A DNA stretch of 64,000 bases from Maribacter arenosus (GTDB lineage Bacteria > Bacteroidota > Bacteroidia > Flavobacteriales > Flavobacteriaceae): assembly GCF_014610845.1 (NCBI RefSeq), contig NZ_JABTCG010000002.1:496001-560000 (forward strand). The letters run 5' to 3'. Below the pieces are notes generated by a model. The model did no database searches and was not told the DNA's origin. It was given only the letters and a program-made list of their open reading frames with translations. Both the position numbers and the translations under genes were made by a program. Positions 1 to 64,000 of the stretch are shown in pieces. Every line of letters starts with the position of its first letter. Within the stretch, counting starts at the first letter, position 1.

Positions 1-1
1 T

Positions 2-100
2 AAGTTGGGAGTATTCAACCGTTTTTGTGTCAATGGAAGTGATTTAAGTGTGATTGGTGGTTATTCAATTAAATACAGCATGGCAGCGTTTCAAGCTTAA
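2..100 (+). CDS. Possible 3' end of a gene cut by the window edge
   Basis: The frame starting at base 2 is open for 32 codons to a TAA at 98-100 and reads like an ordinary protein C-terminus (ending SMAAFQA). No start is visible because the gene would begin outside the window. The product cannot be identified. It could also be chance, since 32 open codons is short. Confidence 0.3.
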   Translation, partial: KLGVFNRFCVNGSDLSVIGGYSIKYSMAAFQA

Positions 101-302
101 TAGGTGTTGTATTTTCCTACAAATACCCTTGTGACGGGGCTGGTGAATTTTCTGATTGCCAATTATACATATTTTAACACCATTTATACATAATGTTATT
201 AGCGAGTTAAATGCATCCAATAAATTAGTGCCATTAATTTTTGTTTTTGTTTCCCCCACATATCAATGTTTCAATGAACTGATAGGAATAAAAAACAGAC
301 CC

Positions 303-461
303 ATGAAAAAATGTATACTAATGTTCGCCTTATTGATAGCGGCGCTCATTGTTGCCGTATGGATGGAAAAAGACAGGAAAATTACGACCAATCCCGATGT
401 GCTCATTAGCGAGAACCATGTTAAGAGTCCGTCTTTCGATTTACATGCAACTTCGGAGTAA
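303..461 (+). CDS. Small single-pass membrane or secreted peptide, unknown
   Basis: A 52-residue protein. I chose the ATG at 303 rather than the upstream in-frame ATG at 156 because it gives a typical N-terminus: Met-Lys-Lys followed by a hydrophobic segment (about residues 4-19), then a charged, soluble tail. It lies 30 nt before the next gene on the same strand, so the two may be cotranscribed. No family is recognised. Confidence 0.45.
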   Translation: MKKCILMFALLIAALIVAVWMEKDRKITTNPDVLISENHVKSPSFDLHATSE

Positions 462-491
462 ACCGGTTATTCAAATAGATAAAAAGCCCTA

Positions 492-1055
492 ATGATGAAT
501 CACGACATCCTCAAATCTTACAAAATCGGATTTTGGTTCCTGATTCCGTTGTTTTTTATTACAAACTCGGATTTAGAACCAATAGCCAAGGCCAAGAAGA
601 CCCAAGATGTTTTAGCAATGCGCGCCAATGGGGCATTTCAGGAACTGTTGGATGGCAGGGTTACCTTTGAAACCAGCAAGGGTATTGCGGACGAAGGCAC
701 GCCTTATGCTTCTATATCCTTGAAATTTGAGTCAGAAGAGCAAAACCAGGAACAGCTTATGGGGTTTTATATTAAAAAACAGGACAATGCCAAGGAATTC
801 ACTATAGGTGAGTACGAGTTATCAAAACACATCAAGGGGTTTCTGAACAATTTTGATGGGGTCTTTGGGTATGCCGATATCGAGTCATTGGGCGATAAAC
901 CGTTGTTCGCCAAAAAGGGCAAATTGGTCATTACCCAAATAGATGCCGATAACATAAGAGGATATTTGAATGTACGTTTCAATGATAATGACAATAACGG
1001 TAATGCATTATTTGTCAAGGGTAATTTTCACGCCGTGAGCTATAGCGGGAAATGA
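492..1055 (+). CDS. Secreted protein of unknown function
   Basis: 187 residues. An N-terminal hydrophobic segment (about residues 12-26) suggests export. The rest is predicted beta-rich, with the motif G-Y-L-N-V-R-F followed by an Asp/Asn-rich turn near residue 160. This kind of C-terminal beta-hairpin is common in small periplasmic Bacteroidota proteins such as DUF6252-like ones, but I cannot assign it firmly. It follows the 52-aa ORF on the same strand. A second Met at codon 2 is an equally good start. Confidence 0.6.
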   Translation: MMNHDILKSYKIGFWFLIPLFFITNSDLEPIAKAKKTQDVLAMRANGAFQELLDGRVTFETSKGIADEGTPYASISLKFESEEQNQEQLMGFYIKKQDNAKEFTIGEYELSKHIKGFLNNFDGVFGYADIESLGDKPLFAKKGKLVITQIDADNIRGYLNVRFNDNDNNGNALFVKGNFHAVSYSGK

Positions 1056-1509
1056 TACAAAGTATCGATGTATAGAATTTATCGTATAAATTATGTATTT
1101 TTAAACATAACTATGATTAAAACACTAGACCAAATAGTAGAAAGTATATGATTAAATAAAATAACTGCCAATCAAAAAGGTACGGCTCAATAGGGTATGT
1201 CGATTACAAACATACGACTGTTATAGCAACAGCCTAACTGATGAGAACTGCATTTTGACCTTATGTCAATTACTTGATTTAAGCGTTGCTTGATTATGGG
1301 TTTCGGGGGAACTACCTAGATCAGCGCAAGATGTAGTCAAATTGATTTTGATTTATCAGAGGGCCGTACGGTTTGGCAGTATTTTAAAACACTACACTTA
1401 TTTAACACTTGCCAGATTTTTAATAATCTGGCTTTTTCATTTATTTCCTATAATAAATAGTTATTCAAATATCTTAACTTATACTTGTATAATGGTCTTT
1501 TAGATTTAT
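1056..1509. other. 454-nt intergenic region before the hybrid sensor gene
   Basis: No convincing ORF. The region is AT-rich, and its only clear structure is the terminator-like hairpin at 1411-1437, which lies far from the upstream stop codon and about 70 nt before the downstream start. That spacing leaves room for a short transcript of its own. Confidence 0.5.
1411..1437 (+). terminator. Rho-independent terminator-like hairpin
   Basis: Perfect 8-bp stem GCCAGATT (1411-1418) / AATCTGGC (1425-1432), 6-nt loop, followed directly by five T residues on the plus strand. It would end plus-strand transcription before the sensor gene at 1510. Confidence 0.7.
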
Positions 1510-4500
1510 ATGGGAACAAATCGGTTCATAACAGGGAAAACAAAATTTTTGGTCTGGGCCACTTATTTGCTAGGGTTACACATGGTTACCTCCCAAAACC
1601 AAATAACTTTCCGACAATTATCCGTCAAAGATGGCCTCTCACAAAATAGCGCCATTTCCATAGCCCAAGATAGTACAGGCTATCTATGGATAGCCACCCA
1701 AGATGGCCTTAACAAATATGATGGTCGGGAATTCAACATCCACCCATTCAAATTCGTGGATATCACGAAAACCGATTATAGCCATTTGGGTAAAATATAT
1801 CGCGATAAAGAGGGCGGTCTCTGGGTAATCCCTTTAGATAAGAAACTTTATAAGCTAAATCCCCAAAAAAATATTTTTGAAATTTTCCCCGGCCTTGAGG
1901 ATGTTAGTGTACTATTTCAGGACGAGGCCCTAACGTATTGGGTGGGCACCTATTCAAAGGGCGTATATCAATTTGACCCTAGAAATGAGGGTTCGAAAAA
2001 AGTACTTTCAGGGAACGAGTTCAACGGACCCATATATACTATTTCATCGGATAATAAGGGCACTATTGTAATGGCGACCGATGGGCAGCTTATCGAATTC
2101 GATAAAAAATCCCAAAGCTTTTCACATGTACGATTCAAGGATTACTACGGTGAGGATATCATTGGGAATTTTAGTGACATGGTTACTGATAGTCAGGGAA
2201 GGCAATGGATTTCGACTTTCGGGGACGGACTTTATTTTAGAAACGGGTCGGAAAGAATACTGCAACGGGTATCCCTTCTTGCATTTACCGATCCACTTCC
2301 CGCAAACCTAAATATATTGGATATCCATCTGGATAAAAAGCAAAGATTATGGGTGGCCACCTATGGCCGGGGACTGTATTTGTTGGATTTTGAAAAAAAA
2401 TCGATTTCACATTTCAATGCCGATAAGAACAACCCAAGGGCCATACATTACAATGACATTTTGTGTATTTACGAGGACAATTCAGGTACACTTTGGTTTG
2501 GTACCGATGGGGGCGGTATTAGTTACTACGATGAATTCTTGGAAAAGTTCAACTCTTTTACCAACAACCAGACTCCTGAGGGCATCAATATCGATGTAGT
2601 CCGATCGATCACTACCGACCATAAAGGGGCGGTCTGGATAGGGACTTCCGGCAAGGGGCTTACACAGTATGAACCTGGGAATAATAGTTGGCAAACATTT
2701 ACTACCGGTACTGCCAGTGGCAATGGGATCACTTCAAATAGGATCATGAGCTTATTGGTCGATGACGATGGCGATCTTTGGATAGGCACCCAAGAAGATG
2801 GTCTTATCCTAAGGGACACGATCGGGAATTTTCGTCCGTTTAATACAACCTCTAAAATACCGCTCTCCGCCCATACCGTTTGGAACATTTTTAAAGACCG
2901 TAATAATACCATTTGGCTGGGAACAAGGGAAAACGGACTTATTCAATTTGACAAAAACAAAGGGGTGGTAAAACAGTTGGTTACCGACCCAAAGGATAGT
3001 AATTCGCTCCCCAGTAACAATGTACGAGTAATCACTGAAGACCCCAATGGAAAGCTATGGATCGGTACCGAAGAAGACGGCATTGCCCGGTACGATCCAA
3101 CGTTAAATACTTTTGAACGTTTTTATCAGGACTCCGGTAGTAATTCCTACACAAACAACAGTATTAAGGCATTGTATTATTCGCCCAACGGTATGCTGTG
3201 GATCGGGACCAATGGAGGTGGTTTGAACGCCTTTGATACTACCGAGGAAAAATTTTATCGGTATACAACGGAAGACGGATTGGCCAACAATGTTATTTAT
3301 GCGATTTTACCGGATGCCCAAGGCAGTCTTTGGTTAAGTAGCAATAGGGGGATTACCAAATTTACCCCCAACCCGAATATGACCACCCAACCCATTGTAA
3401 TTAATTATAGCAATTATGATGGTCTGGCGACGGAGTTCAATACCGGGGCCTATCATAGCGGTAAGGACGGTACCTTATATTTTGGGGGATTGGATGGCTT
3501 TTATTGGTTCCGCCCAGAGGATATTAGGGAAAATCAGATACTTGCCAAAACATCGATTACGGATTTTGGGGTACTGGGAAAATCAACCCCTATGGTTTCC
3601 GGAACGAGATTAAAGTATAACCAGAATACCCTTTCCTTCAGTTTTTCAAGCTTACAATATTCCTTGCCTGAAAAAAATGAATACCAATATCGATTGGTGA
3701 ACCATGATGAGGATTGGGTGTATTCGGGGAATATCAATACGGTGCGTTATGCACAGTTACCCCCCAATGATTATATTTTTCAGGTAAAATCGAGCAATTA
3801 TGATGGGGTTTGGAACGAGCAACCCACCTCCTTTAGGTTTACAATCGCCCAACCTTGGTATTGGTCGACTTGGTCAAGAATAGTTTACGGGATGCTGTTG
3901 CTGGCTGCCATTTATGGTATCTACACCTATCTGAAGTGGCGATTGCGAATGAAGTTGAACCTACAGTTAAAGGAAGAGGAGGCCCAACGGCTAAAACGCC
4001 TCAACGATTTTAAATCGAAACTCTACACCGATATTTCCCATGAATTCCGAACACCCCTCACCCTGATTTCGGGACCGGTAGATGCCAAACTGGCCGAAGG
4101 TAAGCTCTCCGAGTCCGATTACACCAACTTTTCGATGATCAAACGCAACACCAATCGGCTCATTGCATTGGTAGACCAACTGCTGCATCTGGCCAAGTTG
4201 GAAAAGGGTAAGTTGAGGTTGAAGGTCACCAACGGCAATCTCGGCCTCTTTTTGGGCATGATCGCCACTTCGTTCGAATATAAGGCCGAATCGAGAAACA
4301 TGCAGTATGAAATAGATATTGAAGATTTGAACGATGCCTGGTATGACGAGGATGCTGTGGAAAAAATCGTGGCCAACCTGCTCTCCAATGCCCTGAAATA
4401 TGGGAAGGAAAACGGACTTTGCCGGTTTTATGCCCATAAAAAAGAGGGGAAGGCCCATATAGGCGTTGAAAATACGGTGGTCGACACCCTTGATATCGAT

Positions 4501-5550
4501 TTTAACCAAATATTCGATCGCTTTTACCAAAAAGACGAATTTGCCGAGGGGGCCGGGGTGGGCCTTGCCCTGGTCAAGGAATTGGTGCAATTGTACAAGG
4601 GTGAAATATCCGTGGGCCTAGAGGGGGAAGATATCATCCATTTTAAGGTCATCCTGCCTACAGAAAGAGCCGATTTTAAGAAAAAAGACCTGCTGACATC
4701 GGTTGCTGAAAAGGTAGAAACGCAAACAACAGTCACTATCGATCCCGTTGATGAACCTGAAGCGTCCGCTATGCAGCAAGAAGGATCTGACGAACGACCC
4801 CTGGTCTTGGTGGTCGAAGACCATAAAGAAGTACGGCAGTTTCTCACCTCTGTCTGGAAGCACAGGTACCAAATGTATGAGGCGAATAACGGGAAGGAAG
4901 GCATTGAAAAGGCCCTTCAAATAGTACCCGATCTGATCATTACCGATGTACGTATGCCCCTCTGCAACGGTATAACTCTTTGCAATACCCTCAAGACCGA
5001 TGAGCGCACCAGCCATATTCCCATAATACTGCTTACCGCAGGCGCTGGGGAAGAAGACGAACTGTTAGGCTTGCAATCCGGTGCCGATGATTTTATAACC
5101 AAACCCTTTAAACTACGCCCACTACAGACCCGGGTAGAGAACCTTATCGCCAACAGAAGGGCCCTGCGAAACCGCTACAGTCAGGAAGTGGTCTTAAAAG
5201 CCAAGGATATCGCCATCACCCCTACCGATGAGCTGTTCTTGAACAAGGTGCAAAAGGTCTTGGACGACCACTTGGCCGATCCTGCCTTCAATGCCAAGAA
5301 ATTTGCTTCCCTAGTAGGCATGAGCCGTATGCAGTTGCATCGAAAGCTACAGACCTACACCGGCCTGAGCACTACGGAATTCATTCGCTCGCAACGGTTA
5401 AAACAAGCCGCCCACATTTTAAGGACCTCGGACGCCACCATCAACGAGGTGGCCTATACCGTAGGCTTCAATACGCCTTCCTATTTTATCAAGTGTTTTA
5501 AGGAAACCTATAAAAAAACTCCGGCGGAATTTGTTCAGACGACCGAGTGA
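1510..5550 (+). CDS. Hybrid two-component system (one-protein sensor kinase, receiver and AraC regulator)
   Basis: 1346 residues, the usual length of Bacteroidota HTCS proteins, which normally sense oligosaccharides in the periplasm and switch on polysaccharide-utilisation loci. In order: signal peptide (to about residue 28); about 14 short propeller repeats with W-I-G-T-x-x-x-G-L motifs (30-690); Y_Y_Y domain (about 704-780); one membrane helix (787-810); HisKA with phospho-acceptor His844 in ISHEFRTPL; HATPase (945-1055); receiver with phospho-acceptor Asp1146 in LIITDVRMP; AraC-type double HTH (1243-1340). The HATPase N box and the GVGLAL glycine motif are present, but the usual D-x-G-x-G (G1) box is replaced by a V-E-N-T sequence. 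No SusC/SusD pair lies nearby. The adjacent downstream secreted-protein genes are the only obvious local targets. Confidence 0.95.
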   Translation: MGTNRFITGKTKFLVWATYLLGLHMVTSQNQITFRQLSVKDGLSQNSAISIAQDSTGYLWIATQDGLNKYDGREFNIHPFKFVDITKTDYSHLGKIYRDKEGGLWVIPLDKKLYKLNPQKNIFEIFPGLEDVSVLFQDEALTYWVGTYSKGVYQFDPRNEGSKKVLSGNEFNGPIYTISSDNKGTIVMATDGQLIEFDKKSQSFSHVRFKDYYGEDIIGNFSDMVTDSQGRQWISTFGDGLYFRNGSERILQRVSLLAFTDPLPANLNILDIHLDKKQRLWVATYGRGLYLLDFEKKSISHFNADKNNPRAIHYNDILCIYEDNSGTLWFGTDGGGISYYDEFLEKFNSFTNNQTPEGINIDVVRSITTDHKGAVWIGTSGKGLTQYEPGNNSWQTFTTGTASGNGITSNRIMSLLVDDDGDLWIGTQEDGLILRDTIGNFRPFNTTSKIPLSAHTVWNIFKDRNNTIWLGTRENGLIQFDKNKGVVKQLVTDPKDSNSLPSNNVRVITEDPNGKLWIGTEEDGIARYDPTLNTFERFYQDSGSNSYTNNSIKALYYSPNGMLWIGTNGGGLNAFDTTEEKFYRYTTEDGLANNVIYAILPDAQGSLWLSSNRGITKFTPNPNMTTQPIVINYSNYDGLATEFNTGAYHSGKDGTLYFGGLDGFYWFRPEDIRENQILAKTSITDFGVLGKSTPMVSGTRLKYNQNTLSFSFSSLQYSLPEKNEYQYRLVNHDEDWVYSGNINTVRYAQLPPNDYIFQVKSSNYDGVWNEQPTSFRFTIAQPWYWSTWSRIVYGMLLLAAIYGIYTYLKWRLRMKLNLQLKEEEAQRLKRLNDFKSKLYTDISHEFRTPLTLISGPVDAKLAEGKLSESDYTNFSMIKRNTNRLIALVDQLLHLAKLEKGKLRLKVTNGNLGLFLGMIATSFEYKAESRNMQYEIDIEDLNDAWYDEDAVEKIVANLLSNALKYGKENGLCRFYAHKKEGKAHIGVENTVVDTLDIDFNQIFDRFYQKDEFAEGAGVGLALVKELVQLYKGEISVGLEGEDIIHFKVILPTERADFKKKDLLTSVAEKVETQTTVTIDPVDEPEASAMQQEGSDERPLVLVVEDHKEVRQFLTSVWKHRYQMYEANNGKEGIEKALQIVPDLIITDVRMPLCNGITLCNTLKTDERTSHIPIILLTAGAGEEDELLGLQSGADDFITKPFKLRPLQTRVENLIANRRALRNRYSQEVVLKAKDIAITPTDELFLNKVQKVLDDHLADPAFNAKKFASLVGMSRMQLHRKLQTYTGLSTTEFIRSQRLKQAAHILRTSDATINEVAYTVGFNTPSYFIKCFKETYKKTPAEFVQTTE

Positions 5551-5728
5551 ACGGTAGGCTTTACGTTAAACCCCAAGGGGCTCCCGTACCTTTCCCGATA
5601 TGTTTTTCCTTGTCCCCCTGGACTCAAAATCCAATACCTAAACCACAGAAAAACAGCATGTTGTCCTGAATGTTACATCACTTGCATAGATGGTTACATA
5701 CGTGGTATGGTAAAATGGTCTTACGGGC

Positions 5729-5736
5729 TATTTTTG
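5729..5736 (+). promoter_or_regulatory. Possible -7 element of a Bacteroidota promoter
   Basis: TATTTTTG matches the TAnnTTTG -7 consensus, 67 nt before the lipoprotein gene at 5804. No TTG lies at the expected distance upstream, so an activator (for example the adjacent hybrid regulator) would be needed, or the match is chance. Confidence 0.3.
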
Positions 5737-5803
5737 GCAAGAACCCTAAGACCCATTTCCCCCGGAAAGCAATTTAAACATGAAACAAATACATTGAAAG
5801 ATC

Positions 5804-6469
5804 ATGAAAATAAAACGTTTAAGAATCGTATTGCTGTCCACCATTCTAGGCTTTGCCCTTTGGGTAACCGCTTGTGACAAAGACCCCGAAGAGGTGGTTG
5901 AAGATACTTTCGACTGCCTTCAAAACGGCAATTGTGATGACCTTGATGGCAGTATTCCGGAAGGTAGTGAACGCACGGAGCAAAGAGACACGCTTCGTGT
6001 TGAGGAATTTTAACATTTCCCCGCCCATACCGTGGAGTGCCATGGTATCGATTTCAATGGGGAAACTGAAAGGCGAATGGACTATGCACTATGAAAATTA
6101 AAATTTACAGATATGTTACATATAGCGCAGGGGAAAACATCCCCAAATGATTGGGTCAACTACCAGAGTTCCAGGGGCGGCATTTATGTGGATGTTGATA
6201 CCTCCGCAGGGAATTTTACGGCAACCCCGCACTATCTGGTATCGCTCGAGGGCAAAAGCCATCATTGGTGCGCCAATGGGGCCAATGCAATTTACGATGC
6301 TACACCCACCGGGTTCAGGGTGTACATCAGATGGACGGACGACAATGGCCATTTCGGCGAATTGAACCCTTTAAAGATCGAAACGGCGAAAAGGTATAAA
6401 TGGCACCTGAAATGGACAGGGATACAACTTTGCAAAGCAAAAGAAACACGAAAAAAGAAAACATCATGA
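5804..6469 (+). pseudogene. Decayed lectin-like lipoprotein gene (two in-frame stops)
   Basis: A single reading frame runs from the ATG at 5804 to the TGA at 6467, interrupted by TAA at 6011-6013 and TGA at 6092-6094. The first part (69 aa) has a lipoprotein signal ending in W-V-T-A-C and an acidic region. The segment between the stops (HFPAHTVECHGIDF...) also looks like real protein. The last part (from 6113) is a beta-sandwich domain with S-P-N-D-W, GGIYVDVDTSAG, HYLVSLEG and a terminal W-H-L-K-W-T-G, a pattern I associate with H-type-lectin-like repeats in marine organisms. The final stop overlaps the next start in an ATGA, so the gene was once translationally coupled. Alternatively it is two short genes (5804-6013 and 6113-6469) that happen to share a frame. 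Confidence 0.55.
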
Positions 6470-7167
6470 AAACAACAACAACAATTATGGTATTGCTGTT
6501 TCTGCTTATAGGCAGCCCAACGGCCCAAGCCCAAGATCTGTTGGATGCCCTAAAACAAACCGCTCAGATGTACAATGAAGCTAATCCGGAAGGGGAAAGC
6601 GAAACTAACCAGGGAGCTGCCCCCGAAGGCCAGAATGAATGGCAAGAGGCATGGGATAATGAAAGGGAGGAAAATGCTGATATTTTAGATGCCTTAGACA
6701 CCAAATACCTAAAATGTACAGCACTTATGATTTTATACGTGGATGCGTATATTAGACTTAAAGAGGAACATAAAATCGGGAATGTTTCGATGTCAGCATG
6801 TGATGCCTACGGTATGCAAACCTTAGCCTTGGCAGCCTCCACAACCATTATGTATTGTCCCGAAGAGATGGTTCAACTTAGTATTGATGAATTAAAAAAA
6901 ATAGCCATTGATTTAGATAAAGCTAGTCAGGAATATTCACGAGGGAATACGAATCTTAAATTATGGTTAAAATTTCTCAATATTGCCAATTGGTACTATC
7001 ATGGGGAAGCTATTCAAGAATTAGGTCAAAATAATACTTGGGGGGATTCACCAGATCATTTGGCATATACGATAAAATATATGATTTCATTTTTTACCCC
7101 TCGACATATCTTGGGAGCAACCCTAAAAATAGCAGAAAAGATGGAGGCCCTAAGCTGTAGCGGCTAG
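6466..7167 (+). CDS. Secreted protein, unknown function
   Basis: 233 residues from the ATG at 6466. The ORF is open further upstream, but this start gives a clean signal peptide (MKTTTT plus hydrophobic core, cleavage after AQAQ at about residue 23) and overlaps the preceding stop by 4 nt (ATGA). An acidic, low-complexity linker (about 35-65) is followed by a mainly helical domain with several Cys (around residues 80, 107 and 126 and near the C-terminus), probably disulfide-bonded in the periplasm. No family recognised. It belongs to the run of small secreted-protein genes 5804-8226. Confidence 0.7.
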   Translation: MKTTTTIMVLLFLLIGSPTAQAQDLLDALKQTAQMYNEANPEGESETNQGAAPEGQNEWQEAWDNEREENADILDALDTKYLKCTALMILYVDAYIRLKEEHKIGNVSMSACDAYGMQTLALAASTTIMYCPEEMVQLSIDELKKIAIDLDKASQEYSRGNTNLKLWLKFLNIANWYYHGEAIQELGQNNTWGDSPDHLAYTIKYMISFFTPRHILGATLKIAEKMEALSCSG

Positions 7168-7190
7168 AATTGCCAAGAAATTATAACCCC

Positions 7191-7778
7191 ATGAAAAAAC
7201 CCATAGAGACAATTGCAAGACTGTTTATTATCCTATTACTGCTGTCAGCGGGCATAGCCTGTAATATGGGCAAAAAAGATAAGCACGGAAGTTCTGAAAA
7301 CAACAGTGCACCCACCGCCAGTACCAACAAAGCTTTAGATGTTTACGTAGAAACGGATGCATGGCGAAGCTGGGCACCGCCCAAAACCCTTTCGGGTTAT
7401 ACACTTGTACGCTTTGTTACCGATCCTTTTAAATTGGAAGGGTTGTCTTCGGCCAATGCACGGTATGAAACAGGTGAAAAATGGATCGATATTCAGCTTA
7501 TTGACGGCAGCACCGAAAAAGGCAAACGGGAAATGCGGGACCACTTAGGGATTGCCGAGCTTGAGCGCGACCATTCCAACCAATATGGTTATGAAAAGAC
7601 GTTGGTACGTAACGGTATAAAGGCCAAGGAAAAATATTTGGCCCCACCGGCAGGGCAATACCTGATCAAGTTTATGCTCGAGGAGCAATACGGGGTGTCG
7701 GTAAAATCGAACGCCGAAACCGCAGAAGAAATCTGGGCATTCATAGATGCACTAAATTTAAAAGGGTTTGATACCTAG
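7191..7778 (+). CDS. Lipoprotein, unknown function
   Basis: 195 residues from the ATG at 7191. The upstream in-frame ATG at 7170 is less likely because only the later one opens directly into a signal peptide. The lipobox is S-A-G-I-A-C at about residues 20-25, so the mature protein is membrane-anchored. A polar, Ser/Asn-rich spacer leads to an alpha/beta domain of about 140 residues without a motif I recognise. It overlaps the ORF frame of the next gene, with 28 nt between this stop and the next likely start. Confidence 0.7.
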   Translation: MKKPIETIARLFIILLLLSAGIACNMGKKDKHGSSENNSAPTASTNKALDVYVETDAWRSWAPPKTLSGYTLVRFVTDPFKLEGLSSANARYETGEKWIDIQLIDGSTEKGKREMRDHLGIAELERDHSNQYGYEKTLVRNGIKAKEKYLAPPAGQYLIKFMLEEQYGVSVKSNAETAEEIWAFIDALNLKGFDT

Positions 7779-7806
7779 CCGCTATGATTCAAAAAATAGA
7801 GGAACT

Positions 7807-8226
7807 ATGAAAAGAAAAAGCGGTTTGGTTTTGCTTTTATTGGTCAGCATGGGTTTTGGCCATGCCCAGTCCTTGACCACCAATGAAACCAAAGTGGTAC
7901 TGATTGTCAAGGGTGCATCGGAAGGCATAAGCCAAATAGCACTTTTCAACACCTTTGAAAAGATAAAAGGAAACGGGATCTTGGAGAAATACCCGAACTG
8001 CCAATTCTATATTGGCCTGCTTCGAGGAAGTTATGAATTGAATGATAATAATGTGGCACCCCTTATAGGAAGCACTATTATCATGTATACCGACCAGCCT
8101 TATTTATCAAGTAATAGGATACTCCAAAGCACTCGGTTTATCCCTGGTGACCAGTTAAGCTTGGGTTCGGGGAGCGCCAAAGTGATATCCAATAAAAAGG
8201 GTGAATTAATTCTAGAAACCCAATAA
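7807..8226 (+). CDS. Small secreted protein, unknown function
   Basis: 139 residues. The start at 7807 (MKRKSG) gives a standard signal peptide ending in FGHAQ at about residue 21; the ORF is open to 7768, but that extension has no signal-peptide character. The mature part is about 118 residues, mixed alpha/beta. It is the third in a row of exported unknowns and is probably cotranscribed with the lipoprotein before it. Confidence 0.65.
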   Translation: MKRKSGLVLLLLVSMGFGHAQSLTTNETKVVLIVKGASEGISQIALFNTFEKIKGNGILEKYPNCQFYIGLLRGSYELNDNNVAPLIGSTIIMYTDQPYLSSNRILQSTRFIPGDQLSLGSGSAKVISNKKGELILETQ

Positions 8227-8376
8227 AATGAGACGAACGTATTTTCATCGCTTGAAGCATGGGAAAGCAGAACAAACATTCTTGATACAAGGATGAAACG
8301 ATTACTGAGGTTAACTGGTTATCTAAAGATTTTAGATAGGTTTTTAAGGTCGATCAAAATTTTAAAACACAAGAAA

Positions 8377-8481
8377 ATGGAAGAAAAAATGATACTCGGA
8401 AAAATAAAAGGCAGTACCATCGTATTTATGGGCATGGTGGCCGTAGGCATTTATTTAATCGTGATCGCCTTGACCATTTAA
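8377..8481 (+). CDS. Tiny membrane peptide
   Basis: 34 residues from the ATG at 8377: a short polar N-terminus, then one hydrophobic helix (about residues 14-34) that reaches the C-terminus. The frame is open to 8293, which would give 62 residues with a basic amphipathic extension. I prefer the short form because of the adenine-rich leader before 8377. Function unknown. Confidence 0.35.
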   Translation: MEEKMILGKIKGSTIVFMGMVAVGIYLIVIALTI

Positions 8482-8832
8482 TGAAAGGACCCCAAGTCGT
8501 AATGCCAATTATTTTTGATATAGTGATTAAAACAAAAGGGTAGGCTTACCCTAATGGCCCATGGTATGCCAGGTGCTATTATTAAACCAAACAGTATCAT
8601 CATTTATACTTTTTGGTTTATTTTTTTGTTCAAATTTTAACAGAAAACCGCACTTTTAAACAAGGTAGTGATCATAACGTGTGAACCTACATTTCAACAT
8701 TCGATGTTAAAAACTTTGTGACTGAAATTAAGAATTACCCCTAAAAATCCGATTCCTATTTTACATCTTTGTTAATCCCGACAGCAGGATACGTATCATC
8801 CTGGTCAATTAACTTTTTAAATCAACAGTATT
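8482..8832. other. 351-nt intergenic region before nrdB
   Basis: No ORF. It contains a palindrome GATACGTATC at 8788-8797, inside a wider imperfect repeat (CAGGAT...ATCCTG), 35 nt before nrdB, which could be an operator. CATCTTTG at about 8763-8770 is one base from the -7 consensus but has no matching TTG. I see no NrdR-like box pair. Confidence 0.4.
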
Positions 8833-9819
8833 ATGCCAGCAGCCTTAGAGCCAATCTTACAGGAAAACAAAGACCGTTTTGTAATCTTCCCTATACAACA
8901 TCACGACCTATGGGAATGGTATAAGAAACAGGAAGCCTGTATTTGGACCGCTGAGGAAATCGACCTGCATCAAGACCTTGCCGATTGGAATAACAAGTTG
9001 AGCGATGAGGAGAAATATTTCATCAAACATATTTTGGCCTTTTTTGCCGCTTCCGACGGTATCGTAAATGAGAATCTGGCAGAAAACTTCGTCAATGAGG
9101 TACAGTATTCAGAGGCCAAATTTTTCTATGGCTTCCAGATTATGATGGAGAACATCCACTCCGAAACCTATTCCTTGCTGATCGATACCTATGTGAAAGA
9201 TGAAAAGGAAAAGAACATGCTTTTTAAGGCCATAGAGAATTTCCCGGCCATTAAAAAGAAGGCGGACTGGGCCTTAAAATGGATCGAGTCTCCAAGCTTC
9301 GCGGAACGGTTGATCGCCTTTGCCGCCGTAGAGGGTATTTTCTTCTCAGGTTCCTTTTGTTCAATTTTTTGGTTGAAGAAAAGAGGGTTGATGCCAGGAT
9401 TGACCTTCTCCAATGAGCTTATTTCGAGGGATGAGGGGATGCACTGCGACTATGCCGTACACCTACATAAACATCATATCATCAATAAAGTGCCTAAAAC
9501 GCGCATCACCGAAATATTGGTCGATGCCCTGAATATAGAACGTGAGTTCATTACGGAATCCTTACCGGTTAGTTTAATAGGGATGAATGCCAAATTAATG
9601 ACACAATATCTGGAGTTCGTCACCGATCGCTTATTGGTTGAGCTCGAATGTGATAGGGTCTATAATTCGACCAATCCGTTTGACTTTATGGATATGATCT
9701 CGCTTCAAGGGAAAACCAATTTCTTTGAAAAAAGGGTTTCCGAATATCAAAAAGCCGGGGTCTTGAACAAGGATAAGGACGAAGACGCACAAAAAATCAG
9801 TTTTGATGCTGATTTCTGA
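8833..9819 (+). CDS. nrdB: Class Ia ribonucleoside-diphosphate reductase, beta (radical) subunit
   Basis: 328 residues. It supplies the tyrosyl radical for ribonucleotide reduction in dNTP synthesis (cytoplasm, alpha2beta2 complex with NrdA). By comparison with eukaryotic R2, the di-iron ligands are Asp75, Glu106 and His109 plus the second set in AAVEG and SRDEGMH, with the radical Tyr113 in ENIHSETYS. The sequence around Tyr113 is eukaryote-like, as is usual in Bacteroidota. The protein ends with an acidic tail and F-D-A-D-F, the R1-docking type of C-terminus. nrdA follows 201 nt downstream on the same strand, and the spacer carries heptad repeats. Confidence 0.97.
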
Positions 9820-9825
9820 CGATTT

Positions 9826-10018
9826 ACGAGGGACAATTTTACAATTATTAATTCACATCACATAGGAAGTGTAGATTATAACGTAGGCCCCAAAATCCAC
9901 CAATCGTAAATCGTAAATCAATTAATTAACCAGAATCTCGAAATATCGAACCTGATTGAAAGCACCTAAATTCAACATTCGTAAATCGTAATTCTAAAAT
10001 CATAAATCGTAAATCAAG
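9826..10018. repeat. Heptad array (CGTAAAT class) between nrdB and nrdA
   Basis: The 201-nt spacer contains several runs of the 7-mer CGTAAAT/AATCGTA (around 9904-9920, 9970-9985 and 9997-10015), partly degenerate, and its complement near 9820-9830. It is the same 7-nt periodicity as the larger arrays elsewhere in the window, but with a different heptad. It ends 2-5 nt before the nrdA start, so it forms the untranslated leader of nrdA. Confidence 0.7.
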
Positions 10019-10020
10019 TT

Positions 10021-12501
10021 ATGTATGTACTAAAAAGAGACGGAAGAAAAGAAGTGGTCATGTTCGATAAGATCACGGCCCGAGTGCGAAAATTATGTTA
10101 TGGTCTTAACGACCTAGTCGACCCCCTAAAGGTCGCCATGCGCGTTATAGAAGGTCTTTATGATGGGGTGACCACCTCGGAATTGGATAATCTGGCAGCG
10201 GAAATCGCGGCCACCATGACCACCATGCACCCCGATTATGCAAAATTGGCAGCCCGTGTCTCCGTTTCCAACCTACATAAGAACACCAAAAAGTCGTTCT
10301 CCGAAACGATGAAGGACCTCTATACCTATGTAAACCCCAGGACTGGTAAGAAGGCGCCCTTGCTCTCGGACGAAGTATATAAGGTGATTTCAGAAAATGC
10401 GGAGGCGTTGGATTCCACCATCATTTATAACAGGGATTTTGGGTATGACTACTTTGGTTTCAAGACCTTAGAGCGTTCCTATCTCCTGAAATTGAACGGC
10501 AAGATCGCCGAACGTCCACAACATATGCTCATGCGGGTTTCCGTGGGTATTCATTTGAATGATTTGGATGCGGTAAAGGAAACCTACGAGCTGATGTCGA
10601 AAAAGTTTTTTACCCATGCTACCCCGACGCTGTTCAATGCAGGGACACCAAAACCGCAAATGTCTTCCTGTTTCCTTTTAGCGATGAAAGATGATAGTAT
10701 CGAAGGCATCTATGATACATTAAAACAAACCGCAAAAATATCACAATCAGCAGGTGGTATAGGCTTATCCATACATAACGTAAGGGCCACAGGTTCTTAT
10801 ATAGCAGGGACCAATGGCACCTCTAACGGCATTGTACCCATGTTGCAGGTGTTCAACGATACGGCAAGATATGTGGACCAAGGAGGTGGAAAACGCAAAG
10901 GTAGCTTCGCCATTTATATGGAGCCTTGGCATGCCGATATCTTCGAATTTTTGGAATTGAAGAAGAACCATGGGAAGGAAGAAATGCGCGCCCGAGATCT
11001 TTTCTATGCCATGTGGATCTCCGATCTGTTCATGAAACGGGTTGAGGCAAATGAACATTGGACACTCATGTGCCCCAATGAATGCCCAGGACTTTACACC
11101 AACCATAGTGAGGAATTTGAAAAATTATACCTAGGGTACGAAGCCGCAGGGAAAGGTCGTAAGACCGTAAAGGCACGGGAACTTTGGGAAAAGATATTGG
11201 AATCCCAGATCGAAACCGGTACCCCTTACATGCTCTATAAGGATGCCGCCAACCGTAAGAGCAACCAAAAGAACTTGGGAACCATCCGTTCATCGAACCT
11301 ATGCACCGAGATTTTGGAGTATACCTCCCCCGATGAAATTGCGGTCTGTAATCTCGCCTCCATCGCCTTACCCATGTTCATCAAAAATGGGGAATTCGAC
11401 CATAAGGAATTATACAGGGTGACCAAACGGGTGACCAAAAACCTGAATCGGGTTATCGATAGGAATTACTATCCGGTCAAGGAGGCCGAAAACTCGAACC
11501 TAAGACATCGCCCTATCGGGTTGGGGGTTCAGGGCTTGGCGGACGCGTTTATCTTATTGCGTTTGCCTTTTACGAGCGATGAAGCCAAGAAATTGAACCA
11601 GGAAATTTTCGAAACCCTGTACTTCGCGGCCGTTACGGCGTCTATGGAAGCCGCTAAAGAAGAAGGTACGTATTCTTCCTACGAAGGTTCCCCGATTTCA
11701 CAAGGGGAGTTTCAGCATAACCTATGGGGCATACAAGATGAAGAGCTTTCCGGTCGCTGGGACTGGGGCAAATTGCGAAAAGAGGTGAAAAAGCACGGGG
11801 TGCGGAATTCCCTATTAGTGGCTCCCATGCCAACGGCATCCACCTCACAGATTTTGGGCAACAACGAGTGTTTTGAACCCTATACCTCGAATATCTATAC
11901 CCGACGAGTGCTTTCTGGGGAGTTCATCGTAGTGAACAAACATTTATTGGAAGACCTGGTAAACCTTGGGATGTGGAACGAACAAATGAAGCAGGAACTT
12001 ATGCGGGCCAATGGTTCGATCCAACATATTGAAACCATTCCCCGGGAGATACGGGAGTTGTATAAAACGGTTTGGGAACTCAGTATGAAGGATATCATTG
12101 ATATGAGCCGACATAGAGGATACTTTATTGACCAAAGTCAATCCTTGAACCTCTTTATGGAGAATGCCAACTATTCCAAATTGACATCCATGCACTTTTA
12201 TGCCTGGAAAAGCGGACTGAAGACAGGGATGTACTATTTAAGGACCAAGGCGGCCGTAGATGCTATAAAATTCACCTTGGACAATAGCCAAAAGGAAGCG
12301 GTTCCTGTAGAGGCTGAGGTTGCCATCACTATGCCTCCAGCAGCCAAGACCACAAAATCCATCGAAGTACAACCCACTTCTATAGCCCCCCAGTCACAAG
12401 CTATGGACGTACAGCCCATGACCCCGGAAGAAATGAAGGAAATGATCGCACGGGCCAAAGAAGGCCAAGCCGATGACGATTGTCTTATGTGCGGTTCATA
12501 A
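10021..12501 (+). CDS. nrdA: Class Ia ribonucleoside-diphosphate reductase, alpha (catalytic) subunit
   Basis: 826 residues. It reduces NDPs to dNDPs. An N-terminal ATP-cone (about residues 1-90, starting MYVLKRDGR) gives overall activity control. The catalytic barrel carries the redox Cys in [11 protein letters not shown], the thiyl-radical Cys in SNLCTEI and its partner in AVCNLAS, plus the conserved PMPTAST and NNECFEP motifs. A flexible tail ends in C-L-M-C-G-S, the thioredoxin/glutaredoxin-reducible CxxC. Length and motifs match the eukaryote-like subclass. It has its own strong terminator just downstream. Confidence 0.97.
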
Positions 12502-12546
12502 CGAAGTACTTTTTATAGGTACGTGATAGTGTTTATTGAAAATAAG

Positions 12547-12576
12547 GGGCTGCCCAATATGGCAGCCTCTTTTTTG
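12547..12576 (+). terminator. Terminator of nrdA
   Basis: Stem GGCTGCC (12548-12554) / GGCAGCC (12561-12567), 6-nt loop, followed by CTTTTTTG on the plus strand, 46 nt after the nrdA stop. It converges with the SUF-side terminator at 12631. Confidence 0.85.
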
Positions 12577-12630
12577 TTTTCATATTTTAGGATGATGACG
12601 TCGGTTTGATTTGAAACAAACCCAAATAAA

Positions 12631-12661
12631 AAGGCCGTCCAAATGCAATTTGGACGGCCTT
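12631..12661 (-). terminator. Terminator of the SUF/DUF3078 side
   Basis: Perfect 14-bp stem (12631-12644 with 12648-12661) and a 3-nt loop, followed on the minus strand by TTTTATTT. It lies 20 nt after the DUF3078 stop and ends minus-strand transcription coming from the suf operon. Confidence 0.9.
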
Positions 12662-12680
12662 AGTTATGACATCTTTAGGA

Positions 12681-13613
12681 TTAGAACGAATAGTTAAGTC
12701 CGAATAGCCAATAGCTTTGTGTCTTAACATCGATATTATCGAATGTCGGTGCAGGTACAATGGCAGGCACCTGACCAAGCGCATTGGCCAAAGCCTCTTG
12801 CTTGTTGTTCCTGAGTCCGAATTCAAAACCAAGTCCGATCCCTTTCCATAAGGTATACCCGAAGGAGTTGATCCACGTCCAGTTCGACAAATCACTGCTT
12901 TTGTAGCTTTGAAAGGTCGAGAAGTTGGTTTTGAAGTTTACATCTCCCAATTTTTTGGTATAATCGACTACGATTTTTGCACCGGTAGAGGATTCATAGG
13001 CTGCATCATCTTTCGCGAATACAAAGTTATAGTTCAACGGATGGATCACGACGACCATATCGGTTATCGGGGTCCACGTAGCACCCAATCCAACATCCAA
13101 ATACCCTGGATCATTGAAATTATTGACGATCGAGGTACGGTATTCCGCCAAGGTTGAAATCGCAAATTTTTCGTTCAACTTTTGTCCATATAAAGAAACG
13201 ATATTGAAAACATCCGTTGTGCTGTTAAAGCTATCGTCATCGGTATCGATATCCTTATTGTCCAATTTCACCCATTGTAGGTTCATATTCGCCGAATTTC
13301 TCCAAAAGAATTTCTCCTTATTCAAATTTGCGAATCCGTTAAGGGAAACCCCTATGTTTCCCGAAGAGTTGTTGGGTGTGCCTTGTGAATACCAATTTTT
13401 GGATCCGGACAGGTTGGCCCCAATGGTACCGAATACCCCTTTTTTCCATCCTGGAAGGGCATCGATCTGTGCCTGAATGGCATCGACCCTCCCTTGAATC
13501 GCTGCTATGGAATCCTTTTTAGGGCCTTGCAACGCCTTTAATTCATCCGCAGTTTGTGCGTTGGTAGCCGATATGGTTAGAATGGCCACCAAAGTGAATA
13601 CTAATTTTCTCAT
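12681..13613 (-). CDS. DUF3078 outer-membrane-type protein
   Basis: 310 residues from the ATG at 13613 (the ORF opens at 13655, but only this Met starts a signal peptide, MRKLVFTLVAIL...NAQ). A short coiled segment (about 20-50) precedes a beta-rich domain with alternating aromatic residues and a terminal ...YWLFGLNYSF, ending in aromatic Phe like outer-membrane barrels. DUF3078 is a Bacteroidota family that regularly closes the suf operon; its role there is unknown. It has its own candidate promoter (13644-13672), so it can be expressed separately. Confidence 0.85.
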   Translation of the reverse strand: MRKLVFTLVAILTISATNAQTADELKALQGPKKDSIAAIQGRVDAIQAQIDALPGWKKGVFGTIGANLSGSKNWYSQGTPNNSSGNIGVSLNGFANLNKEKFFWRNSANMNLQWVKLDNKDIDTDDDSFNSTTDVFNIVSLYGQKLNEKFAISTLAEYRTSIVNNFNDPGYLDVGLGATWTPITDMVVVIHPLNYNFVFAKDDAAYESSTGAKIVVDYTKKLGDVNFKTNFSTFQSYKSSDLSNWTWINSFGYTLWKGIGLGFEFGLRNNKQEALANALGQVPAIVPAPTFDNIDVKTQSYWLFGLNYSF

Positions 13614-13643
13614 AATGCTTAGTGTTTTTATGTTAATGAGGTG

Positions 13644-13672
13644 CAAAAATAACAATTGTTAACAATAAACAA
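13644..13672 (-). promoter_or_regulatory. Promoter of the DUF3078 gene
   Basis: On the minus strand, TTG (13672-13670), 18-nt spacer, then TATTTTTG (13651-13644), an exact match to TTG-N17-20-TAnnTTTG. It lies 30 nt before the start codon at 13613. Confidence 0.65.
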
Positions 13673-13690
13673 TTACCGTTATCAACAATT

Positions 13691-14191
13691 TTACTTTTTA
13701 TACAATGGCACGGAAGAGCAGGCTTCACCATACATGACGCTCTTCGCAACGCCCATCAGCTTTGCAGTTATCCACAAATAGGCATTGGGCGGAACCGGTT
13801 TATTGGTACATCCCTTTATGATCACAGGTTTGCCCGTATAGGCCGAAATATCAAGATTTTCAATGATGGATTGGTAGATTGAGGTTTCCAAGGTTTCCAA
13901 ATTTCCTTGTACCACTTTTTTGGCATAGGGTTGCAGCTGGGTGACAATAAGCATGTAGGCCCACCCCGGGATGATGGCATCGGTAGAACAGTCGACTGCC
14001 ACATATTTGTCTTTATATTGGCCCCAATCATGTCCGGCTACTGAGGCCCTGAACTCTTTTTCACGCAACACCAACCCTTCATAAAGCCATTGTTCTATAT
14101 CCAGGAATATACGTTCCCCAATAGGGTAATAGTCTTCTAGGTCAATGGTTTTCAATTGACTTTGGGCTACGCGGTTTACAATATCAGACAT
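13691..14191 (-). CDS. DUF2480 family protein
   Basis: 166 residues. DUF2480 is a soluble family found almost only in Bacteroidota and typically encoded next to sufE/sufT in the suf operon; its biochemical role is not established. Recognisable features are the N-terminal I-V-N-R-V-A-Q-S, a W-G-Q-Y block near residue 57, two Cys in conserved contexts (V-D-C-S, K-G-C-T-N) and a C-terminal C-S-S-V-P-L. Cys positions suggest possible Fe-S or thiol chemistry, which is inference. It is separated from sufT by a broken four-helix-bundle gene. Confidence 0.85.
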   Translation of the reverse strand: MSDIVNRVAQSQLKTIDLEDYYPIGERIFLDIEQWLYEGLVLREKEFRASVAGHDWGQYKDKYVAVDCSTDAIIPGWAYMLIVTQLQPYAKKVVQGNLETLETSIYQSIIENLDISAYTGKPVIIKGCTNKPVPPNAYLWITAKLMGVAKSVMYGEACSSVPLYKK

Positions 14192-14216
14192 AAGATTTCA
14201 GAATTAAGAGTTCAGA
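14192..14216 (-). repeat. Heptad motif at the 3' side of the broken four-helix-bundle gene
   Basis: On the minus strand this reads as three degenerate 7-mers of the CTGAANN type (CTGAACT, CTTAATT, CTGAAAT), overlapping the last codons of the pseudogene. A similar motif (ATCTGAA class) lies just upstream of its start at 14572-14600. Confidence 0.5.
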
Positions 14217-14571
14217 TCCTTTTTAAGATGTTTGATCAACCCAAATAATGTTTTTGAAATTTCATCACAAAGAGAATACAATATTTTAAATTCCAATTCA
14301 CTTGCGTACTGAATATCATAGGCCAAATACAATTGTGACTTCACTTCATAACATGAAGCTAGGGCAATTTAAGAAAATAGTCAAATTCCTTGTTTGAGGC
14401 TCTACCATACCCTTCTGCAATATTAGAAGAAATGGAAATTGATGCCCTACGTATTTGATCTCTTAAAGCAAAGTCATTTGAAAAATCACTTTTCTGGGTC
14501 AAAGAATATATTTCCCTATTTAGTTCTCTTGCCTTTTTCCATGAAATAATCTGTTCAAAACCCTTCTCCAT
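14204..14571 (-). pseudogene. Four-helix-bundle protein (23S rRNA intervening-sequence family), frameshifted
   Basis: The 5' part (14571 to about 14365) encodes 70 residues with the family signature R-D-Q-I-R-R-A-S-I-S-I-S-S-N-I-A-E-G. It stops early after F-D-Y-F-L-K-L-P. In another frame the sequence continues as ALASCYEVKSQLYLAYD and on to the normal family C-terminus (LFGLIKHLKKDLNS), stop at 14204-14206. Restoring one A in the AAA run near 14369 (minus CTTAAATTGCC to CTTAAAATTGCC) rejoins the two. This is a one-base deletion in a short homopolymer, so real decay or a sequencing error are both possible. The family is known from 23S rRNA insertions and as the Avd-like fold, but its job here is unknown. 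Confidence 0.85.
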
Positions 14572-14599
14572 CAGATTTCCAATATCTTACATCTGAAAT

Positions 14600-14926
14600 C
14601 TATAACATGCCTAATTCCAATTTTGCCTCCTCGCTCATCAATTCCTGGGTCCATGGCGGGTCAAAGGTAATCTCGACCATGGCATCCTTTACGGCATCCA
14701 ACGATTTCACTTTTTCCTCAACCTCAACTGGCAATGTCTCCGCGACCGGACAATTCGGGGAGGTAAGGGTCATCAGGATCTTTACATCCCTCTCCTCATT
14801 GACGAATACGTCATAAATCAATCCCAATTCATAAATATCAACAGGGATTTCAGGGTCATAGATGGTCTTTAACACCTGTACGATCTTCTCCCCCAACTCT
14901 TGGGTATTTATTACAGTCTCACTCAT
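14600..14926 (-). CDS. sufT: SUF system maturation protein SufT (MIP18/DUF59 family)
   Basis: 108 residues. DUF59/MIP18 proteins help insert Fe-S clusters into target proteins. The diagnostic motifs are present: Y-D-P-E-I-P-V-D-I-Y-E-L-G-L-I-Y near residues 22-37, T-L-T-S-P-N-C-P-V-A with the conserved Cys, and F-D-P-P-W-T near the C-terminus. It starts 11 nt after the sufE stop, in the same operon. Confidence 0.93.
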   Translation of the reverse strand: MSETVINTQELGEKIVQVLKTIYDPEIPVDIYELGLIYDVFVNEERDVKILMTLTSPNCPVAETLPVEVEEKVKSLDAVKDAMVEITFDPPWTQELMSEEAKLELGML

Positions 14927-14937
14927 TTTTTCTAAAT

Positions 14938-15360
14938 TTAGTTCAATTGGGTTTGGTAGGCTATGGCATACAGTTTCAATTGTTTCACCATACTGACCAA
15001 ACCATTTGCACGGGTAGGCGATAAATGCTCTTTTAAACCGATCTCATCGATAAAGTCCGTATCGGCATCGATGATGTCCTGCGGTCTTTGATTGCTAAAA
15101 GCCCGAATTAGGATGGCAATAATCCCTTTGGTGATAATGGCATCACTGTCTGCCGTGAACACCAATTTGTCGTCTTTTAACTCGGCGTGTACCCATACCT
15201 TGCTTTGACACCCTTTGATAATGTTATCATCGGTCTTATACTTCTCGTCGATCAAAGGAAGCGATTTTCCCAGCTCTATCATATATTCATAGCGCTGCAT
15301 CCAATCCTCGAACATCGCGAATTCGTCTACAATTTCCTCTTGTATTTCTTTTATTCCCAT
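14938..15360 (-). CDS. sufE: Cysteine desulfuration protein SufE
   Basis: 140 residues. It accepts sulfane sulfur from SufS and passes it to the SufBCD scaffold. The acceptor is Cys51 in the conserved I-K-G-C-Q-S-K-V-W loop. Length and the C-terminal region with L-S-P-T-R-A-N-G are typical. It lies 71 nt downstream of sufS. Confidence 0.95.
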   Translation of the reverse strand: MGIKEIQEEIVDEFAMFEDWMQRYEYMIELGKSLPLIDEKYKTDDNIIKGCQSKVWVHAELKDDKLVFTADSDAIITKGIIAILIRAFSNQRPQDIIDADTDFIDEIGLKEHLSPTRANGLVSMVKQLKLYAIAYQTQLN

Positions 15361-15431
15361 TACCTGACTTTATGCAAAAATACGATAAGTATTATTGGTT
15401 CTCAATAGTTTGGCCGATTCCGGCAGTATAC

Positions 15432-16646
15432 CTAGAGTAACATCGATATGGCCCTTTTTACCCCTGCTACCAAAACATCTACCTCCTCCTTTGTATTATA
15501 AAAACAAAAACTGGCTCGCACCGTACCAGGAATCTTATAGAAATCCATGATCGGTTGTGCACAATGGTGTCCAGTACGTACGGCGACGCCCAATTTATCT
15601 AAAATAGACCCCATATCATAGGGGTGAATACCCGCTATATTAAAGGATATGACCGAGGTCTTGTTCTTAGCGGGCCCATAGATGCGCAATCCATCGATCG
15701 CCAATAGTTGTTCGGTCGCATAGTCCAAAAGTTCCTGTTCATATACCGCTATGGTATCAAAACCAATGGCATTCATATAATCCAAAGCCACGCCAAAAGC
15801 GATCCCACCACAAATATTGGGGGTACCTGCCTCAAATTTATGGGGCAGTTCGGCATATGTCGTTTTTTCAAAGGTCACTTCGGCGATCATTTCGCCACCG
15901 CCTTGATAAGGGGGCAGTTTATTCAACCAGGCTTCCTTCCCATACAGCATGCCTACGCCTGTGGGCCCACACAGCTTGTGTGCTGAAACCGTATAAAAGT
16001 CCACATCCAAGGCTTGCACATCCGCTTTGATATGGGGGGCGGCTTGGGCACCATCGATCAAGACCGCAGCACCGACCTTATGGGCGGCATCGATAATTTT
16101 TTTGATCGGGTTTACCGTTCCCAAGGCATTGGAGACATGGTTACAAAAAACCAACTTGGTTTTGTCAGACAACAAAGTGTAGTATGCATCCATCAGCAAT
16201 TCCCCCTCCTCGTTCATGGGAATGACCTTTAGAATGGCCCCTGTTCTTTCGCACAACATTTGCCAAGGCACGATGTTAGAATGGTGTTCCAAAGCCGAAA
16301 CGATAAGCTCATCCCCTTTTTTTAGGAGGAATGAAAATCCGCTCGCCACTAAATTTATACTGTGGGTCGTCCCGGAAGTGAAAATAATTTCCTGGGGTTT
16401 GGCCGCATTCAGGTGCTTTTGGATCTTGATTCGGGCCTGTTCGTATTTTTCGGTCGCCTCTTGGGATAGCGTATGCACCCCACGGTGAATATTGGCATTG
16501 TAATTACTGTAGTAATCCACAATGGCATCGATGACCTGTTTTGGGGTCTGGGAGGTAGCGGCATTATCTAAATATACCAAGGGTTGCCCATTAACCTTGC
16601 GGTTTAGGATAGGAAAATCTACTCGTATTTTGGACACATTAAACAT
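15432..16646 (-). CDS. sufS: Group II cysteine desulfurase SufS
   Basis: 404 residues. A PLP enzyme that releases sulfur from cysteine as an enzyme-bound persulfide. PLP-binding Lys224 lies in S-A-H-K-L-C-G-P-T-G-V-G and the catalytic Cys362 in R-T-G-H-H-C-A-Q-P. The N-terminal F-P-I-L and the Y-L-D-N-A-A-T-S motif are conserved. Full length. It is preceded in the operon by an inserted outer-membrane protein gene rather than directly by sufD. Confidence 0.97.
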   Translation of the reverse strand: MFNVSKIRVDFPILNRKVNGQPLVYLDNAATSQTPKQVIDAIVDYYSNYNANIHRGVHTLSQEATEKYEQARIKIQKHLNAAKPQEIIFTSGTTHSINLVASGFSFLLKKGDELIVSALEHHSNIVPWQMLCERTGAILKVIPMNEEGELLMDAYYTLLSDKTKLVFCNHVSNALGTVNPIKKIIDAAHKVGAAVLIDGAQAAPHIKADVQALDVDFYTVSAHKLCGPTGVGMLYGKEAWLNKLPPYQGGGEMIAEVTFEKTTYAELPHKFEAGTPNICGGIAFGVALDYMNAIGFDTIAVYEQELLDYATEQLLAIDGLRIYGPAKNKTSVISFNIAGIHPYDMGSILDKLGVAVRTGHHCAQPIMDFYKIPGTVRASFCFYNTKEEVDVLVAGVKRAISMLL

Positions 16647-16761
16647 AGTGAAAAACTAATAGGCGACAAAGTTAAGTTTAAGCATTAAACTTCTACATCA
16701 TCTAAATCCTAATTTGGTTAAACCAACAAAGTGGTTGACTTAAAGGTCAATATTTAAACTT

Positions 16762-16787
16762 ACTATCGAATCGAGCACAGTCGAGAT
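16762..16787. repeat. Short palindromic motif (TCGAATCGAG...)
   Basis: The sequence around TATCGAATCGAGCACAGTCG resembles the TCTCGACTGNGCTCGA-type intergenic palindromes common in Bacteroidota genomes. It sits in the 162-nt gap between sufS and the inserted OMP gene, which suggests that this gap was foreign to the operon. Confidence 0.4.
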
Positions 16788-16808
16788 GTTTTTGTCCCTT
16801 TAAAAACA

Positions 16809-17477
16809 TCAGTTCAATAGTGCAGAATCATAACTTATTTTAAATAGGGCATAACCAAAAGATAACTGAAAAACCCTGTTGAATTGTTTGTTATTATCAC
16901 TCAATCCGCCTGTATCTAAATTCGTCCATCCATGAATATACCTTACCTGAACACCTAATTTGTGATTGATTTTATAGTTCATCCCAATAATTGCACCGGA
17001 GTCGAAACGGAAATCCCCAGATGAAGTCATCTTATCAAATGACTGATCTATGTTCGTTGATTTTTTTAATTTACTGACCGAGTTCAGTAAAAATCCGATT
17101 TGCGGGCCAAAATCCAATCCAAATTTTTTGTTGAATTCGAACCTTAAAATCAAAGGAATGGTAAGATAATTAAGTCGGCGGACCAATTTGGGGAAAACAT
17201 TTTGAGACTGAGGTAAATCGAATAGAATTAGCCTATTTTCAAAGGCATATCCAATGGAAGAATAAAGCAATTCCGGATTAAAAGAAAATCTATTGGTCAA
17301 CGGAATGTCTGCATAACCCCCAAAGTGATACCCTATTCTGGATTCGTGACTTTCAGTGAAATCCCCATTCACTTCTGACAAATTCAATCCTCCCTTGATG
17401 CCAACCTTAGTTTCCTGGGCAAATATAGAAGTAGATAGAAAAACAAGATAGATACATGTTAAATAGATACTTTTCAT
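16809..17477 (-). CDS. Outer-membrane beta-barrel protein (porin family, PF13568-like)
   Basis: 222 residues. A signal peptide (ending IFAQ, about residue 21) is followed by K-V-G-I-K-G-G-L-N-L, the typical first strand of the Bacteroidota outer-membrane beta-barrel family, then alternating strands to the C-terminus. It lies between sufD and sufS on the operon strand but has no known role in Fe-S assembly, so I read it as an insertion into the operon. Confidence 0.85.
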   Translation of the reverse strand: MKSIYLTCIYLVFLSTSIFAQETKVGIKGGLNLSEVNGDFTESHESRIGYHFGGYADIPLTNRFSFNPELLYSSIGYAFENRLILFDLPQSQNVFPKLVRRLNYLTIPLILRFEFNKKFGLDFGPQIGFLLNSVSKLKKSTNIDQSFDKMTSSGDFRFDSGAIIGMNYKINHKLGVQVRYIHGWTNLDTGGLSDNNKQFNRVFQLSFGYALFKISYDSALLN

Positions 17478-17526
17478 TCTAAAATATTAAACCAAACATC
17501 AGTCCATGAAATGTAAATAGTAAGTC

Positions 17527-18843
17527 TTACAAGTCAAACCCTAAACGGACCCCTAGTTTTTCAGCTATGAGCTTATTAATACGTGTTTTCAACTCCGTAA
17601 TACGGACACTTTCCAGTACGTTATTGGCAAACGCATACATCAACAAAGCACGGGCTTCCTTCTTTGGAATTCCTCGGGATTGTAAATAAAACAAAGCTTC
17701 CTCGTCTAATTGACCAATGGTACAGCCGTGCGAACATTTAACATCATCCGCAAAAATCTCCAATTGGGGCTTTGTATTGATGGTCGCTTTGTCACTGATC
17801 AGGATATTGTTGTTCTGCTGAAAAGCATTGGTCTTTTGGGCTATCTTATCCACAATGATCTTGCCATTGAAAACGCCCGTGGAATTCTCCCCATAAATGC
17901 CCTTATAATCCTGATGGCTCTCACAATTAGGTTCAATATGGTGCACCAACGTATGATGGTCTACATGCTGCTTATACCCCAAAATGGTCACGCCTTTCAT
18001 GGTCGAATCTATATACTCCCCGTTCTGATAGAAGTTCAAGTTGTTTCTGGTCAATTTTCCACCGAAGGAAAACGTATGTACTTTTACGACACTGTTGCTT
18101 TTTTGATCTATATAGGTATTATCGATCAACGAGGCGGTCTTGGCATCGTTCTGGATCTTATAATAATCTACAATGGCCCGTTCGGCAGCAAAAATCTCGG
18201 TCACACAATTGGTCAATACCTCATTCGAGGTCAGGCTTTGGTGCCTTTCGATGACCTGAAGCTCCGCATTTTCCTCGGCCACAATCAGGTTTCTAGGCTG
18301 TAACATTATAGATGCTTCGTTACCCGTTGAAAAATGTAGGATTTCAACCGGTTTTCTTGGCATTTTATTCTTGGGGATATAAATGAAGGCCCCTTCCCTG
18401 GAAAAGGCCGTATTCAACGTCGTCAAGGATTCCTCTTTTGAGGCCACTTTGTTAAAATACATATCGATGACCTGTTTGTACATCGGCTTGGTCAAAGCCG
18501 CACTCATTAAACAGATATCGACCCCATCGTGTGTAGTTTCCGAAAGAAAGGAAGAGTAGATACCATCTACAAAAACAATCTTATAGGTATCGATCTCATG
18601 CAAGAAATATTTCTTTATCTCTTTATATTCCAAGGTATTCGACTCTTTTGGGAAAATACTGAAATCAACCTTCTGCAGACTTCTCAATGAAGTATACTTC
18701 CAAGCTTCCTCCTTTTTGGACGGAAACCCTTTTTCCTCAAAATTCTTGATGGCCTCAGAGCGGATATCGTGCACGGGGTGTTCTACATCGACCTTGTTTT
18801 CAAAGGCCATGAAAGAAGAAATCAATTTATCTTTTAAATCCAT
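17527..18843 (-). CDS. sufD: Fe-S cluster assembly protein SufD
   Basis: 438 residues. A scaffold partner in the SufBC2D complex. The C-terminal beta-helix/helical core has the SufB/SufD signature D-D-V-K-C-S-H-G-C-T-I-G-Q-L-D-E-E-A-L-F-Y and the S-R-G-I-P motif. The N-terminus carries the helical region with K-K-E-A-W-K-Y-T. Full length. It is separated from sufC by a four-helix-bundle gene and heptad repeats. Confidence 0.95.
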   Translation of the reverse strand: MDLKDKLISSFMAFENKVDVEHPVHDIRSEAIKNFEEKGFPSKKEEAWKYTSLRSLQKVDFSIFPKESNTLEYKEIKKYFLHEIDTYKIVFVDGIYSSFLSETTHDGVDICLMSAALTKPMYKQVIDMYFNKVASKEESLTTLNTAFSREGAFIYIPKNKMPRKPVEILHFSTGNEASIMLQPRNLIVAEENAELQVIERHQSLTSNEVLTNCVTEIFAAERAIVDYYKIQNDAKTASLIDNTYIDQKSNSVVKVHTFSFGGKLTRNNLNFYQNGEYIDSTMKGVTILGYKQHVDHHTLVHHIEPNCESHQDYKGIYGENSTGVFNGKIIVDKIAQKTNAFQQNNNILISDKATINTKPQLEIFADDVKCSHGCTIGQLDEEALFYLQSRGIPKKEARALLMYAFANNVLESVRITELKTRINKLIAEKLGVRLGFDL

Positions 18844-18865
18844 CTGTTTTGTGTTACAATGTTAA

Positions 18866-18897
18866 AATGTCGAAAGTCGAAAGTCGAAAGTCGAATA
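18866..18897 (+). repeat. Heptad array (GTCGAAA) between sufD and the four-helix-bundle gene
   Basis: Four consecutive copies of the 7-mer GTCGAAA/GTCGAAT directly after the stop of the four-helix-bundle gene (read on plus). The same heptad recurs at 32.5, 37.7, 39.4, 56.9, 57.7 and 60.4 kb. Confidence 0.85.
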
Positions 18898-19266
18898 TTA
18901 ATCTCGTTTTTCAAGATATTTGATAAATCCGCTCAACATTTTAGAAACATTTTCTATTTTACTTTTTAATTCCAAAAAATCATTTTCAGCTATATATTCC
19001 AAGTCATAGGACAGGTATAATTGTGACCTTACTTCTCCTGCGGATGCCTTAGCTACATATAAATAATAAATAAATTCTTTATCCGTATTTCTTTCAAACC
19101 CCTCCGCAATATTGGAACTTATTGAAACCGATGCTCTTCTAATCTGTCTTTTTAAATCAAAATCCTTTTCAAATAGCCCTCTATTTGTTATCCTATAAAT
19201 ATCCCTGTTGAACTCCCTACTTTCTTTCCAAGCGGTTATTTCTTCAAATAAGTTTATTTTAGGCAT
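18898..19266 (-). CDS. Four-helix-bundle protein (23S rRNA intervening-sequence family), intact
   Basis: 122 residues from the ATG at 19266 (three codons inside the open frame, MPKINLFEE). The family signature is L-K-R-Q-I-R-R-A-S-V-S-I-S-S-N-I-A-E-G, then K-E-F-I-Y-Y-L-Y-V-A-K-A-S-A-G-E-V-R-S-Q-L-Y and a helical C-terminus ending YLEKRD. The fold is the up-down bundle seen in IVS proteins and in Avd of diversity-generating retroelements. Inserted between sufC and sufD in the operon direction and bordered on both sides by 7-nt repeats. The biological role is unknown; a nucleic-acid-binding role is inferred from the basic face of the family. Confidence 0.92.
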   Translation of the reverse strand: MPKINLFEEITAWKESREFNRDIYRITNRGLFEKDFDLKRQIRRASVSISSNIAEGFERNTDKEFIYYLYVAKASAGEVRSQLYLSYDLEYIAENDFLELKSKIENVSKMLSGFIKYLEKRD

Positions 19267-19274
19267 AATGCACA

Positions 19275-19318
19275 TTTGGATTGAACATTAGACTTTTGGA
19301 CTTTTGACTTTAAGACTT
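19275..19318 (-). repeat. Degenerate heptads upstream of the four-helix-bundle gene
   Basis: On the minus strand the stretch reads AAGTCTT, AAAGTCA, AAAGTCC, AAAAGTC-like 7-mers, i.e. RAGTCNN heptads. With the array at 18866-18897 they bracket the gene. Confidence 0.6.
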
Positions 19319-19322
19319 AGAG

Positions 19323-20075
19323 TTATACCGCTGTCTCCTGTTTGATCCAATCGTATCCTTTATCCTCCAACTCATGGGCCAATTCCTTGGTGCCGGACTT
19401 TACAATCTTACCTTCATGCAAGACATGTACAAAATCGGGGATGATATAATCGAGAAGCCGTTGGTAATGCGTGATGACGATGACCGCATTGTCCTTGCTT
19501 TTTAATTTGTTCACCCCATTGGCAACGATTCTCAGGGCATCGATATCAAGACCGGAATCCGTTTCATCCAAAATGGCCAGCTTTGGCTCTAACATGGCCA
19601 ATTGAAAAATCTCGTTTCTTTTCTTTTCCCCACCGGAAAAACCTTCATTCAAAGAACGGGACAAAAATTTACGGTCAATATCCAATAACTCGGATTTTTC
19701 CCGTATCATTTTCAACATTTCATTGGCTGGCATATCCTCCAACCCTTTGGCCTTACGGGTTTCGTTTATAGCCGTTTTCATGAAGTTCGTTACAGATACC
19801 CCTGGAATTTCGACAGGATACTGAAACGAAAGAAAGATGCCCTTGTGCGCCCTTTCCTCGGGGGAAGCATCCTCAAGATTCTCGCCCTCCAAAACCACAC
19901 TTCCTTCTGAAACTTCATATTCCTCTTTACCGGCAATGACCGCCGCCAAGGTACTTTTACCAGAGCCATTGGGCCCCATGATGGCATGGACTTCCCCTGC
20001 CTTGACCTCAAGATTTATACCTTTCAGTATTTCATTTCCCTCTATACCTGCATGCAGGTTATTGATCTTTAACAT
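19323..20075 (-). CDS. sufC: Fe-S assembly ATPase SufC
   Basis: 250 residues. The ABC-type ATPase of SufBC2D. Walker A is G-P-N-G-S-G-K-S-T-L (about residues 34-43), the signature is F-S-G-G-E-K-K-R-N-E, and Walker B is L-A-I-L-D-E-T-D-S-G-L-D, with the switch His in V-I-T-H-Y-Q-R. It starts 22 nt after the sufB stop. Full length. Confidence 0.97.
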   Translation of the reverse strand: MLKINNLHAGIEGNEILKGINLEVKAGEVHAIMGPNGSGKSTLAAVIAGKEEYEVSEGSVVLEGENLEDASPEERAHKGIFLSFQYPVEIPGVSVTNFMKTAINETRKAKGLEDMPANEMLKMIREKSELLDIDRKFLSRSLNEGFSGGEKKRNEIFQLAMLEPKLAILDETDSGLDIDALRIVANGVNKLKSKDNAVIVITHYQRLLDYIIPDFVHVLHEGKIVKSGTKELAHELEDKGYDWIKQETAV

Positions 20076-20097
20076 GTGCTACTTTTTATTATTCATT

Positions 20098-21543
20098 TTA
20101 TCCAACAGAGCCTTCAAGGCTTATTTCCAATAGTTTTTGGGCCTCCACAGCGAATTCCATAGGTAATTTGTTCAATACCTCCTTGCTGAAACCATTCACG
20201 ATCAACGCAATGGCCTTTTCGGTTTCAATACCACGCTGATTGCAGTAAAATATCTGGTCTTCCCCGATTTTACTGGTCGTTGCCTCATGTTCTATCTGTG
20301 CGGTCTTGTTCTTTACCTCGATATACGGAAAGGTATGTGCCCCGCATTCGTTCCCCATCAATAGGGAATCGCATTGTGAAAAGTTCCTGGCATTTTTAGC
20401 GCGACTGTTGACCTGCACCAATCCGCGGTAACTATTCTGTGATTTTCCGGCAGAAATACCTTTGGAGATAATGGTACTCCTTGTATTCTTACCAATATGA
20501 ATCATCTTGGTCCCCGTATCGGCTTGCTGGTGGTTATTGGTTACCGCAATGGAATAGAATTCCCCTATGGAATTATCCCCTTTTAAGATACAGGAAGGAT
20601 ATTTCCAGGTGACGGCCGATCCCGTTTCTACCTGGGTCCAAGAAATTTTAGCGTTTTTATGGCAAATACCCCTTTTGGTAACGAAGTTATACACCCCGCC
20701 TTTACCTTCCTTATTCCCGGGGTACCAGTTTTGTACCGTTGAGTATTTTATTTCCGCATTATCTAAGGCAATCAATTCGACCACAGCGGCATGCAATTGG
20801 TTTTCGTCCCGTGAAGGCGCTGTACATCCTTCCAAATAACTTACATAACTGCCTTCATCCGCAATGACCAATGTTCTTTCGAACTGGCCTGTTCCGGCCT
20901 GGTTGATCCTAAAATAGGTCGACAATTCCATCGGACATCGTACGCCTTTTGGAATGTAACAGAAAGATCCATCGGAGAACACGGCCGAGTTCAAGGCGGC
21001 GTAGAAATTATCCCTTTGGGGAACTACAGAACCTATGTACATCTTTACGAGTTCAGGATGTTCCCTAATCGCCTCTGAAATGGAACAAAATATGATTCCT
21101 TTCTCAGCCAAGGTCTTTTTAAAGGTAGTGGCCACTGAAACCGAGTCCATCACGATATCCACGGCAACCCCGGCCAATTTCTTTTGTTCATCCAAGGAAA
21201 TCCCCAATTTTTTGAACGTATCCAACAATTCGGGATCTACCTCATCAAGGCTATCGTATTTTGGTTTACTATTCGGAGCCGAATAATAGGAAATCGCCTG
21301 AAAATCAGGTTTTTCATAGGTTACGTTCGCCCATTCGGGCTCAACCATTTCCTTCCAGGCCTTAAAGGATTCCAAACGCCAAGCGGTCATCCATTCGGGT
21401 TCTTCCTTCTTTTTGGAAATGGCGATCACGATTTCCTCATTCAATCCAACCGGAAAAGTATCCGATTCAATATCCGTATAAAAACCGTATTCGTACTCCT
21501 TTGTCTCGAGTTCCTTTTTTAATTCCTCTTCGGTATATGCCAT
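20098..21543 (-). CDS. sufB: Fe-S cluster assembly protein SufB
   Basis: 481 residues, the usual length. The main scaffold of SufBC2D. Conserved stretches: the [15 protein letters not shown] block with its Cys, [15 protein letters not shown], and C-terminal [12 protein letters not shown] and F-Y-C-N-Q-R-G-I. First large gene of the operon after sufA, from which it is separated by a four-helix-bundle remnant. Confidence 0.97.
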
Positions 21544-21585
21544 AATTCTTGTTAGTTCAGAGTTAAAAAAGTAAAAGAGTTAAAA

Positions 21586-21727
21586 TCAACTACCCCTCTT
21601 TTTAACATACTTAATATAATTTGCCAGTTGTTTGGAAATTCCTATCACTTCATTTCTCAATCCTGCCAATTGGTTCTTGTCTGAATACCCTATTTCATCC
21701 ATTACATTGAACAAATTCCGAATTTCA
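21586..21727 (-). pseudogene. 3' remnant of a third four-helix-bundle gene
   Basis: On the minus strand an open frame without a start encodes F-S-V-E-I-R-N-L-F-N-V-M-D-E-I-G-Y then ...LRNEVIGISKQLANYIKYVKKRGS and a TGA at 21586-21588. This matches the C-terminal helix pattern of the family (compare ...KMLSGFIKYLEKRD in the intact copy). An in-frame stop lies just upstream and the conserved IRRA...NIAEG half is absent. It sits between sufB and sufA, with loosely heptad-like AT-rich sequence on both sides. Confidence 0.75.
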
Positions 21728-21769
21728 ACACTGAAAATGCTTCAATTTGAACATTAATACATTTTCAAA

Positions 21770-22099
21770 TTATAAAGAGAAACTCTCCCCACACCCACAG
21801 GTACGTTGCGCATTGGGATTGTTGAACACAAAGCCTTTTCCGTTCAATCCTCCGGAATATTCCAATATTGTTCCGGCCAGGTATAAAAAGCTTTTTTTAT
21901 CCACGATAATACGTACTCCGTTATCCTCAAATACCTTATCGGTATCTGCCATAGCCTTATCGAATGTCAATTCATACGAAAGTCCACTACATCCCCCACT
22001 TTTGACACCTACCCGTACATAGTCCTTTGAGGCATCAAAGCCATCTTCGGTCATTAGACCGATGACCCTTTGTTTAGCTGTTTCTGAAACCTGTATCAT
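21770..22099 (-). CDS. sufA: A-type Fe-S carrier protein (HesB/IscA/SufA family)
   Basis: 109 residues. It carries an Fe-S cluster from the scaffold to apo-proteins. The three cluster-ligand cysteines are in G-G-C-S-G-L and in the C-terminal T-C-G-C-G-E-S-F. The first gene of the suf operon, preceded by a consensus promoter at 22126-22155. Confidence 0.95.
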   Translation of the reverse strand: MIQVSETAKQRVIGLMTEDGFDASKDYVRVGVKSGGCSGLSYELTFDKAMADTDKVFEDNGVRIIVDKKSFLYLAGTILEYSGGLNGKGFVFNNPNAQRTCGCGESFSL

Positions 22100-22125
22100 T
22101 ATTTGTTTTGATTCTAAATAGTTTA

Positions 22126-22155
22126 CAAATATAGGTTATATGTGGTGTTTTGCAA
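22126..22155 (-). promoter_or_regulatory. Promoter of the suf operon
   Basis: On the minus strand, TTG (22155-22153, inside TTGTTG), 19-nt spacer, TATATTTG (22133-22126): an exact Bacteroidota sigma-A-type promoter, 27 nt before the sufA start. No recognised IscR-type box was seen. Confidence 0.75.
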
Positions 22156-22335
22156 CAAATCCTAACATTATTATAACGTATGAATCTATAAGGAATCTCT
22201 ATCGAAAATGAAAACCACGGCAAGCCCCATGGTTATATTTTCGGGTCATTGCCCAAAAAAACCGCCCATGAAAACAATGAATTGTATTAAAGACCCTGAA
22301 AAGGGACTCTTAGATCACGATGTTGACCGATCTGA

Positions 22336-23976
22336 TCAATAGAGCTCCTTGTAATATTGGGTGGCCATTCGTTTGCTGGTAAATTCCGGGATTACATCAT
22401 CAATACTATTGAAGACGATCTGTTGCCACTTCTTTGGGTGATCATAGAATGTGGGCAATACCTTTTTCTCAAGAATATCGTACAAATGTTCACTATCGAG
22501 CTTATCCTGATCCCATGTCGGCATGTTCGGATCTATGGCCGGAAGGATAAAGGAATTTTTACCGTCCTTGGCAAACTCCGGAATCCACCCATCATCGGTG
22601 GAAACATTGACAGAGCCATTCATAGCTGCCGTCATACCACTGGTACCCGAAGCTTCCCTGGTTATCCTAGGGGTGTTGAGCCAAATATCAGATCCGCATT
22701 TCAACTTTCTGGATAATTCAATTTCATAGCCCACCAAAACGGCCAAGTTGGTTTTCTGTTTGCAAAAATGCACCAAATGGTTAAAAATATCGATCCCGTA
22801 GAAATCGTGGGGATACGGTTTCCCGGCCCAAATGATCTGTACCGGATATTTTTTATTGGTGATCAACTTTTCAAAACGCTCCAAGTCTTGTAGCAAAAGA
22901 TCGGCTCTTTTATATCCTGCAAAACGTCTTGCCCAAACCATGGTCAACACATTGGGGTCGAAAAGTTTGTTCGTCTGGTTCATTACCTCGGCGAACAAGG
23001 TTTTCTTCAATTCGACCTTTCTTTCACGATACAATTTGGTATTCTTGGTCTTATGAGCCTTTTCTATGGCCTCATCTTGCCAGAACTTTTGATTCTGCGC
23101 ATTGGTAATGGGTATAATCTTGCTCGTACCGGGATAATCTTTCCACATGCCCTGGGCTACTTTGGCATGCAACTTTGATACCGCGTTCGATTTTTTAGCC
23201 ATTCTAAGGGCCGATACCGTATAGTTGATCATGCCCCCATTGACCATTTCTTTTTGAAGTTCCTGTTCGGAAAGGTATCTACCAAAAAAGCCACAACGGT
23301 TCAAATGACGCCCATCGCGCTCCTCGTTACCCGCCTTCTCAGGGGTGTGCGTAGTAAATACCATTTGGTTTTTTTTCACGCCTTTATCCTTAAGGTAATA
23401 AAATGCAGGCAAGCCATGTCCTTCATTCAAATGGTAAACATCGGCCCCTCCCAAGGCTTCCACTATTTTCGCCCCGGCAATTCCCAATACGATACTTTGG
23501 GAAATACGGGTCAAATAATTGGCATCGTACAGATAATTGGTAACAGTTCTTGATAAATAATCATTGCCTTCCACATCGGTAGTCAACAAGTATATGGGCA
23601 CCGTGCCAAAAATCTCCGGTTTCAAGACCATCGCACGTACCTTGACCGCAGGGTTGTCGTGTAATTTAACCTCTACTTCAAGCCCGGAATCCTCTAGGAA
23701 GGTAAAGTTCTTTTCAATAAAATTGGCACGCATGGTTTGATCCCCATTCCGCCCTTGATCGTAATAGCCATATTTCCACAGCATTCCGATACCGATCATA
23801 TTCTGTTTTAGCTCAAAACCCGAACGCATATGTGATCCGGCCAAAAATCCGAGCCCGCCCGAATAGATCTTAAGGGCTTGATCTATGCCAAATTCCATGC
23901 TGAAATAGGCGACTTTTTTCTTAAATTCCTTTGCTGGCGTATACGGGTGATGCCATTTGTTATATTCTGATGTCAT
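22336..23976 (-). CDS. Alpha-glucan phosphorylase family protein (GT35-like), lacking the PLP lysine
   Basis: 546 residues, the length of short GT35 proteins found next to glycogen genes in Bacteroidota. Motifs: V-A-Y-F-S-M-E-F-G-I near residue 23, Y-S-G-G-L-G-F-L-A-G, N-E-G-H-G, F-T-T-H-T-P, R-F-A-G-Y-K-R, and E-A-S-G-T-S-G-M near residue 441-448. True phosphorylases continue with Lys, the PLP attachment site; here the codon is ACG (Thr449, at 22630-22632). The protein may be a glycosyltransferase or non-PLP relative rather than a phosphorylase. No other glycogen gene is adjacent. Confidence 0.85.
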   Translation of the reverse strand: MTSEYNKWHHPYTPAKEFKKKVAYFSMEFGIDQALKIYSGGLGFLAGSHMRSGFELKQNMIGIGMLWKYGYYDQGRNGDQTMRANFIEKNFTFLEDSGLEVEVKLHDNPAVKVRAMVLKPEIFGTVPIYLLTTDVEGNDYLSRTVTNYLYDANYLTRISQSIVLGIAGAKIVEALGGADVYHLNEGHGLPAFYYLKDKGVKKNQMVFTTHTPEKAGNEERDGRHLNRCGFFGRYLSEQELQKEMVNGGMINYTVSALRMAKKSNAVSKLHAKVAQGMWKDYPGTSKIIPITNAQNQKFWQDEAIEKAHKTKNTKLYRERKVELKKTLFAEVMNQTNKLFDPNVLTMVWARRFAGYKRADLLLQDLERFEKLITNKKYPVQIIWAGKPYPHDFYGIDIFNHLVHFCKQKTNLAVLVGYEIELSRKLKCGSDIWLNTPRITREASGTSGMTAAMNGSVNVSTDDGWIPEFAKDGKNSFILPAIDPNMPTWDQDKLDSEHLYDILEKKVLPTFYDHPKKWQQIVFNSIDDVIPEFTSKRMATQYYKELY

Positions 23977-24201
23977 TGTAATATCATTTTAAGGGGGCGA
24001 AATTAACAAAATTTGGTGTAAAATAGGTGTAGTGGTCGCTATTTTTACATCTTCTCACTTATAGGCGGGTTTTTATCCCGAAATCGGAATCCCAAGCTTG
24101 TTTTTTTATTAAATAATAGGATGTAATACGAAGTGGAAATTACGTCTAGTGCATAAACCAACGACTTACAGACAAACGCCCTGACAAGGCGGTATGGCAG
24201 T

Positions 24202-25551
24202 CTATCTGATTTTGATCACGATCACATCGGACATGCCCTTATTCTCTAGTTCCGGGAAATCGGTGCTGGCACTTTCCCCAACGACGATGATGCTTTTATC
24301 GGGATTTTCTAAGACATCAAAACCATACTCCAAACCCGAACCCCCAAACGATTTTTGCCAAAGCAAATCCCCATTGGACGCTGTCTTTACCACCCACAGG
24401 TCGTTCTCCCCCCCATTGTACGTTGCATCGATATCCAAGCTTTTGGAATTCCCTGCCAAGAAGTAGCCCCCATCCCAACTGGCACTCACCCCTTGTGCGG
24501 CATCAAACTGGGTGCCTCCATAGGTTTTTTCCCATAAAAGATTCCCGTTGTCATCGATCTTGATCAACCAAAAATCCGATTCGCCCTTGTTATTTGAGAC
24601 ATCAGTGTCATCACTGAAGGTATTGCCCGTAACCACATATGCCTTATCGTTGGTCTTGGCGATATCATAGGAAATTTCAATGCCCGAACCGCCAAAAGAT
24701 CGTTCCCAAACCAATTCGCCTAAACCTGTAATCTTCACCACCCAAAAATCATAACTACCTTTGGTTTCACTGATATCAAAATCGTCGCTTTCCGAGAATC
24801 CGGCCAGTACAAAGCCCCCATCATCGGCCTGTACCACCGCATGTGCCCTATCGTTATTTGTGCCCCCGAAATACCTTCTCCATTCCATATTGCCCTGGGC
24901 ATCCAATTTCGTACCCCAAAACTCACCCACACCATGACGCGTAAGATAGTGTCCTTTTTCGGTAAACCCATCTGCCCGGGCTGCGGTAATATCCAAAAAG
25001 CCAATGAAAAAGTAGCCCCCATCCTGGGTTTCAATAATATCATAGGAATGATCATGGCCCGAAAAACCAAAACTTTGTTCCCACTCCAAACTCCCGGATG
25101 CATCCAATTTTAAAATCCAATTGTCATGAAAACCCTCATTATTACTGCCGTCCCCATCATCGCTCATCGCATATCCCGTAAGAATATACCCCCCATCTTT
25201 GGTCTGGGCCAACGATTGACCCCTATCGTCCTTGCTGCCGCCATAGGTTTTATTCCATTGTAGGTTCCCATCAGCATCCAACTTCAACAACCAATAATCA
25301 TTGACTGCAAGCGACTTGCCCACCAGGTCCCCATCCGTACTATTGGTGTACCCTAAAATGGCAAAGCCCCCATCGGTAGTCGGGATTACAGCCTGGGCCG
25401 TTTCTTCCCCCGAACCCCCAAAATTCTTGATCCATTCCACTTCCCCCAAGAATTCCGCATTTAAATTCGGGTCGATATAAAAGCTGTTATCGGCTTCAAC
25501 AGAGCAGCCGAGTATCCCTAGAACCAAAAGTAAACCCACCCATTTTTTCAT
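24202..25551 (-). CDS. Lipoprotein with a seven-bladed repeat propeller
   Basis: 449 residues. The lipobox is G-I-L-G-C (Cys16). The mature protein has seven repeats of about 52 residues, each with W-x-x-x-F/Y-G-G-S/T, T-x-D-G-G-Y/F, G-x-S/T-x-S-x-D and D-F/Y-W-x-x-K, as in cell-surface propellers of Bacteroidota. Likely a surface-anchored binding or scaffolding protein. Its start codon overlaps the stop of the preceding gene by one base (TAATG), so the two are translationally coupled. Confidence 0.85.
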   Translation of the reverse strand: MKKWVGLLLVLGILGCSVEADNSFYIDPNLNAEFLGEVEWIKNFGGSGEETAQAVIPTTDGGFAILGYTNSTDGDLVGKSLAVNDYWLLKLDADGNLQWNKTYGGSKDDRGQSLAQTKDGGYILTGYAMSDDGDGSNNEGFHDNWILKLDASGSLEWEQSFGFSGHDHSYDIIETQDGGYFFIGFLDITAARADGFTEKGHYLTRHGVGEFWGTKLDAQGNMEWRRYFGGTNNDRAHAVVQADDGGFVLAGFSESDDFDISETKGSYDFWVVKITGLGELVWERSFGGSGIEISYDIAKTNDKAYVVTGNTFSDDTDVSNNKGESDFWLIKIDDNGNLLWEKTYGGTQFDAAQGVSASWDGGYFLAGNSKSLDIDATYNGGENDLWVVKTASNGDLLWQKSFGGSGLEYGFDVLENPDKSIIVVGESASTDFPELENKGMSDVIVIKIR

Positions 25552-26786
25552 TATTCCGACTTTTTAATCACGAACAATCCTGAGTTTATATCGCTGACCA
25601 AGATCTTCCCGCTCTCGAAATAGGGATAAACACTCCACACCCCATCAAATCCGGCACTATTGCTCGATGGGTAGGTATCGAAAAACCCTGTTTCGGAAAT
25701 CGATTTATTCGCTATACCCATAATATCGAGCACCCTAACGCCCGCCCTATAATTCGCCAAGAAATATTGATTGCCTTTTACGTATCCATTATGGTCAATG
25801 GCCGTGGTTTCGCCCGTATAGGTCGTATGTAAGACGGGGTTATCTAAATCGGAAACGTCGAAAACCAAGGTACGGGTATCGAAACCGAAGTTCACTTCAT
25901 CGAGCTCATCGCCAAAAATATAATACCGATGATCCTCGGTAAACCATCCTTGATGGGTGTAGGCAATAAAATCATACCCAAATGTGGAAATTCCCACAGG
26001 ATTCGCTTTATCGGTCACATTAACGATAGCAACTTGGTTCTCATTAGCCCCGATAAATATTTCGTCCCCCGTATAATCCGTATCCGGACCGTTATAGGTT
26101 ATCACCTGTGCATCATGGGTATACCCATTGGCGCCATAGCCACCTGCCAAGGCGGGGTTTTTAAGATCTTGTAAATCCATGAAATGCACGCCCCCATCAA
26201 AGGCATCATTCCTGGCCGTACCCACAGGATATGCAAAACCCGTGGTTTCATTGATCACTACATTGTGGGCATTGCCAAAACCGGTATACCGGCCGTCATT
26301 ATCAAAAACCTGAGCGGTATCGGTAACGTTTCGCAATCGAGTCAGATCGAAAACCTGCATACCGTGGTTATCGGCCTCAGAAACGATATAGGCATGATTT
26401 TCATATACTTTAATATCGCGCCAGGAACTCGAGCCCGTGGCGGAAGGTAATTTTCCCAAATACACCATGTTTTCGGTATCGGTGATATCCACGAAAGCGG
26501 TGCCATTTTCCAATCCCATTAAGGCATATTCCTTGTTGGTGGTAGGGTCTGTCCAACCCCAGACATCATTCCCTTCCGATGCCCTGAACTCGGCAAGTGA
26601 AATTCGACCTAAAAGGTCATAGCCATTGCAAGGATAAATACCTGCCATTCCATTTTCACAGGGGGTGAAGCCTACTTGGGGTTCGGGCACGAAATTATCT
26701 TCCTCGGCCGCATTTCCTTTATCTTTGGAGCAGCCCATACTTAACAGTAAAAGCACTGGGAATAGGTAGAACGCACTCTTTATCAT
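25551..26786 (-). CDS. Choice-of-anchor B family lipoprotein (LVIVD-repeat propeller)
   Basis: 411 residues. The lipobox L-S-M-G-C is followed by a Cys-containing segment (C-E-N-G-M-A-G-I-Y-P-C) and a repeat domain with V-D-I-T-D-T, W-R-D-I-K-V-Y and D-I/V-S-D-L motifs, the pattern of the choice-of-anchor B family (TIGR04312). These are surface-exposed proteins with different anchors in different taxa; here a lipid anchor. Cotranscribed and coupled with the second propeller protein. Confidence 0.85.
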   Translation of the reverse strand: MIKSAFYLFPVLLLLSMGCSKDKGNAAEEDNFVPEPQVGFTPCENGMAGIYPCNGYDLLGRISLAEFRASEGNDVWGWTDPTTNKEYALMGLENGTAFVDITDTENMVYLGKLPSATGSSSWRDIKVYENHAYIVSEADNHGMQVFDLTRLRNVTDTAQVFDNDGRYTGFGNAHNVVINETTGFAYPVGTARNDAFDGGVHFMDLQDLKNPALAGGYGANGYTHDAQVITYNGPDTDYTGDEIFIGANENQVAIVNVTDKANPVGISTFGYDFIAYTHQGWFTEDHRYYIFGDELDEVNFGFDTRTLVFDVSDLDNPVLHTTYTGETTAIDHNGYVKGNQYFLANYRAGVRVLDIMGIANKSISETGFFDTYPSSNSAGFDGVWSVYPYFESGKILVSDINSGLFVIKKSE

Positions 26787-26926
26787 AGCATTGATTTAAG
26801 TTCTTTTTGTCATAAAGATAAGATTAATATTTTACCCTAGAGGCCTTGCAGCTTGGCTCGGACAGGAGCTGGGTTATGGTTTTTGGCCCTCAACCCAATC
26901 CCACACGAAAATTTCCGGGCAAATCC

Positions 26927-26957
26927 TTTTGGCAAAGGTCCCTGCTTCTTACTTTTG
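26927..26957 (+). promoter_or_regulatory. Promoter of thiL, possibly leaderless
   Basis: TTTTG (TTG at 26929-26931), 18-nt spacer, TACTTTTG (26950-26957), an exact consensus match. The -7 element ends only four bases before the ATG at 26962, so transcription would begin at or next to the start codon. Confidence 0.65.
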
Positions 26958-26961
26958 CCAG

Positions 26962-28011
26962 ATGCTAGAAGACAAGAATCAGGAGAAGACGGATCTGGAA
27001 AAATTGGGGGAATTCGGATTGATCGACCATCTGACACAACATTTCCCCATAACCCGAAAATCGACGCTAAAAGGAATCGGGGATGATGCCGCCGTTCTCG
27101 ATTTTAAAGGGAGCAAAACCATCGTATCTACCGATCTTTTGGTCGAAGGGGTTCATTTCGACCTAAGTTATATGCCTTTAAAGCATTTGGGGTACAAAGC
27201 CGTTATGGTGAACCTATCGGACATCTATGCGATGAACGCCGAAGCGACCCAGATTACGGTATCTATAGCCGTCTCGAACCGATTTCCGCTAGAGGCCTTG
27301 GAAGAACTTTATGAAGGGATAACCTTGGCCGCAAAATTGTATAAGGTTGATCTTGTTGGGGGCGATACCACCTCATCGATGACCGGACTCATCATCAGCA
27401 TTACGGCATTGGGCAAAGCAAAGGCCGCCGATATCGTATATCGGTCCGGGGCAAAGGAAAATGACCTTTTGGTGGTTACCGGGGATCTCGGGGGCGCCTA
27501 TATGGGCCTTCAGGTATTGGAACGGGAGAAGGAAGTCTTTAAGGTAAACCCGAACAGTCAGCCCGATCTTGAACCCTATTCCTATATCGTGGAACGCCAA
27601 TTGAAACCGGAAGCCCGAAAGGATATCTTTGAACTCCTCAAAAAACTGGACGTTCACCCTACGGCCATGATCGATATCAGTGACGGACTCTCCTCTGAAA
27701 TTCTGCACCTATGCAAGCACAGTAAGGTGGGCTGTCATCTGTACGAGGATAAAATTCCCTTGGATCCCACGGTGATTTCCGCCTGTGAGGAGTTTAAGAT
27801 GGATAGTACCTTGGTCGCTTTAAGTGGAGGGGAAGATTATGAGCTCTTGTTTACTTTAGACCAAAAAGAATTCCCGAAAATAAAGGGCAATCCTAACATG
27901 ACTGTCGTGGGGCACATGACAGCCGAGAACGAAGGCGCTCACTTAATTTCCAGGAATAACTCTAAAATTCCATTGACCGCTCAGGGTTGGAATTCATTTG
28001 CCAAAACATAA
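26962..28011 (+). CDS. thiL: Thiamine-monophosphate kinase
   Basis: 349 residues from the ATG at 26962 (an upstream in-frame ATG at 26929 lies inside the promoter, so I reject it). It phosphorylates thiamine phosphate to thiamine diphosphate. Motifs: L-G-E-F-G-L-I near the N-terminus, K-G-I-G-D-D-A-A-V, S-T-D-L-L-V-E-G-V-H-F, N-L-S-D-I-Y-A-M-N, L-V-G-G-D-T-T, D-I-S-D-G-L and S-G-G-E-D-Y-E-L-L-F. Divergent from the choice-of-anchor B gene. Confidence 0.95.
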   Translation: MLEDKNQEKTDLEKLGEFGLIDHLTQHFPITRKSTLKGIGDDAAVLDFKGSKTIVSTDLLVEGVHFDLSYMPLKHLGYKAVMVNLSDIYAMNAEATQITVSIAVSNRFPLEALEELYEGITLAAKLYKVDLVGGDTTSSMTGLIISITALGKAKAADIVYRSGAKENDLLVVTGDLGGAYMGLQVLEREKEVFKVNPNSQPDLEPYSYIVERQLKPEARKDIFELLKKLDVHPTAMIDISDGLSSEILHLCKHSKVGCHLYEDKIPLDPTVISACEEFKMDSTLVALSGGEDYELLFTLDQKEFPKIKGNPNMTVVGHMTAENEGAHLISRNNSKIPLTAQGWNSFAKT

Positions 28012-28230
28012 TTAGGCTGCGTGATCCGCAGTATTGTGTCTTCTTTGATATAGATTTTCCAATGTATTGTTGATATCCTGTAATTCCGGGGTTAAAACCG
28101 AAAGATTTCCAGTAGCATCGGTCGTAACTTCATTGCCACAATGAATGCATTTGTATTCTTTGATGTGGTGGGTAACTTTTTTGGAGACGGCGTAGTGGTG
28201 TCCAAAAATCTGGCATATTACTTTCTTCAT
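28012..28230 (-). CDS. Small zinc-ribbon-like protein
   Basis: 72 residues from the ATG at 28230 (MKKVICQIFGHHY). A C-x-I-F-G-H-H motif and a C-I-H-C pair could form a single zinc site, as in short DUF1660-like proteins. Its stop abuts the end of thiL (convergent). Function unknown. Confidence 0.65.
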   Translation of the reverse strand: MKKVICQIFGHHYAVSKKVTHHIKEYKCIHCGNEVTTDATGNLSVLTPELQDINNTLENLYQRRHNTADHAA

Positions 28231-28494
28231 GATGTAGGTTTTAGGCGGACATTCATCCTCGATTTGGGTGTGGGACAAATGCGAATTTCTTGTTTTTGGT
28301 CTAATTTCAAAAGTGGTTCATGAAACACTTTATACCTTAACGTGTTCATACTGTTTTTTATTGGGCATCTCCAAGCCATTCGTCCATATATTCGATGAAG
28401 CGCATCAAATTCGACAAACGGTTTATTTTTTTCGATGAAATACCTATTTTACCACCCACGGATTTACCCTATCTTTCCCCCGAAATTACAACCA

Positions 28495-29760
28495 ATGAAG
28501 AAAACCAAGGAAACCCTGGTGATTGCCTTTGCCCTTTTTTCGCTTTTCTTCGGAGCGGGCAATTTGATCCTACCCCCTCAACTCGGGTTTAAGGCCGGTG
28601 ACTTTTGGTGGTTGGTGACCTTGGGGTTTGTCCTGTCGGCGGTTTTGGTACCCATTTTGGGGATTTTGGCCCATGCCCGGTTACAGGGCACCATCTTCGA
28701 TTTTGGGAAAAAGGTCTCCCCCACCTTTGCCTTGGGGTATGCTTTTATCATCTATGCCATCTCGATCGCCCTGCCCTCCCCACGCACCGCCTCAGTGACC
28801 CACGAAATTGCCATTCAACCCTTTTTTGGTACGCCCTATATCCTGACCAGTATGGTCTATTTTGGACTGGTCTTTGTCTTTGTCATGAACCGTTCAAGGA
28901 TCCTCGACATCCTGGGAAAGGTACTGACCCCCGCAATCATTGGTATTCTGTTGTTCATCTTGGGCATTGCCACCTTTTCGTATCCTTTTGATTTTGGGGA
29001 GACCGTTTTTATAAATCCTTTTACCGATGGAATTTTGGAAGGCTACCAAACCTTTGATGCCATTGGTGCCATTGTGGTGGGTGGGGTCATCATTATTTCC
29101 ATAGATCTTAAAAAGCAAAAAGCTTCCTATACCGAGAAAAAACGCCTGATCCGTAATGCAGGGGGCTTGGCCGGACTCGGACTCTTCCTTATCTATGCCG
29201 GACTCATTTTTACCGGGGCCTTGATGCACAACGAATTTGAAGCCGATATTTCACGAACGGCCTTATTGAACGGAATCAGTATCAAAACCTTGGGCAATAC
29301 GGCCCATCTGTTTTTAAGTGTGTTGGTAAGCCTAGCTTGTTTTACCACGGCCGTGGGTATCGTAACCGGGACGGCCGATTTTGTAAAATTCAGATTCGGC
29401 GATTCCCGAAAGGCCTATACCCTAACTGCCATCATTGGGTGTGTGCTTGGGGTGGCCATGGGGCAATTCGATGTACATTATATTATTGCCGTTGCTGTTC
29501 CGGCCCTGATGTTCATCTATCCCATCACTATCGTTTTGATCCTTTTGAATGTGCTGCCGGAAAAATTTGCCTCTAAAACGGTGTTTAGGGCAGTTATCGG
29601 TGCGACGGTCCTTTTTAGTATCCCCGATTTTTTAGGGAGTATTGAAATGAACGATGTATTGCCAACCTATGTACGGCAAATTGCACTTAGTGAATATAGA
29701 ATGGGATGGGTGTTGCCCGCCTTGGTGGTTTTTGGCCTATCGAACGTGCTTAAGAAATAA
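28495..29760 (+). CDS. brnQ: Branched-chain amino acid transporter (BrnQ/LIVCS family)
   Basis: 421 residues from the ATG at 28495 (MKKTKETLV); the open frame upstream (28435) has no membrane character. About 12 hydrophobic segments. The N-terminal F-F-G-A-G-N-L-I-L-P-P-Q-L-G signature and the S-P-R-T-A-S-V-T-H-E-I-A loop are diagnostic of Na+-coupled Leu/Ile/Val carriers in the inner membrane. Monocistronic. Confidence 0.95.
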   Translation: MKKTKETLVIAFALFSLFFGAGNLILPPQLGFKAGDFWWLVTLGFVLSAVLVPILGILAHARLQGTIFDFGKKVSPTFALGYAFIIYAISIALPSPRTASVTHEIAIQPFFGTPYILTSMVYFGLVFVFVMNRSRILDILGKVLTPAIIGILLFILGIATFSYPFDFGETVFINPFTDGILEGYQTFDAIGAIVVGGVIIISIDLKKQKASYTEKKRLIRNAGGLAGLGLFLIYAGLIFTGALMHNEFEADISRTALLNGISIKTLGNTAHLFLSVLVSLACFTTAVGIVTGTADFVKFRFGDSRKAYTLTAIIGCVLGVAMGQFDVHYIIAVAVPALMFIYPITIVLILLNVLPEKFASKTVFRAVIGATVLFSIPDFLGSIEMNDVLPTYVRQIALSEYRMGWVLPALVVFGLSNVLKK

Positions 29761-29876
29761 ATCCGGGACTTTTTTACCACAATGGCGTTGATGTGAAACG
29801 TGCCCTTGGATTCACAACGGACTGCATCAATAGACTACTTCGGGCATGCTCTTGCTTTTATCTGGAAGCAGACGTA

Positions 29877-30188
29877 TTATTCAAAGTGCAATGGCAATCC
29901 CCCATACCATTTTGCAAAAATATTATACAGTACGGCTTCAACGATTCCGAACAAAAATCCGGCAACAGCACCTATGAAGGGCATCCCGATCAGTGCCCCG
30001 AATGCAAGTACGGTTCCAAAACTCAATCCCGGCGTTTCTGTTGTCGTCAGCCAGCCCACAGTCACAAGCGCGTCGATGATCAATCCGCCAAACGCATATA
30101 TCACCCCACAAACCATGCCCATAAGGGCACCCAAAACGGTTTGGAATTTTGCAAAGGAGAACACGCCGATCTTTTTTATCTTTTTCAT
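29877..30188 (-). CDS. Small membrane protein (DUF3566-like fold), unknown
   Basis: 103 residues with two Gly-rich hydrophobic hairpins (about residues 16-46 and 57-95) and a basic N-terminus (MKKIKK). Similar short proteins are widespread as hypothetical proteins, and the arrangement resembles the transmembrane DUF3566 domain, but I do not assign it firmly. Confidence 0.65.
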   Translation of the reverse strand: MKKIKKIGVFSFAKFQTVLGALMGMVCGVIYAFGGLIIDALVTVGWLTTTETPGLSFGTVLAFGALIGMPFIGAVAGFLFGIVEAVLYNIFAKWYGGLPLHFE

Positions 30189-30323
30189 TAGTCCCAGTTT
30201 AAATTACCGCTTACCCCAAAAGATAGCTAAAAGTTCGATACGACCTCAACTCGTAATCGTTAATTACTCCTAAATTTTTGCCCTTTTCATAAAGAATTAA
30301 AAAAATAATCCATTTAAAAAAGG

Positions 30324-30340
30324 GGAGCACTTTTTGCTCC
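30324..30340 (-). terminator. Terminator downstream of the 30429-31301 gene
   Basis: GGAGCA (30324-30329) / TGCTCC (30335-30340), 5-nt loop. On the minus strand the stem is followed by CCTTTTTT, a good intrinsic terminator. Confidence 0.75.
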
Positions 30341-30428
30341 TTGCCTTCGCTATCGGTTGTGCTTTAAAATCCGAACCCATCAATGACAAACAAACCCTAA
30401 AAAAATACCTTGATGCTTTTATTAAAAA

Positions 30429-31301
30429 TCAATCGGAGCATTGTTTACAAGGAGCGCAATATTGAGCGGCTTCATCGTATAAACTCTTTCGATATGCTTC
30501 AATTTCGTCCAAAAAGATTTTGGTATTTTGCGCATAATTAATGCGGTTTCTTAAATCTCTTAAATACGTTGAACTCATGCAATTTGAAGCTTCTATATGT
30601 GCTATCCCGATATCTATAGCTTGAAGCATCCAAGTGTACCCATAACCTTCATAAGCGCCCATTGATAACCCATTGACTGCTTGACCCAAGCCTATAAAAG
30701 CCAAACAATCGACTTTTTTTGGATTCGGTCTTGGTATCGGGTCGCTATACCTGCTTTCACCATATTGAAATACGTAGTAAACCTTATGGTTGCCAATAAT
30801 TAGATAAAACGCGGTATAATTTACCTTTTTCTTGGTTCTGGCTTTTACGGTAAAAGAAGCGGTACTGTACCCATTGTACCAATCGTTACTATTGAAAGAA
30901 TTGGTGTTTGACGCCACTACCTCCATATTACCGTTATACGTATAATTGAATCCTGGTATACTTGTAATATTTCCTGAACTACCAGCTACGGCAATCGCGC
31001 TTCTGAAACCACATGAAGAGGTACAACCATCACATTTCGTGTAAACCACAAATTCCTCACCCTCTTCAAGCGTTGAAATATCTTTTGAAAAAGACCATTT
31101 TATATGAAAATCCCCCCCACAATCATCACTATATATTCTGTCTGAAACGATAGTCCCTCCATATTTATCGACTTGGACACGGGTAGTGGCGTTTATTCCA
31201 TTTGAACCCTCATAAAAAGCGTCAACTAAATTATAAGATTGGGCATTTGCTACGAATGCGATTGAACTTAGCAAAACGAAAAAGGAGAATTTTTTTTTCA
31301 T
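30429..31301 (-). CDS. Secreted protein, unknown function
   Basis: 290 residues from the ATG at 31301, which starts a signal peptide MKKKFSFF...VANAQ; the frame extends to 31343 without signal character. Many Cys (a C-x-G-C-T-S-S-C group near residue 88, and C-x-x-C-x-x-C at the C-terminus), so probably disulfide-rich and extracellular. The central part has alternating beta pattern. No family recognised. Confidence 0.7.
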   Translation of the reverse strand: MKKKFSFFVLLSSIAFVANAQSYNLVDAFYEGSNGINATTRVQVDKYGGTIVSDRIYSDDCGGDFHIKWSFSKDISTLEEGEEFVVYTKCDGCTSSCGFRSAIAVAGSSGNITSIPGFNYTYNGNMEVVASNTNSFNSNDWYNGYSTASFTVKARTKKKVNYTAFYLIIGNHKVYYVFQYGESRYSDPIPRPNPKKVDCLAFIGLGQAVNGLSMGAYEGYGYTWMLQAIDIGIAHIEASNCMSSTYLRDLRNRINYAQNTKIFLDEIEAYRKSLYDEAAQYCAPCKQCSD

Positions 31302-31769
31302 GGGATAGTATTTTAAGTTAATATCTGTATGATAATTTGTCATAAAAATCAGTAGAGGACTGCGGTTGATATTAAGGTCACCGGAACGTGATAGAAAAAT
31401 TAGAATAATATAAAATAATGTTAAATGATTTTGGTCAGCTGAATGAAATAATCGACCCGACCGTTATGCGGCATTTCAAATATGCTGCATTTCGAAGCTT
31501 TTGTGATTTACTATCGAGTTTGATTTTGCAAGAATGTGGGTTCGAGTGCTCGATTTACCGTTTTTTTCATCGGAAATCGAGCGTATCGAGAACCATGTTA
31601 CCTCTAAATCCGTTCTCGATACGTTTTTTCCTCATTGCATTCCGAAAAAACACTCGAACTGACCCCTGAAGTCAAAACGATACCATCAAAATGCACAAGG
31701 GGTATTTATAGTCATTGTCTTCACTGCAAAGCCTGCCGGCCGCCAGTGGGTTCGTGCGAGCTCCTTACC
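31302..31769. other. 468-nt intergenic region with nested inverted repeats
   Basis: No ORF. Inner inverted repeat CGTATCGAGAAC (31582-31593) / GTTCTCGATACG (31612-31623), perfect 12 bp; outer repeat TTCGAGTG (31541-31548) / CACTCGAA (31651-31658). A GC-rich partial palindrome (GCCTGCCGGCCGCC) follows at 31731-31744. It looks like a REP-type element. Confidence 0.7.
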
Positions 31770-32486
31770 TTATTGCCTTTGGCCTTCTTCAGGTAATATC
31801 CGAATCTTAATATTCCTAAAGGCGACCTTGCCCCCATATTCCTGGAGACTTATATGACCCGTTTTGGCCGTCCCGAAATCGGGCCATTTGGAAAATCCGG
31901 AGGCTGCGATCATAGCTTCCCATTCGGGTCCATGTACCGGAAAACGCAACACTTCAACGTCGTTGAAAACTAGGAACCCTATATTCTCCGAATGATCGAT
32001 ATGAAGTAGGTAGTGGTTCCATTCCCCAGCGGGTTTACTAACGATGGCCGAAGGTGGCAATAATCCATATAATGATCCCGCACGATTTATATCGCCACGT
32101 TCCTCTACATAGTCTTTCCAATTATCATCGAGTATTTGGATTTCAGGGCCCGTTTCATACGGATGCGTATATCGTTCTTCTTCCAACACCCCCCAAAAGA
32201 GTCCGGAATTTCCATGGGGACCAATGTTCCACTCCAAAGAGAGTTCAAAATTCGTGTAGGTATCATCGGTGACCAGATTGGAGCTTGCCCCCCCTTCACG
32301 ACGTTGAAAGTCATAGACCAATTCGCCATTTTCAACATACCACCCATCGATGATGGCCTCTGCCCCATAAGCGTGCCAACCGTCGAGGTTTTCGCCATTG
32401 AACAGGGCCGTCCATCCGTCTTCAGACGTATTGCATCCGAAGAACAAAAACGAAAAAGACAAGAGGAGAAATGGATATACTTTCAT
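31770..32486 (-). CDS. DUF1080 (3-keto-disaccharide hydrolase-like) lipoprotein
   Basis: 238 residues with lipobox F-L-F-F-G-C (Cys18). A single DUF1080 beta-sandwich (jelly roll) domain: F-N-G-E-N-L-D-G-W, F-E-L-S-L-E-W, N-S-G-L-F-W-G, G-P-E-I-Q-I-L-D, W-N-H-Y-L and G-H-I-S-L-Q-E-Y-G-G. Periplasmic or outer-membrane-anchored, with a likely role in sugar derivative degradation (family knowledge). Its promoter region is occupied by a heptad array. Confidence 0.9.
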   Translation of the reverse strand: MKVYPFLLLSFSFLFFGCNTSEDGWTALFNGENLDGWHAYGAEAIIDGWYVENGELVYDFQRREGGASSNLVTDDTYTNFELSLEWNIGPHGNSGLFWGVLEEERYTHPYETGPEIQILDDNWKDYVEERGDINRAGSLYGLLPPSAIVSKPAGEWNHYLLHIDHSENIGFLVFNDVEVLRFPVHGPEWEAMIAASGFSKWPDFGTAKTGHISLQEYGGKVAFRNIKIRILPEEGQRQ

Positions 32487-32512
32487 AACTGGAGTTTAAG
32501 GTTTAAAGTTAC

Positions 32513-32790
32513 GGGTTTCTTGTTCAAAAGTCGAAAGTCGAAAGTCAAATGTCGAAAGTACGAAGTTTGGAGTTTGGAGTTTGAAGTTTGGAGTTTAGAG
32601 TTTGGAGTTTGGAGTTTGAAGTTTGAAGTTTGAAGTTTGAAGTTTGAAGTTTGAAGTTTGAAGTTTGAAGTATTTAGTACAAAGTATAGAATATTAAGTA
32701 CCAAGTATGGTGTATGATATCTGACATCTGATCTCTGAACTCTGAACTCTGAACTCTGAAAACGGTTTCTGGTTACTAAAATCAAGTACA
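32513..32790 (+). repeat. Heptad array (GTCGAAA, GTTTGGA, GTTTGAA, TCTGANN classes)
   Basis: Consecutive 7-mers fill the gap between the amidohydrolase end and the DUF1080 start. In order: GTCGAAA-like; about five GTTTGGA; about ten GTTTGAA; RAGTATN/ACN; then TCTGACA, TCTGATC, three TCTGAAC, TCTGAAA (about 32720-32761); then TTTCTGG. The 7-nt phase is kept across the class changes. It also encodes a spurious minus ORF with a TSNFKLQ repeat. Confidence 0.9.
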
Positions 32791-32823
32791 AATCATAAAG
32801 CGTATAGCCATCAGCGATCAACA

Positions 32824-32933
32824 GCCTGCCCAAAGGTCAGTAGGTTGTTGTCGGGGTCGAGGAGTGAAAATTCTTGTTGGCCCCAGGGTTTTGTTTCCAA
32901 AGGGGCGTTGGGGTGTATCGGGACCTAACGTTC
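32824..32933 (-). repeat. Direct repeat, copy 1: displaced 3' end of the VOC gene
   Basis: 110 bp about 95% identical (six differences) to 34455-34564, the true 3' end of the VOC gene. It overlaps the last codons of the amidohydrolase in another reading frame. Together the two copies bracket the amidohydrolase gene. Confidence 0.9.
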
Positions 32934-34411
32934 AGGGCCACATGCCTCAGTATCGAATCAAGCGCTGCCTTATCCAGGTAACGCCCATTCACTACCACGG
33001 CATTGATTTTTCTGGTATTCCGTATATCGAGCAACGGATTCGCATCGAGGACGACGATATCGGCCAGTTTCCCTTTCGAAATAGTGCCGAGGGAATCGGT
33101 TGCCTCTAAAAAGATGGCCGGATTAAGGGTGGCCGTTTTTAGGACTTCCGGGGCTCCTAATCCCGCTTCCACCATAAGATCCAACTCCTCGTGCAAACTA
33201 GAGCCCCAAAAGATACCCGATTCCCCAGCATCCGATCCCGCCAAAAGGGGAACCCCTTTTTGATGCATGGCCCGTACGATCTCAAAGCGTCGTTTTCGCA
33301 TCGTCTTTTGCTTGGTTTCATCCCATAAGCCAAAAACATCATCAAATTCATCGTTCCATTTTTGCCATAATTCCTGTTCCGATTTCGGAATATAGGCTAG
33401 GCGCTTATCGGTTTTCCAGTCAAAATAGTAGGGGTATCTGCTTTCTGAAACCAATAGCGTAGGGGTAAACCACGTATTATATTTTACAAACTCCTCAAAC
33501 AAACGGTCGCATTTACCGGCATCATAGGTGGCCTCCATTTCCAGAATGAGCTTCCCTAGATCATAGGTTTCCTTTTCAACGGCGGCCGCCCACTTTTTGC
33601 GCAATTCGTCTTCCAAGGTCGTGCATTCATCCATGATATTCCCCTCACAACAATGCTCTATGCTTTTTTGGCCGGCCTTTGCCGCTTCTGACGCCTTGAT
33701 GGTATAGGTGACATGACCGGCAAAAACTATGTGTTGTTTCTTGGCTTCCTCAGCCACCGCAAAATATACATCACGTGGCAACTCCTCATACACTTTGATA
33801 AAGTCGACCCCGCGTTCCTTTAAAAAACGCACAAGGGCCCGCCCATGTTCCGGTGTGCCAGGACTCAGGACCGTTGAGGAATCGTTTCGGGGACCGTTGA
33901 CCATCTGGCTCCCTAAAATAGTACGCGGGCCCAATAAACGCCCTTCGGTAATCTCCGTCCGCCATTGTTTGGCCGTGTTTATAGATACATCGTTATATTT
34001 TGCACATGGGTATTCCTCATCATAACAATCGGCCTTCATATTCCGAATACCGGTAACCCCATTGGCGATCAATAGAGGAAAGAGGATCGTTCGGGTAATG
34101 GTATCCAAGGAGGAATGCACGTGCATGTCCCAAAGGCCGGGAATTACGAATTTACCGCGCCCATCAATGGTAGGGATTTCTTTAGGGATATCCATCATCG
34201 CCATATTACCTACTTCCAGTATGTGGTTATCCTGAATTACCAAGGTCATTGCGGTATCGGCATGTCCTTGTGCCACATCAATGACGTTCGTATTGGTGAT
34301 GGCATAGCAATTATCGCACTGTATTAAATCTACTTGTTTACAACCTGCGAAAAGAAGGACCGACATGAGCAACGGTAACCATTTTGAAGATTCTTTTGGT
34401 CTATATCCCAT
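32837..34411 (-). CDS. Amidohydrolase-family lipoprotein with an acquired C-terminal tail
   Basis: 524 residues. The lipobox L-L-F-A-G-C (about Cys24) places it on the membrane, periplasmic side. Metal-site motifs of the amidohydrolase superfamily: D-M-H-V-H near residue 95, the Lys in D-F-I-K-V-Y, His in F-A-G-H-V-T and S-I-E-H, Asp in L-L-A-G-S-D-A-G. The C-terminal A-D-I-V-V-L-D-A-N-P and V-V-N-G-R-Y-L are conserved. The last ~27 residues (from about YTPTPLWKQ) are encoded by a duplicated piece of the VOC gene read in another frame, so they are not native to the family. Confidence 0.9.
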   Translation of the reverse strand: MGYRPKESSKWLPLLMSVLLFAGCKQVDLIQCDNCYAITNTNVIDVAQGHADTAMTLVIQDNHILEVGNMAMMDIPKEIPTIDGRGKFVIPGLWDMHVHSSLDTITRTILFPLLIANGVTGIRNMKADCYDEEYPCAKYNDVSINTAKQWRTEITEGRLLGPRTILGSQMVNGPRNDSSTVLSPGTPEHGRALVRFLKERGVDFIKVYEELPRDVYFAVAEEAKKQHIVFAGHVTYTIKASEAAKAGQKSIEHCCEGNIMDECTTLEDELRKKWAAAVEKETYDLGKLILEMEATYDAGKCDRLFEEFVKYNTWFTPTLLVSESRYPYYFDWKTDKRLAYIPKSEQELWQKWNDEFDDVFGLWDETKQKTMRKRRFEIVRAMHQKGVPLLAGSDAGESGIFWGSSLHEELDLMVEAGLGAPEVLKTATLNPAIFLEATDSLGTISKGKLADIVVLDANPLLDIRNTRKINAVVVNGRYLDKAALDSILRHVALNVRSRYTPTPLWKQNPGANKNFHSSTPTTTY

Positions 34412-34447
34412 GGTTTATAAATTTACCCCCTTGAAGATAGGTAAAAT

Positions 34448-34798
34448 TCAGATCGCCTGCCCAAAGGTCAGTAGGTTGTTGTCGGGGTCGAGGAGTGAAA
34501 ATTCCCGTTGGCCCCAGGGTTTTGTTTCCAAGGGGGCGTTAGGGTGGATCGGGACCTTACGTTCCAAGAGCTCTTGGTAGAGTTCGGCGATGTTGTTGGT
34601 GCGTATATACACCTGGCCGTAGTTCTTTTTAGGGTCCAACCTTTTAAACTCGAAAAAATGGATTTCGATGCCCTCTTTTTTGACCATAAGATAATCCCCA
34701 TAGTCCCCCAGTACCATAAAACCCAATTGATTCACATAATAATCCTTCGTGGCCCCTTTGTTGCGCATGGGTAATTTGGGGTGTATGGCTGTCAGCAT
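34448..34798 (-). CDS. VOC/glyoxalase (bleomycin-resistance-like) protein
   Basis: 116 residues from the ATG at 34798 (MLTAIHPKLPM); the ORF is open to 34867, but the extension is Lys/Thr-rich and unlike the family. One vicinal-oxygen-chelate domain with the pattern Y-V-N-Q-L-G-F, I-E-I-H-F-F-E-F and the C-terminal F-S-L-L-D-P-D-N-N-L-L-T-F-G. It could bind and sequester a bleomycin-type compound or be a glyoxalase relative; substrate unknown. Its 3' end is duplicated at 32824. Confidence 0.88.
   Translation of the reverse strand: MLTAIHPKLPMRNKGATKDYYVNQLGFMVLGDYGDYLMVKKEGIEIHFFEFKRLDPKKNYGQVYIRTNNIAELYQELLERKVPIHPNAPLETKPWGQREFSLLDPDNNLLTFGQAI
34455..34564 (-). repeat. Direct repeat, copy 2: native 3' end of the VOC gene
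   Basis: Partner of 32824-32933, in the same orientation, spaced 1631 bp apart. The segment between holds exactly the amidohydrolase gene and the short gap before it. Confidence 0.9.
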
Positions 34799-34969
34799 GG
34801 TGGTGTGTTTTGTTTTGATTTTATTTTTATCGGATGTCGTGAGGACCGTCTTTTTACGGACTCCCAACCCTTGAATTTAGTTTATTTTCAATTATTATCG
34901 AATTCCTGGATTATGACTCAGAACGACGATGTGACTTGGTTTTTTGTGGGCGGACCGTTTTCTATTTTT

Positions 34970-35464
34970 TTATTCCAGAACTCTTTTGGTAACGGAAACC
35001 CACTTCGGGGCATCGTCGATTTCCTGCCGAAGCAATAGATTAAGTTGGGCCGCATGATGTTGTACATGTCGCATATTGTACAGCAAAATCTCAAGAACAG
35101 AATAGTCCTTATGGGCGTTTACCCAACGTGATCTGGCAATTTCATCGGTCATACCTAAGATGAGATCACGACATTTTTCCCGACAATGCCCGAGGTAGGC
35201 AAGAAGTTCTTCCTTGGTATAGGCTCTATCCGGCATCTTACCGGAGGCATCGAATTCAGATAAGGTGTATGGCGATGGTGGCGCAAACGTATCCGGTTGA
35301 AGCGTAAGGTAATAGTCCAACCAGAATAGACCATGGTAAGCGTTGTACCAAAAATATTTCTCGGTATCCCAAAATTCAGGGGGGCAAAGTTTTATGGCAT
35401 TTTCGAGCATATCGATACTTGCCCCGAATTGTCGCCAAAGCGTTTCTTGTATAGATCGATCCAT
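34970..35464 (-). CDS. DinB-family protein
   Basis: 164 residues from the ATG at 35464. DinB-like four-helix fold, usually with three His binding a metal; candidates are in W-Y-N-A-Y-H-G near residue 43 and the M-R-H-V-Q-H-H-A block near residue 135. Likely a thiol-dependent metalloenzyme; substrate unknown. The start is supported by the shift from noncoding to family-like sequence at this Met. Confidence 0.85.
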   Translation of the reverse strand: MDRSIQETLWRQFGASIDMLENAIKLCPPEFWDTEKYFWYNAYHGLFWLDYYLTLQPDTFAPPSPYTLSEFDASGKMPDRAYTKEELLAYLGHCREKCRDLILGMTDEIARSRWVNAHKDYSVLEILLYNMRHVQHHAAQLNLLLRQEIDDAPKWVSVTKRVLE

Positions 35465-35592
35465 GGTCGTATTCTTCTTTTTTCGGTTTCTAAGTATGGC
35501 TATTAACCCTTGAATATAGCCATTATTCACTTACAAGCAAACCTTTGGATTTTATCTTGGGATATTGGGTTTGGACTGGGGTTGACGGACTT

Positions 35593-35985
35593 TCAGAAAT
35601 ACTGTTTCAAGGCAACTCTGCTTTTCTCGAATGCCTCTTTATCAAAAAATCTAAATAGGCATAGTGTCAAAGTACCACTAAACAATAAGGCAATGACATC
35701 CTTGATATCAAAAACCCCGAAAAGTGGGATAAAATAACTGACAATTTCTACAAAGACGTACGTGCCGGTAATTATTAAAATATCTAAAAATTTGTTTTTG
35801 GAAAATTTAAATGCCCCTGTCCAGGACAGTAAGGCCATTAAGGTTACCGCAAATAGGTTATACCCCACATCGGCCAATCCAAAATCAGTGATATGGTTTT
35901 TATAACTATAGGCCCTATAATCGTTATGGAGCAAATAACTGACAACGATGAATGGAACAAGAAATAGGACGGCTTTCTTTTTCAT
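35593..35985 (-). CDS. Integral membrane protein, unknown
   Basis: 130 residues from the ATG at 35985 (MKKKAVLF). Four predicted helices (about residues 4-20, 40-58, 70-85 and 92-112). No motif recognised. It stands alone between DinB and the leader-peptide genes. Confidence 0.65.
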   Translation of the reverse strand: MKKKAVLFLVPFIVVSYLLHNDYRAYSYKNHITDFGLADVGYNLFAVTLMALLSWTGAFKFSKNKFLDILIITGTYVFVEIVSYFIPLFGVFDIKDVIALLFSGTLTLCLFRFFDKEAFEKSRVALKQYF

Positions 35986-36002
35986 TTTGTAATACAAAAA
36001 TT

Positions 36003-36029
36003 AAGGGATGCCTAAGAAAAGCATCCCTT
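36003..36029 (-). terminator. Terminator after the double-glycine peptide genes
   Basis: AAGGGATGC (36003-36011) / GCATCCCTT (36021-36029). On the minus strand it is followed by AATTTTTG. It lies just after the stop of the 36040 gene. Confidence 0.75.
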
Positions 36030-36039
36030 TAGTACCTTA

Positions 36040-36228
36040 TTACATAAACCCGGAGATAGAGGGATCATTGGCACTGTTAATAAATGTCCATCTAGCACCA
36101 TCCTGTAGTGCAGCTCCCAACCACCCTATTGCACGTGCAATGGATTCGGTAAGCTCATTTCCTCCGTTTAACTCATTCAACTCAAGGAAGCTTAATTCTT
36201 CTAAGTTATTGTATTTTAAATCTTTCAT
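36040..36228 (-). CDS. Double-glycine leader peptide (bacteriocin-like precursor) 1
   Basis: 62 residues. Leader: MKDLKYNNLEELSFLELNELNGG, with the E-L-x-x-L/I-x-G-G pattern of peptides processed by C39-peptidase ABC transporters. The predicted mature peptide is about 39 residues, amphipathic, with Gly and Ala (ARAIGWLGAALQ) and no Cys. A bacteriocin or signalling peptide is likely; no transporter, immunity or modification gene is nearby. It lies 30 nt after a second such gene. Confidence 0.7.
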   Translation of the reverse strand: MKDLKYNNLEELSFLELNELNGGNELTESIARAIGWLGAALQDGARWTFINSANDPSISGFM

Positions 36229-36258
36229 AATTCTGGTTTTTTAGTATTGTGTTATTTA

Positions 36259-36447
36259 TTAAGGTATTTTACTTTCATAGCTGTTATACCCTTCTGCAAC
36301 AGCATTGTTATGGGCCGTGGGATTAGCTGCCCACTCATAAGCTACATAAGCTATGGCACTGACAACGTAATTCCAAAAACCCCCTTCGATTTCTGCAATT
36401 TCTTGAGCACTTAATTCACGTACTTCAAATTTTTCCAAATTTTTCAT
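36259..36447 (-). CDS. Double-glycine leader peptide (bacteriocin-like precursor) 2
   Basis: 62 residues. Leader MKNLEKFEVRELSAQEIAEIEGG, a textbook Bacteroidota bacteriocin-type signal. The mature part (about 39 residues, FWNYVVSAIAYVAYEW...) has a hydrophobic aromatic/Ala-rich segment that could insert into membranes. Equal length and tandem arrangement with the other peptide suggest a two-peptide system. No Cys. Confidence 0.75.
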   Translation of the reverse strand: MKNLEKFEVRELSAQEIAEIEGGFWNYVVSAIAYVAYEWAANPTAHNNAVAEGYNSYESKIP

Positions 36448-36667
36448 TTTTTACTCTTTTAGTTACACTTTGTTTTTATCGAAAACTTAAAAATTGCGCA
36501 ATTTTCTTGTTTGATACCGCCAAAGTAGAAGGACACAGTCTCATTTTTTGAGACGCTAAAAAATTTTATTTTGAATTACCGTGCTTCTTGAAGTAAAAAA
36601 ACAGCCCCTCCTATTGCAGTATTGGGCTTTTTATGGTAATTTTTAAAAGATATTCTAAAAACACCCT

Positions 36668-37360
36668 ATGGAACAGAAAGCAAAGCCCAACACCCCGGTC
36701 AAAAAGGCCCCTGCAACGACCGCAACAAGAACCGCAGCGAAAGCCCCGGTCAAAAAAACGGCCACCACGGCCGCAAAACCCAAAGCCCCTGTAAAAAGGG
36801 CCCCTGCAACGACCGCAGCAAAGACCAGAGTGAAAGCCCCGGTACGGAAAACGACCACCACGGCTGCGAAACCCAAAGCTCCCGTAAAAAGGGCACCGGC
36901 CAAAAGTACGGCCACAGCAACCAAAGCCCCAGCGCGGAAAGCCCCGGTACGAAGGACTCCCGCCAAAACCACCGCAGCCACACCCGCCCCCAAAAAGACA
37001 ACCGTAGTCGCCGAACCCAAGAAAACCATGGCAGCACCCGTTGCGCCCAAGCAGAAAAAAGCGGCTAAAACTGATAAAGAGAGCAAGCTAAAGGCAGCTG
37101 GTACTGCCGTTGAAAAGGCCGTTAAAAAAACGAAGGACAAAACAGTTAAAAAGGCCGAGAAAAAAATCAAGGTGCTAAAAAAGAAGCTGAAGAAAACGGC
37201 CAAAAAAGCCGACAAAAAAGTGGAAGCCCTTAAGAAAAAGTTGAAAAAAGCAAAAAAGAAAGCGGTCAAGAACAAGGAAGTCAAAAAACTGAAAAACAAA
37301 CTAAGCAAATTGGGGAAAAAGAAAAAGACCAAAAAAGCCAAAGGAAAAAAGAAGAAATAA
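36668..37360 (+). CDS. Histone H1-like basic nucleoid protein
   Basis: 230 residues, nearly all Lys, Ala, Thr, Pro, Val and Arg. The N-terminal half is a disordered tail of repeats such as K-A-P-V-K-K/R-x-P-A-T-T; the C-terminal half (about 130-230) is a Lys-rich, helix-prone coiled region (KKLKKTAKKADKK). No acidic domain apart from a short stretch near residue 135. Likely a DNA-compacting protein similar to H1-like proteins of Chlamydia, Bordetella and some Flavobacteriia. A long antisense frame covers it only because of codon bias. Confidence 0.75.
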   Translation: MEQKAKPNTPVKKAPATTATRTAAKAPVKKTATTAAKPKAPVKRAPATTAAKTRVKAPVRKTTTTAAKPKAPVKRAPAKSTATATKAPARKAPVRRTPAKTTAATPAPKKTTVVAEPKKTMAAPVAPKQKKAAKTDKESKLKAAGTAVEKAVKKTKDKTVKKAEKKIKVLKKKLKKTAKKADKKVEALKKKLKKAKKKAVKNKEVKKLKNKLSKLGKKKKTKKAKGKKKK

Positions 37361-37451
37361 ACCTAAATTTAAAGGCTGTTGTTGACTGCCAGCTACGGCT
37401 TTTTAAGTTGCGCTATAAATGATTCCAATTAAATAACTAAACCAATGTCTT

Positions 37452-37637
37452 ATGGATTACAAAAAATCGATTATCGTTCTAGTGGTGAGCTTGCTACTAT
37501 CGCCTGTTATCGTCTACATTGTCTTAATGCTGGCCAAAATGGCGGGGTCTACCTATGAAATGACCCATGGGGAAACTTTTATCATCTGGCTGTTGATGGC
37601 CATTGTGATCAACCTCTCCATTACCGAGAAGAGCTAG
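37452..37637 (+). CDS. Small two-helix membrane protein
   Basis: 61 residues with hydrophobic helices at about 8-27 and 40-57 and a short polar loop. Lies 91 nt after the histone-like gene on the same strand. No family recognised. Confidence 0.5.
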   Translation: MDYKKSIIVLVVSLLLSPVIVYIVLMLAKMAGSTYEMTHGETFIIWLLMAIVINLSITEKS

Positions 37638-37671
37638 CACAAAAAGGACCATATTAGGGGAGAAATCAGGT

Positions 37672-37818
37672 TTCGGGTCGAAAGTCGAAAGTCGAAAGTC
37701 GAAAGTTGAAAGTTGATTGAAGACGGAAGAAGGAGCGCGGTTGCCGGTTTAAGGTTTCAAGTTTCTGGTTTAAGGTTCAAAGTCGAAAGTCAAAAGTCGA
37801 AAGTTGAAAGTTTGGAGT
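37672..37818 (+). repeat. Heptad array (GTCGAAA, TTTNNGG classes)
   Basis: Begins with four GTCGAAA and two GTTGAAA, then a degenerate part (including GAAGACGGAAGAAGGAGCGCGGTTG), then TTTCAAG, TTTCTGG, TTTAAGG and more GTCGAAA. Joins directly onto the type-2 element at 37819. Confidence 0.85.
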
Positions 37819-38035
37819 GTACCTCCCCTTTCTTCCGCTGAAGCGGAATTCATTCCCCTCCCCACCTACGGTCGGCAGGCTCCATCCAAGGAGGGGAGCT
37901 ATAAAAAGAGAATACCAAAAAGCCTTCTCCCCCATAAAGTCGATGTACGCAAAAAAAGTCCTCCCCTGAAGAAGAGGGGAAGCCTGCCTGCCTTTGGCAG
38001 GGTGTCCCGCCCTAGCGGGACGGAAGGGTCTGACA
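37819..38035 (+). repeat. Type-2 dispersed palindromic element, copy 1
   Basis: About 217 bp. Hairpins include TTCCGCTGAAGCGGAA, CCCCTCC...GGAGGGG, a Cys-rich-like GGCAGG pair and GTCCCGCCCTAGCGGGAC. Other copies lie at 39392-39594 and, rearranged, inside 57950-58120. Confidence 0.85.
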
Positions 38036-38070
38036 TCTGAAAACTGGTTTAAGGTTTCTGGTTTCTGGTC

Positions 38071-38372
38071 ACTAATCCCATTGAGAGCGCTTCGAGCCTC
38101 GCGAAGACGATCCAGATAAGCATAAGGATAGCAATACCTTCCATGGAGAGGACCCTTATCCGCAGCATAGTGTTTGAAAGCTCCGATAACAGGAGCTGCA
38201 GCATGCAGCGACGCGGAGTTTCAGACACGGTTTTTCTTTTCGGAAAAAGAAAAAATGCCTCGGATAAGGCACCTTTTTCTTTGTTTCGTTTCTTTTGGGT
38301 GGGCAAAAGAAATGAAAAATCACTCGCTTTGGTTACCAATACCCATGAGATTGCTCGTGCCTCGCGAAGCCG
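38071..38372 (+). repeat. Type-1 dispersed element, copy A
   Basis: About 300 bp, with a terminal direct repeat on each side: left CATTGAGAGCGCTTCG...CGCGAAGACG (38079-38113), right CCATGAGATTGCTCG...CGCGAAGCCG (38342-38372). This copy lacks the 20-bp CCTGCCTGCC palindrome that copies B, C and D have after CCTTTT. Bordered on both sides by heptads. Contains spurious ORFs in both directions. Confidence 0.85.
38154..38269 (+). ncRNA. Candidate structured core of type-1 element, copy A
   Basis: The ends CCTTATCCG (38154-38162) and CGGATAAGG (38261-38269) pair. Inside, GAAAGCTCCG pairs with CGGAGTTTC (one bulged G), an apical GCTGC...GCAGC hairpin, and TTTTTCTTTT pairs with AAAAAGAAAAA. A T-run follows. 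The pairing is kept in four copies. An RNA or a structured single-stranded DNA form are both possible. Confidence 0.4.
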
Positions 38373-38387
38373 TAGGGCAGGAATGTC

Positions 38388-38437
38388 AAATATCTGACTT
38401 CTGAAATCTGAAATCTGAACTCTGAAAACCGGTTTCT
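38388..38437 (+). repeat. Heptads (TCTGANN class) next to the AraC gene end
   Basis: TCTGACT, TCTGAAA, TCTGAAA, TCTGAAC, TCTGAAA in 7-nt register. Ends three bases before the stop of the AraC gene. Confidence 0.8.
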
Positions 38438-38440
38438 CCC

Positions 38441-39253
38441 CTATACCCGCAGGTTCAATTGGGCATATTTTGATGGGAGCATACCATAGGTATTCACAAA
38501 GCATCTGGTAAAGTAGGTGGGACTGTTGAAGCCCGTTTCATGGGCGACTTCGGAAATATTGCCGAATTGCAGGTGTAAGAGGTGCAAGGCCTTGTTCAAA
38601 CGGTATTCGCGCATAAAGGCCGTGGGCGGTTTGCCCGTCAGTTTTTTAAGGTTGCGATACAGTTGCGCCCTGCTTAAACCCAGTTCGGTACCGAGCGTTT
38701 TTAGGGTAAAACGGGGGTTGTTCCAATGGGTTTGGGAAAAAGCCATCACCTGGGCCAAAAATCGTTCTTCCTTGGGCTTTAGCGTACGGATCAGGTCCGG
38801 ATCGATCTTCGCCTGCCTATTCTCCTGCTCGTACATCTCCTTCACCTTTGTGGTGATCACTATGGGCCCTGGTACCATTTCACACAATTGGGAAGCCCGG
38901 GCTGTGGTTTCTGCAGGGTTATCCTCTGGGCTTACACTAATGCCAATACCCAGATGTTTGTGGTTGCTGTCCACACGTTGGCCGATATATTTAAAGTTGT
39001 ATTTGATCTTTAGGGCACATAACACGGCATTGGTACTGCTGGTAAAGAAGACCTCATACCGATGGTTATCGTGCTTAACTATATGACCTTTGAATTGATG
39101 GATCGTCTTGGTGATACTCCGATGGAATTTCTGGGAAAAGATATCCAACTGCCGGGCAAAGCTGCTGTGAATGGCGTCCCCGGCCTCCAAAACCATGACC
39201 ACGCGAAAATCGCGGGTGGCAGAAAGGGCAGGACTTTCCATGGAGATGGACAT
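38441..39253 (-). CDS. AraC-family regulator with a degenerate nucleotidyl-cyclase-like domain
   Basis: 270 residues. The N-terminal part (about 15-130) resembles a class III cyclase homology domain: F-K-G-H-I-V-K-H-D near residues 54-62, F-x-S-x-x-x-A-V-x-C-A-L-K-I and L-G-I-G-I-S-V, but the catalytic G-D-G and metal Asp are missing, so it should bind a ligand rather than catalyse. The C-terminal part (about 165-265) is a double HTH with G-L-S-R-A-Q-L-Y-R-N-L-K-K-L-T-G and A-H-E-T-G-F-N-S-P-T-Y-F. Flanked on both sides by type-2/type-1 elements and heptads, so probably isolated from neighbours. Confidence 0.85.
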   Translation of the reverse strand: MSISMESPALSATRDFRVVMVLEAGDAIHSSFARQLDIFSQKFHRSITKTIHQFKGHIVKHDNHRYEVFFTSSTNAVLCALKIKYNFKYIGQRVDSNHKHLGIGISVSPEDNPAETTARASQLCEMVPGPIVITTKVKEMYEQENRQAKIDPDLIRTLKPKEERFLAQVMAFSQTHWNNPRFTLKTLGTELGLSRAQLYRNLKKLTGKPPTAFMREYRLNKALHLLHLQFGNISEVAHETGFNSPTYFTRCFVNTYGMLPSKYAQLNLRV

Positions 39254-39334
39254 AACAGCTTGTTTGTCTACAAGTTAACAAATTATGGCCGAAATTGGAA
39301 GAGGCGGCCTCTAAAATTTTCCAAGGGCAATTTT

Positions 39335-39390
39335 TAGTTTCAGGTTTCTGATTTCTGGTTGAAAGTCGAAAGTCGAAAGTCGAAAGTACG
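39335..39390 (+). repeat. Heptad array (TTTCTGG, GTCGAAA classes)
   Basis: TTTCAGG, TTTCTGA, TTTCTGG, then GTTGAAA and three GTCGAAA, GTACGAA. Runs directly into the type-2 element. Confidence 0.85.
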
Positions 39391-39391
39391 A

Positions 39392-39594
39392 AGGGTACCA
39401 CCCCTTTCTTCCGCTGAAGCGGAATTCATTCCCCTCCTTTACAAAGGAGGGGAGTTATAAAAAAGGTAAAGTCAAATAGCTTTGCTCCACATAAAGTCGA
39501 TGGACGCAAAAAAGTCCTCCCCTCAAGAAGAGGTGAAGCCTGCCTGCCTTTGGCAGGGTGTCCCGCCCCAGCGGGACGGAGGGGTCTGACATCT
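39392..39594 (+). repeat. Type-2 dispersed palindromic element, copy 2
   Basis: Same order of hairpins as copy 1 at 37819 (TTCCGCTGAAGCGGAA, CCCCTCC...GGAGGGG, GTCCCGCCCCAGCGGGAC) with about 15 nt less in the middle. The AraC gene lies between copies 1 and 2, in the same orientation. Confidence 0.85.
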
Positions 39595-39799
39595 GAAATC
39601 TGATGTCTGAAATCTGATCTCTGAAATCTGAAATCCCCTAAACTGATACCCGTCATTGTCACTACTGGTACGAAGACATAGATTTAAGGAACATTAGGAA
39701 ATAGTCCCACCCTTTTTTTACCGAATGGTGGGGATAACCCCTTGGTACTCGGGCCTACCGATTGATACCAACCACCGTAAACCGAAAAATTCTAGTGAA

Positions 39800-40648
39800 A
39801 TGAACCCTTCGATAACAAAACAAAATGATACCAAAAAGGTTTTTAAAGAATGTGGCACCTGTTCCCGGACCTTTGCCCATATTTTAAACCGCGAATTTGG
39901 ACATATACAGGAGGTAGAAGAACGCGCCTTGAATCCCCTGGCGGGGGGCATTATGAACCAAGGCTACCAATGCGGCATGCTTTGGGGCGCTGCCTTGGCC
40001 GTAGGGGCCGAAGCTTTTCGTAAAGAACAAGATCCGAACACCGCCATGGCCACAGCCGTGGCCGCAACACAACAGCTTTTAACCTCCTTTGAACAACGGT
40101 CGGGAACGGCCAATTGCAAGGCCATCATCGGGTACGACCTCAGCACTTTTTTGGGGATGACGAAATTCATGACGAAGGTCACGGCTCAGGGCATGGAAAA
40201 CAGCCATTGCTTCAACCTCGCCGAACAATGGGCGCCCGAAGCCGTAGCCGCGGCCGTGGAAGGCATGGCCGAACCACCCAACGTCCCAGAAAAACTACGA
40301 AACTGTGCCTCGGAGGTGGTACGGCACATGGGGGGCAGTGAAGAGGAACAGATTATGGCGGCGGGCTTTGCCGGTGGCCTTGGGTTAAGCGGCAATGCCT
40401 GTGGGGCCTTAAGTGCCGCCCTATGGAAAAAGATGGTGGACTGGTGCCGGGCGCATCCCGGAAAGAACCCGCCCTATTTTAACAATAAGACCGCTAAAAA
40501 AATACTAAAGCGGTTTAATAAAGAAACCACCCACATCATCCTGTGCAGCGAAATTTGCGGGCAACATTTTAAAAATCTGGAGGCGCATACCGACTATCTT
40601 AACCAAGGGGGGTGCAAAGCGGTCATGGATGTTTTAGGAAATAGCTGA
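39800..40648 (+). CDS. C_GCAxxG_C_C family protein, internally duplicated
   Basis: 282 residues from the ATG at 39800; upstream the frame is open but looks noncoding. Two halves each with the family features: C-G-T-C near the N-terminus, Y-Q-C-G-M-L-W-G-A-A and T-A-N-C-K in the first; G-N-A-C-G-A-L and C-S-E-I-C-G...G-G-C-K in the second. The family is a short Cys-rich domain, thought to be redox- or cluster-related. Here it is twice as long as the minimal domain. Its 3' end and downstream sequence are duplicated at 45625. Confidence 0.85.
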   Translation: MNPSITKQNDTKKVFKECGTCSRTFAHILNREFGHIQEVEERALNPLAGGIMNQGYQCGMLWGAALAVGAEAFRKEQDPNTAMATAVAATQQLLTSFEQRSGTANCKAIIGYDLSTFLGMTKFMTKVTAQGMENSHCFNLAEQWAPEAVAAAVEGMAEPPNVPEKLRNCASEVVRHMGGSEEEQIMAAGFAGGLGLSGNACGALSAALWKKMVDWCRAHPGKNPPYFNNKTAKKILKRFNKETTHIILCSEICGQHFKNLEAHTDYLNQGGCKAVMDVLGNS

Positions 40649-40742
40649 TTATTTTAGAAAATGCTGCGCTGAAACATTTGTTGCCAAAAGAAAGCGTACA
40701 GCGAATAGCGCAAAGCGATGGTACAGGTATTGGCCCATACGT
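40525..40742 (+). repeat. Direct repeat, copy 1 (3' end of the C_GCAxxG_C_C gene)
   Basis: 218 bp, about 90% identical to 45625-45850, in the same orientation. It covers the last 124 nt of the gene and about 94 nt after the stop. The two copies bracket the ECF-sigma module. Confidence 0.9.
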
Positions 40743-40813
40743 AAGCATACCATTCGCCGAACACAATACTATCCGATCTTGTAAAAAGTCATAAACCAAA
40801 AGTGCCCCGCGAA

Positions 40814-41728
40814 CTATTTTTTCGTATTCAAATCGATTAAATAGCCGACAGAAAAATTAAAAAAACCAGTGGTTTTTAAGCTGGGTTCAGATGCAACCGG
40901 GGAGGGAAAGTTAATGTTGTACCCCAATTCTAAATCCCATGATTTGGTGGCCAACGCCAACGGAATGTTCAATTGTGTATTCAATAGGTCAAAAATATCA
41001 TCATAAATAAATTCGGTCGTTGGTTCATTGCCTTGCGTATTCAGCTGCTCCAAGGCAATGGTTTGTTGTGCAATCACAAAATTCAGTTGTGGTCTGAACC
41101 TTAGGACAAAATTCTTTTGTTTGGTAAGCGTTGCACTCACATAGGTTCGTGAAACAAGTTGAAAGGCTTGGTCGGTCCCGAATAAGTATGAGGCCGTAAG
41201 TTTTGTGCCAAGGTTCCGTTTTTTATTCCTCAACCCCAATGTCAGGTCCAACGAATTGGTAAAGGTATCCCACCCATTGGTATAAAAGTATCTGGTGTAC
41301 CCTGTGTTGAAGGTAACGTGTTTTTTTTTGCCAATAGTGTTGTAATAACCCCCCGATACATTGGTATAATCCCATTGCGGCACAAAAGATTCGTACAAAA
41401 TCCCTGAAATACTCATGTTGAATCCCGAAGAGCTATAATAGGAGATTTGGGGTACGATATTGAATTGGTCCACTGCAGATTCACGTCCGGTAAAATAGGT
41501 ATGGCTATTTAAGGAAACGTTGGTGTAGAGAAAGTCGTATTTATCAAGGGAATTTAAGATATCATCAAGAAATTGTTGGTCATTAAAAAAAAGCTCGTCC
41601 AACAGCAGATCGATCTCATCCCCTTGTTCCGGTTCTTGGGCATATAAATGAGGAGTGGTTGCCACTGTACACAGTAGCAACCAAACTGCCATTAATCCTT
41701 TGTTCTGTATATAACGATGGATGTTCAT
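40814..41728 (-). CDS. Outer-membrane barrel protein, ECF module (paralogue 1)
   Basis: 304 residues with a signal peptide ending LYAQ (about residue 31). An acidic N-terminal helix (about 35-60) leads to a barrel of alternating strands: F-L-Y-T-N-V-S-L, I-V-P-Q-I-S-Y-Y-S-S-S-G-F, ending F-F-N-F-S-V-G-Y-L-I-D. It is similar in plan to the 44696 protein (same domain order, related strand motifs), so the two are paralogues. Last gene of the sigma operon. Confidence 0.8.
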   Translation of the reverse strand: MNIHRYIQNKGLMAVWLLLCTVATTPHLYAQEPEQGDEIDLLLDELFFNDQQFLDDILNSLDKYDFLYTNVSLNSHTYFTGRESAVDQFNIVPQISYYSSSGFNMSISGILYESFVPQWDYTNVSGGYYNTIGKKKHVTFNTGYTRYFYTNGWDTFTNSLDLTLGLRNKKRNLGTKLTASYLFGTDQAFQLVSRTYVSATLTKQKNFVLRFRPQLNFVIAQQTIALEQLNTQGNEPTTEFIYDDIFDLLNTQLNIPLALATKSWDLELGYNINFPSPVASEPSLKTTGFFNFSVGYLIDLNTKK

Positions 41729-41742
41729 CCTATTTTCAGATC

Positions 41743-42258
41743 TTAGCCTCCACCATTTCCATTATTACCTCCAGTGCCTTTATCCGGGCCCTTGCGTCCG
41801 GGACGTTCCCCATCGCCCCCAAAACCATGTTGGTTCCTGATTTCGCCTTGATCTCGCGATTGCCTGTTTTGCTGTACACGTTCCCTTAACATGTGTCTTT
41901 GCTCTTGGGTCAAAGATTCCCTGAATCGATTTCTAACCTGGCGTAATTGCCTTTCCTGGTTTTGTACCAAATCGTTCTGAGTTTCAGAAAAAGACTCCCG
42001 TAGGCGACGTCGCATCTGTTCTTTAGTTTGGGTCTTATCTTTTAAAATGGCCAACTGCTCTTCTGTTAACGAAGCTCTAAGTTGTTCGCGATTTTGTAAC
42101 ATCAATTGTCTTTGGGTTTGCAACATTTCTTGTTGTTCTTGCGATAACTGGTTCATGATCGGTGCAAGATCGGTTTCTTGGGCAAAAAGAAAACTACCCG
42201 ATATAAAAAACATGACAAGACCAAAAAGTGCTATGAGGGTTTTTACTTTTGTTTTCAT
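41743..42258 (-). CDS. Periplasmic LTxxQ-type (Spy/CpxP-like) protein
   Basis: 171 residues. Signal peptide ending LFAQ (about residue 26). Very Gln/Arg-rich helical part with L-S-Q-E-Q, L-T-E-E-Q and L-T-Q-E-Q repeats, the LTxxQ motif of Spy/CpxP proteins, then a Gly-rich C-terminal tail. Likely an envelope-stress sensor or chaperone feeding back on the sigma factor. 14 nt before the OMP gene. Confidence 0.8.
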   Translation of the reverse strand: MKTKVKTLIALFGLVMFFISGSFLFAQETDLAPIMNQLSQEQQEMLQTQRQLMLQNREQLRASLTEEQLAILKDKTQTKEQMRRRLRESFSETQNDLVQNQERQLRQVRNRFRESLTQEQRHMLRERVQQNRQSRDQGEIRNQHGFGGDGERPGRKGPDKGTGGNNGNGGG

Positions 42259-42322
42259 GACTACTCATTTTTTTTGTGCGTTCAGTTCTTAGAACCTATT
42301 TTTTTGAAATAGTTCGTTTGGA

Positions 42323-42880
42323 CTATAAAACTATGTTTTCGATCAGATTTTCATCTATATATCCATGTATTAATGAATCTTCTATCAAAAGGGAATTGAT
42401 AAATAGATTTTCTAACCGTTGTTCGGAAAGTTCCGCCTCAACAATAATTTCTTCAGTGATAAACTCATTTACAAATTGATCTATATCCGCATCATCAATA
42501 AGTAGGGATGTTACCAAAAAATCATCTGCATTGCCAAGTTCATTTGGGCTAACGACTACTTCAACATCTATCATTTCCAAATTGTTTTCGTTATTGGTGG
42601 TCTGCCACCAAAAAGTAAGCGCGACGAGAAGCAGTATAGAAGCTGCAATGCGATAGGCGATAATAGGTTTAAGCCCAAATACCGTTCGTTTTTGTGCTTT
42701 TTTAGGTTGTACACTTTTTAAAATAGTATGCTTTGATTTGGTGAAATAGCCTTCCGGTACGTCCATTCCCAGATATTCCTTATGCTCTTGGGCAAGACTT
42801 TTTTTAAGGCTAGCCTTCCTTAAAAAGTGATTGCCAGATTGCCCTGCTCGATGCTTCTTATTTTTATTGAATTCACTCAT
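42323..42880 (-). CDS. Single-pass anti-sigma factor
   Basis: 185 residues with one membrane helix (about residues 75-92, IIAYRIAASILLLVALTF). The N-terminal cytoplasmic part is basic and would hold the sigma factor; the C-terminal periplasmic part is acidic, with repeated L-L-I-D-D/E-D patterns. No ZAS-type Cys/His zinc site. Immediately follows the sigma gene (36-nt gap). Confidence 0.8.
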   Translation of the reverse strand: MSEFNKNKKHRAGQSGNHFLRKASLKKSLAQEHKEYLGMDVPEGYFTKSKHTILKSVQPKKAQKRTVFGLKPIIAYRIAASILLLVALTFWWQTTNNENNLEMIDVEVVVSPNELGNADDFLVTSLLIDDADIDQFVNEFITEEIIVEAELSEQRLENLFINSLLIEDSLIHGYIDENLIENIVL

Positions 42881-42916
42881 GGTATTGGTTAGACCTTTGT
42901 TTTTTTAAATAGTTTG

Positions 42917-43462
42917 TTACGTTAAGACAGTAATTTGTTCCTCAATGGTTTTAACTGCACTGTAATAACTTGATTTTAAGGTGTTTTCACTTATGTTGAG
43001 AATTTCCGATATTTCCCTAAAACTTAGATCATCAAAATATTTCATTTGAAACACCCGCTGTTGTTTATCCGATAGGTTAGAGATAATAGTGTGCAGTTTC
43101 AGTTGCAACTCTTCCCCATTAAAATAGACATCTGCTGTTAACTTGTTGAGATATTCGGCATTGTCATCCTCCAAATCAAAGGATGTCTTTATTTTTTGTT
43201 GCTCTAGAAATCGAATCGATTCGTTATAGGCGATTCGATACATCCATGTATGCAAGGCGCTTTTTCCCTTAAAATTTTGTATGCCATTATAAATTCTGAT
43301 GAATGTGTTTTGTAGCACATCATTGGCGTTGTCGTGCGTAATAACGATTTTTCGAATATGCCAGTAGAGTCGCTCTTGATAGGTGTCAAGTAAATCGCTG
43401 AAAGCTTCATCTCTTTGCTTTGGATCTTTAAGTCTTGTTATAAGAGCGGTGTCCGTGTTCAA
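42917..43462 (-). CDS. ECF RNA polymerase sigma factor
   Basis: 181 residues. Sigma region 2 (about residues 25-95: W-H-I-R-K-I-V, A-N-D-V-L-Q-N-T-F-I-R-I-Y, H-T-W-M-Y-R-I-A-Y-N) and region 4 (about 125-180: L-S-D-K-Q-Q-R-V-F-Q-M-K-Y, L-S-F-R-E-I-S-E-I-L-N-I-S). Group of sigma factors that act with a membrane anti-sigma; likely target genes are its own operon and the divergent 43931 gene. Confidence 0.93.
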   Translation of the reverse strand: MNTDTALITRLKDPKQRDEAFSDLLDTYQERLYWHIRKIVITHDNANDVLQNTFIRIYNGIQNFKGKSALHTWMYRIAYNESIRFLEQQKIKTSFDLEDDNAEYLNKLTADVYFNGEELQLKLHTIISNLSDKQQRVFQMKYFDDLSFREISEILNISENTLKSSYYSAVKTIEEQITVLT

Positions 43463-43930
43463 GAGTTCGGGTTTTTACCTTAGACCTTGATATTTAAAAT
43501 TAGTTTGGTAAGGCACCTAAAAGATACTGGATCTTTAAGGAATTACAATAGGCCGGCCTTGGCATTTTAGGTGATGATTTTCGTTTTCCTTCCGATTGCA
43601 TACAATTATCTCAAGCTGAATTTTTAGATTGATGTACAAAAGTTCCAGGGTACACCACCGGGCCTTCCATCGGTAATTCCAACAAACCCATTTCGAACAT
43701 TGGGGAAGTCCCCTAAACCATTTCCTATAAAAAACCGCCCTAAAGTCTTAAGCCAAAACGTGCTTCCTTCCACCTGAAAATAGAAATACCACATCCCAAT
43801 GTAGAGCTCAAAAATTTTCAACCCAATATTTCAAACTAAAGCAAAAAAGAGGGGTCTAAAGAAATGTGAAACGGTTTGGAAATCGAATTGTTTCCCTAAA
43901 AGAATTTTTTAAATCTAATTCTATAATACC
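43463..43930. other. 468-nt divergent region between the sigma gene and DUF6799 gene
   Basis: No convincing gene; a 65-codon minus ORF at 43624 is not protein-like. GGAAA...TTTCC around 43878-43896 could be an operator. Should hold the divergent promoters of the module, probably sigma-dependent. Confidence 0.5.
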
Positions 43931-44623
43931 ATGAAAAAAATACTAGTAATGGCAGCATTTGTGGCTCTAGGAACCACTATGCTCACTGCACAGGAAAGGG
44001 ATCAGGATAGGATCCAAGATCAGGATCGCACCAAATTGGTGATGGTCGATGGCGAAATGCTACAACTTCAGGATCGCGCCCAACAACGCTTGGTGGAAAA
44101 ACAAACTTTGGCAGACGGTACGGTGGTACAACCAGACGGCACGTACCAAACAAAGGAAGGTATAAAGTTACGATTGAAAAATGGCGAATGCTTGGACGGT
44201 GACGGTATCAAATATCGAAATGAATACCAATATCGTTACAAAGTAAACCAAGAGAACAAAGGCTTGGCGCAAGAGCAAGTACAAGAACGCAATCAAAACC
44301 GTATGCAATACATGTTGGTCGATGGGGAAATGTACCAGATCAAAAACCAATCCCAAAACCGATTGCAGTCACAGCTTCAATTGGCAGATGGTGGAAGTGT
44401 AAATCCAGATGGTACATATCAACTGAGGGATCGCAAACAATTGCAACTGCAAGATGGTGAATGTTTGAATATGCAGGGCGAAGTTTTTAAAAACACCTAT
44501 CAACATCAAAAAATGATGGTTCAAAAGAATATAGGAGCCAACAAGAAGATGATGAAAAAAACAAAAACAGGGGTAAAGAAACCCAATCTTCCAAAACGGA
44601 AAGGTAAAAAGAGCGTTAAATAA
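43931..44623 (+). CDS. Secreted protein with two DUF6799 domains
   Basis: 230 residues; signal peptide ending MLTAQ (about residue 21). Two repeats, each with V-M/L-V-D-G-E-M, L-A-D-G-x-V-x-P-D-G-T-Y-Q and L-x-x-G-E-C-L (about 35-95 and 125-185), separated by Gln-rich sequence. The C-terminus is Lys-rich (KKMMKKTKTG...). DUF6799 proteins are periplasmic; function unknown. Divergent from the sigma gene. Confidence 0.85.
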   Translation: MKKILVMAAFVALGTTMLTAQERDQDRIQDQDRTKLVMVDGEMLQLQDRAQQRLVEKQTLADGTVVQPDGTYQTKEGIKLRLKNGECLDGDGIKYRNEYQYRYKVNQENKGLAQEQVQERNQNRMQYMLVDGEMYQIKNQSQNRLQSQLQLADGGSVNPDGTYQLRDRKQLQLQDGECLNMQGEVFKNTYQHQKMMVQKNIGANKKMMKKTKTGVKKPNLPKRKGKKSVK

Positions 44624-44637
44624 AGTTATAAGGGGTC

Positions 44638-44663
44638 TTGCCCTGACGCTATCGTCAGGGCAA
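44638..44663 (+). terminator. Hairpin between DUF6799 and OMP genes
   Basis: Perfect 11-bp stem TTGCCCTGACG (44638-44648) / CGTCAGGGCAA (44653-44663), loop CTAT, then a pyrimidine-rich tail. It could terminate or attenuate transcription into the next gene, which starts 33 nt later. Confidence 0.7.
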
Positions 44664-44695
44664 TATCCTTTTCTTTCCAATATAAAATGTTTATC

Positions 44696-45598
44696 ATGAA
44701 AAGTCGATTACTACTGTTTGCGCTAATGGTACCTGCTTTCTATTTTGGACTGATCGCACAAAACATTAAAAAACCCGTTAAGGAGAAGTCAAGTGATACC
44801 CCATCGTACGTCTTGGCCGACTTGAGTTATATCAATGATGCCGTATTTATGGGGAGACGCGATTCGATAGCCGCCCCCTATATTTTCCCATCTATAGGCT
44901 ATTATGATACATCCGGCTTTTTTGCCGATGCCTCCGTATCCTATCTGACCGGTTCCGAAGCGAACAGGGTGGATCTATTTTTAATAAGCGCTGGGTATCT
45001 GTTTAGCTCCGAAAAGTTAAGTGGTGGCATTTCGGGCACCGCCTATTTTTTCAATGAAGATAGTTATAATGTGCAATCGGAAACGGTTGCCGATCTTACG
45101 GGCCTACTTGCCTACGATTTTAAGGCTTTTGAGGTGACGCTCTCGGCCAGCAGCTATTTCAATACCGAAAGTGCTGCCGATTTTTTTGTGGGTGCGATGA
45201 TCGATCGTACGTTTTATGCGGCCGATCATAAACTTTTGATAGCGCCTTCTATAGCCGTACATGCAGGATCCCAATACTTTTATCAAGAATATTACAGCAC
45301 CAGCCGGTTGGGAAACCGCAAAGGCCAAGGTATGGGTTCGGGGAGTACAGAGCCAACTTTGATTACCTCGGTCGAAATTGCCGAAGCCTCAAAATTCAAT
45401 CTGTTGAATATTGAATTGAGCCTTCCGTTACACTATTATCATAAGCAGTTTATTTTTTCGTTTACCCCGGTTTTGGCATTCCCACAAAGTAGTGCGACCA
45501 TTACCACGGCAGATACCGTTATAACCGAAGATTTGGAGAACGTGTTCTATTTTTCAGTCGGGATCAGTTACTGGTTGTATACCAAAAAAAGGAAATGA
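44696..45598 (+). CDS. Outer-membrane barrel protein, ECF module (paralogue 2)
   Basis: 300 residues from the ATG at 44696 (MKSRLLLF), signal peptide ending LIAQ. Barrel with Y-V-L-A-D-L-S-Y near residue 40 and F-P-S-I-G-Y-Y-D-T-S-G-F-F-A-D-A-S, ending N-V-F-Y-F-S-V-G-I-S-Y-W-L-Y. Shares strand pattern and length with the 40814 protein. One at each end of the sigma module. Confidence 0.8.
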   Translation: MKSRLLLFALMVPAFYFGLIAQNIKKPVKEKSSDTPSYVLADLSYINDAVFMGRRDSIAAPYIFPSIGYYDTSGFFADASVSYLTGSEANRVDLFLISAGYLFSSEKLSGGISGTAYFFNEDSYNVQSETVADLTGLLAYDFKAFEVTLSASSYFNTESAADFFVGAMIDRTFYAADHKLLIAPSIAVHAGSQYFYQEYYSTSRLGNRKGQGMGSGSTEPTLITSVEIAEASKFNLLNIELSLPLHYYHKQFIFSFTPVLAFPQSSATITTADTVITEDLENVFYFSVGISYWLYTKKRK

Positions 45599-45624
45599 CC
45601 TTTTTGTTTACCCCTTGCAAGGGG

Positions 45625-45850
45625 CAACCACCCATATTATACTATGCAGCGAAATTTACGGGCAACATTTTAAAAAGCTGGAGGCGCATACCGACTATCT
45701 TAACCATGGGGGGTGCAAAGCGGTTAAGGATGTTTTAGGAAATAGCTGATTATTTTAGAAAATGCTGCACTTAAACAATTGTTGCCAAAAGAAAGCGTGC
45801 AGCCAATAGCGATATGCGCAAAGCGATCGTACAGGTGTTGGCCCATACGT
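45625..45850 (+). repeat. Direct repeat, copy 2 (partial C_GCAxxG_C_C gene end)
   Basis: 226 bp, about 90% identical to 40525-40742, with a 6-nt insertion (GATATG near 45811). It is a fragment: only the C-terminal codons of the gene and its trailer, with no promoter or start. Ends abruptly at GGCCCATACGT. Confidence 0.9.
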
Positions 45851-45861
45851 GATTTTTATTG

Positions 45862-46086
45862 CTAGGGTTTTTTCGATGCTTTATGATCAAAATACTTTTG
45901 GGCATCTACGATAAGATCGACGATCAATAGCGTTGTATCGCATTTGGGGCATTCAAAATCCAATACGGCTTCATACAGCTCCCCATACGCCTCTTTTGCC
46001 TTTCCTTCCCAACCACATGTACAGGAGAGCCTTAATGTGGCCTCTTGCTTATTATAGTCTTTGATGTTCATTTGTTTTGCCGCCAT
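45862..46086 (-). CDS. Small zinc-ribbon-like protein next to mcrC
   Basis: 74 residues. C-T-C-G-W (about residue 24) and C-P-K-C (about residue 46) can form one zinc site. Starts one base after the mcrC stop on the same strand, so it is cotranscribed with the restriction genes; a role in the defense system is inferred from position only. Confidence 0.65.
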   Translation of the reverse strand: MAAKQMNIKDYNKQEATLRLSCTCGWEGKAKEAYGELYEAVLDFECPKCDTTLLIVDLIVDAQKYFDHKASKKP

Positions 46087-46087
46087 G

Positions 46088-47335
46088 CTAAAAAATGTCT
46101 AAGAGGTCTAACACTTTGTTTCCAATTGTGTCATCTAAAAAACCCGTTTCTTCATCAATTACAGATACAAAGCCCATCTTACAATAATGATTTATTTCAC
46201 CAACGCCGCCTTCAAAACTGGAGTAATCATCTGTTTTATATTCATTAAAACGATTCTTTCTTGTTTCCCCTGGATAGAGCAATAATGCCTTTTCAGCATT
46301 CCAAAAACGACAATACGCATACATCTGCCTTAAATCGTTTACTGATGCTGAGTTTGATGAAGGCCGCTTCCATTTTGTATCAATAATATAGGTTTTGGAG
46401 CCCTTCCTTAAAACAATATCTGGGCGTAGGGAATTATTTTCCCAGAAATCCTTGGATTCTTGTCCTTCCACTGCAATATCGGTACCTATACAAGCTTTTC
46501 TAACCTGTTTAAGAATAAATTCTTCCCAGAGCTGATTCATGTCAAATAATAGGGACAACATCTTTTCCTTTCCACTGGAAATATCAGGTGAGTAATTAAG
46601 AATTATAAGACGAGCCAGTTCTAAGGCATATTGATAACCCTTTGTTTTTCGACCTATTTTAATGTTTTCAAGATGCTGGGAAGTAATAATTTTATTATCT
46701 ACTATTGGAAAGTTCAACAACACTCTCTTGCTAAAATCATACAAGCGCATACCTTTTGAAAAATGATCAACTATATCCAAAGCTTTATATATAATTTGAT
46801 GGAGTATATGATTGGTATCATAAATCTGATGGGTAGTATAAAATCGTTCCTTATGTACCACATTGTGTCTAATGTTTCCGGCAAATTCGAGTTTTCCTTT
46901 TAAGGCTTTGGTATTTTTGGTTTCCAGTCGATATTTCTTTAACAGCCCTCTTCGAATAAGGCCATCGACTTCATGTAAATACAGCTCAAAATAAACTTCA
47001 AGTAAATTCAAATGTTGCCTGCGAACATGGGCGGGCCCAGTTGAAGAGGCCTTTAACTTACCACATGCCTGGAGCATTTTTAAAAGAACCCCTTTCCATT
47101 TTTCTTCGGAGTCATCCTTATCTGCTTTTGGATTGATTTCAATGGTTAAGCCATCAACTTGAATTACCCCTACATATTGATTAAATTTTATACCCTTTGC
47201 AATGGGTTCAAAATAGACCCCTTCATGGTATTCGTTCAATTTTAACAACGCGTCTAAATGATCTCTGGTAAAAGCATGTTCGCCAATTCTGAGGCGTTGA
47301 TGTTCAAAAACTGATATGGGTTTATGTCCTAACAA
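46088..47335 (-). CDS. mcrC: McrC-family nuclease subunit of a type IV restriction system
   Basis: 415 residues. McrC partners with McrB to cleave modified DNA. The PD-(D/E)XK site is L-R-P-D-I-V-L (Asp306) and Y-I-I-D-T-K-W-K (Asp319, Lys321). N-terminal region is the McrC-specific McrB-binding part. It starts one base after the mcrB stop. Confidence 0.93.
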   Translation of the reverse strand: MLGHKPISVFEHQRLRIGEHAFTRDHLDALLKLNEYHEGVYFEPIAKGIKFNQYVGVIQVDGLTIEINPKADKDDSEEKWKGVLLKMLQACGKLKASSTGPAHVRRQHLNLLEVYFELYLHEVDGLIRRGLLKKYRLETKNTKALKGKLEFAGNIRHNVVHKERFYTTHQIYDTNHILHQIIYKALDIVDHFSKGMRLYDFSKRVLLNFPIVDNKIITSQHLENIKIGRKTKGYQYALELARLIILNYSPDISSGKEKMLSLLFDMNQLWEEFILKQVRKACIGTDIAVEGQESKDFWENNSLRPDIVLRKGSKTYIIDTKWKRPSSNSASVNDLRQMYAYCRFWNAEKALLLYPGETRKNRFNEYKTDDYSSFEGGVGEINHYCKMGFVSVIDEETGFLDDTIGNKVLDLLDIF

Positions 47336-50300
47336 CTAATTTTCTTGTTTATTTTCTTTATCGGACAATAACAAATTAACTGCCTCGACTATAGAATCTT
47401 CATTTACTTTCTTTAAAACGAAAGTCGGGGTTTTGAAATCGTTTTGACCTTCATAATCAAAACTTGCAAAATCAATTTTGTTATTATTAAGTTTCTCTAC
47501 AAAACCCTTACCAAGAACCAATCCTATTTTACCATAATCACCATAAAAGTATTCTTGTAATAATGGAATAATTCTATCGCTAAAAGCATTAGCCAATAAC
47601 TTTTTAGAATCAACATTAATAAAATAGGAATGACCAATAGTATGATCTCTATCTACCAACAATTCTATTCGAGAATTTAAGGTTTTAAGAACTTCAGATA
47701 GATTAATATCTTCTACCTTTTCATTCGCAATCACATTAATATCAGGCATAATTTCTTGAAATGAAAATCTTCTTCGTAAAGCAGTATCCAAAGCTTCTAC
47801 ACTCCTGTCCGCAGTATTCATGGTGCCAACTATGTAGAGATTGGCAGGGACCCCAAATTCAGTCTTTGAATATGGTAGTTTCAACCTTAATTCCTGTGGT
47901 TTGCCTATTCTTTTATCATCTTCGATAAGGGTAATGAGTTCGCCAAATATTGCTGAAACATTACCTCTGTTGATTTCATCGATAAAAATGGCGTAATTGT
48001 TCTGCGGATCTTGTTCAGCTCTTTGACATAATTTCTTGAATATCCCTTCTTTAATTTCATATTCAAGTGTAGAATTACCTTCATCCAATTTTGGTTTAAT
48101 ACCCTCTACAAAATCTTCATAACCAAATGATTGATGAAAGGTCACAAATTCATAATTCTTGATAGTTTTATCTTCATTTGGTTGAAAGTTATTAATCTGT
48201 TCCAATATTTCGACACCTTCCGGATATAAGCTCTCGACTTTTTCAGTAACAACGCGCCATTCAGAATCTACTTCTTTATAAAAAAGTGAAGGTTCGCTGC
48301 TATCGGCAACATTCACATGAGGACATTCAGGAACCGCATGTGCCTGCATTCTGCTCCATGCAATAGGTCTAATATTTTTCGCATTGGATAAACTGGCCTT
48401 CGCCTGTACAATTTCATGTTCCAATAATTGGTTTACCGATGTTTTACCAGAATCGTATAATGCGATTGCAAAAGTTTGCCACCACGTTAAATCAGATACA
48501 AGATTTAAAATGAACTGTTCTTTAGTCAAGGAACTTTCACTTATTGTAAATCTTTCGAAGTACTTTTCTCTTAACCTATAAGTTTTCCCCGTCCCTGGTG
48601 GACCATATAAGATTGTATTCAAGGATTTAAACGATTTATTGGTTTTTTCGTTCATATTAATATCCGTTTGATATATATCATTAATAAAATCTTGGTTGGT
48701 AAATCGCCTGAAAGGGCTATTGTTATTTCTTAGTAGTTCTATTTTAAATCCTTCATTTATGTTTTCCTCGAACCCTTCTAGGTCTTCAACTTCATTCCAG
48801 TATGCTTCAATTTCACCCTTGTGGTTGGTAAAATGGCCACTTTTTTTGCTTAGAATATTCTTAGAAATAAATGAAAATTCTGTTTTGCTTTTTACTTTTT
48901 GAATACTTAATGAATAACGGTTTCCGATAATAAATGCAAGACGATTTTTATTTGGCCTTACATTAAAACTTATTCTTTTATCAGTTGGTTCTAATTTATT
49001 ATGTTTCACGTAATTTCTTAGAAAAGAAATAAACTTGTCAAGCTTCTCTTGGTCTAAAACCTTCCTTACAGTTGAATATATACTATTGTCATTTGATAAT
49101 GCTATATCAAGAATAGTTTTATATTCTTCTTCAGTTGCTGAAAAATTGGTTCCTTGATTACCAACTTTTAAATCTTTTAATTCTTCCAATGAATCAATAC
49201 TTTCTTTTAGAATTGGAGAATCAACTAAGTTATGAGTGATTTTGACATCTGTTTTTAATTCACTTTTATCTTCTTCTTGCCATAGGTGGTCATCTGGTGA
49301 AGAAGTTCTTTCATGAGGTTCTGAAGTCACTTCTGCTAAGGCATAGCATCCAGAATTATCCCCGGTTATCCATAAGATGACTTTATCACCAACTTTTATT
49401 TTGTCCTTGTGAGCACTCACCGTCCAGTCGGTCAAAATTTCCTGCTTCAACGCTGTTTCAAAGTCAAATACTTTTGGATTTCCTTGAAAAATCCAAAAGT
49501 TCATCTGGCCTTTTTGTTCTAGTATCTGATATAGAATGTCCTGGGCCAATAGATTATGATTACTACCGTCATAATACTCAGGTATTAAACCTTTTACTTG
49601 CTCAATTAGCTCGTTATCTGGAATAATGTAGTCTTCTATTAATTCCTTAATCAGATTTAAATAATGGGTGTATTTTTCATTTTTCTTAGCCTCTTTTATC
49701 CCTAATAATTTACAGTATTTTTTATAAAATGAGGATTTATAAAAAGTATATTTATCCGGGTAGTGAAAAGTTAAATAGGTAGAAATAGACCTTTCATCTT
49801 GATGATGTTGGAGCGTCTCTCCCAATCCTCTGTATATTTTTAGCGATTCTTCATTAAAATATTTAACCCTCTCTGTTAAATCTTTAGTTTCATCAAAGAG
49901 ATTTACAAATAATTGCAGCGTCTCTTCTGGTTTTCTTTTTGCCAAATCGTATATGACTGCCTGCCCCATGGCATACATTAAGTTGCCAAACTTAACATCT
50001 TTTAGCTCTTGATAAAAATCATCTGCATTAGTATTTGGTCGCCCCCCATACTGTTTTAAAAGTTCCCATTTGTAGACTTCATCCTTCAAATTATTTTCAG
50101 AAATTCGCTTTTTGTATTTCTCGATTAGCGTTTTTACAGGATCATTTTTTTGAACTATTTCATACCCTTCTTTTTCCAATAATTCAAAAGCAAAAGTTCC
50201 TTTACCCCCTAGAAAATCACCTGAATCCAGTTCAATACCATTTGCATACTTATTTGCAATTGAGATTACGAGTTTGGGAGGATATGCTTTGCCCTCATGA

Positions 50301-50404
50301 ATTAGGTCATAAGTTGAAGAATGTCTTCCTTTTCGAATCCCGTTTTCGTCAATCTCTTTTATTGCTTTTTCAATATGTTCTTTTGTAATGTTATTTGGAA
50401 TCAT
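47336..50404 (-). CDS. mcrB: McrB-family AAA+ NTPase with an EVE-type modified-base reader
   Basis: 1022 residues. N-terminal ScoMcrA-like head domain (about 1-85, I-T-K-E-H-I-x-K-A-I, G-R-H-S-S-T-Y-D-L); a middle helical domain; an EVE/PUA-like domain (about 299-430: W-I-F-Q-G-N-P-K-V-F, K-I-K-V-G-D-K-V-I-L-W-I-T-G); a beta domain (about 430-570); then the McrB AAA+ core with Walker A G-P-P-G-T-G-K-T near residue 600, D-E-I-N-R-G-N near 810 and the sensor T-M-N-T-A-D-R-S near 862. EVE domains read modified cytosine, so the target is likely modified DNA. Confidence 0.93.
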   Translation of the reverse strand: MIPNNITKEHIEKAIKEIDENGIRKGRHSSTYDLIHEGKAYPPKLVISIANKYANGIELDSGDFLGGKGTFAFELLEKEGYEIVQKNDPVKTLIEKYKKRISENNLKDEVYKWELLKQYGGRPNTNADDFYQELKDVKFGNLMYAMGQAVIYDLAKRKPEETLQLFVNLFDETKDLTERVKYFNEESLKIYRGLGETLQHHQDERSISTYLTFHYPDKYTFYKSSFYKKYCKLLGIKEAKKNEKYTHYLNLIKELIEDYIIPDNELIEQVKGLIPEYYDGSNHNLLAQDILYQILEQKGQMNFWIFQGNPKVFDFETALKQEILTDWTVSAHKDKIKVGDKVILWITGDNSGCYALAEVTSEPHERTSSPDDHLWQEEDKSELKTDVKITHNLVDSPILKESIDSLEELKDLKVGNQGTNFSATEEEYKTILDIALSNDNSIYSTVRKVLDQEKLDKFISFLRNYVKHNKLEPTDKRISFNVRPNKNRLAFIIGNRYSLSIQKVKSKTEFSFISKNILSKKSGHFTNHKGEIEAYWNEVEDLEGFEENINEGFKIELLRNNNSPFRRFTNQDFINDIYQTDINMNEKTNKSFKSLNTILYGPPGTGKTYRLREKYFERFTISESSLTKEQFILNLVSDLTWWQTFAIALYDSGKTSVNQLLEHEIVQAKASLSNAKNIRPIAWSRMQAHAVPECPHVNVADSSEPSLFYKEVDSEWRVVTEKVESLYPEGVEILEQINNFQPNEDKTIKNYEFVTFHQSFGYEDFVEGIKPKLDEGNSTLEYEIKEGIFKKLCQRAEQDPQNNYAIFIDEINRGNVSAIFGELITLIEDDKRIGKPQELRLKLPYSKTEFGVPANLYIVGTMNTADRSVEALDTALRRRFSFQEIMPDINVIANEKVEDINLSEVLKTLNSRIELLVDRDHTIGHSYFINVDSKKLLANAFSDRIIPLLQEYFYGDYGKIGLVLGKGFVEKLNNNKIDFASFDYEGQNDFKTPTFVLKKVNEDSIVEAVNLLLSDKENKQEN

Positions 50405-50576
50405 ATGATGTTTTTCTATTTGGAACTCGTTTTTAAATAAATACTTAAAGTTCTATTTACACCCAATAGGGTCGAATAACCTTTGTTTTATTTATATCAT
50501 TTTTGAAGGCAGATAAGAGGTATAGCAAGGTAACAGGAAGTGCCGAGCTATTTACTGACAAAAGTCATAGAATTCA

Positions 50577-50756
50577 CTAACTAATGCGATTGTTTTCGTC
50601 GCTTTCACTAATAGTTGCTGGAAAATCCACCAGCACATTGGCCATATCTACATAAAGTGATTTTTTGGTCATTTTGTTAAGTGGCTGAGGCAGTGCCCAT
50701 AATTGGATATTGGGCGTTTGTAAAAAGTTAATGATGTGGAGTTCAGTGGCTTTCAT
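50577..50756 (-). CDS. 59-residue ORF with a DUF262/GmrS-like N-terminus
   Basis: ATG at 50756-50754 overlaps the helicase stop (ATGA), so it is coupled to it; stop at 50577-50579. The first ~19 residues (MKATELHIINFLQTPNIQ) look like the start of DUF262/GmrSD nuclease proteins, then the sequence diverges. It may be a truncated piece of such a gene or a small accessory protein. Confidence 0.5.
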   Translation of the reverse strand: MKATELHIINFLQTPNIQLWALPQPLNKMTKKSLYVDMANVLVDFPATISESDENNRIS

Positions 50757-53272
50757 TCAGATTGGTTTACATAAACTTGATTATAGTCTTCTCTACTTAA
50801 GACAGTATCATAACCTCCAACATTTTGACCTTGGTGTTTGTTAATTCCAGTGTATTCTAGACTTGCATCTTCATATCTTTTGAATTTGTAAACAGCATCA
50901 TTCATTAATGAGCTGTTGAATACTCCTAAGCTCACTAAAATTTCAAAATCCTTTACATTTAATCCTGTCACTTTTTTAAATAAACCAGGCTCCAATTGTG
51001 TAATAACATCTTTTAAAGTATGTTCTCTATAATCCGTCAAGTACATGAAAACAGGAATTCGTGTGGCGAATTTGATTAACTTTTCTTGAATTTGTTTTCT
51101 GAGGCTTTTATATTCCTTTTCTTCATCAGATAACTCTTTCTTTTCTTTCTTGGTCATCTCTTTATCATTCTTCTCCTTCTTGACTTTTTTAACTGCTTCT
51201 GATTTGTTGATGATAGTTTCAATGTCTTGATTTAAGGACCTGAAACCTTCAATACTCATTAATGCGTTTAGAGCGTCAGGATTATTCTTTATTCTTTCAA
51301 GTGTTCCATTATCAACATTTACGAGTAATGCTGATTCCCACCTACGTGCCAAAAGAGTTGCTGTTGTTCCGCTCATGGCAATATCTAGAACGCCAGCAGC
51401 ATCTACCTGTTTCATAGAACTGCCGTCATAGGCTAGAACAGGTAAAAAGTGAATAAACTCGGCAACGTTTTTCTCCGGGTTTGATTCATTTACATTTAAA
51501 CGGCAAGCATAATCTGCTACTTGACTTAATGCACGATTTGGTGCAAAATCGAAAACGTAGCATTCTTTTTTAATAATTTCTGTTTTGTTCGGTGATTCAC
51601 CATCTGGGTTTTTTATTGCCCAAGGCGTTTGAACTCTAAAAGCAGCTTGAAAATAGGTTTCAGGACTAGAGGAGTTCCGTAACATAAAAATACCCGTCCA
51701 AGGCTTAACGGAAACCCCGGTAGTAAGCTTACCACAAGATAGGGTTATGGTCTTTGTGCTTAAAGGATTATCCATTGCCTCTAATACAGGAGGTAAAGCG
51801 GCAACCCCTATACCAGCTTGAGTACCGGCAGCAACTATTATTTTATAGTCTTTATAGAAGGTATTGTTAGGTTTGAGCATTAAGTTTTTCATGGCATGGC
51901 ATGAAGCCACACTTGGTAAGAACCAAAAAGTATGGTTTAGAATGCTCAATAAACGAGAATCTGAAAACGGCATAGGTGGTTTTTTAGCCCCCAGTTTTAG
52001 GTCGTCTAGTGTTGTGGCTGAAAAGCTGCCCCTTATCAAGTCTAGCCATTTTTGTACAAATTCTTCCATGACAAAATGGGCATTTTCCATATCACCTTTG
52101 GCTTCAAAAAATACGTTCAGGTCAAACTCATTGAACTCACCACCAATAGCCACTTCCTTAATGGAGTCTGGCATTTGATAGGTAAGCATCACCATTCTAG
52201 GCAAACTTTCATAGGGGTTGTTTTCGCCTACCCATTCTTCTTTTGCATTTTGCTCATCAGTATACGTCCAGTTGAAGATTTGTTCTTCTATAAATTCACC
52301 TGAAGTCAATGCTCTAAAAGGGGTGCCCGATAGATATAAAAAGTGATTGGTGGTAATAGGAATAATATCTGCATCGAAATTTTCAATTTTTCCGACTTTG
52401 CGCTCAAAGTCTTTTAAATCTTCGTCCTCACCGTTTTCATATAACTCTTCAAATAAAGCTTTTGAGTTTTCGTTCCAGGCGCCAAAATGGTATTCATCAA
52501 AAATCACACAGTCCCAGTTTGTTGCATGTACCCATTCGTTTTTGGTTTTAATTCCTCCTGTAGAAGTGTTTTTTCCTAAAAAATCTTGAAATGAACCAAA
52601 GCAAACAAATGGTTTTGTCTCGTCTACTTCATCTTCTATTGTGTTTTTACTAATAAACTGCCAACCTTCAAAATCTACATGGCACATTAAGTCTTCTTGC
52701 CATGAATTCTCTACGGCTGGCTTGAAAGTGAGGACCAACACCTTGTTCCAGTTCATTGTTTTTGCTAACTGATAAGCTGTGAATGTTTTACCAAACCTCA
52801 TTTTGGCGTTCCACAAAAACTCGGGTGTGCGAGCACTTGATGTTCTATCAAAACTTTTAAAATAATAGGCAGTTTGTTCTATAGCCTTTTTTTGCTCAGG
52901 GCGCATTTTAAAGTTTAAGGACCGATTCTCTTCGTTTAGCTCACCTTTTTTTACCGCAATTAGTGCTGCTTTAATATCTTTTATAGTGCAATGAAACCAT
53001 TCTCCATCTGCGTTTTTAAAGCCTTTGTTTTTGAGGTAACGATGTACATCATAATCCATAAAAGTAGAACCATCGTTACGCATGGCGCTTTCTTCTAACA
53101 CAATACGGTATTCAGCTCTTGTTGCACCAACTTGTTCCTTGATTCGATTCTGAGCTGTTCTGTTGGTGAAACCTACTTTCAACTGCGCTTTACGACTTGT
53201 ATCGTTTGGCAACTCATAGGCGTAAACAGTAGGTGTAACTTCTGATTTTTTAGGAAATAACTTTATGTCCAT
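50753..53272 (-). CDS. GIY-YIG-like (T5orf172) domain fused to a DEAD/DEAH helicase
   Basis: 839 residues. N-terminal T5orf172/GIY-YIG-like domain (about 12-100: Y-A-Y-E-L, L-K-V-G-F-T, Q-N-R-I-K-E-Q). Superfamily 2 helicase with Walker A K-M-R-F-G-K-T (157-163) and Walker B D-E-Y-H (259-262); a charged Lys/Glu-rich coiled region near residues 690-720. Probably the restriction/translocation subunit acting with the methyltransferase ORFs upstream. Confidence 0.88.
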   Translation of the reverse strand: MDIKLFPKKSEVTPTVYAYELPNDTSRKAQLKVGFTNRTAQNRIKEQVGATRAEYRIVLEESAMRNDGSTFMDYDVHRYLKNKGFKNADGEWFHCTIKDIKAALIAVKKGELNEENRSLNFKMRPEQKKAIEQTAYYFKSFDRTSSARTPEFLWNAKMRFGKTFTAYQLAKTMNWNKVLVLTFKPAVENSWQEDLMCHVDFEGWQFISKNTIEDEVDETKPFVCFGSFQDFLGKNTSTGGIKTKNEWVHATNWDCVIFDEYHFGAWNENSKALFEELYENGEDEDLKDFERKVGKIENFDADIIPITTNHFLYLSGTPFRALTSGEFIEEQIFNWTYTDEQNAKEEWVGENNPYESLPRMVMLTYQMPDSIKEVAIGGEFNEFDLNVFFEAKGDMENAHFVMEEFVQKWLDLIRGSFSATTLDDLKLGAKKPPMPFSDSRLLSILNHTFWFLPSVASCHAMKNLMLKPNNTFYKDYKIIVAAGTQAGIGVAALPPVLEAMDNPLSTKTITLSCGKLTTGVSVKPWTGIFMLRNSSSPETYFQAAFRVQTPWAIKNPDGESPNKTEIIKKECYVFDFAPNRALSQVADYACRLNVNESNPEKNVAEFIHFLPVLAYDGSSMKQVDAAGVLDIAMSGTTATLLARRWESALLVNVDNGTLERIKNNPDALNALMSIEGFRSLNQDIETIINKSEAVKKVKKEKNDKEMTKKEKKELSDEEKEYKSLRKQIQEKLIKFATRIPVFMYLTDYREHTLKDVITQLEPGLFKKVTGLNVKDFEILVSLGVFNSSLMNDAVYKFKRYEDASLEYTGINKHQGQNVGGYDTVLSREDYNQVYVNQSE

Positions 53273-53280
53273 ATAAAAAA

Positions 53281-53652
53281 TTATAACTGACGACCATTGT
53301 CAAAATCTCCCAAAAATTGTTGAGGAACTGTATTTCTAACTGCTGCAACATCTTGGATCTCACCAAGAACGAATGAATGGTTTTGTTTGAGATTTTCAAT
53401 AAATTCATTACAGTTTACTCTAGAAACGATTCTTCCTACTCCGGCGGTCTGTGAAAGATCAGCTCTTAAGTTTTGCGGTTGAGAAAAAAATAAAATTCTT
53501 CCCTCTTGAGCCCAAGCTCCAGATTTATCATTGAATTCCCATACTAAAACTGTTGTTCCGTCATTTTTTGTTAGATAGCCTAGGAACTCATAGAATTCTC
53601 CTTCTGAATTGAATATAATTTGCTTTTTGGACCCAAAGGATTGTTTGTACAT
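53281..53652 (-). CDS. Small protein between methyltransferase and helicase genes
   Basis: 123 residues, no motif recognised, mixed alpha/beta. Overall position, 8 nt before the helicase start and 18 nt after the methyltransferase stop, shows that it belongs to the operon. Possible accessory or specificity-related protein; no HTH seen. Confidence 0.7.
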   Translation of the reverse strand: MYKQSFGSKKQIIFNSEGEFYEFLGYLTKNDGTTVLVWEFNDKSGAWAQEGRILFFSQPQNLRADLSQTAGVGRIVSRVNCNEFIENLKQNHSFVLGEIQDVAAVRNTVPQQFLGDFDNGRQL

Positions 53653-53670
53653 GTTATAATAATTTAAAGA

Positions 53671-55167
53671 TTAATTCATTTCCCTAATTACAGTCTCGAT
53701 AAAGTTAATTTCATCTTTACTTAAATTATACTTAATATTGAGGTGATCGTCAGTCCATTTTTGTTGCATGTTTAAGTCTGGAACAAATATGAACTTACTT
53801 TTAGTAATGTTTTGCGTTAGAAGTATTGTTGAAACCAAGAATCTACAAAATTTGGTCTTCAAATATTCTGTCAAATTGATTGCCTCCATTTCAGATGAAT
53901 ATGCGCCGACTACTAAATAAGATTCAGTACATACCGTGCCAGGTGGCATAACTTCTATTCTCGAGAAGATTCTGCGTTTACCCTCCTTATCAGGCTGACC
54001 ACCATGATCGTTTGAAGCTTTTGAGAGTAAAACTTTCCATTTGTCAACGTATTGTTTTCCAGAGGTTATAGCGGATTTTGAAATTTTACCCCTACCTCCA
54101 CTGGAAATTAATTCTAATTCACCTTTTTTTGATGGGCGTACTTTGGAATTAAGACCAAATGGCATCCTGCTAGAGACAAGGGAATTTAAAAATTTAGTAT
54201 TTTGACTCTTGACCTTATGAATGACACCAACGGCTATGTTATCTCGCACGAAAGTATCAAATTCATTAAGGTATCTAACAGATTCTAATTTTTCACCTTT
54301 TCGCACTGTAATAACTTTACACATGCCATTATACCCACTGTCCCACAAAAAATAACAAATACCACCCGCGATATCCACTCCTGGAAAACACTCCCGTGAA
54401 TCAACGTAATCAACAAGTTCTTTTATACTTCTGTCCTGAAGCATTTCATTACGAAAACTATCTAAACCCTTGCCACCTGAATACCATCTAGCTGGAATAA
54501 TCATTGACAAATATCGTGGCTTAAGACGTTTTGCTTGTTCAATAAAATGCTGGTATATTGGCTTTGCGCTAGATCCAGTACCGCCTCCATCATTTAATTG
54601 ATAAGGCGGGTTCCCGATAATTACATCGAACTTCATATTGAATATATTTTGTGGCTTATCTGTATGGATAAATTGATAAGCGTAGGTTTCTAAATCTTCT
54701 GTTCTGCTGTACACTTCTTCGCTTGCCCCGCAGTAGGTACATTTGCCGTTTTGCCAAGTATGCTGCAACCGGTCATATTTTATTTTTCCCTGTTCCGTTG
54801 CAAAGGCAGTGGTAACGGAAAATTCTCCATTTGCTTTTTTTGAGCAATAGGTACTTCTTCTTGCTAAAAGTGAAGTAAGTTCGGTGATAGCAATACCAAA
54901 TACCTGTTTGGTAAAAATGTGATTTACCCGTTCTTGTTGGTCTGGGATTTGGTCTTTGAGTCCGTCATTTAGTCTTTTGGCAATTTCACGTAAAAACACT
55001 CCTGATTTGGTTACTGGGTCTAAAAAAGTGGTTTCCTTACTTTGAAATAATTCCTGCGGAAGCAAGTCCAAAATCTCGTTAACCAATTTAGGGGGCGTAA
55101 AAACCTCGTCATTGCTCAAATTGGCAAGACAAGATAGGACGTCTGGGTTATAGTTAATCTGCAACAT
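53671..55167 (-). CDS. Eco57I-type N6-adenine methyltransferase with NPPY motif but degenerate SAM motif
   Basis: 498 residues. Motif IV N-P-P-Y at 186-189 (I-I-G-N-P-P-Y-Q-L-N-D-G-G-G) is intact. Motif I reads F-L-D-P-V-T-K-S-G-V-F (48-58), lacking the usual C-G. A C-T-Y-C pair (143-146) may bind zinc. The C-terminal half has S-M-I-I-P-A-R-W-Y-S-G-G-K-G-L. Overlaps the next gene upstream by 14 nt. This group lies next to GIY-YIG helicases in many genomes. Confidence 0.9.
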   Translation of the reverse strand: MLQINYNPDVLSCLANLSNDEVFTPPKLVNEILDLLPQELFQSKETTFLDPVTKSGVFLREIAKRLNDGLKDQIPDQQERVNHIFTKQVFGIAITELTSLLARRSTYCSKKANGEFSVTTAFATEQGKIKYDRLQHTWQNGKCTYCGASEEVYSRTEDLETYAYQFIHTDKPQNIFNMKFDVIIGNPPYQLNDGGGTGSSAKPIYQHFIEQAKRLKPRYLSMIIPARWYSGGKGLDSFRNEMLQDRSIKELVDYVDSRECFPGVDIAGGICYFLWDSGYNGMCKVITVRKGEKLESVRYLNEFDTFVRDNIAVGVIHKVKSQNTKFLNSLVSSRMPFGLNSKVRPSKKGELELISSGGRGKISKSAITSGKQYVDKWKVLLSKASNDHGGQPDKEGKRRIFSRIEVMPPGTVCTESYLVVGAYSSEMEAINLTEYLKTKFCRFLVSTILLTQNITKSKFIFVPDLNMQQKWTDDHLNIKYNLSKDEINFIETVIREMN

Positions 55168-55798
55168 AGTCTGCCAGTTTTAAAAAGTGCATTAAAGGGT
55201 AATCTTTTATAGGTTCATCTATTGCGCCTGCATTGCCTTCATCGTTAAACATGGAAAATTGGTGTGTTTGCTCAACCAAAAATTTGAATACATAGTCACG
55301 TCTTTTTAGCATACTACCATTGATAGCTGACCATTCTGAAAAAACAATAGGTTTTTTTGTTTCAGGGTTTGTAAAATCTAACGCATCGCCCCAAAGAATA
55401 TTTCTATTTAATAAAAACCGTACGGAAGTTCTGCAATCCTCTTTGCATTTAGCTTTGTAAAGTCTGGTGTATTGCTCATTAAAGATTTTGAACAGGCGTT
55501 CTCTGCACTCTCGTGCGTTATCATCTAAAATATCAACGCCATAAATACTGGAAATGGCAACTACAGCGTAACGCTCAAATTCTAATTGGCTCTTTTTGTA
55601 CTTAGCCTCAACAATGGAAAGTTTTCTTCTGAGTACCTCCACTAGAAAATTTCCATTACCACAGGCAGGCTCTAAAAACCGTGAGTCTATTCGTTCAGTT
55701 TCTTGTTTCACCAAGTCAAGCATTGCGTTCACTTCTCTTTCAGAAGTAAAAACCTCACCATGGTCAGTCACTCGTTTTTTAGATTTTACTTGGCTCAC
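55154..55798 (-). CDS. N6-methyltransferase-like protein with SAM motif but no NPPY
   Basis: 214 residues, starting at GTG (55798-55796), whose first base is shared with the preceding TAG stop (TAGTG). Motif I F-L-E-P-A-C-G-N-G-N-F (41-51) is canonical. Motif IV is absent, because the ORF ends soon after W-G-D-A-L-D-F. It is complementary to the NPPY-containing ORF downstream, so the two may act as a heterodimer. Confidence 0.88.
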   Translation of the reverse strand: MSQVKSKKRVTDHGEVFTSEREVNAMLDLVKQETERIDSRFLEPACGNGNFLVEVLRRKLSIVEAKYKKSQLEFERYAVVAISSIYGVDILDDNARECRERLFKIFNEQYTRLYKAKCKEDCRTSVRFLLNRNILWGDALDFTNPETKKPIVFSEWSAINGSMLKRRDYVFKFLVEQTHQFSMFNDEGNAGAIDEPIKDYPLMHFLKLADYVAD

Positions 55799-56355
55799 TA
55801 TTCTACATTTTCAAAAAACTTGATGGCATATCTACAATAATCTATAATCAAATCTTTATCGGTTTCAAATTCTTTTCTGCTGCCCAACCAATTTCTGCAT
55901 TTTTCATGAATTTCTTTGCCTTCTTTGAGTTCTTTATAAGAAATACACTTAATGTGTTTTTGAGAGAGCAATACAAAAAGCGCATTTTCGAACGGATAAG
56001 CGCCGTATGTATCAATGTCCGATAATTTCAAGCAACCACTTTTACGGAATTTGACCTCGATAAAGTGAGCTTGACTGTCCTTAAAGACAACAAAGTCTGG
56101 CATTTGACGAATGTTTTTGGAAACATCGCCTCGAACCCCTTTCAATAAATCTGAGATACCTGGTATGGAGTTCTCCATCCCATATTTGAAAACCTGAAAA
56201 CCTAGTGAGATAAAAAGTTGTTCTACAATGGTTTCTGCAATTCTACCTTTGATTACACCAGAAACCCAAGGGTTTCCGTTTTCTTTTTGGTAACAATTTG
56301 TGCAGAGTCCATTATTGAATTTGGTGTAGGCACCACATTCCGTGCATTCTGGCAT
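55798..56355 (-). CDS. PD-(D/E)XK-like nuclease with an N-terminal zinc finger
   Basis: 185 residues. N-terminal C-T-E-C (4-7) and C-T-N-C (18-21), then a restriction-endonuclease-like fold: D-F-V-V-F (about 95) and H-F-I-E-V-K-F-R-K (about 107), i.e. D-x(n)-E-x-K. First gene of the defense operon. Its stop overlaps the start of the methyltransferase-like gene by one base. Confidence 0.8.
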   Translation of the reverse strand: MPECTECGAYTKFNNGLCTNCYQKENGNPWVSGVIKGRIAETIVEQLFISLGFQVFKYGMENSIPGISDLLKGVRGDVSKNIRQMPDFVVFKDSQAHFIEVKFRKSGCLKLSDIDTYGAYPFENALFVLLSQKHIKCISYKELKEGKEIHEKCRNWLGSRKEFETDKDLIIDYCRYAIKFFENVE

Positions 56356-56604
56356 TTATTTTCTTGTTTAAAAAACAATCCCGCTTAATAAAAAATTAAA
56401 AGGGAAACTTTCAAGTAATAAGTAATTTCCCGTTAAAGTTAACCATTAAAATGTTCCTGATAAAACACTTTCCTATCTAATTGAACAGACCTAATAAATC
56501 CGATACAAATCATAGAAATACGACCGAAAACCGAGACTAGGTAAGGCCATAAAAAAACGCCTGTGTCTATGGGCGGTATGGTACCCAAAAGGGCTGAAAT
56601 AGAC

Positions 56605-56645
56605 AAAGGGAATGAAAATGGTTTTACTCATTTAACATTCCCTTT
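56605..56645. terminator. Long-loop hairpin between defense and heptad regions
   Basis: 10-bp perfect stem and a 21-nt loop. No clear T-tract, so a terminator or a regulatory hairpin are equally likely. Confidence 0.4.
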
Positions 56646-56804
56646 GGTATCGTATTTTTTTACTGGTATTATCCAATAAATCAGCAGGTTTGACTCTCAG
56701 CCCTTAACTTAATAACGGCACCCTGAATACGATATATTAAAGATAGAAAATAATTCGACACAAAAAAGGATTTTTTGGTTTTTAACATATGGGAGGTAAG
56801 ACGT

Positions 56805-57118
56805 AAGATGTAAGAAGTTTGAAGTTTCAGGTTCCTGGTTTCTGGTTTCAAGTTTCTGGTTCAAAGTCGAAAGTCGAAAGTTGAAAGTTGAAGGTTGGAA
56901 CATTGACTGAAGAAGGGTAATGGTTGATGGTTTAAAGTATGAAGTATTAAGTATAGAGTACTAAGTATTAAGTACGAAGTTTGGAGTACTAAGTATTAAG
57001 TACGAAGTTTGGAGTTTGGAGTTTGGAGTACGAAGTATAGAGTACGAAGTCTGATGTCTGAAAACTGGTTTCAAGTTTCTGGTTTCAAGTTTCTGAAATC
57101 TGATATCTGAATTCCGTT
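56805..57118 (+). repeat. Heptad array, best-preserved register in the window
   Basis: TTTCTGG, TTTCAAG and GTCGAAA heptads first, then from 56935 to 57060 eighteen successive 7-mers: AAGTATG, AAGTATT, AAGTATA, GAGTACT, AAGTATT, AAGTACG, AAGTTTG and so on, all R-A-G-T-N-Y-N except the last (ATGTCTG). The register never slips in 126 nt although the four other positions vary. Then TTTCAAG/TTTCTGG/TCTGANN again. Confidence 0.95.
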
Positions 57119-57191
57119 TTGTGCGGATCAGGGTACGGAATGGGGGTTTCAACAACTTTTTACACTAATTTTAGGCAAAATAATATTACCC

Positions 57192-57671
57192 ATGGAGTAT
57201 TTTACCTTGGCAAGGGTCATTCATATCGTCGCCGTTGTATTATGGATCGGCGGGGTGGCGATGGTCACCACCGTGATCATCCCGGCCGTAAAAAAGATGA
57301 CCTCTAAAGAAGAGCAATTAAAGACCTTTGAACAGATCGAAGGTCGGTTTGCCCTTCAGGCTAAAATTACCACGGTATTGACCGGGCTTTCCGGGTTTTA
57401 TATGCTGTATGTGCTCGATGCCTGGAACCGATATCTGGACTATACCTTCTGGTGGATCCATGCCATGACCTTGGTCTGGATCTTGTTTACCATCGTTTTA
57501 TTTATCCTAGAACCCCTGGTACTGCATAAACTCTACAGAAAATACGGGAACGAAAACCCTACGCGGTCCTTTAAGATCATGCATCGCGCCCATTGGATCT
57601 TATTGATCCTGAGTTTGATCACCACCGCCGGGGCCGTCGCCGGAAGCCATGGTTGGTTTTGGGTGAAATAG
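57192..57671 (+). CDS. CopD-like membrane protein
   Basis: 159 residues with four helices (about 6-28, 55-75, 88-110, 135-155) and His residues in the first and third. The pattern (R-V-I-H-I-V-A-V-V-L-W-I-G-G and H-A-M-T-L-V-W) fits the CopD/DUF2269 group of four-helix inner-membrane proteins; metal or electron transfer is possible. Isolated between heptad arrays. Confidence 0.75.
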   Translation: MEYFTLARVIHIVAVVLWIGGVAMVTTVIIPAVKKMTSKEEQLKTFEQIEGRFALQAKITTVLTGLSGFYMLYVLDAWNRYLDYTFWWIHAMTLVWILFTIVLFILEPLVLHKLYRKYGNENPTRSFKIMHRAHWILLILSLITTAGAVAGSHGWFWVK

Positions 57672-57870
57672 AAGAAGTATTAAGTAAGAAGTTTCAGGTT
57701 CCTGGTTTCAAGTTTCTGGTTCAAAGTCGAAAGTCGAAAGTTGGAAAGTCGAAAGTTGAAGGTTGGTAGTTGAAAGTTCTGAAATCTGTTATCTGACTTC
57801 TGATATCTGCAATCCGAAATCTGAAATCTGTTATCTGACCTCTGACATCTGAAAACCGAAAACCGGTTTC
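57672..57870 (+). repeat. Heptad array (TTTCTGG, GTCGAAA, TCTGANN)
   Basis: Same vocabulary as at 56.8 kb; includes runs of TCTGAAA and TCTGTTA/TCTGACC in 7-nt steps. Confidence 0.85.
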
Positions 57871-57874
57871 TGTT

Positions 57875-58422
57875 CACTAATCCCCATGAGAGCGCTTCGT
57901 GCCTCGCGAAGACGTACGCCATTCGTTTTGTCATTCGTACTTGATGCGGAATCCTTTCCCGTCCCCACCTACAGTCGGCAGGCTCCATCCAAGGCGGGGA
58001 GTTATAAATAGGGAATACCAAAAAGCTTTGTTCCACATAAAGTAGATGGGTTGAAAATCGACCTCCCCTTTCTTCCGCTGAAGCGGAATTCATTCCCCTC
58101 CACACCTACGGTCGGCAGGCTTCTAACCTCACCAAGACGACCCAAATAAACATAAGGATGGCAATACCTTACATGGAGAGGTCCCTTATCCGCAGCATAG
58201 GGTTTGAAAGCTCCGAAAACAGGAGCTGCTGTACACAGCGACGCGGAGTTTCAGACACGGTTTTTCTTTTGGAAAAAGAAAAAATGCCTCGGATAAGGCA
58301 CCTTTTCCCTGCCTGCCGGCAGGCAGGTTTGCTTCGTTTCTTTTGGGTGGGCAAAAGAAATGAAAAATTAATCGCCTTATTTACCATTACCCATTGAGAG
58401 CGCTTCGTCCCTCGCGAAGACG
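57875..58422 (+). repeat. Type-1 dispersed element, copy B (interrupted by type 2)
   Basis: Left terminal repeat at 57875-57914; type-2 sequence in the middle; remaining element 58125-58422, ending in the right terminal repeat (CATTGAGAGCGCTTCG...CGAAGACG). Contains the 20-bp palindrome at 58308-58327. Confidence 0.85.
58184..58298 (+). ncRNA. Candidate structured core of type-1 element, copy B
   Basis: CCTTATCCG (58184-58192) and CGGATAAGG (58290-58298) close the core. The apical hairpin differs from copy A (hexamer TGTACA in place of AGCATG) yet still pairs, which points to selection for pairing. Confidence 0.4.
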
Positions 58423-58481
58423 ATTATCAGTCCGCACTTCGTACCTCATACCCCATTAACCAGCGTATGGGCTCGTCCTAA

Positions 58482-59852
58482 TTAAACAAGCTGCCCTTTC
58501 CTGCTTTTCCCGATCCCAATACCATGCTTCACCAAAAATTCCGCTATAGCCGTCGAAAGGCTCGGTTTCCCAATAGATTGAAGGTCATAAAAGACCCTTG
58601 TGCTCGGTTTTTTGATATCGATTACCCGATTCAGGTCTATGGGCGTACCGATGATTACGGCATCACAATCACTACCATTGATGGTCGCTTCTAAGTCACG
58701 CAGTTGGTCCTTACCATAGCCCATGGCCGGTAATAAGGTCCCGATGCCAGGATAGGCACGGAAGGTATCCTTCAGTTGCCCTACCAGGAACGGTCGTGGA
58801 TCTACCAGCTCGGCAGCACCGTATTTTTCCGCAGCCAAGGTTCCGGCCCCGATTTTCATCCCTCCGTGGGTTAGGGTGGGACCGTCTTCGACCACCAACA
58901 CTTTTTTGTTTCGGATCATCGCGGGATCGGCTACACTGATCGGTGAGGCCGCTTCGATGACCATGGCACGTGGTACTATTTCGGCAAGCGTTTTACGGAT
59001 CTCGGAAATACCTTCGGGAGGGGCGCTATCGATCTTATTGATGATCACCACATCGGACATTCTCAAGGTGATCTCCCCCGGATAATACAACAGTCCATGA
59101 CCCGGTCGATGCGGGTCGGTCACGGTAATGTGCAAGTCAGGGGTGTAAAATGGAAAATCATTGTTTCCTCCGTCCCAAACGATGATATCGCAACCGTCGG
59201 GATCATTTTCAGCGGCGCGAAGGATCGCTTCGTAATCGACGCCCGCATAAATGACATTGCCCCGAACGATATGGGGTTCGTATTCCTCCATTTCCTCGAT
59301 AGTACACTCGTATTTCTCGAGGTCCTCGAGACTGGCATACCGTTGTACCTTCTGTGCTTCCAAGTCGCCATAAGGCATCGGATGACGGATGGCCACGACT
59401 TTCAGGCCTTTTTCGATGAGGATCTCGATCAATCGCCTTGCGGTCTGACTCTTGCCACAGCCGGTGCGGGTCGCCCCGATACTGATCAGCGGTTTGGTGC
59501 TTTTGATGGACGTCGCTTTCGTGCCCAGCAACACAAAATTAGCCCCGGCGGTATTGACCATGGCGCTTTTATGCATCAGGTATTCGTAAGAGACATCGGA
59601 ATAGGAAAAAACAACATCCTCGACTTTTAAGGTATCGATGAGTTTTTCAAGGTCTTTCTCGTCATAGATCGGGATGCCCTTGGGATAGTTTTTCCCGGCG
59701 AGGGAGGCGGGGTATTTACGATTTAAAATATTCGGGATCTGTGTTGCCGTAAAAGCCACGACATCGTAAGCTTCGTTATCCCGATACACCGTATTGAAGT
59801 TGTGGAAATCACGGCCGGCAGCGCCCATGATCAGAACTCTTTTTTTCTTCAT
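58482..59852 (-). CDS. Cyclic 2,3-diphosphoglycerate synthase-like ATPase
   Basis: 456 residues. Close to the cDPGS family: N-terminal L-I-M-G-A-A-G-R-D-F-H-N-F-N, P-loop G-A-T-R-T-G-C-G-K-S-Q-T-A-R-R near residue 125, W-D-G-G-N-N-D-F-P-F-Y, D-P-H-R-P-G-H and V-V-I-I-N-K-I-D. In methanogens this enzyme makes cyclic 2,3-DPG; its role in a flavobacterium is unknown. Monocistronic. Confidence 0.88.
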   Translation of the reverse strand: MKKKRVLIMGAAGRDFHNFNTVYRDNEAYDVVAFTATQIPNILNRKYPASLAGKNYPKGIPIYDEKDLEKLIDTLKVEDVVFSYSDVSYEYLMHKSAMVNTAGANFVLLGTKATSIKSTKPLISIGATRTGCGKSQTARRLIEILIEKGLKVVAIRHPMPYGDLEAQKVQRYASLEDLEKYECTIEEMEEYEPHIVRGNVIYAGVDYEAILRAAENDPDGCDIIVWDGGNNDFPFYTPDLHITVTDPHRPGHGLLYYPGEITLRMSDVVIINKIDSAPPEGISEIRKTLAEIVPRAMVIEAASPISVADPAMIRNKKVLVVEDGPTLTHGGMKIGAGTLAAEKYGAAELVDPRPFLVGQLKDTFRAYPGIGTLLPAMGYGKDQLRDLEATINGSDCDAVIIGTPIDLNRVIDIKKPSTRVFYDLQSIGKPSLSTAIAEFLVKHGIGIGKSRKGQLV

Positions 59853-59999
59853 ATGGAATACGTTTTAGGTTTATCTACTATGTGCGAAGATATTCGGGGA
59901 ATTCCGTATTTGAAATGATTAATATCACCTCATGGGATTCGGGAAATCATATGGGTTTTGTCGGATTTAAAATCCTATCCGAACGTTCGGAAAAACAGT

Positions 60000-60290
60000 C
60001 TAATCATAGTTGATACGGTCGCGTATGGTACCATCTTCCCTATGGATGATCACATCGGCCTTGTATTTCCGGGCCAGGCGTTTTGCTTTCCGAATGGCGG
60101 TATCTTGGCGTCGGTGTTTCGAGGTGATGCGTTTATTGCCTTCGCGCCGCACGGCCCAATCGTTCTCATAGGGTACCACGTGTTGGTGCCATGTTCTACC
60201 TTGTTTGCTTTGACGTGAACTTTTAAAAAAGACTTCTACCAATTCGATCAAAACGGTGATCCAAGATTTGGAGGGGTTGGTTTTGGGCAT
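60000..60290 (-). CDS. DUF2188 family protein
   Basis: 96 residues from the ATG at 60290; upstream codons come from heptads (the N-K-P-E-T-R type) and are not protein. DUF2188 signature: H-V-V-P-Y-x-x-D-W-A-V-R-R-E-G and I-I-H-R-E-D-G-T-I-R-D-R, with an Arg/Lys-rich helix between. Small, soluble; function unknown. Confidence 0.85.
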   Translation of the reverse strand: MPKTNPSKSWITVLIELVEVFFKSSRQSKQGRTWHQHVVPYENDWAVRREGNKRITSKHRRQDTAIRKAKRLARKYKADVIIHREDGTIRDRINYD

Positions 60291-60297
60291 GGTGCGG

Positions 60298-60650
60298 TTT
60301 CTTAGGTTCCGGGTTTCTGGTTTAAGGTTTCTGGTTGCGGGTTTCAGACACAAGGTACAAAGTTCTAAAAAAATCAAGCGAATTCCGCCTACTGATCACT
60401 GAAATCTGACATCTGGTTTCTGGTTCAAAGTCGAAAGTCAAAAGTTGGAAAGTCGAAAGTCGATAGTCGATAGTTGGAAAGTTGAAGTTTGGAACGTTGA
60501 CTGAAGACGGAAGAAGGGGCACGGTTGATGGTTTCTGGTTCAAAGTATTAAGTATTAAGTATAGAGTACGAAGTATTAAGTACGAAGTCTGAAGTCTGAG
60601 GTCTGACATCTGAAAACTCGTTTCTGGTTGATGGTTTCTGGTTTCTGGTC
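60298..60650 (+). repeat. Heptad array
   Basis: TTTCTGG/TTTAAGG, GTCGAAA, AAGTATT/AAGTACG, TCTGANN classes in succession, with degenerate joints (for example the GACTGAAGACGGAAGAAGGGGCACGG stretch at 60498-60523, also present near 37714 and 56902). Confidence 0.85.
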
Positions 60651-61073
60651 ACTAATCCCATTGAGATCGCTTAGTGCCTTGCGAAGACGACCTATAGAAA
60701 CATTAGGATGGCAATAAGTTCCATGGAGTCGTCCCTTATCCGCAGCATAGGGTTTGAAAGCTCCGATAACAGGAGCTGCGGTAGGCTGCGACGCGGAGTT
60801 TCAGACGCGGTTTTTCTTTTGGAAAAAAGAAAAAATGCCTCGGATAAGGCGCCTTTTCCCTGCCTGCCGGCAGGCAGGTTTTTTTCGTTTTACTCATGTC
60901 ATATTGTGTGTTTTAAGGTATTCGTGAACCTCCTTCGTCGGTTTGTTTTGGGCGAGCAAAGAAAATGAAGATTCACGAACTCCTTTTCTAAAATAAAAAC
61001 AGCGTGAGCTAAATGAAAAATAAATCGCCTTAGTTACAAATACCCATGAGATCGCTTCGTGCCTCGCGAAGAC
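60651..61073 (+). repeat. Type-1 dispersed element, copy C (long form)
   Basis: Carries the palindrome CCTGCCTGCC.. at 60859-60878 and an additional segment (to 61050) with the inverted repeats TTCGTGAA/TTCACGAA. Terminal direct repeat at both ends (ATTGAGATCGCTTAG... and ATGAGATCGCTTCG...). Confidence 0.85.
60734..60849 (+). ncRNA. Candidate structured core of type-1 element, copy C
   Basis: CCTTATCCG (60734-60742) pairs with CGGATAAGG (60841-60849); the GAAAGCTCCG/CGGAGTTTC stem is intact; apical hairpin weaker in this copy. Confidence 0.35.
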
Positions 61074-61074
61074 A

Positions 61075-61330
61075 CAGGCAGGTTTTTTTCGTTTTACTCA
61101 TGTCATATTGTGTGTTTTAAGGTATTCGTGAACCTCCTTCGTCGGTTTCTTTGGGCGAGCAAAGAAAATGAAGATTCACGAACTCCTCTTTCAAAATAAT
61201 AATAGCGTGAGCTAAATCGAAGATTCACGAACTCCTCTTCTAAAATAAAAACAGCGTGAGCTAAATGAAAAACAAATCGCCTTAGTTACAAATACCCATG
61301 AGATCGCTTCGTGCCTCGCGAAGACACAGG
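61075..61330 (+). repeat. Tandem duplication of the tail of type-1 copy C
   Basis: The GGCAGGTTTTTTTCG segment at 60873 recurs at 61077, 204 bp later, and continues to the same right terminal repeat (61300-61325). Inside it, the TTCACGAACTCC...AGCGTGAGCTAAAT part (about 61168-61265) is itself doubled. Confidence 0.85.
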
Positions 61331-61645
61331 CAGGGCTGGAATGACAAATATCTGACTTCTGAAATCCATCAACCAACAACTTTCAACTATCAACTATTTC
61401 ACCTACAACCCTTCGACCCTACCTTCACTAAAGTTACGGTAGACAAGTGCGCACAGGGTGACATCCCAATTCTGACCTCTGATATCTGACCTCTGAATTC
61501 TATCCCAAGCATATTGCATACTAATGGTTTTTTTAATATCTTAATGTTTCCTCCGCAATTAGCACCCAGGCCTCCCCACTTTTATTTGGTGTTCCCAAAG
61601 GACTCGGTGTAGACATCACAATGTAAAACAACTAAATCATCGGAT

Positions 61646-62539
61646 ATGAACAGTTCAAACAATGCTTCATCGACAGTACTTGTAGCTGGTGCTACGGGAT
61701 TTTTAGGCAGTGAAATCTGCCGTCAATTACGGCAAAAGAATAAGAAGGTAAAGGGTTTAGTGCGCGCCAGTTCCGACCCAACAAAAGTGGCCCATTTAAA
61801 GGAATTAGGGGTTGAAACCACAGTAGGTGATTTAAAAGATAAGGCGTCATTACGTACTGCCCTGTCCGGGGTTACGTCCGTTATTTCCACCGTTTCCTCA
61901 ACGTTGTCCCGACAGGAAGGGGATTCCATCCAAGCCGTGGATGACGATGGGCAAATTAATTTGATCGATGCTGCGGTGGGTGCCGGTATCGGTCAATTCG
62001 TATATGTATCGTTCTGTACCATGTTGGGTGAATTTCCCTTACAGACGGCCAAACGCAAGGTAGAGCAACATCTCGAAGCAAGTGGATTGAACTATACCGT
62101 TTTACTCCCCACCTGTTTTATGGAAGTATGGCTTGGTCCGGCCTTGGGTTTTGATACTGCCAACGGCAAAGTCACCATCTATGGGGACGGGAAGAACCGG
62201 GTTTCCTGGATATCGTTAAAAGACGTTGCGTCATTTGCCGTAGCCGCCTTGGATAACCCCAAGGCCATGAACAAACGTATTGACCTAGGGGGGCCAGAGG
62301 CCTTGAGTCCCCTCGAAGTCGTGAAAATTTTCGAGACACTCCAAGGAAGGAAATTTGAACTCGAATTTGTTCCCGAAGCAGCCCTGAAAGCACAAAGGGA
62401 TGCGGCTGAAGACCCCTTAAGTGCATCCTTCGCCTCCCTTATGTTGAATGTAGCGAAAGGCAGTGAAATCAATATGGAACCCGCTAATGCCCTATTTCAA
62501 CTACCCTTGATCTCTGTGAGTGATTTCGCAAAAGGGTAA
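61646..62539 (+). CDS. SDR-family (atypical, NmrA-like) NAD(P)-binding protein
   Basis: 297 residues. N-terminal Rossmann G-A-T-G-F-L-G near residue 14, G-D-L-K-D near 54, V-Y-V-S-F-C near 122 and a K-x-x-x-E in the helix that replaces the YxxxK motif, as in NmrA/atypical SDRs. Could be a regulatory dehydrogenase or epimerase; substrate unknown. Confidence 0.85.
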   Translation: MNSSNNASSTVLVAGATGFLGSEICRQLRQKNKKVKGLVRASSDPTKVAHLKELGVETTVGDLKDKASLRTALSGVTSVISTVSSTLSRQEGDSIQAVDDDGQINLIDAAVGAGIGQFVYVSFCTMLGEFPLQTAKRKVEQHLEASGLNYTVLLPTCFMEVWLGPALGFDTANGKVTIYGDGKNRVSWISLKDVASFAVAALDNPKAMNKRIDLGGPEALSPLEVVKIFETLQGRKFELEFVPEAALKAQRDAAEDPLSASFASLMLNVAKGSEINMEPANALFQLPLISVSDFAKG

Positions 62540-62577
62540 TCCTATTTTTGATTGATAGGCGAAAACAACAGCACACA

Positions 62578-63228
62578 GTGAGTTTGGAGTATTAAGTAAG
62601 AAGTTTGAAGTCTGACATCTGAACTCTTATCTCTGATCTCTGATCTCTGGTTTAAGGTTTCTGGTTTCTGGTTTCTGGTTTCTGGTTGATGTAAGTCAAA
62701 AGTTGGAACGTTGGAACGTTGGAAAGTTGAAGGTTGGAGTTTGATGTATTTAGTACAAAGTATAGAGTATTAAGTACGTAGTTTGAAGTCTGACATCTGA
62801 ACTCTTATCTCTGACCTCTGATCTCTGATTTCTGGTTTCTGGTTTCTGGTTTCTGGTTTCTGGTTGATGTAAGTCAAAAGTTGGAACGTTGGAACGTTGG
62901 AAAGTTGAAGGTTGGAGTTTGGAGTTTGATGTATTTAGTACAAAGTATAGAGAATTAAGTACGTAGTTTGAAGTCTGACATCTGAAGTCTGACATCAGAC
63001 ATCTGGTTTAGGGTTTCTTGTTTCTGGTTGATGTAAGTCAAATGTCGAAAGTTGGAACGTTGGAAAGTTGGAAAGTTGAAGGTTGGAGTTTGGAGTTTGG
63101 AGTTTGGAGTTTGGAGTTTGATGTATTTAGTACAAAGTATAGGGTATTAAGTACGAAGTTTGAAGTCTGACATCTGAACTCTTATCTCTGATCTCTGAAA
63201 TCTGATTTCTGGTTTCTAGATTCTGGTC
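62578..63228 (+). repeat. Higher-order heptad super-repeat
   Basis: The block TCTGACATCT begins at 62611, 62789, 62974 and 63166, i.e. periods of 178, 185 and 192 bp, which increase by exactly one heptad each. Each unit has the same order: TCTGANN, TTTCTGG, GATGTAAGTCAA, GTTGGAAC, GTTGGAG/GTTTGGA, RAGTACN. Internal landmarks (GATGTAAGTC at 62688, 62866, 63030) also differ by multiples of 7. Confidence 0.95.
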
Positions 63229-63628
63229 ACTAATCCCATTGAGATCGCTTAGTGCCTTGCGGAGACGACCTATAGAAACATTAGGATGGCAATAAGTTCC
63301 ATGGAGTCGTCCCTTATCCGCAGCATAGGGTTTGAAAGCTCCGATAACAGGAGGTGCGGTACGCAACGACGCGGAGTTTCAGACACGGTTTTTCTTTTGG
63401 GAAAAGAAAAAATGCCTCGGATAAGGCGCCTTTTCCCTGCCTGCCGGCAGGCAGGTTTTTTTCGGTTTCTTTGGGCGAGCAAAGAAATCGAAGATTCACG
63501 AACTCTTTTTCTAAAACAAAAATAGCGTGAGCTAAATGAAAAATCACTCGCTTTGGTTACCAATACCCATAAGATCGCTTAGTGCCTTGCGAAGACGACC
63601 TATAGAAACATTAGGATGGCGATAAGTT
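63229..63628 (+). repeat. Type-1 dispersed element, copy D (plus partial second left end)
   Basis: Palindrome CCTGCCTGCC.. at 63436-63455. Ends with the CCCATAAGATCGCTTAG... repeat, immediately followed by TATAGAAACATTAGGATGG, which is the start of another element interior. Confidence 0.85.
63312..63426 (+). ncRNA. Candidate structured core of type-1 element, copy D
   Basis: CCTTATCCG (63312-63320) and CGGATAAGG (63418-63426). Apical hexamer is GGTACG here. Confidence 0.35.
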
Positions 63629-63680
63629 AACTGCGGGAGCTCATCGAATTCATTTCTTCGACTTTTTACCAAAGTTCGAT

Positions 63681-64000
63681 TTACTTTTTTGATTGATTCT
63701 TAAGATCGAAATTTTCCTGTTCTATCTCTCTTGCTTTTGATAAAGCCGAAGCCGCCAATCCTGCAGGAACAGTAACAATTCCTACGCCTATGATCAATAC
63801 CACAAATGTAAAAATCTTCCCTCCTGCGGTTATTGGATATACATCCCCATAACCCACCGTTGTTAGGGTGACTATGGACCACCAAAGACTATGGAAAATA
63901 GATGAGAATAATTCAGGTTGCGCCTCATTTTCAAAAAAGTAAATCCCACATGATGTGAGGTAGATAAGAATTAAAGTGATAATGAAAAAAAGTACAATTT
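63681..64000 (-). CDS. Voltage-gated-type potassium channel, C-terminal part (partial)
   Basis: Open minus-strand frame from the window edge to a TAA at 63681-63683. One membrane helix (I-V-L-F-F-I-I-T-L-I), a pore loop with the selectivity filter T-L-T-T-V-G-Y-G-D and a second pore helix (F-T-F-V-V-L-I-I-G-V-G), then a short charged C-terminus ending NQSKK. Family: two-pore-helix K+ channel or the pore of a six-helix channel; the N-terminus is outside the window. Inner membrane. Confidence 0.9.
   Translation of the reverse strand, partial: IVLFFIITLILIYLTSCGIYFFENEAQPELFSSIFHSLWWSIVTLTTVGYGDVYPITAGGKIFTFVVLIIGVGIVTVPAGLAASALSKAREIEQENFDLKNQSKK

Follow-up and report, generated by a model that had tools for sequence, protein, structure and literature searches.

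Arrays of seven-nucleotide words between genes of Maribacter arenosus and their probable link to S23/IVP four-helix-bundle genes

The intergenic arrays of seven-nucleotide words (heptads) that we analysed in the genome of Maribacter arenosus are probably linked to genes of the small and widespread S23/IVP four-helix-bundle family, one of which is located in the same stretch of DNA. This link, missed by the first-pass annotation in which the arrays had been described, is the most interesting outcome of the analysis. It gives a testable hypothesis, namely that the S23/IVP protein is part of an element with the repeats at its ends, and the heptamer repeats of several bacterial phyla have so far been described without a known source. 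The stretch analysed, here called the window, comprises 64,000 nucleotides, positions 496,001 to 560,000 of contig C12 of a draft genome of 4.17 Mb in 24 contigs, and all coordinates without a contig name refer to it. We consider, with a probability of roughly 55%, that the window arrays derive from IVP elements, from which they differ in being one-sided and in having no ORF, and that they have spread locally and grow by slippage and by duplication of several words at once.

The array with the strictest register is part of a longer composite:

56935..57060, + strand: core array, 18 heptads in phase, 17 of them fitting RAGTNYN
56796..57118, + strand: whole composite array, with GTAAGAN, GTTTCTG, AAAGTCG, AAAGTTG, AAGTAYN, GTTTCAA and TCTGANN blocks

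The observation of heptad arrays made in the first-pass annotation is confirmed and its interpretation is partly supported. Its count of 18 consecutive 7-mers without slip, 17 of RAGTNYN type, was reproduced exactly, and the phase is indeed kept while the word changes: in-register identity in the core array is 0.62–0.78 at lags 7–70, and 0.23 on average off register. At 56935–57054, a 28-nt period is better conserved (79%) than the 7-nt one (71%). The core array resembles the 5' arm of the IVP located in the his operon of this same genome (27 of 31 nt) and, in mirrored form, the 3' arm of an IVP belonging to a different genus (57 of 71 nt), both figures having been counted from the alignments; no IVP gene was found near it by Pfam scans or by the IVP search of the window.

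The related arrays that had been reported at 9.9, 18.9, 32.5, 37.7, 38.4, 39.4, 57.7, 60.3 and 62.6 kb are all present. Apart from that at 18.9 kb, described below with the gene that it abuts, the other arrays of the window are the following:

9902..10015, + strand: short arrays of AATCGTA and TCGTAAA, at most 5.3 copies, 76%
32490..32775, + strand: array of AAAGTCG, GAAGTTT, AAGTATN and TCTGAAC
37664..37815, + strand: array of GTCGAAA, GGTTTAA and AAAGTCG
38030..38430, + strand: two short arrays, CTGGTTT at 38044-38069 and ATCTGAA at 38392-38427
39335..39393, + strand: array of GTTTCTG and GAAAGTC
39585..39636, + strand: array of TCTGAAA
57684..57866, + strand: array of GTTTCAAG, AAAGTCG and TCTGANN, with a 42-nt block at 90%
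57865..57914, + strand: module that ends arrays (family D8), common to 60640-60689 (88%) and 63218-63267 (82%)
60299..60660, + strand: two arrays, GGTTTCT and AAAGTCG, AAGTATT, GAAGTCT
61346..61403, no strand assigned: array with reversed words (TCAACTA), in a region (61334-61413) with a GC skew of -0.53
62581..63236, + strand: longest array, a 178-nt higher-order unit cycling many heptad words, with 8-nt steps

In total, the window contains 15 lag-7 clusters covering 2,285 bp (mean 0.01 and maximum 1 in 100 first-order Markov simulations), and 0–3 clusters at each of the lags 4–6 and 8–13. The arrays are intergenic, in that they are placed between long ORFs; short ORFs overlap some of them, and the two overlapping ORFs that were scanned (38049-38504 and 57680-58105) had no Pfam match. 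The ORFs around the arrays point in both directions. No match was obtained in an Rfam scan of the window, rRNA included, nor any tRNA in a tRNA scan. In a Pfam scan of 40 proteins of the window and the hotspots, the C20 genes were of an ordinary metabolic kind, and the window was seen to contain a restriction/defence cluster. This cluster, at 46088-55167, is composed of an McrBC component, an AAA/EVE-domain protein, a T5orf172/ResIII helicase-like protein and an Eco57I-type methylase. Other dispersed repeats, with the palindrome CCTGCCTGCCGGCAGGCAGG and the GAAGATTCACGAACTC module, adjoin arrays at 60812-61334 and 63389-63605, and an ORF at 36668-37360, without a Pfam match, contains a 93-bp tandem repeat (82% match).

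The change of words in a constant phase can be explained by slippage, block duplication and point changes in combination. In the arrays at 32.5, 57.7 and 60.4 kb, taken as whole stretches, adjacent heptads have about the highest identity and more distant ones less, and this absence of a rise at longer lags rules out block duplication as the sole mode of growth; single-word slippage must therefore act too. In parts of several arrays, longer blocks (28, 42, 29 and 178 nt) are nevertheless better conserved than neighbouring heptads: the 42-nt period at 57778-57861 reaches 90%, against 72% for 7 nt, the 29-nt period at 60427-60486 reaches 87%, against 78%, and a 178-nt period is present at 90% in 62587-63029, although in the 62.6 kb array identity at lag 178 (0.68) is barely above that at lag 7 (0.65). 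Both single-word slippage and multi-word duplication thus seem to act. Of the suggested process that adds or copies 7-nt words, the copying part stands, as slippage, while a special word-adding process is unneeded. Register is exact in the 18 heptads of the core array, but not everywhere, as 8-nt steps (GTTGGAAC, GAAAGTTG) occur at three places, 62702-62738, 62880-62916 and 63047-63087.

In the DNA sampled, the arrays are a local feature of the genome. The genome-wide lag-7 peak predicted earlier was not found in the sampled stretches, where we observed instead two hotspots, one in C12, mostly within the window, and one in C20 (332–360 kb). Sampling gave 15 lag-7 clusters in the window and 15 in C20:300-420 kb, 2 in the 80 kb to the right of the window, and none in the 80 kb to its left; contig C1 had none over 340 kb, and the other 180 kb sampled had 2. 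With a slightly looser threshold, 4 arrays were detected in 740 kb of this genome's stretches outside the hotspots. In seven other Maribacter genomes, a total of 400 kb of DNA, syntenic or neighbouring, contains 2 clusters. Because the sampled stretches and the relatives are nearly free of arrays, we regard the two hotspots as lineage-specific and not as a genome-wide feature. Whole-genome searches agree with this distribution: all nine matches of an exact word search for GAAAGTC repeats are located in C12 514.8–535.4 kb or C20 348.5–358.5 kb, all 21 matches to RAGTNYN runs in C12 528–557 kb (a backwards control pattern gave 7 matches), and 22 of the 23 matches to TCTGANN runs in C12, with one on C19. 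Orientation is mostly uniform within each hotspot (AGT 150 and ACT 36 in C12; AGT 15 and ACT 132 in C20), which bears out the common plus-strand direction noted earlier for the window, where reversed words are present at 61334-61413. With respect to a strand bias relative to replication, the GC skew of 20-kb stretches is weak and of changing sign.

The IVP gene of the window is located between sufC and sufD and is flanked by heptads on both sides:

18898..19275, - strand: IVP/S23 'four helix bundle' gene (PF05635, 8.4e-36; TIGR02436, 1.2e-33), between sufC and sufD
18869..18897, - strand: 3' arm of the suf element, made of TTTCGAC words as read in the sense of the gene
19276..19322, - strand: 5' arm of the suf element, made of AAAAGTC words as read in the sense of the gene, between sufC and the IVP gene

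The gene is abutted by a GTCGAAA array (18869-18895), and the AAAAGTC word of the other side is the mirror of TTTCGAC, so that the element, 18869-19322, has terminal inverted repeats (arm–arm score 32). It carries an S23/IVP ORF, yet lies outside 23S rRNA. Other IVPs of this genome lie in the atpA–atpG spacer and in the spacer that separates hisH-like from hisA-like genes (gene names at these sites were assigned according to the proteins they encode); heptad words border these IVPs as well. The sufC–IVP–sufD arrangement was present in one of the ten Maribacter genomes compared and the atpA–IVP–atpG arrangement in four of nine, two of these with a broken frame. No clean empty site was identified among the Maribacter spacers compared, and spacers differ between species. 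In other Maribacter species (L231, L234, L236, L240, L242-L244 and L246), these atp or suf spacers are occupied by an unrelated repeat that resembles a hairpin (GTCATTCCTGC...GCAGGAATCC type), which indicates replacement of the spacer content from species to species. A further IVP/S23 gene, broken into two pieces, is present at 14243-14553 (- strand), about 4 kb from the suf IVP.

Heptad arms are found at IVP genes of many bacteria. A search with an alignment (A2) of four IVPs chosen for having arrays gave 453 loci, of which the best 80 were kept; these include one member of the query and belong to records of Flavobacteriia, Cytophagales, Ignavibacteria, Calditrichia, Planctomycetota, Sumerlaeota, Pyrinomonadaceae, deltaproteobacteria and cyanobacteria. 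Among these best 80 of 453 loci, a lag-7 array is present near the gene in 62 (on the 5' side in 39 and on the 3' side in 44), and at most 2 have an array of any other lag between 4 and 13. The words of these same best 80 are mirrored, with CAAT/CAGT upstream and ATTG/ACTG downstream (CAAT 318 and ATTG 102 upstream; 101 and 364, respectively, downstream).

Since the IVPs of A2 had been chosen for their arrays, we also examined sets that were not so chosen, from the genus, from the family and from plasmids. The strict array threshold was passed by 4 of 31 loci in the genus set and by 12 of 30 in the family set, and the CAAT/ATTG mirror was not seen in these two sets. The two flanks of a locus are complementary to each other, and more so than to the flanks of other loci. 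In the genus set the flank score was 25.6 for own against 16.7 for other flanks (permutation maximum 21.0; own best of its row at 14 of 31 loci), and in the family set 29.3 against 18.4 (maximum 22.4; 12 of 29), the own-flank scores of both sets exceeding all 2000 permutations. The corresponding values were 31.4 against 26.3 in the SIGAN set (maximum 28.9; 6 of 76) and 42.1 against 18.4 in the first 14 plasmid loci (maximum 31.6; 7 of 14). The match was lost once both flanks were shifted by 300–1200 nt (genus and family) or 300–600 nt (plasmids). Over all sets together, the counts are AGT 233 and ACT 51 in 5' arms and 81 and 214, respectively, in 3' arms, and the G-over-C bias is not mirrored between arms.

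From the 50 plasmid matches listed, we examined 22, taken in list order with gaps and then for spread over phyla. Arrays are present on both sides in 17 of the 22 (on the 5' side in 18 and on the 3' side in 18), including all of the first 14, and the arm words differ by locus (TAGGGAG, ACAGGTG, GGGAACA, CCAGTGA, TAATTCG); at one locus (L415), the two nearest arrays have the same direction and are not mirrored. These IVPs are located between operon genes, such as those of ribonucleotide reductase subunits, cas6/cas4, cas2/cas1, hsdS/hsdR and cas10/cmr3. In about 9 of the 22 loci (L407, L408, L415-L418, L421, L423 and L425), the IVP adjoins genes annotated as belonging to defence or restriction systems (CRISPR-cas, DISARM, type I restriction, helicase/methylase). 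The reading frames of IVPs are conserved, with dN/dS of 0.06–0.24 in 5 pairs from 3 sites (two of seven pairs were dropped because their lengths differ), and structures of IVP homologues have been solved (2gsc, 2rld). One query of phage records returned no IVP.

The arms of the suf element also resemble several of the arrays that lie apart from it. We ranked the arms of 110 IVP loci, the suf IVP and 109 from other genomes, against nine array stretches of the window, a set without the arrays at 9.9, 38.03 and 61.3 kb and without that of the suf element. The suf arms ranked first or second for six of the nine: first for 57684..57866, 32490..32775, 37664..37815 and 39335..39393, and second for 56765-57130, which holds the composite array, and for 60299..60660. 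They ranked 13th for the longest array, 62581..63236, and the arrays composed of TCTGA words alone do not match them (108th for 38392-38427 and 107th for 39585..39636). In the plasmids, 12 of 13 arrays located more than 200 nt from the IVP (6 loci) match the arms of their own IVP best among 14 loci; the effect is weak in the SIGAN set and in the family set, where 5 of 23 and 2 of 8 far arrays, respectively, match their own arms best. Of the 18 arms of this genome's IVPs, 13 are periodic, and all 13 score better against the hotspots than phase-permuted words, as do 18 of 30 arms of the genus and 25 of 41 of the family. No overall specificity of the hotspot words for this genome's own arms was seen, in that these arms fit the hotspots no better than the family arms from other genera (p = 0.11), though they exceed phase-permuted words and the suf IVP ranks high.

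From these observations we infer that IVP elements are the source of the arrays, that spread occurs in cis and that the IVP protein takes part. The element would consist of an S23/IVP four-helix-bundle gene, situated between the genes of an operon, and of 7-nt arrays on its two flanks, which often mirror each other and have a word specific to the locus. One-sided arrays without the ORF, carrying the word of the suf element and others, would have gathered in neighbouring spacers, mostly in one orientation, and also in the second hotspot; they would lengthen by single-word slippage and by copying of multi-word blocks, and point changes would make new words, so that the phase is kept and the words differ. 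The explanation is weakened because most long arrays elsewhere are far from any IVP, because the unselected sets pass the strict threshold at so few loci (4 of 31 and 12 of 30) and because arms do not stay complementary at orthologous sites.

We also propose, tentatively and at somewhat less than even odds, a broader reading, in which S23/IVP genes with word-specific inverted heptad arms constitute an undescribed selfish element that crosses phyla and inserts into operons, each copy seeding its own word nearby and leaving arrays without an ORF. The heptamers of Cyanobacteria, Beggiatoaceae, Xanthomonas and Bacteroidetes could then represent what it has left behind, and the intervening sequence (IVS) of 23S rRNA a branch that dwells in rRNA. 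If the S23/IVP protein does belong to an element that ends in the repeats, this would give an origin to the heptamer repeats of several phyla and a role to the S23/IVP protein family, and would account for the genes that interrupt suf, atp, his, ribonucleotide reductase and cas operons.

Among the other explanations, the strongest is that of an ordinary intergenic satellite, shaped by slippage, unequal exchange and mutation independently of IVP genes, which would sit among the arrays or insert into them. The behaviour of the arrays is that of a satellite, slippage and block duplication alone explaining the in-phase change of words; words are common to several genera, and most long arrays are distant from IVPs. 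Runs of the RAGTAYN type, the word of the core array, were found in 17 of 149 genomes of the family (8 with the backwards control), and in all 28 loci examined with four such words (about 20 places) IVP is absent within the stretches examined; one further match (G106:C3:266959) has an IVP at a distance of about 50 nt. Ten of 14 other genomes contain TAACTGA runs and, of 30 such loci examined, 26 are without an IVP in the stretch examined, several of them being inverted pairs without an ORF. In two other genomes (G018 and G107), in stretches picked from contigs on which IVPs had already been found, an IVP is within 300 nt of 9 of the 26 arrays, which is above the share of sequence and not a majority. 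A satellite of this kind leaves unexplained, however, why arrays stand right at the ends of IVP genes, why the flanks are mirrored locus by locus and why other periods are nearly absent at these genes, and we consider it unlikely, although it deserves serious weight.

Less probable still is that the arms are kept by selection as an RNA hairpin, as in the 23S rRNA intervening sequence, with RNase III cutting the IVP segment out of operon transcripts and the window arrays acting as sites of RNA processing or regulation. Flanks are complementary at many loci, and the inverted repeats of the Coxiella IVS are described as cut by RNase III (PMC4990558, in the part of the text accessible). When ten array stretches of the window were folded on the plus strand and compared with shuffles, two folded clearly better (z-scores of -4.4 and -4.2, the second giving -2.7 in another run), but the scores scatter from -4.4 to +1.9, with a mean of -1.1, and with such mixed values we rejected the idea that the window arrays fold as one RNA hairpin. 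Some IVPs are, moreover, antisense to the flanking operon genes, as on plasmids between ribonucleotide reductase subunit genes and between cas2 and cas1. Compensatory change between arms was looked for and not found: in 15 orthologous pairs (10 sites), the score was 57.1 within and 59.6 between genomes, and the own flank was better at 4 of 10 sites. At these sites, flanks of one genome are thus no more complementary than flanks of different genomes; pairing may arise on arrival of the element and decay later.

A dedicated enzyme that adds or copies single 7-nt words, telomerase-like or based on a reverse transcriptase, would keep the phase while words vary, but is very improbable, given that slippage and block duplication suffice, that 8-nt steps are present and that no reverse transcriptase or transposase was detected by Pfam among the 40 window and hotspot proteins scanned. 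An artefact of assembly in repetitive DNA, conceivable in a draft of 24 contigs, is hardly credible, as arrays of the same kind are present in many independent assemblies, including plasmid records described as complete.

Relative to the IVP-derived origin that we favour, several known systems offer points of comparison. TAACTGA heptamers were described in Beggiatoaceae, Cyanobacteria and five Bacteroidetes (MacGregor, 2015; PMC4679880, accessible text, as for the statements on this paper below) and were noted, without a source, in Thiomargarita (PMC4853749, accessible part). They resemble the arrays studied here in being intergenic direct repeats of 7 nt, found in phyla that partly coincide; indels of these repeats between two Cyanothece strains are mostly in 7-nt steps, and in Gramella and Aequorivita other heptamers are mixed with TAACTGA (PMC4679880). 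The system differs in having been described as one word, with a possible translational role, and 'S23', 'four helix' and 'intervening sequence' have no occurrence in that text. The 3' arms of several IVP loci (e.g., L171, L172, L182 and L190) carry the repeat of this system, GATAACTGATAACTG. In an Okeania genome (G160, locus L197), we counted 624 exact matches to three consecutive TAACTGA words.

G-rich heptamers, GGGAATC and GGGGA(C/T)T, were described in Xanthomonas and Nostoc and read as G-quadruplex repeats, with 70 and 75 inverted heptamer pairs in two Xanthomonas genomes (PMC4692102, in the part accessible). They are likewise intergenic, and neither 'S23' nor 'four-helix' occurs in that text.

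Another parallel is the 23S rRNA IVS of Coxiella burnetii, in which, according to the accessible text of PMC4990558, an S23p ORF is located between inverted repeats and preceded by two or three GACAGAT heptamers, whose number varies between strains; the same text states no known function for the S23/IVP four-helix-bundle proteins. An S23/IVP ORF between inverted repeats, with heptamers before the ORF, is thus common to both, whereas the Coxiella element is inside 23S rRNA, with heptamers reported for that element only, and the IVPs analysed here are between protein genes. The window arrays differ from an IVS in being mainly of one orientation (AGT 150 and ACT 36 in C12) and without terminal inverted repeats. 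Among the titles and opening abstract lines listed in searches of open-access literature, and in the accessible parts of PMC4679880, PMC4990558, PMC4853749 and PMC4692102, we found no link of heptamers to S23/IVP genes outside rRNA.

The link hints at a hidden type of mobile element and at a common source for repeats of several bacterial groups, on which separate reports exist. REP/REPIN sequences, with RAYT, and MITEs are short non-coding repeats that have related copies with a gene. The repeats analysed here differ from these in having a 7-nt satellite as their unit, and in the window the arrays are one-sided, lacking the inverted ends by which a MITE is recognized as a short element, although inverted heptad pairs without an ORF do occur elsewhere.
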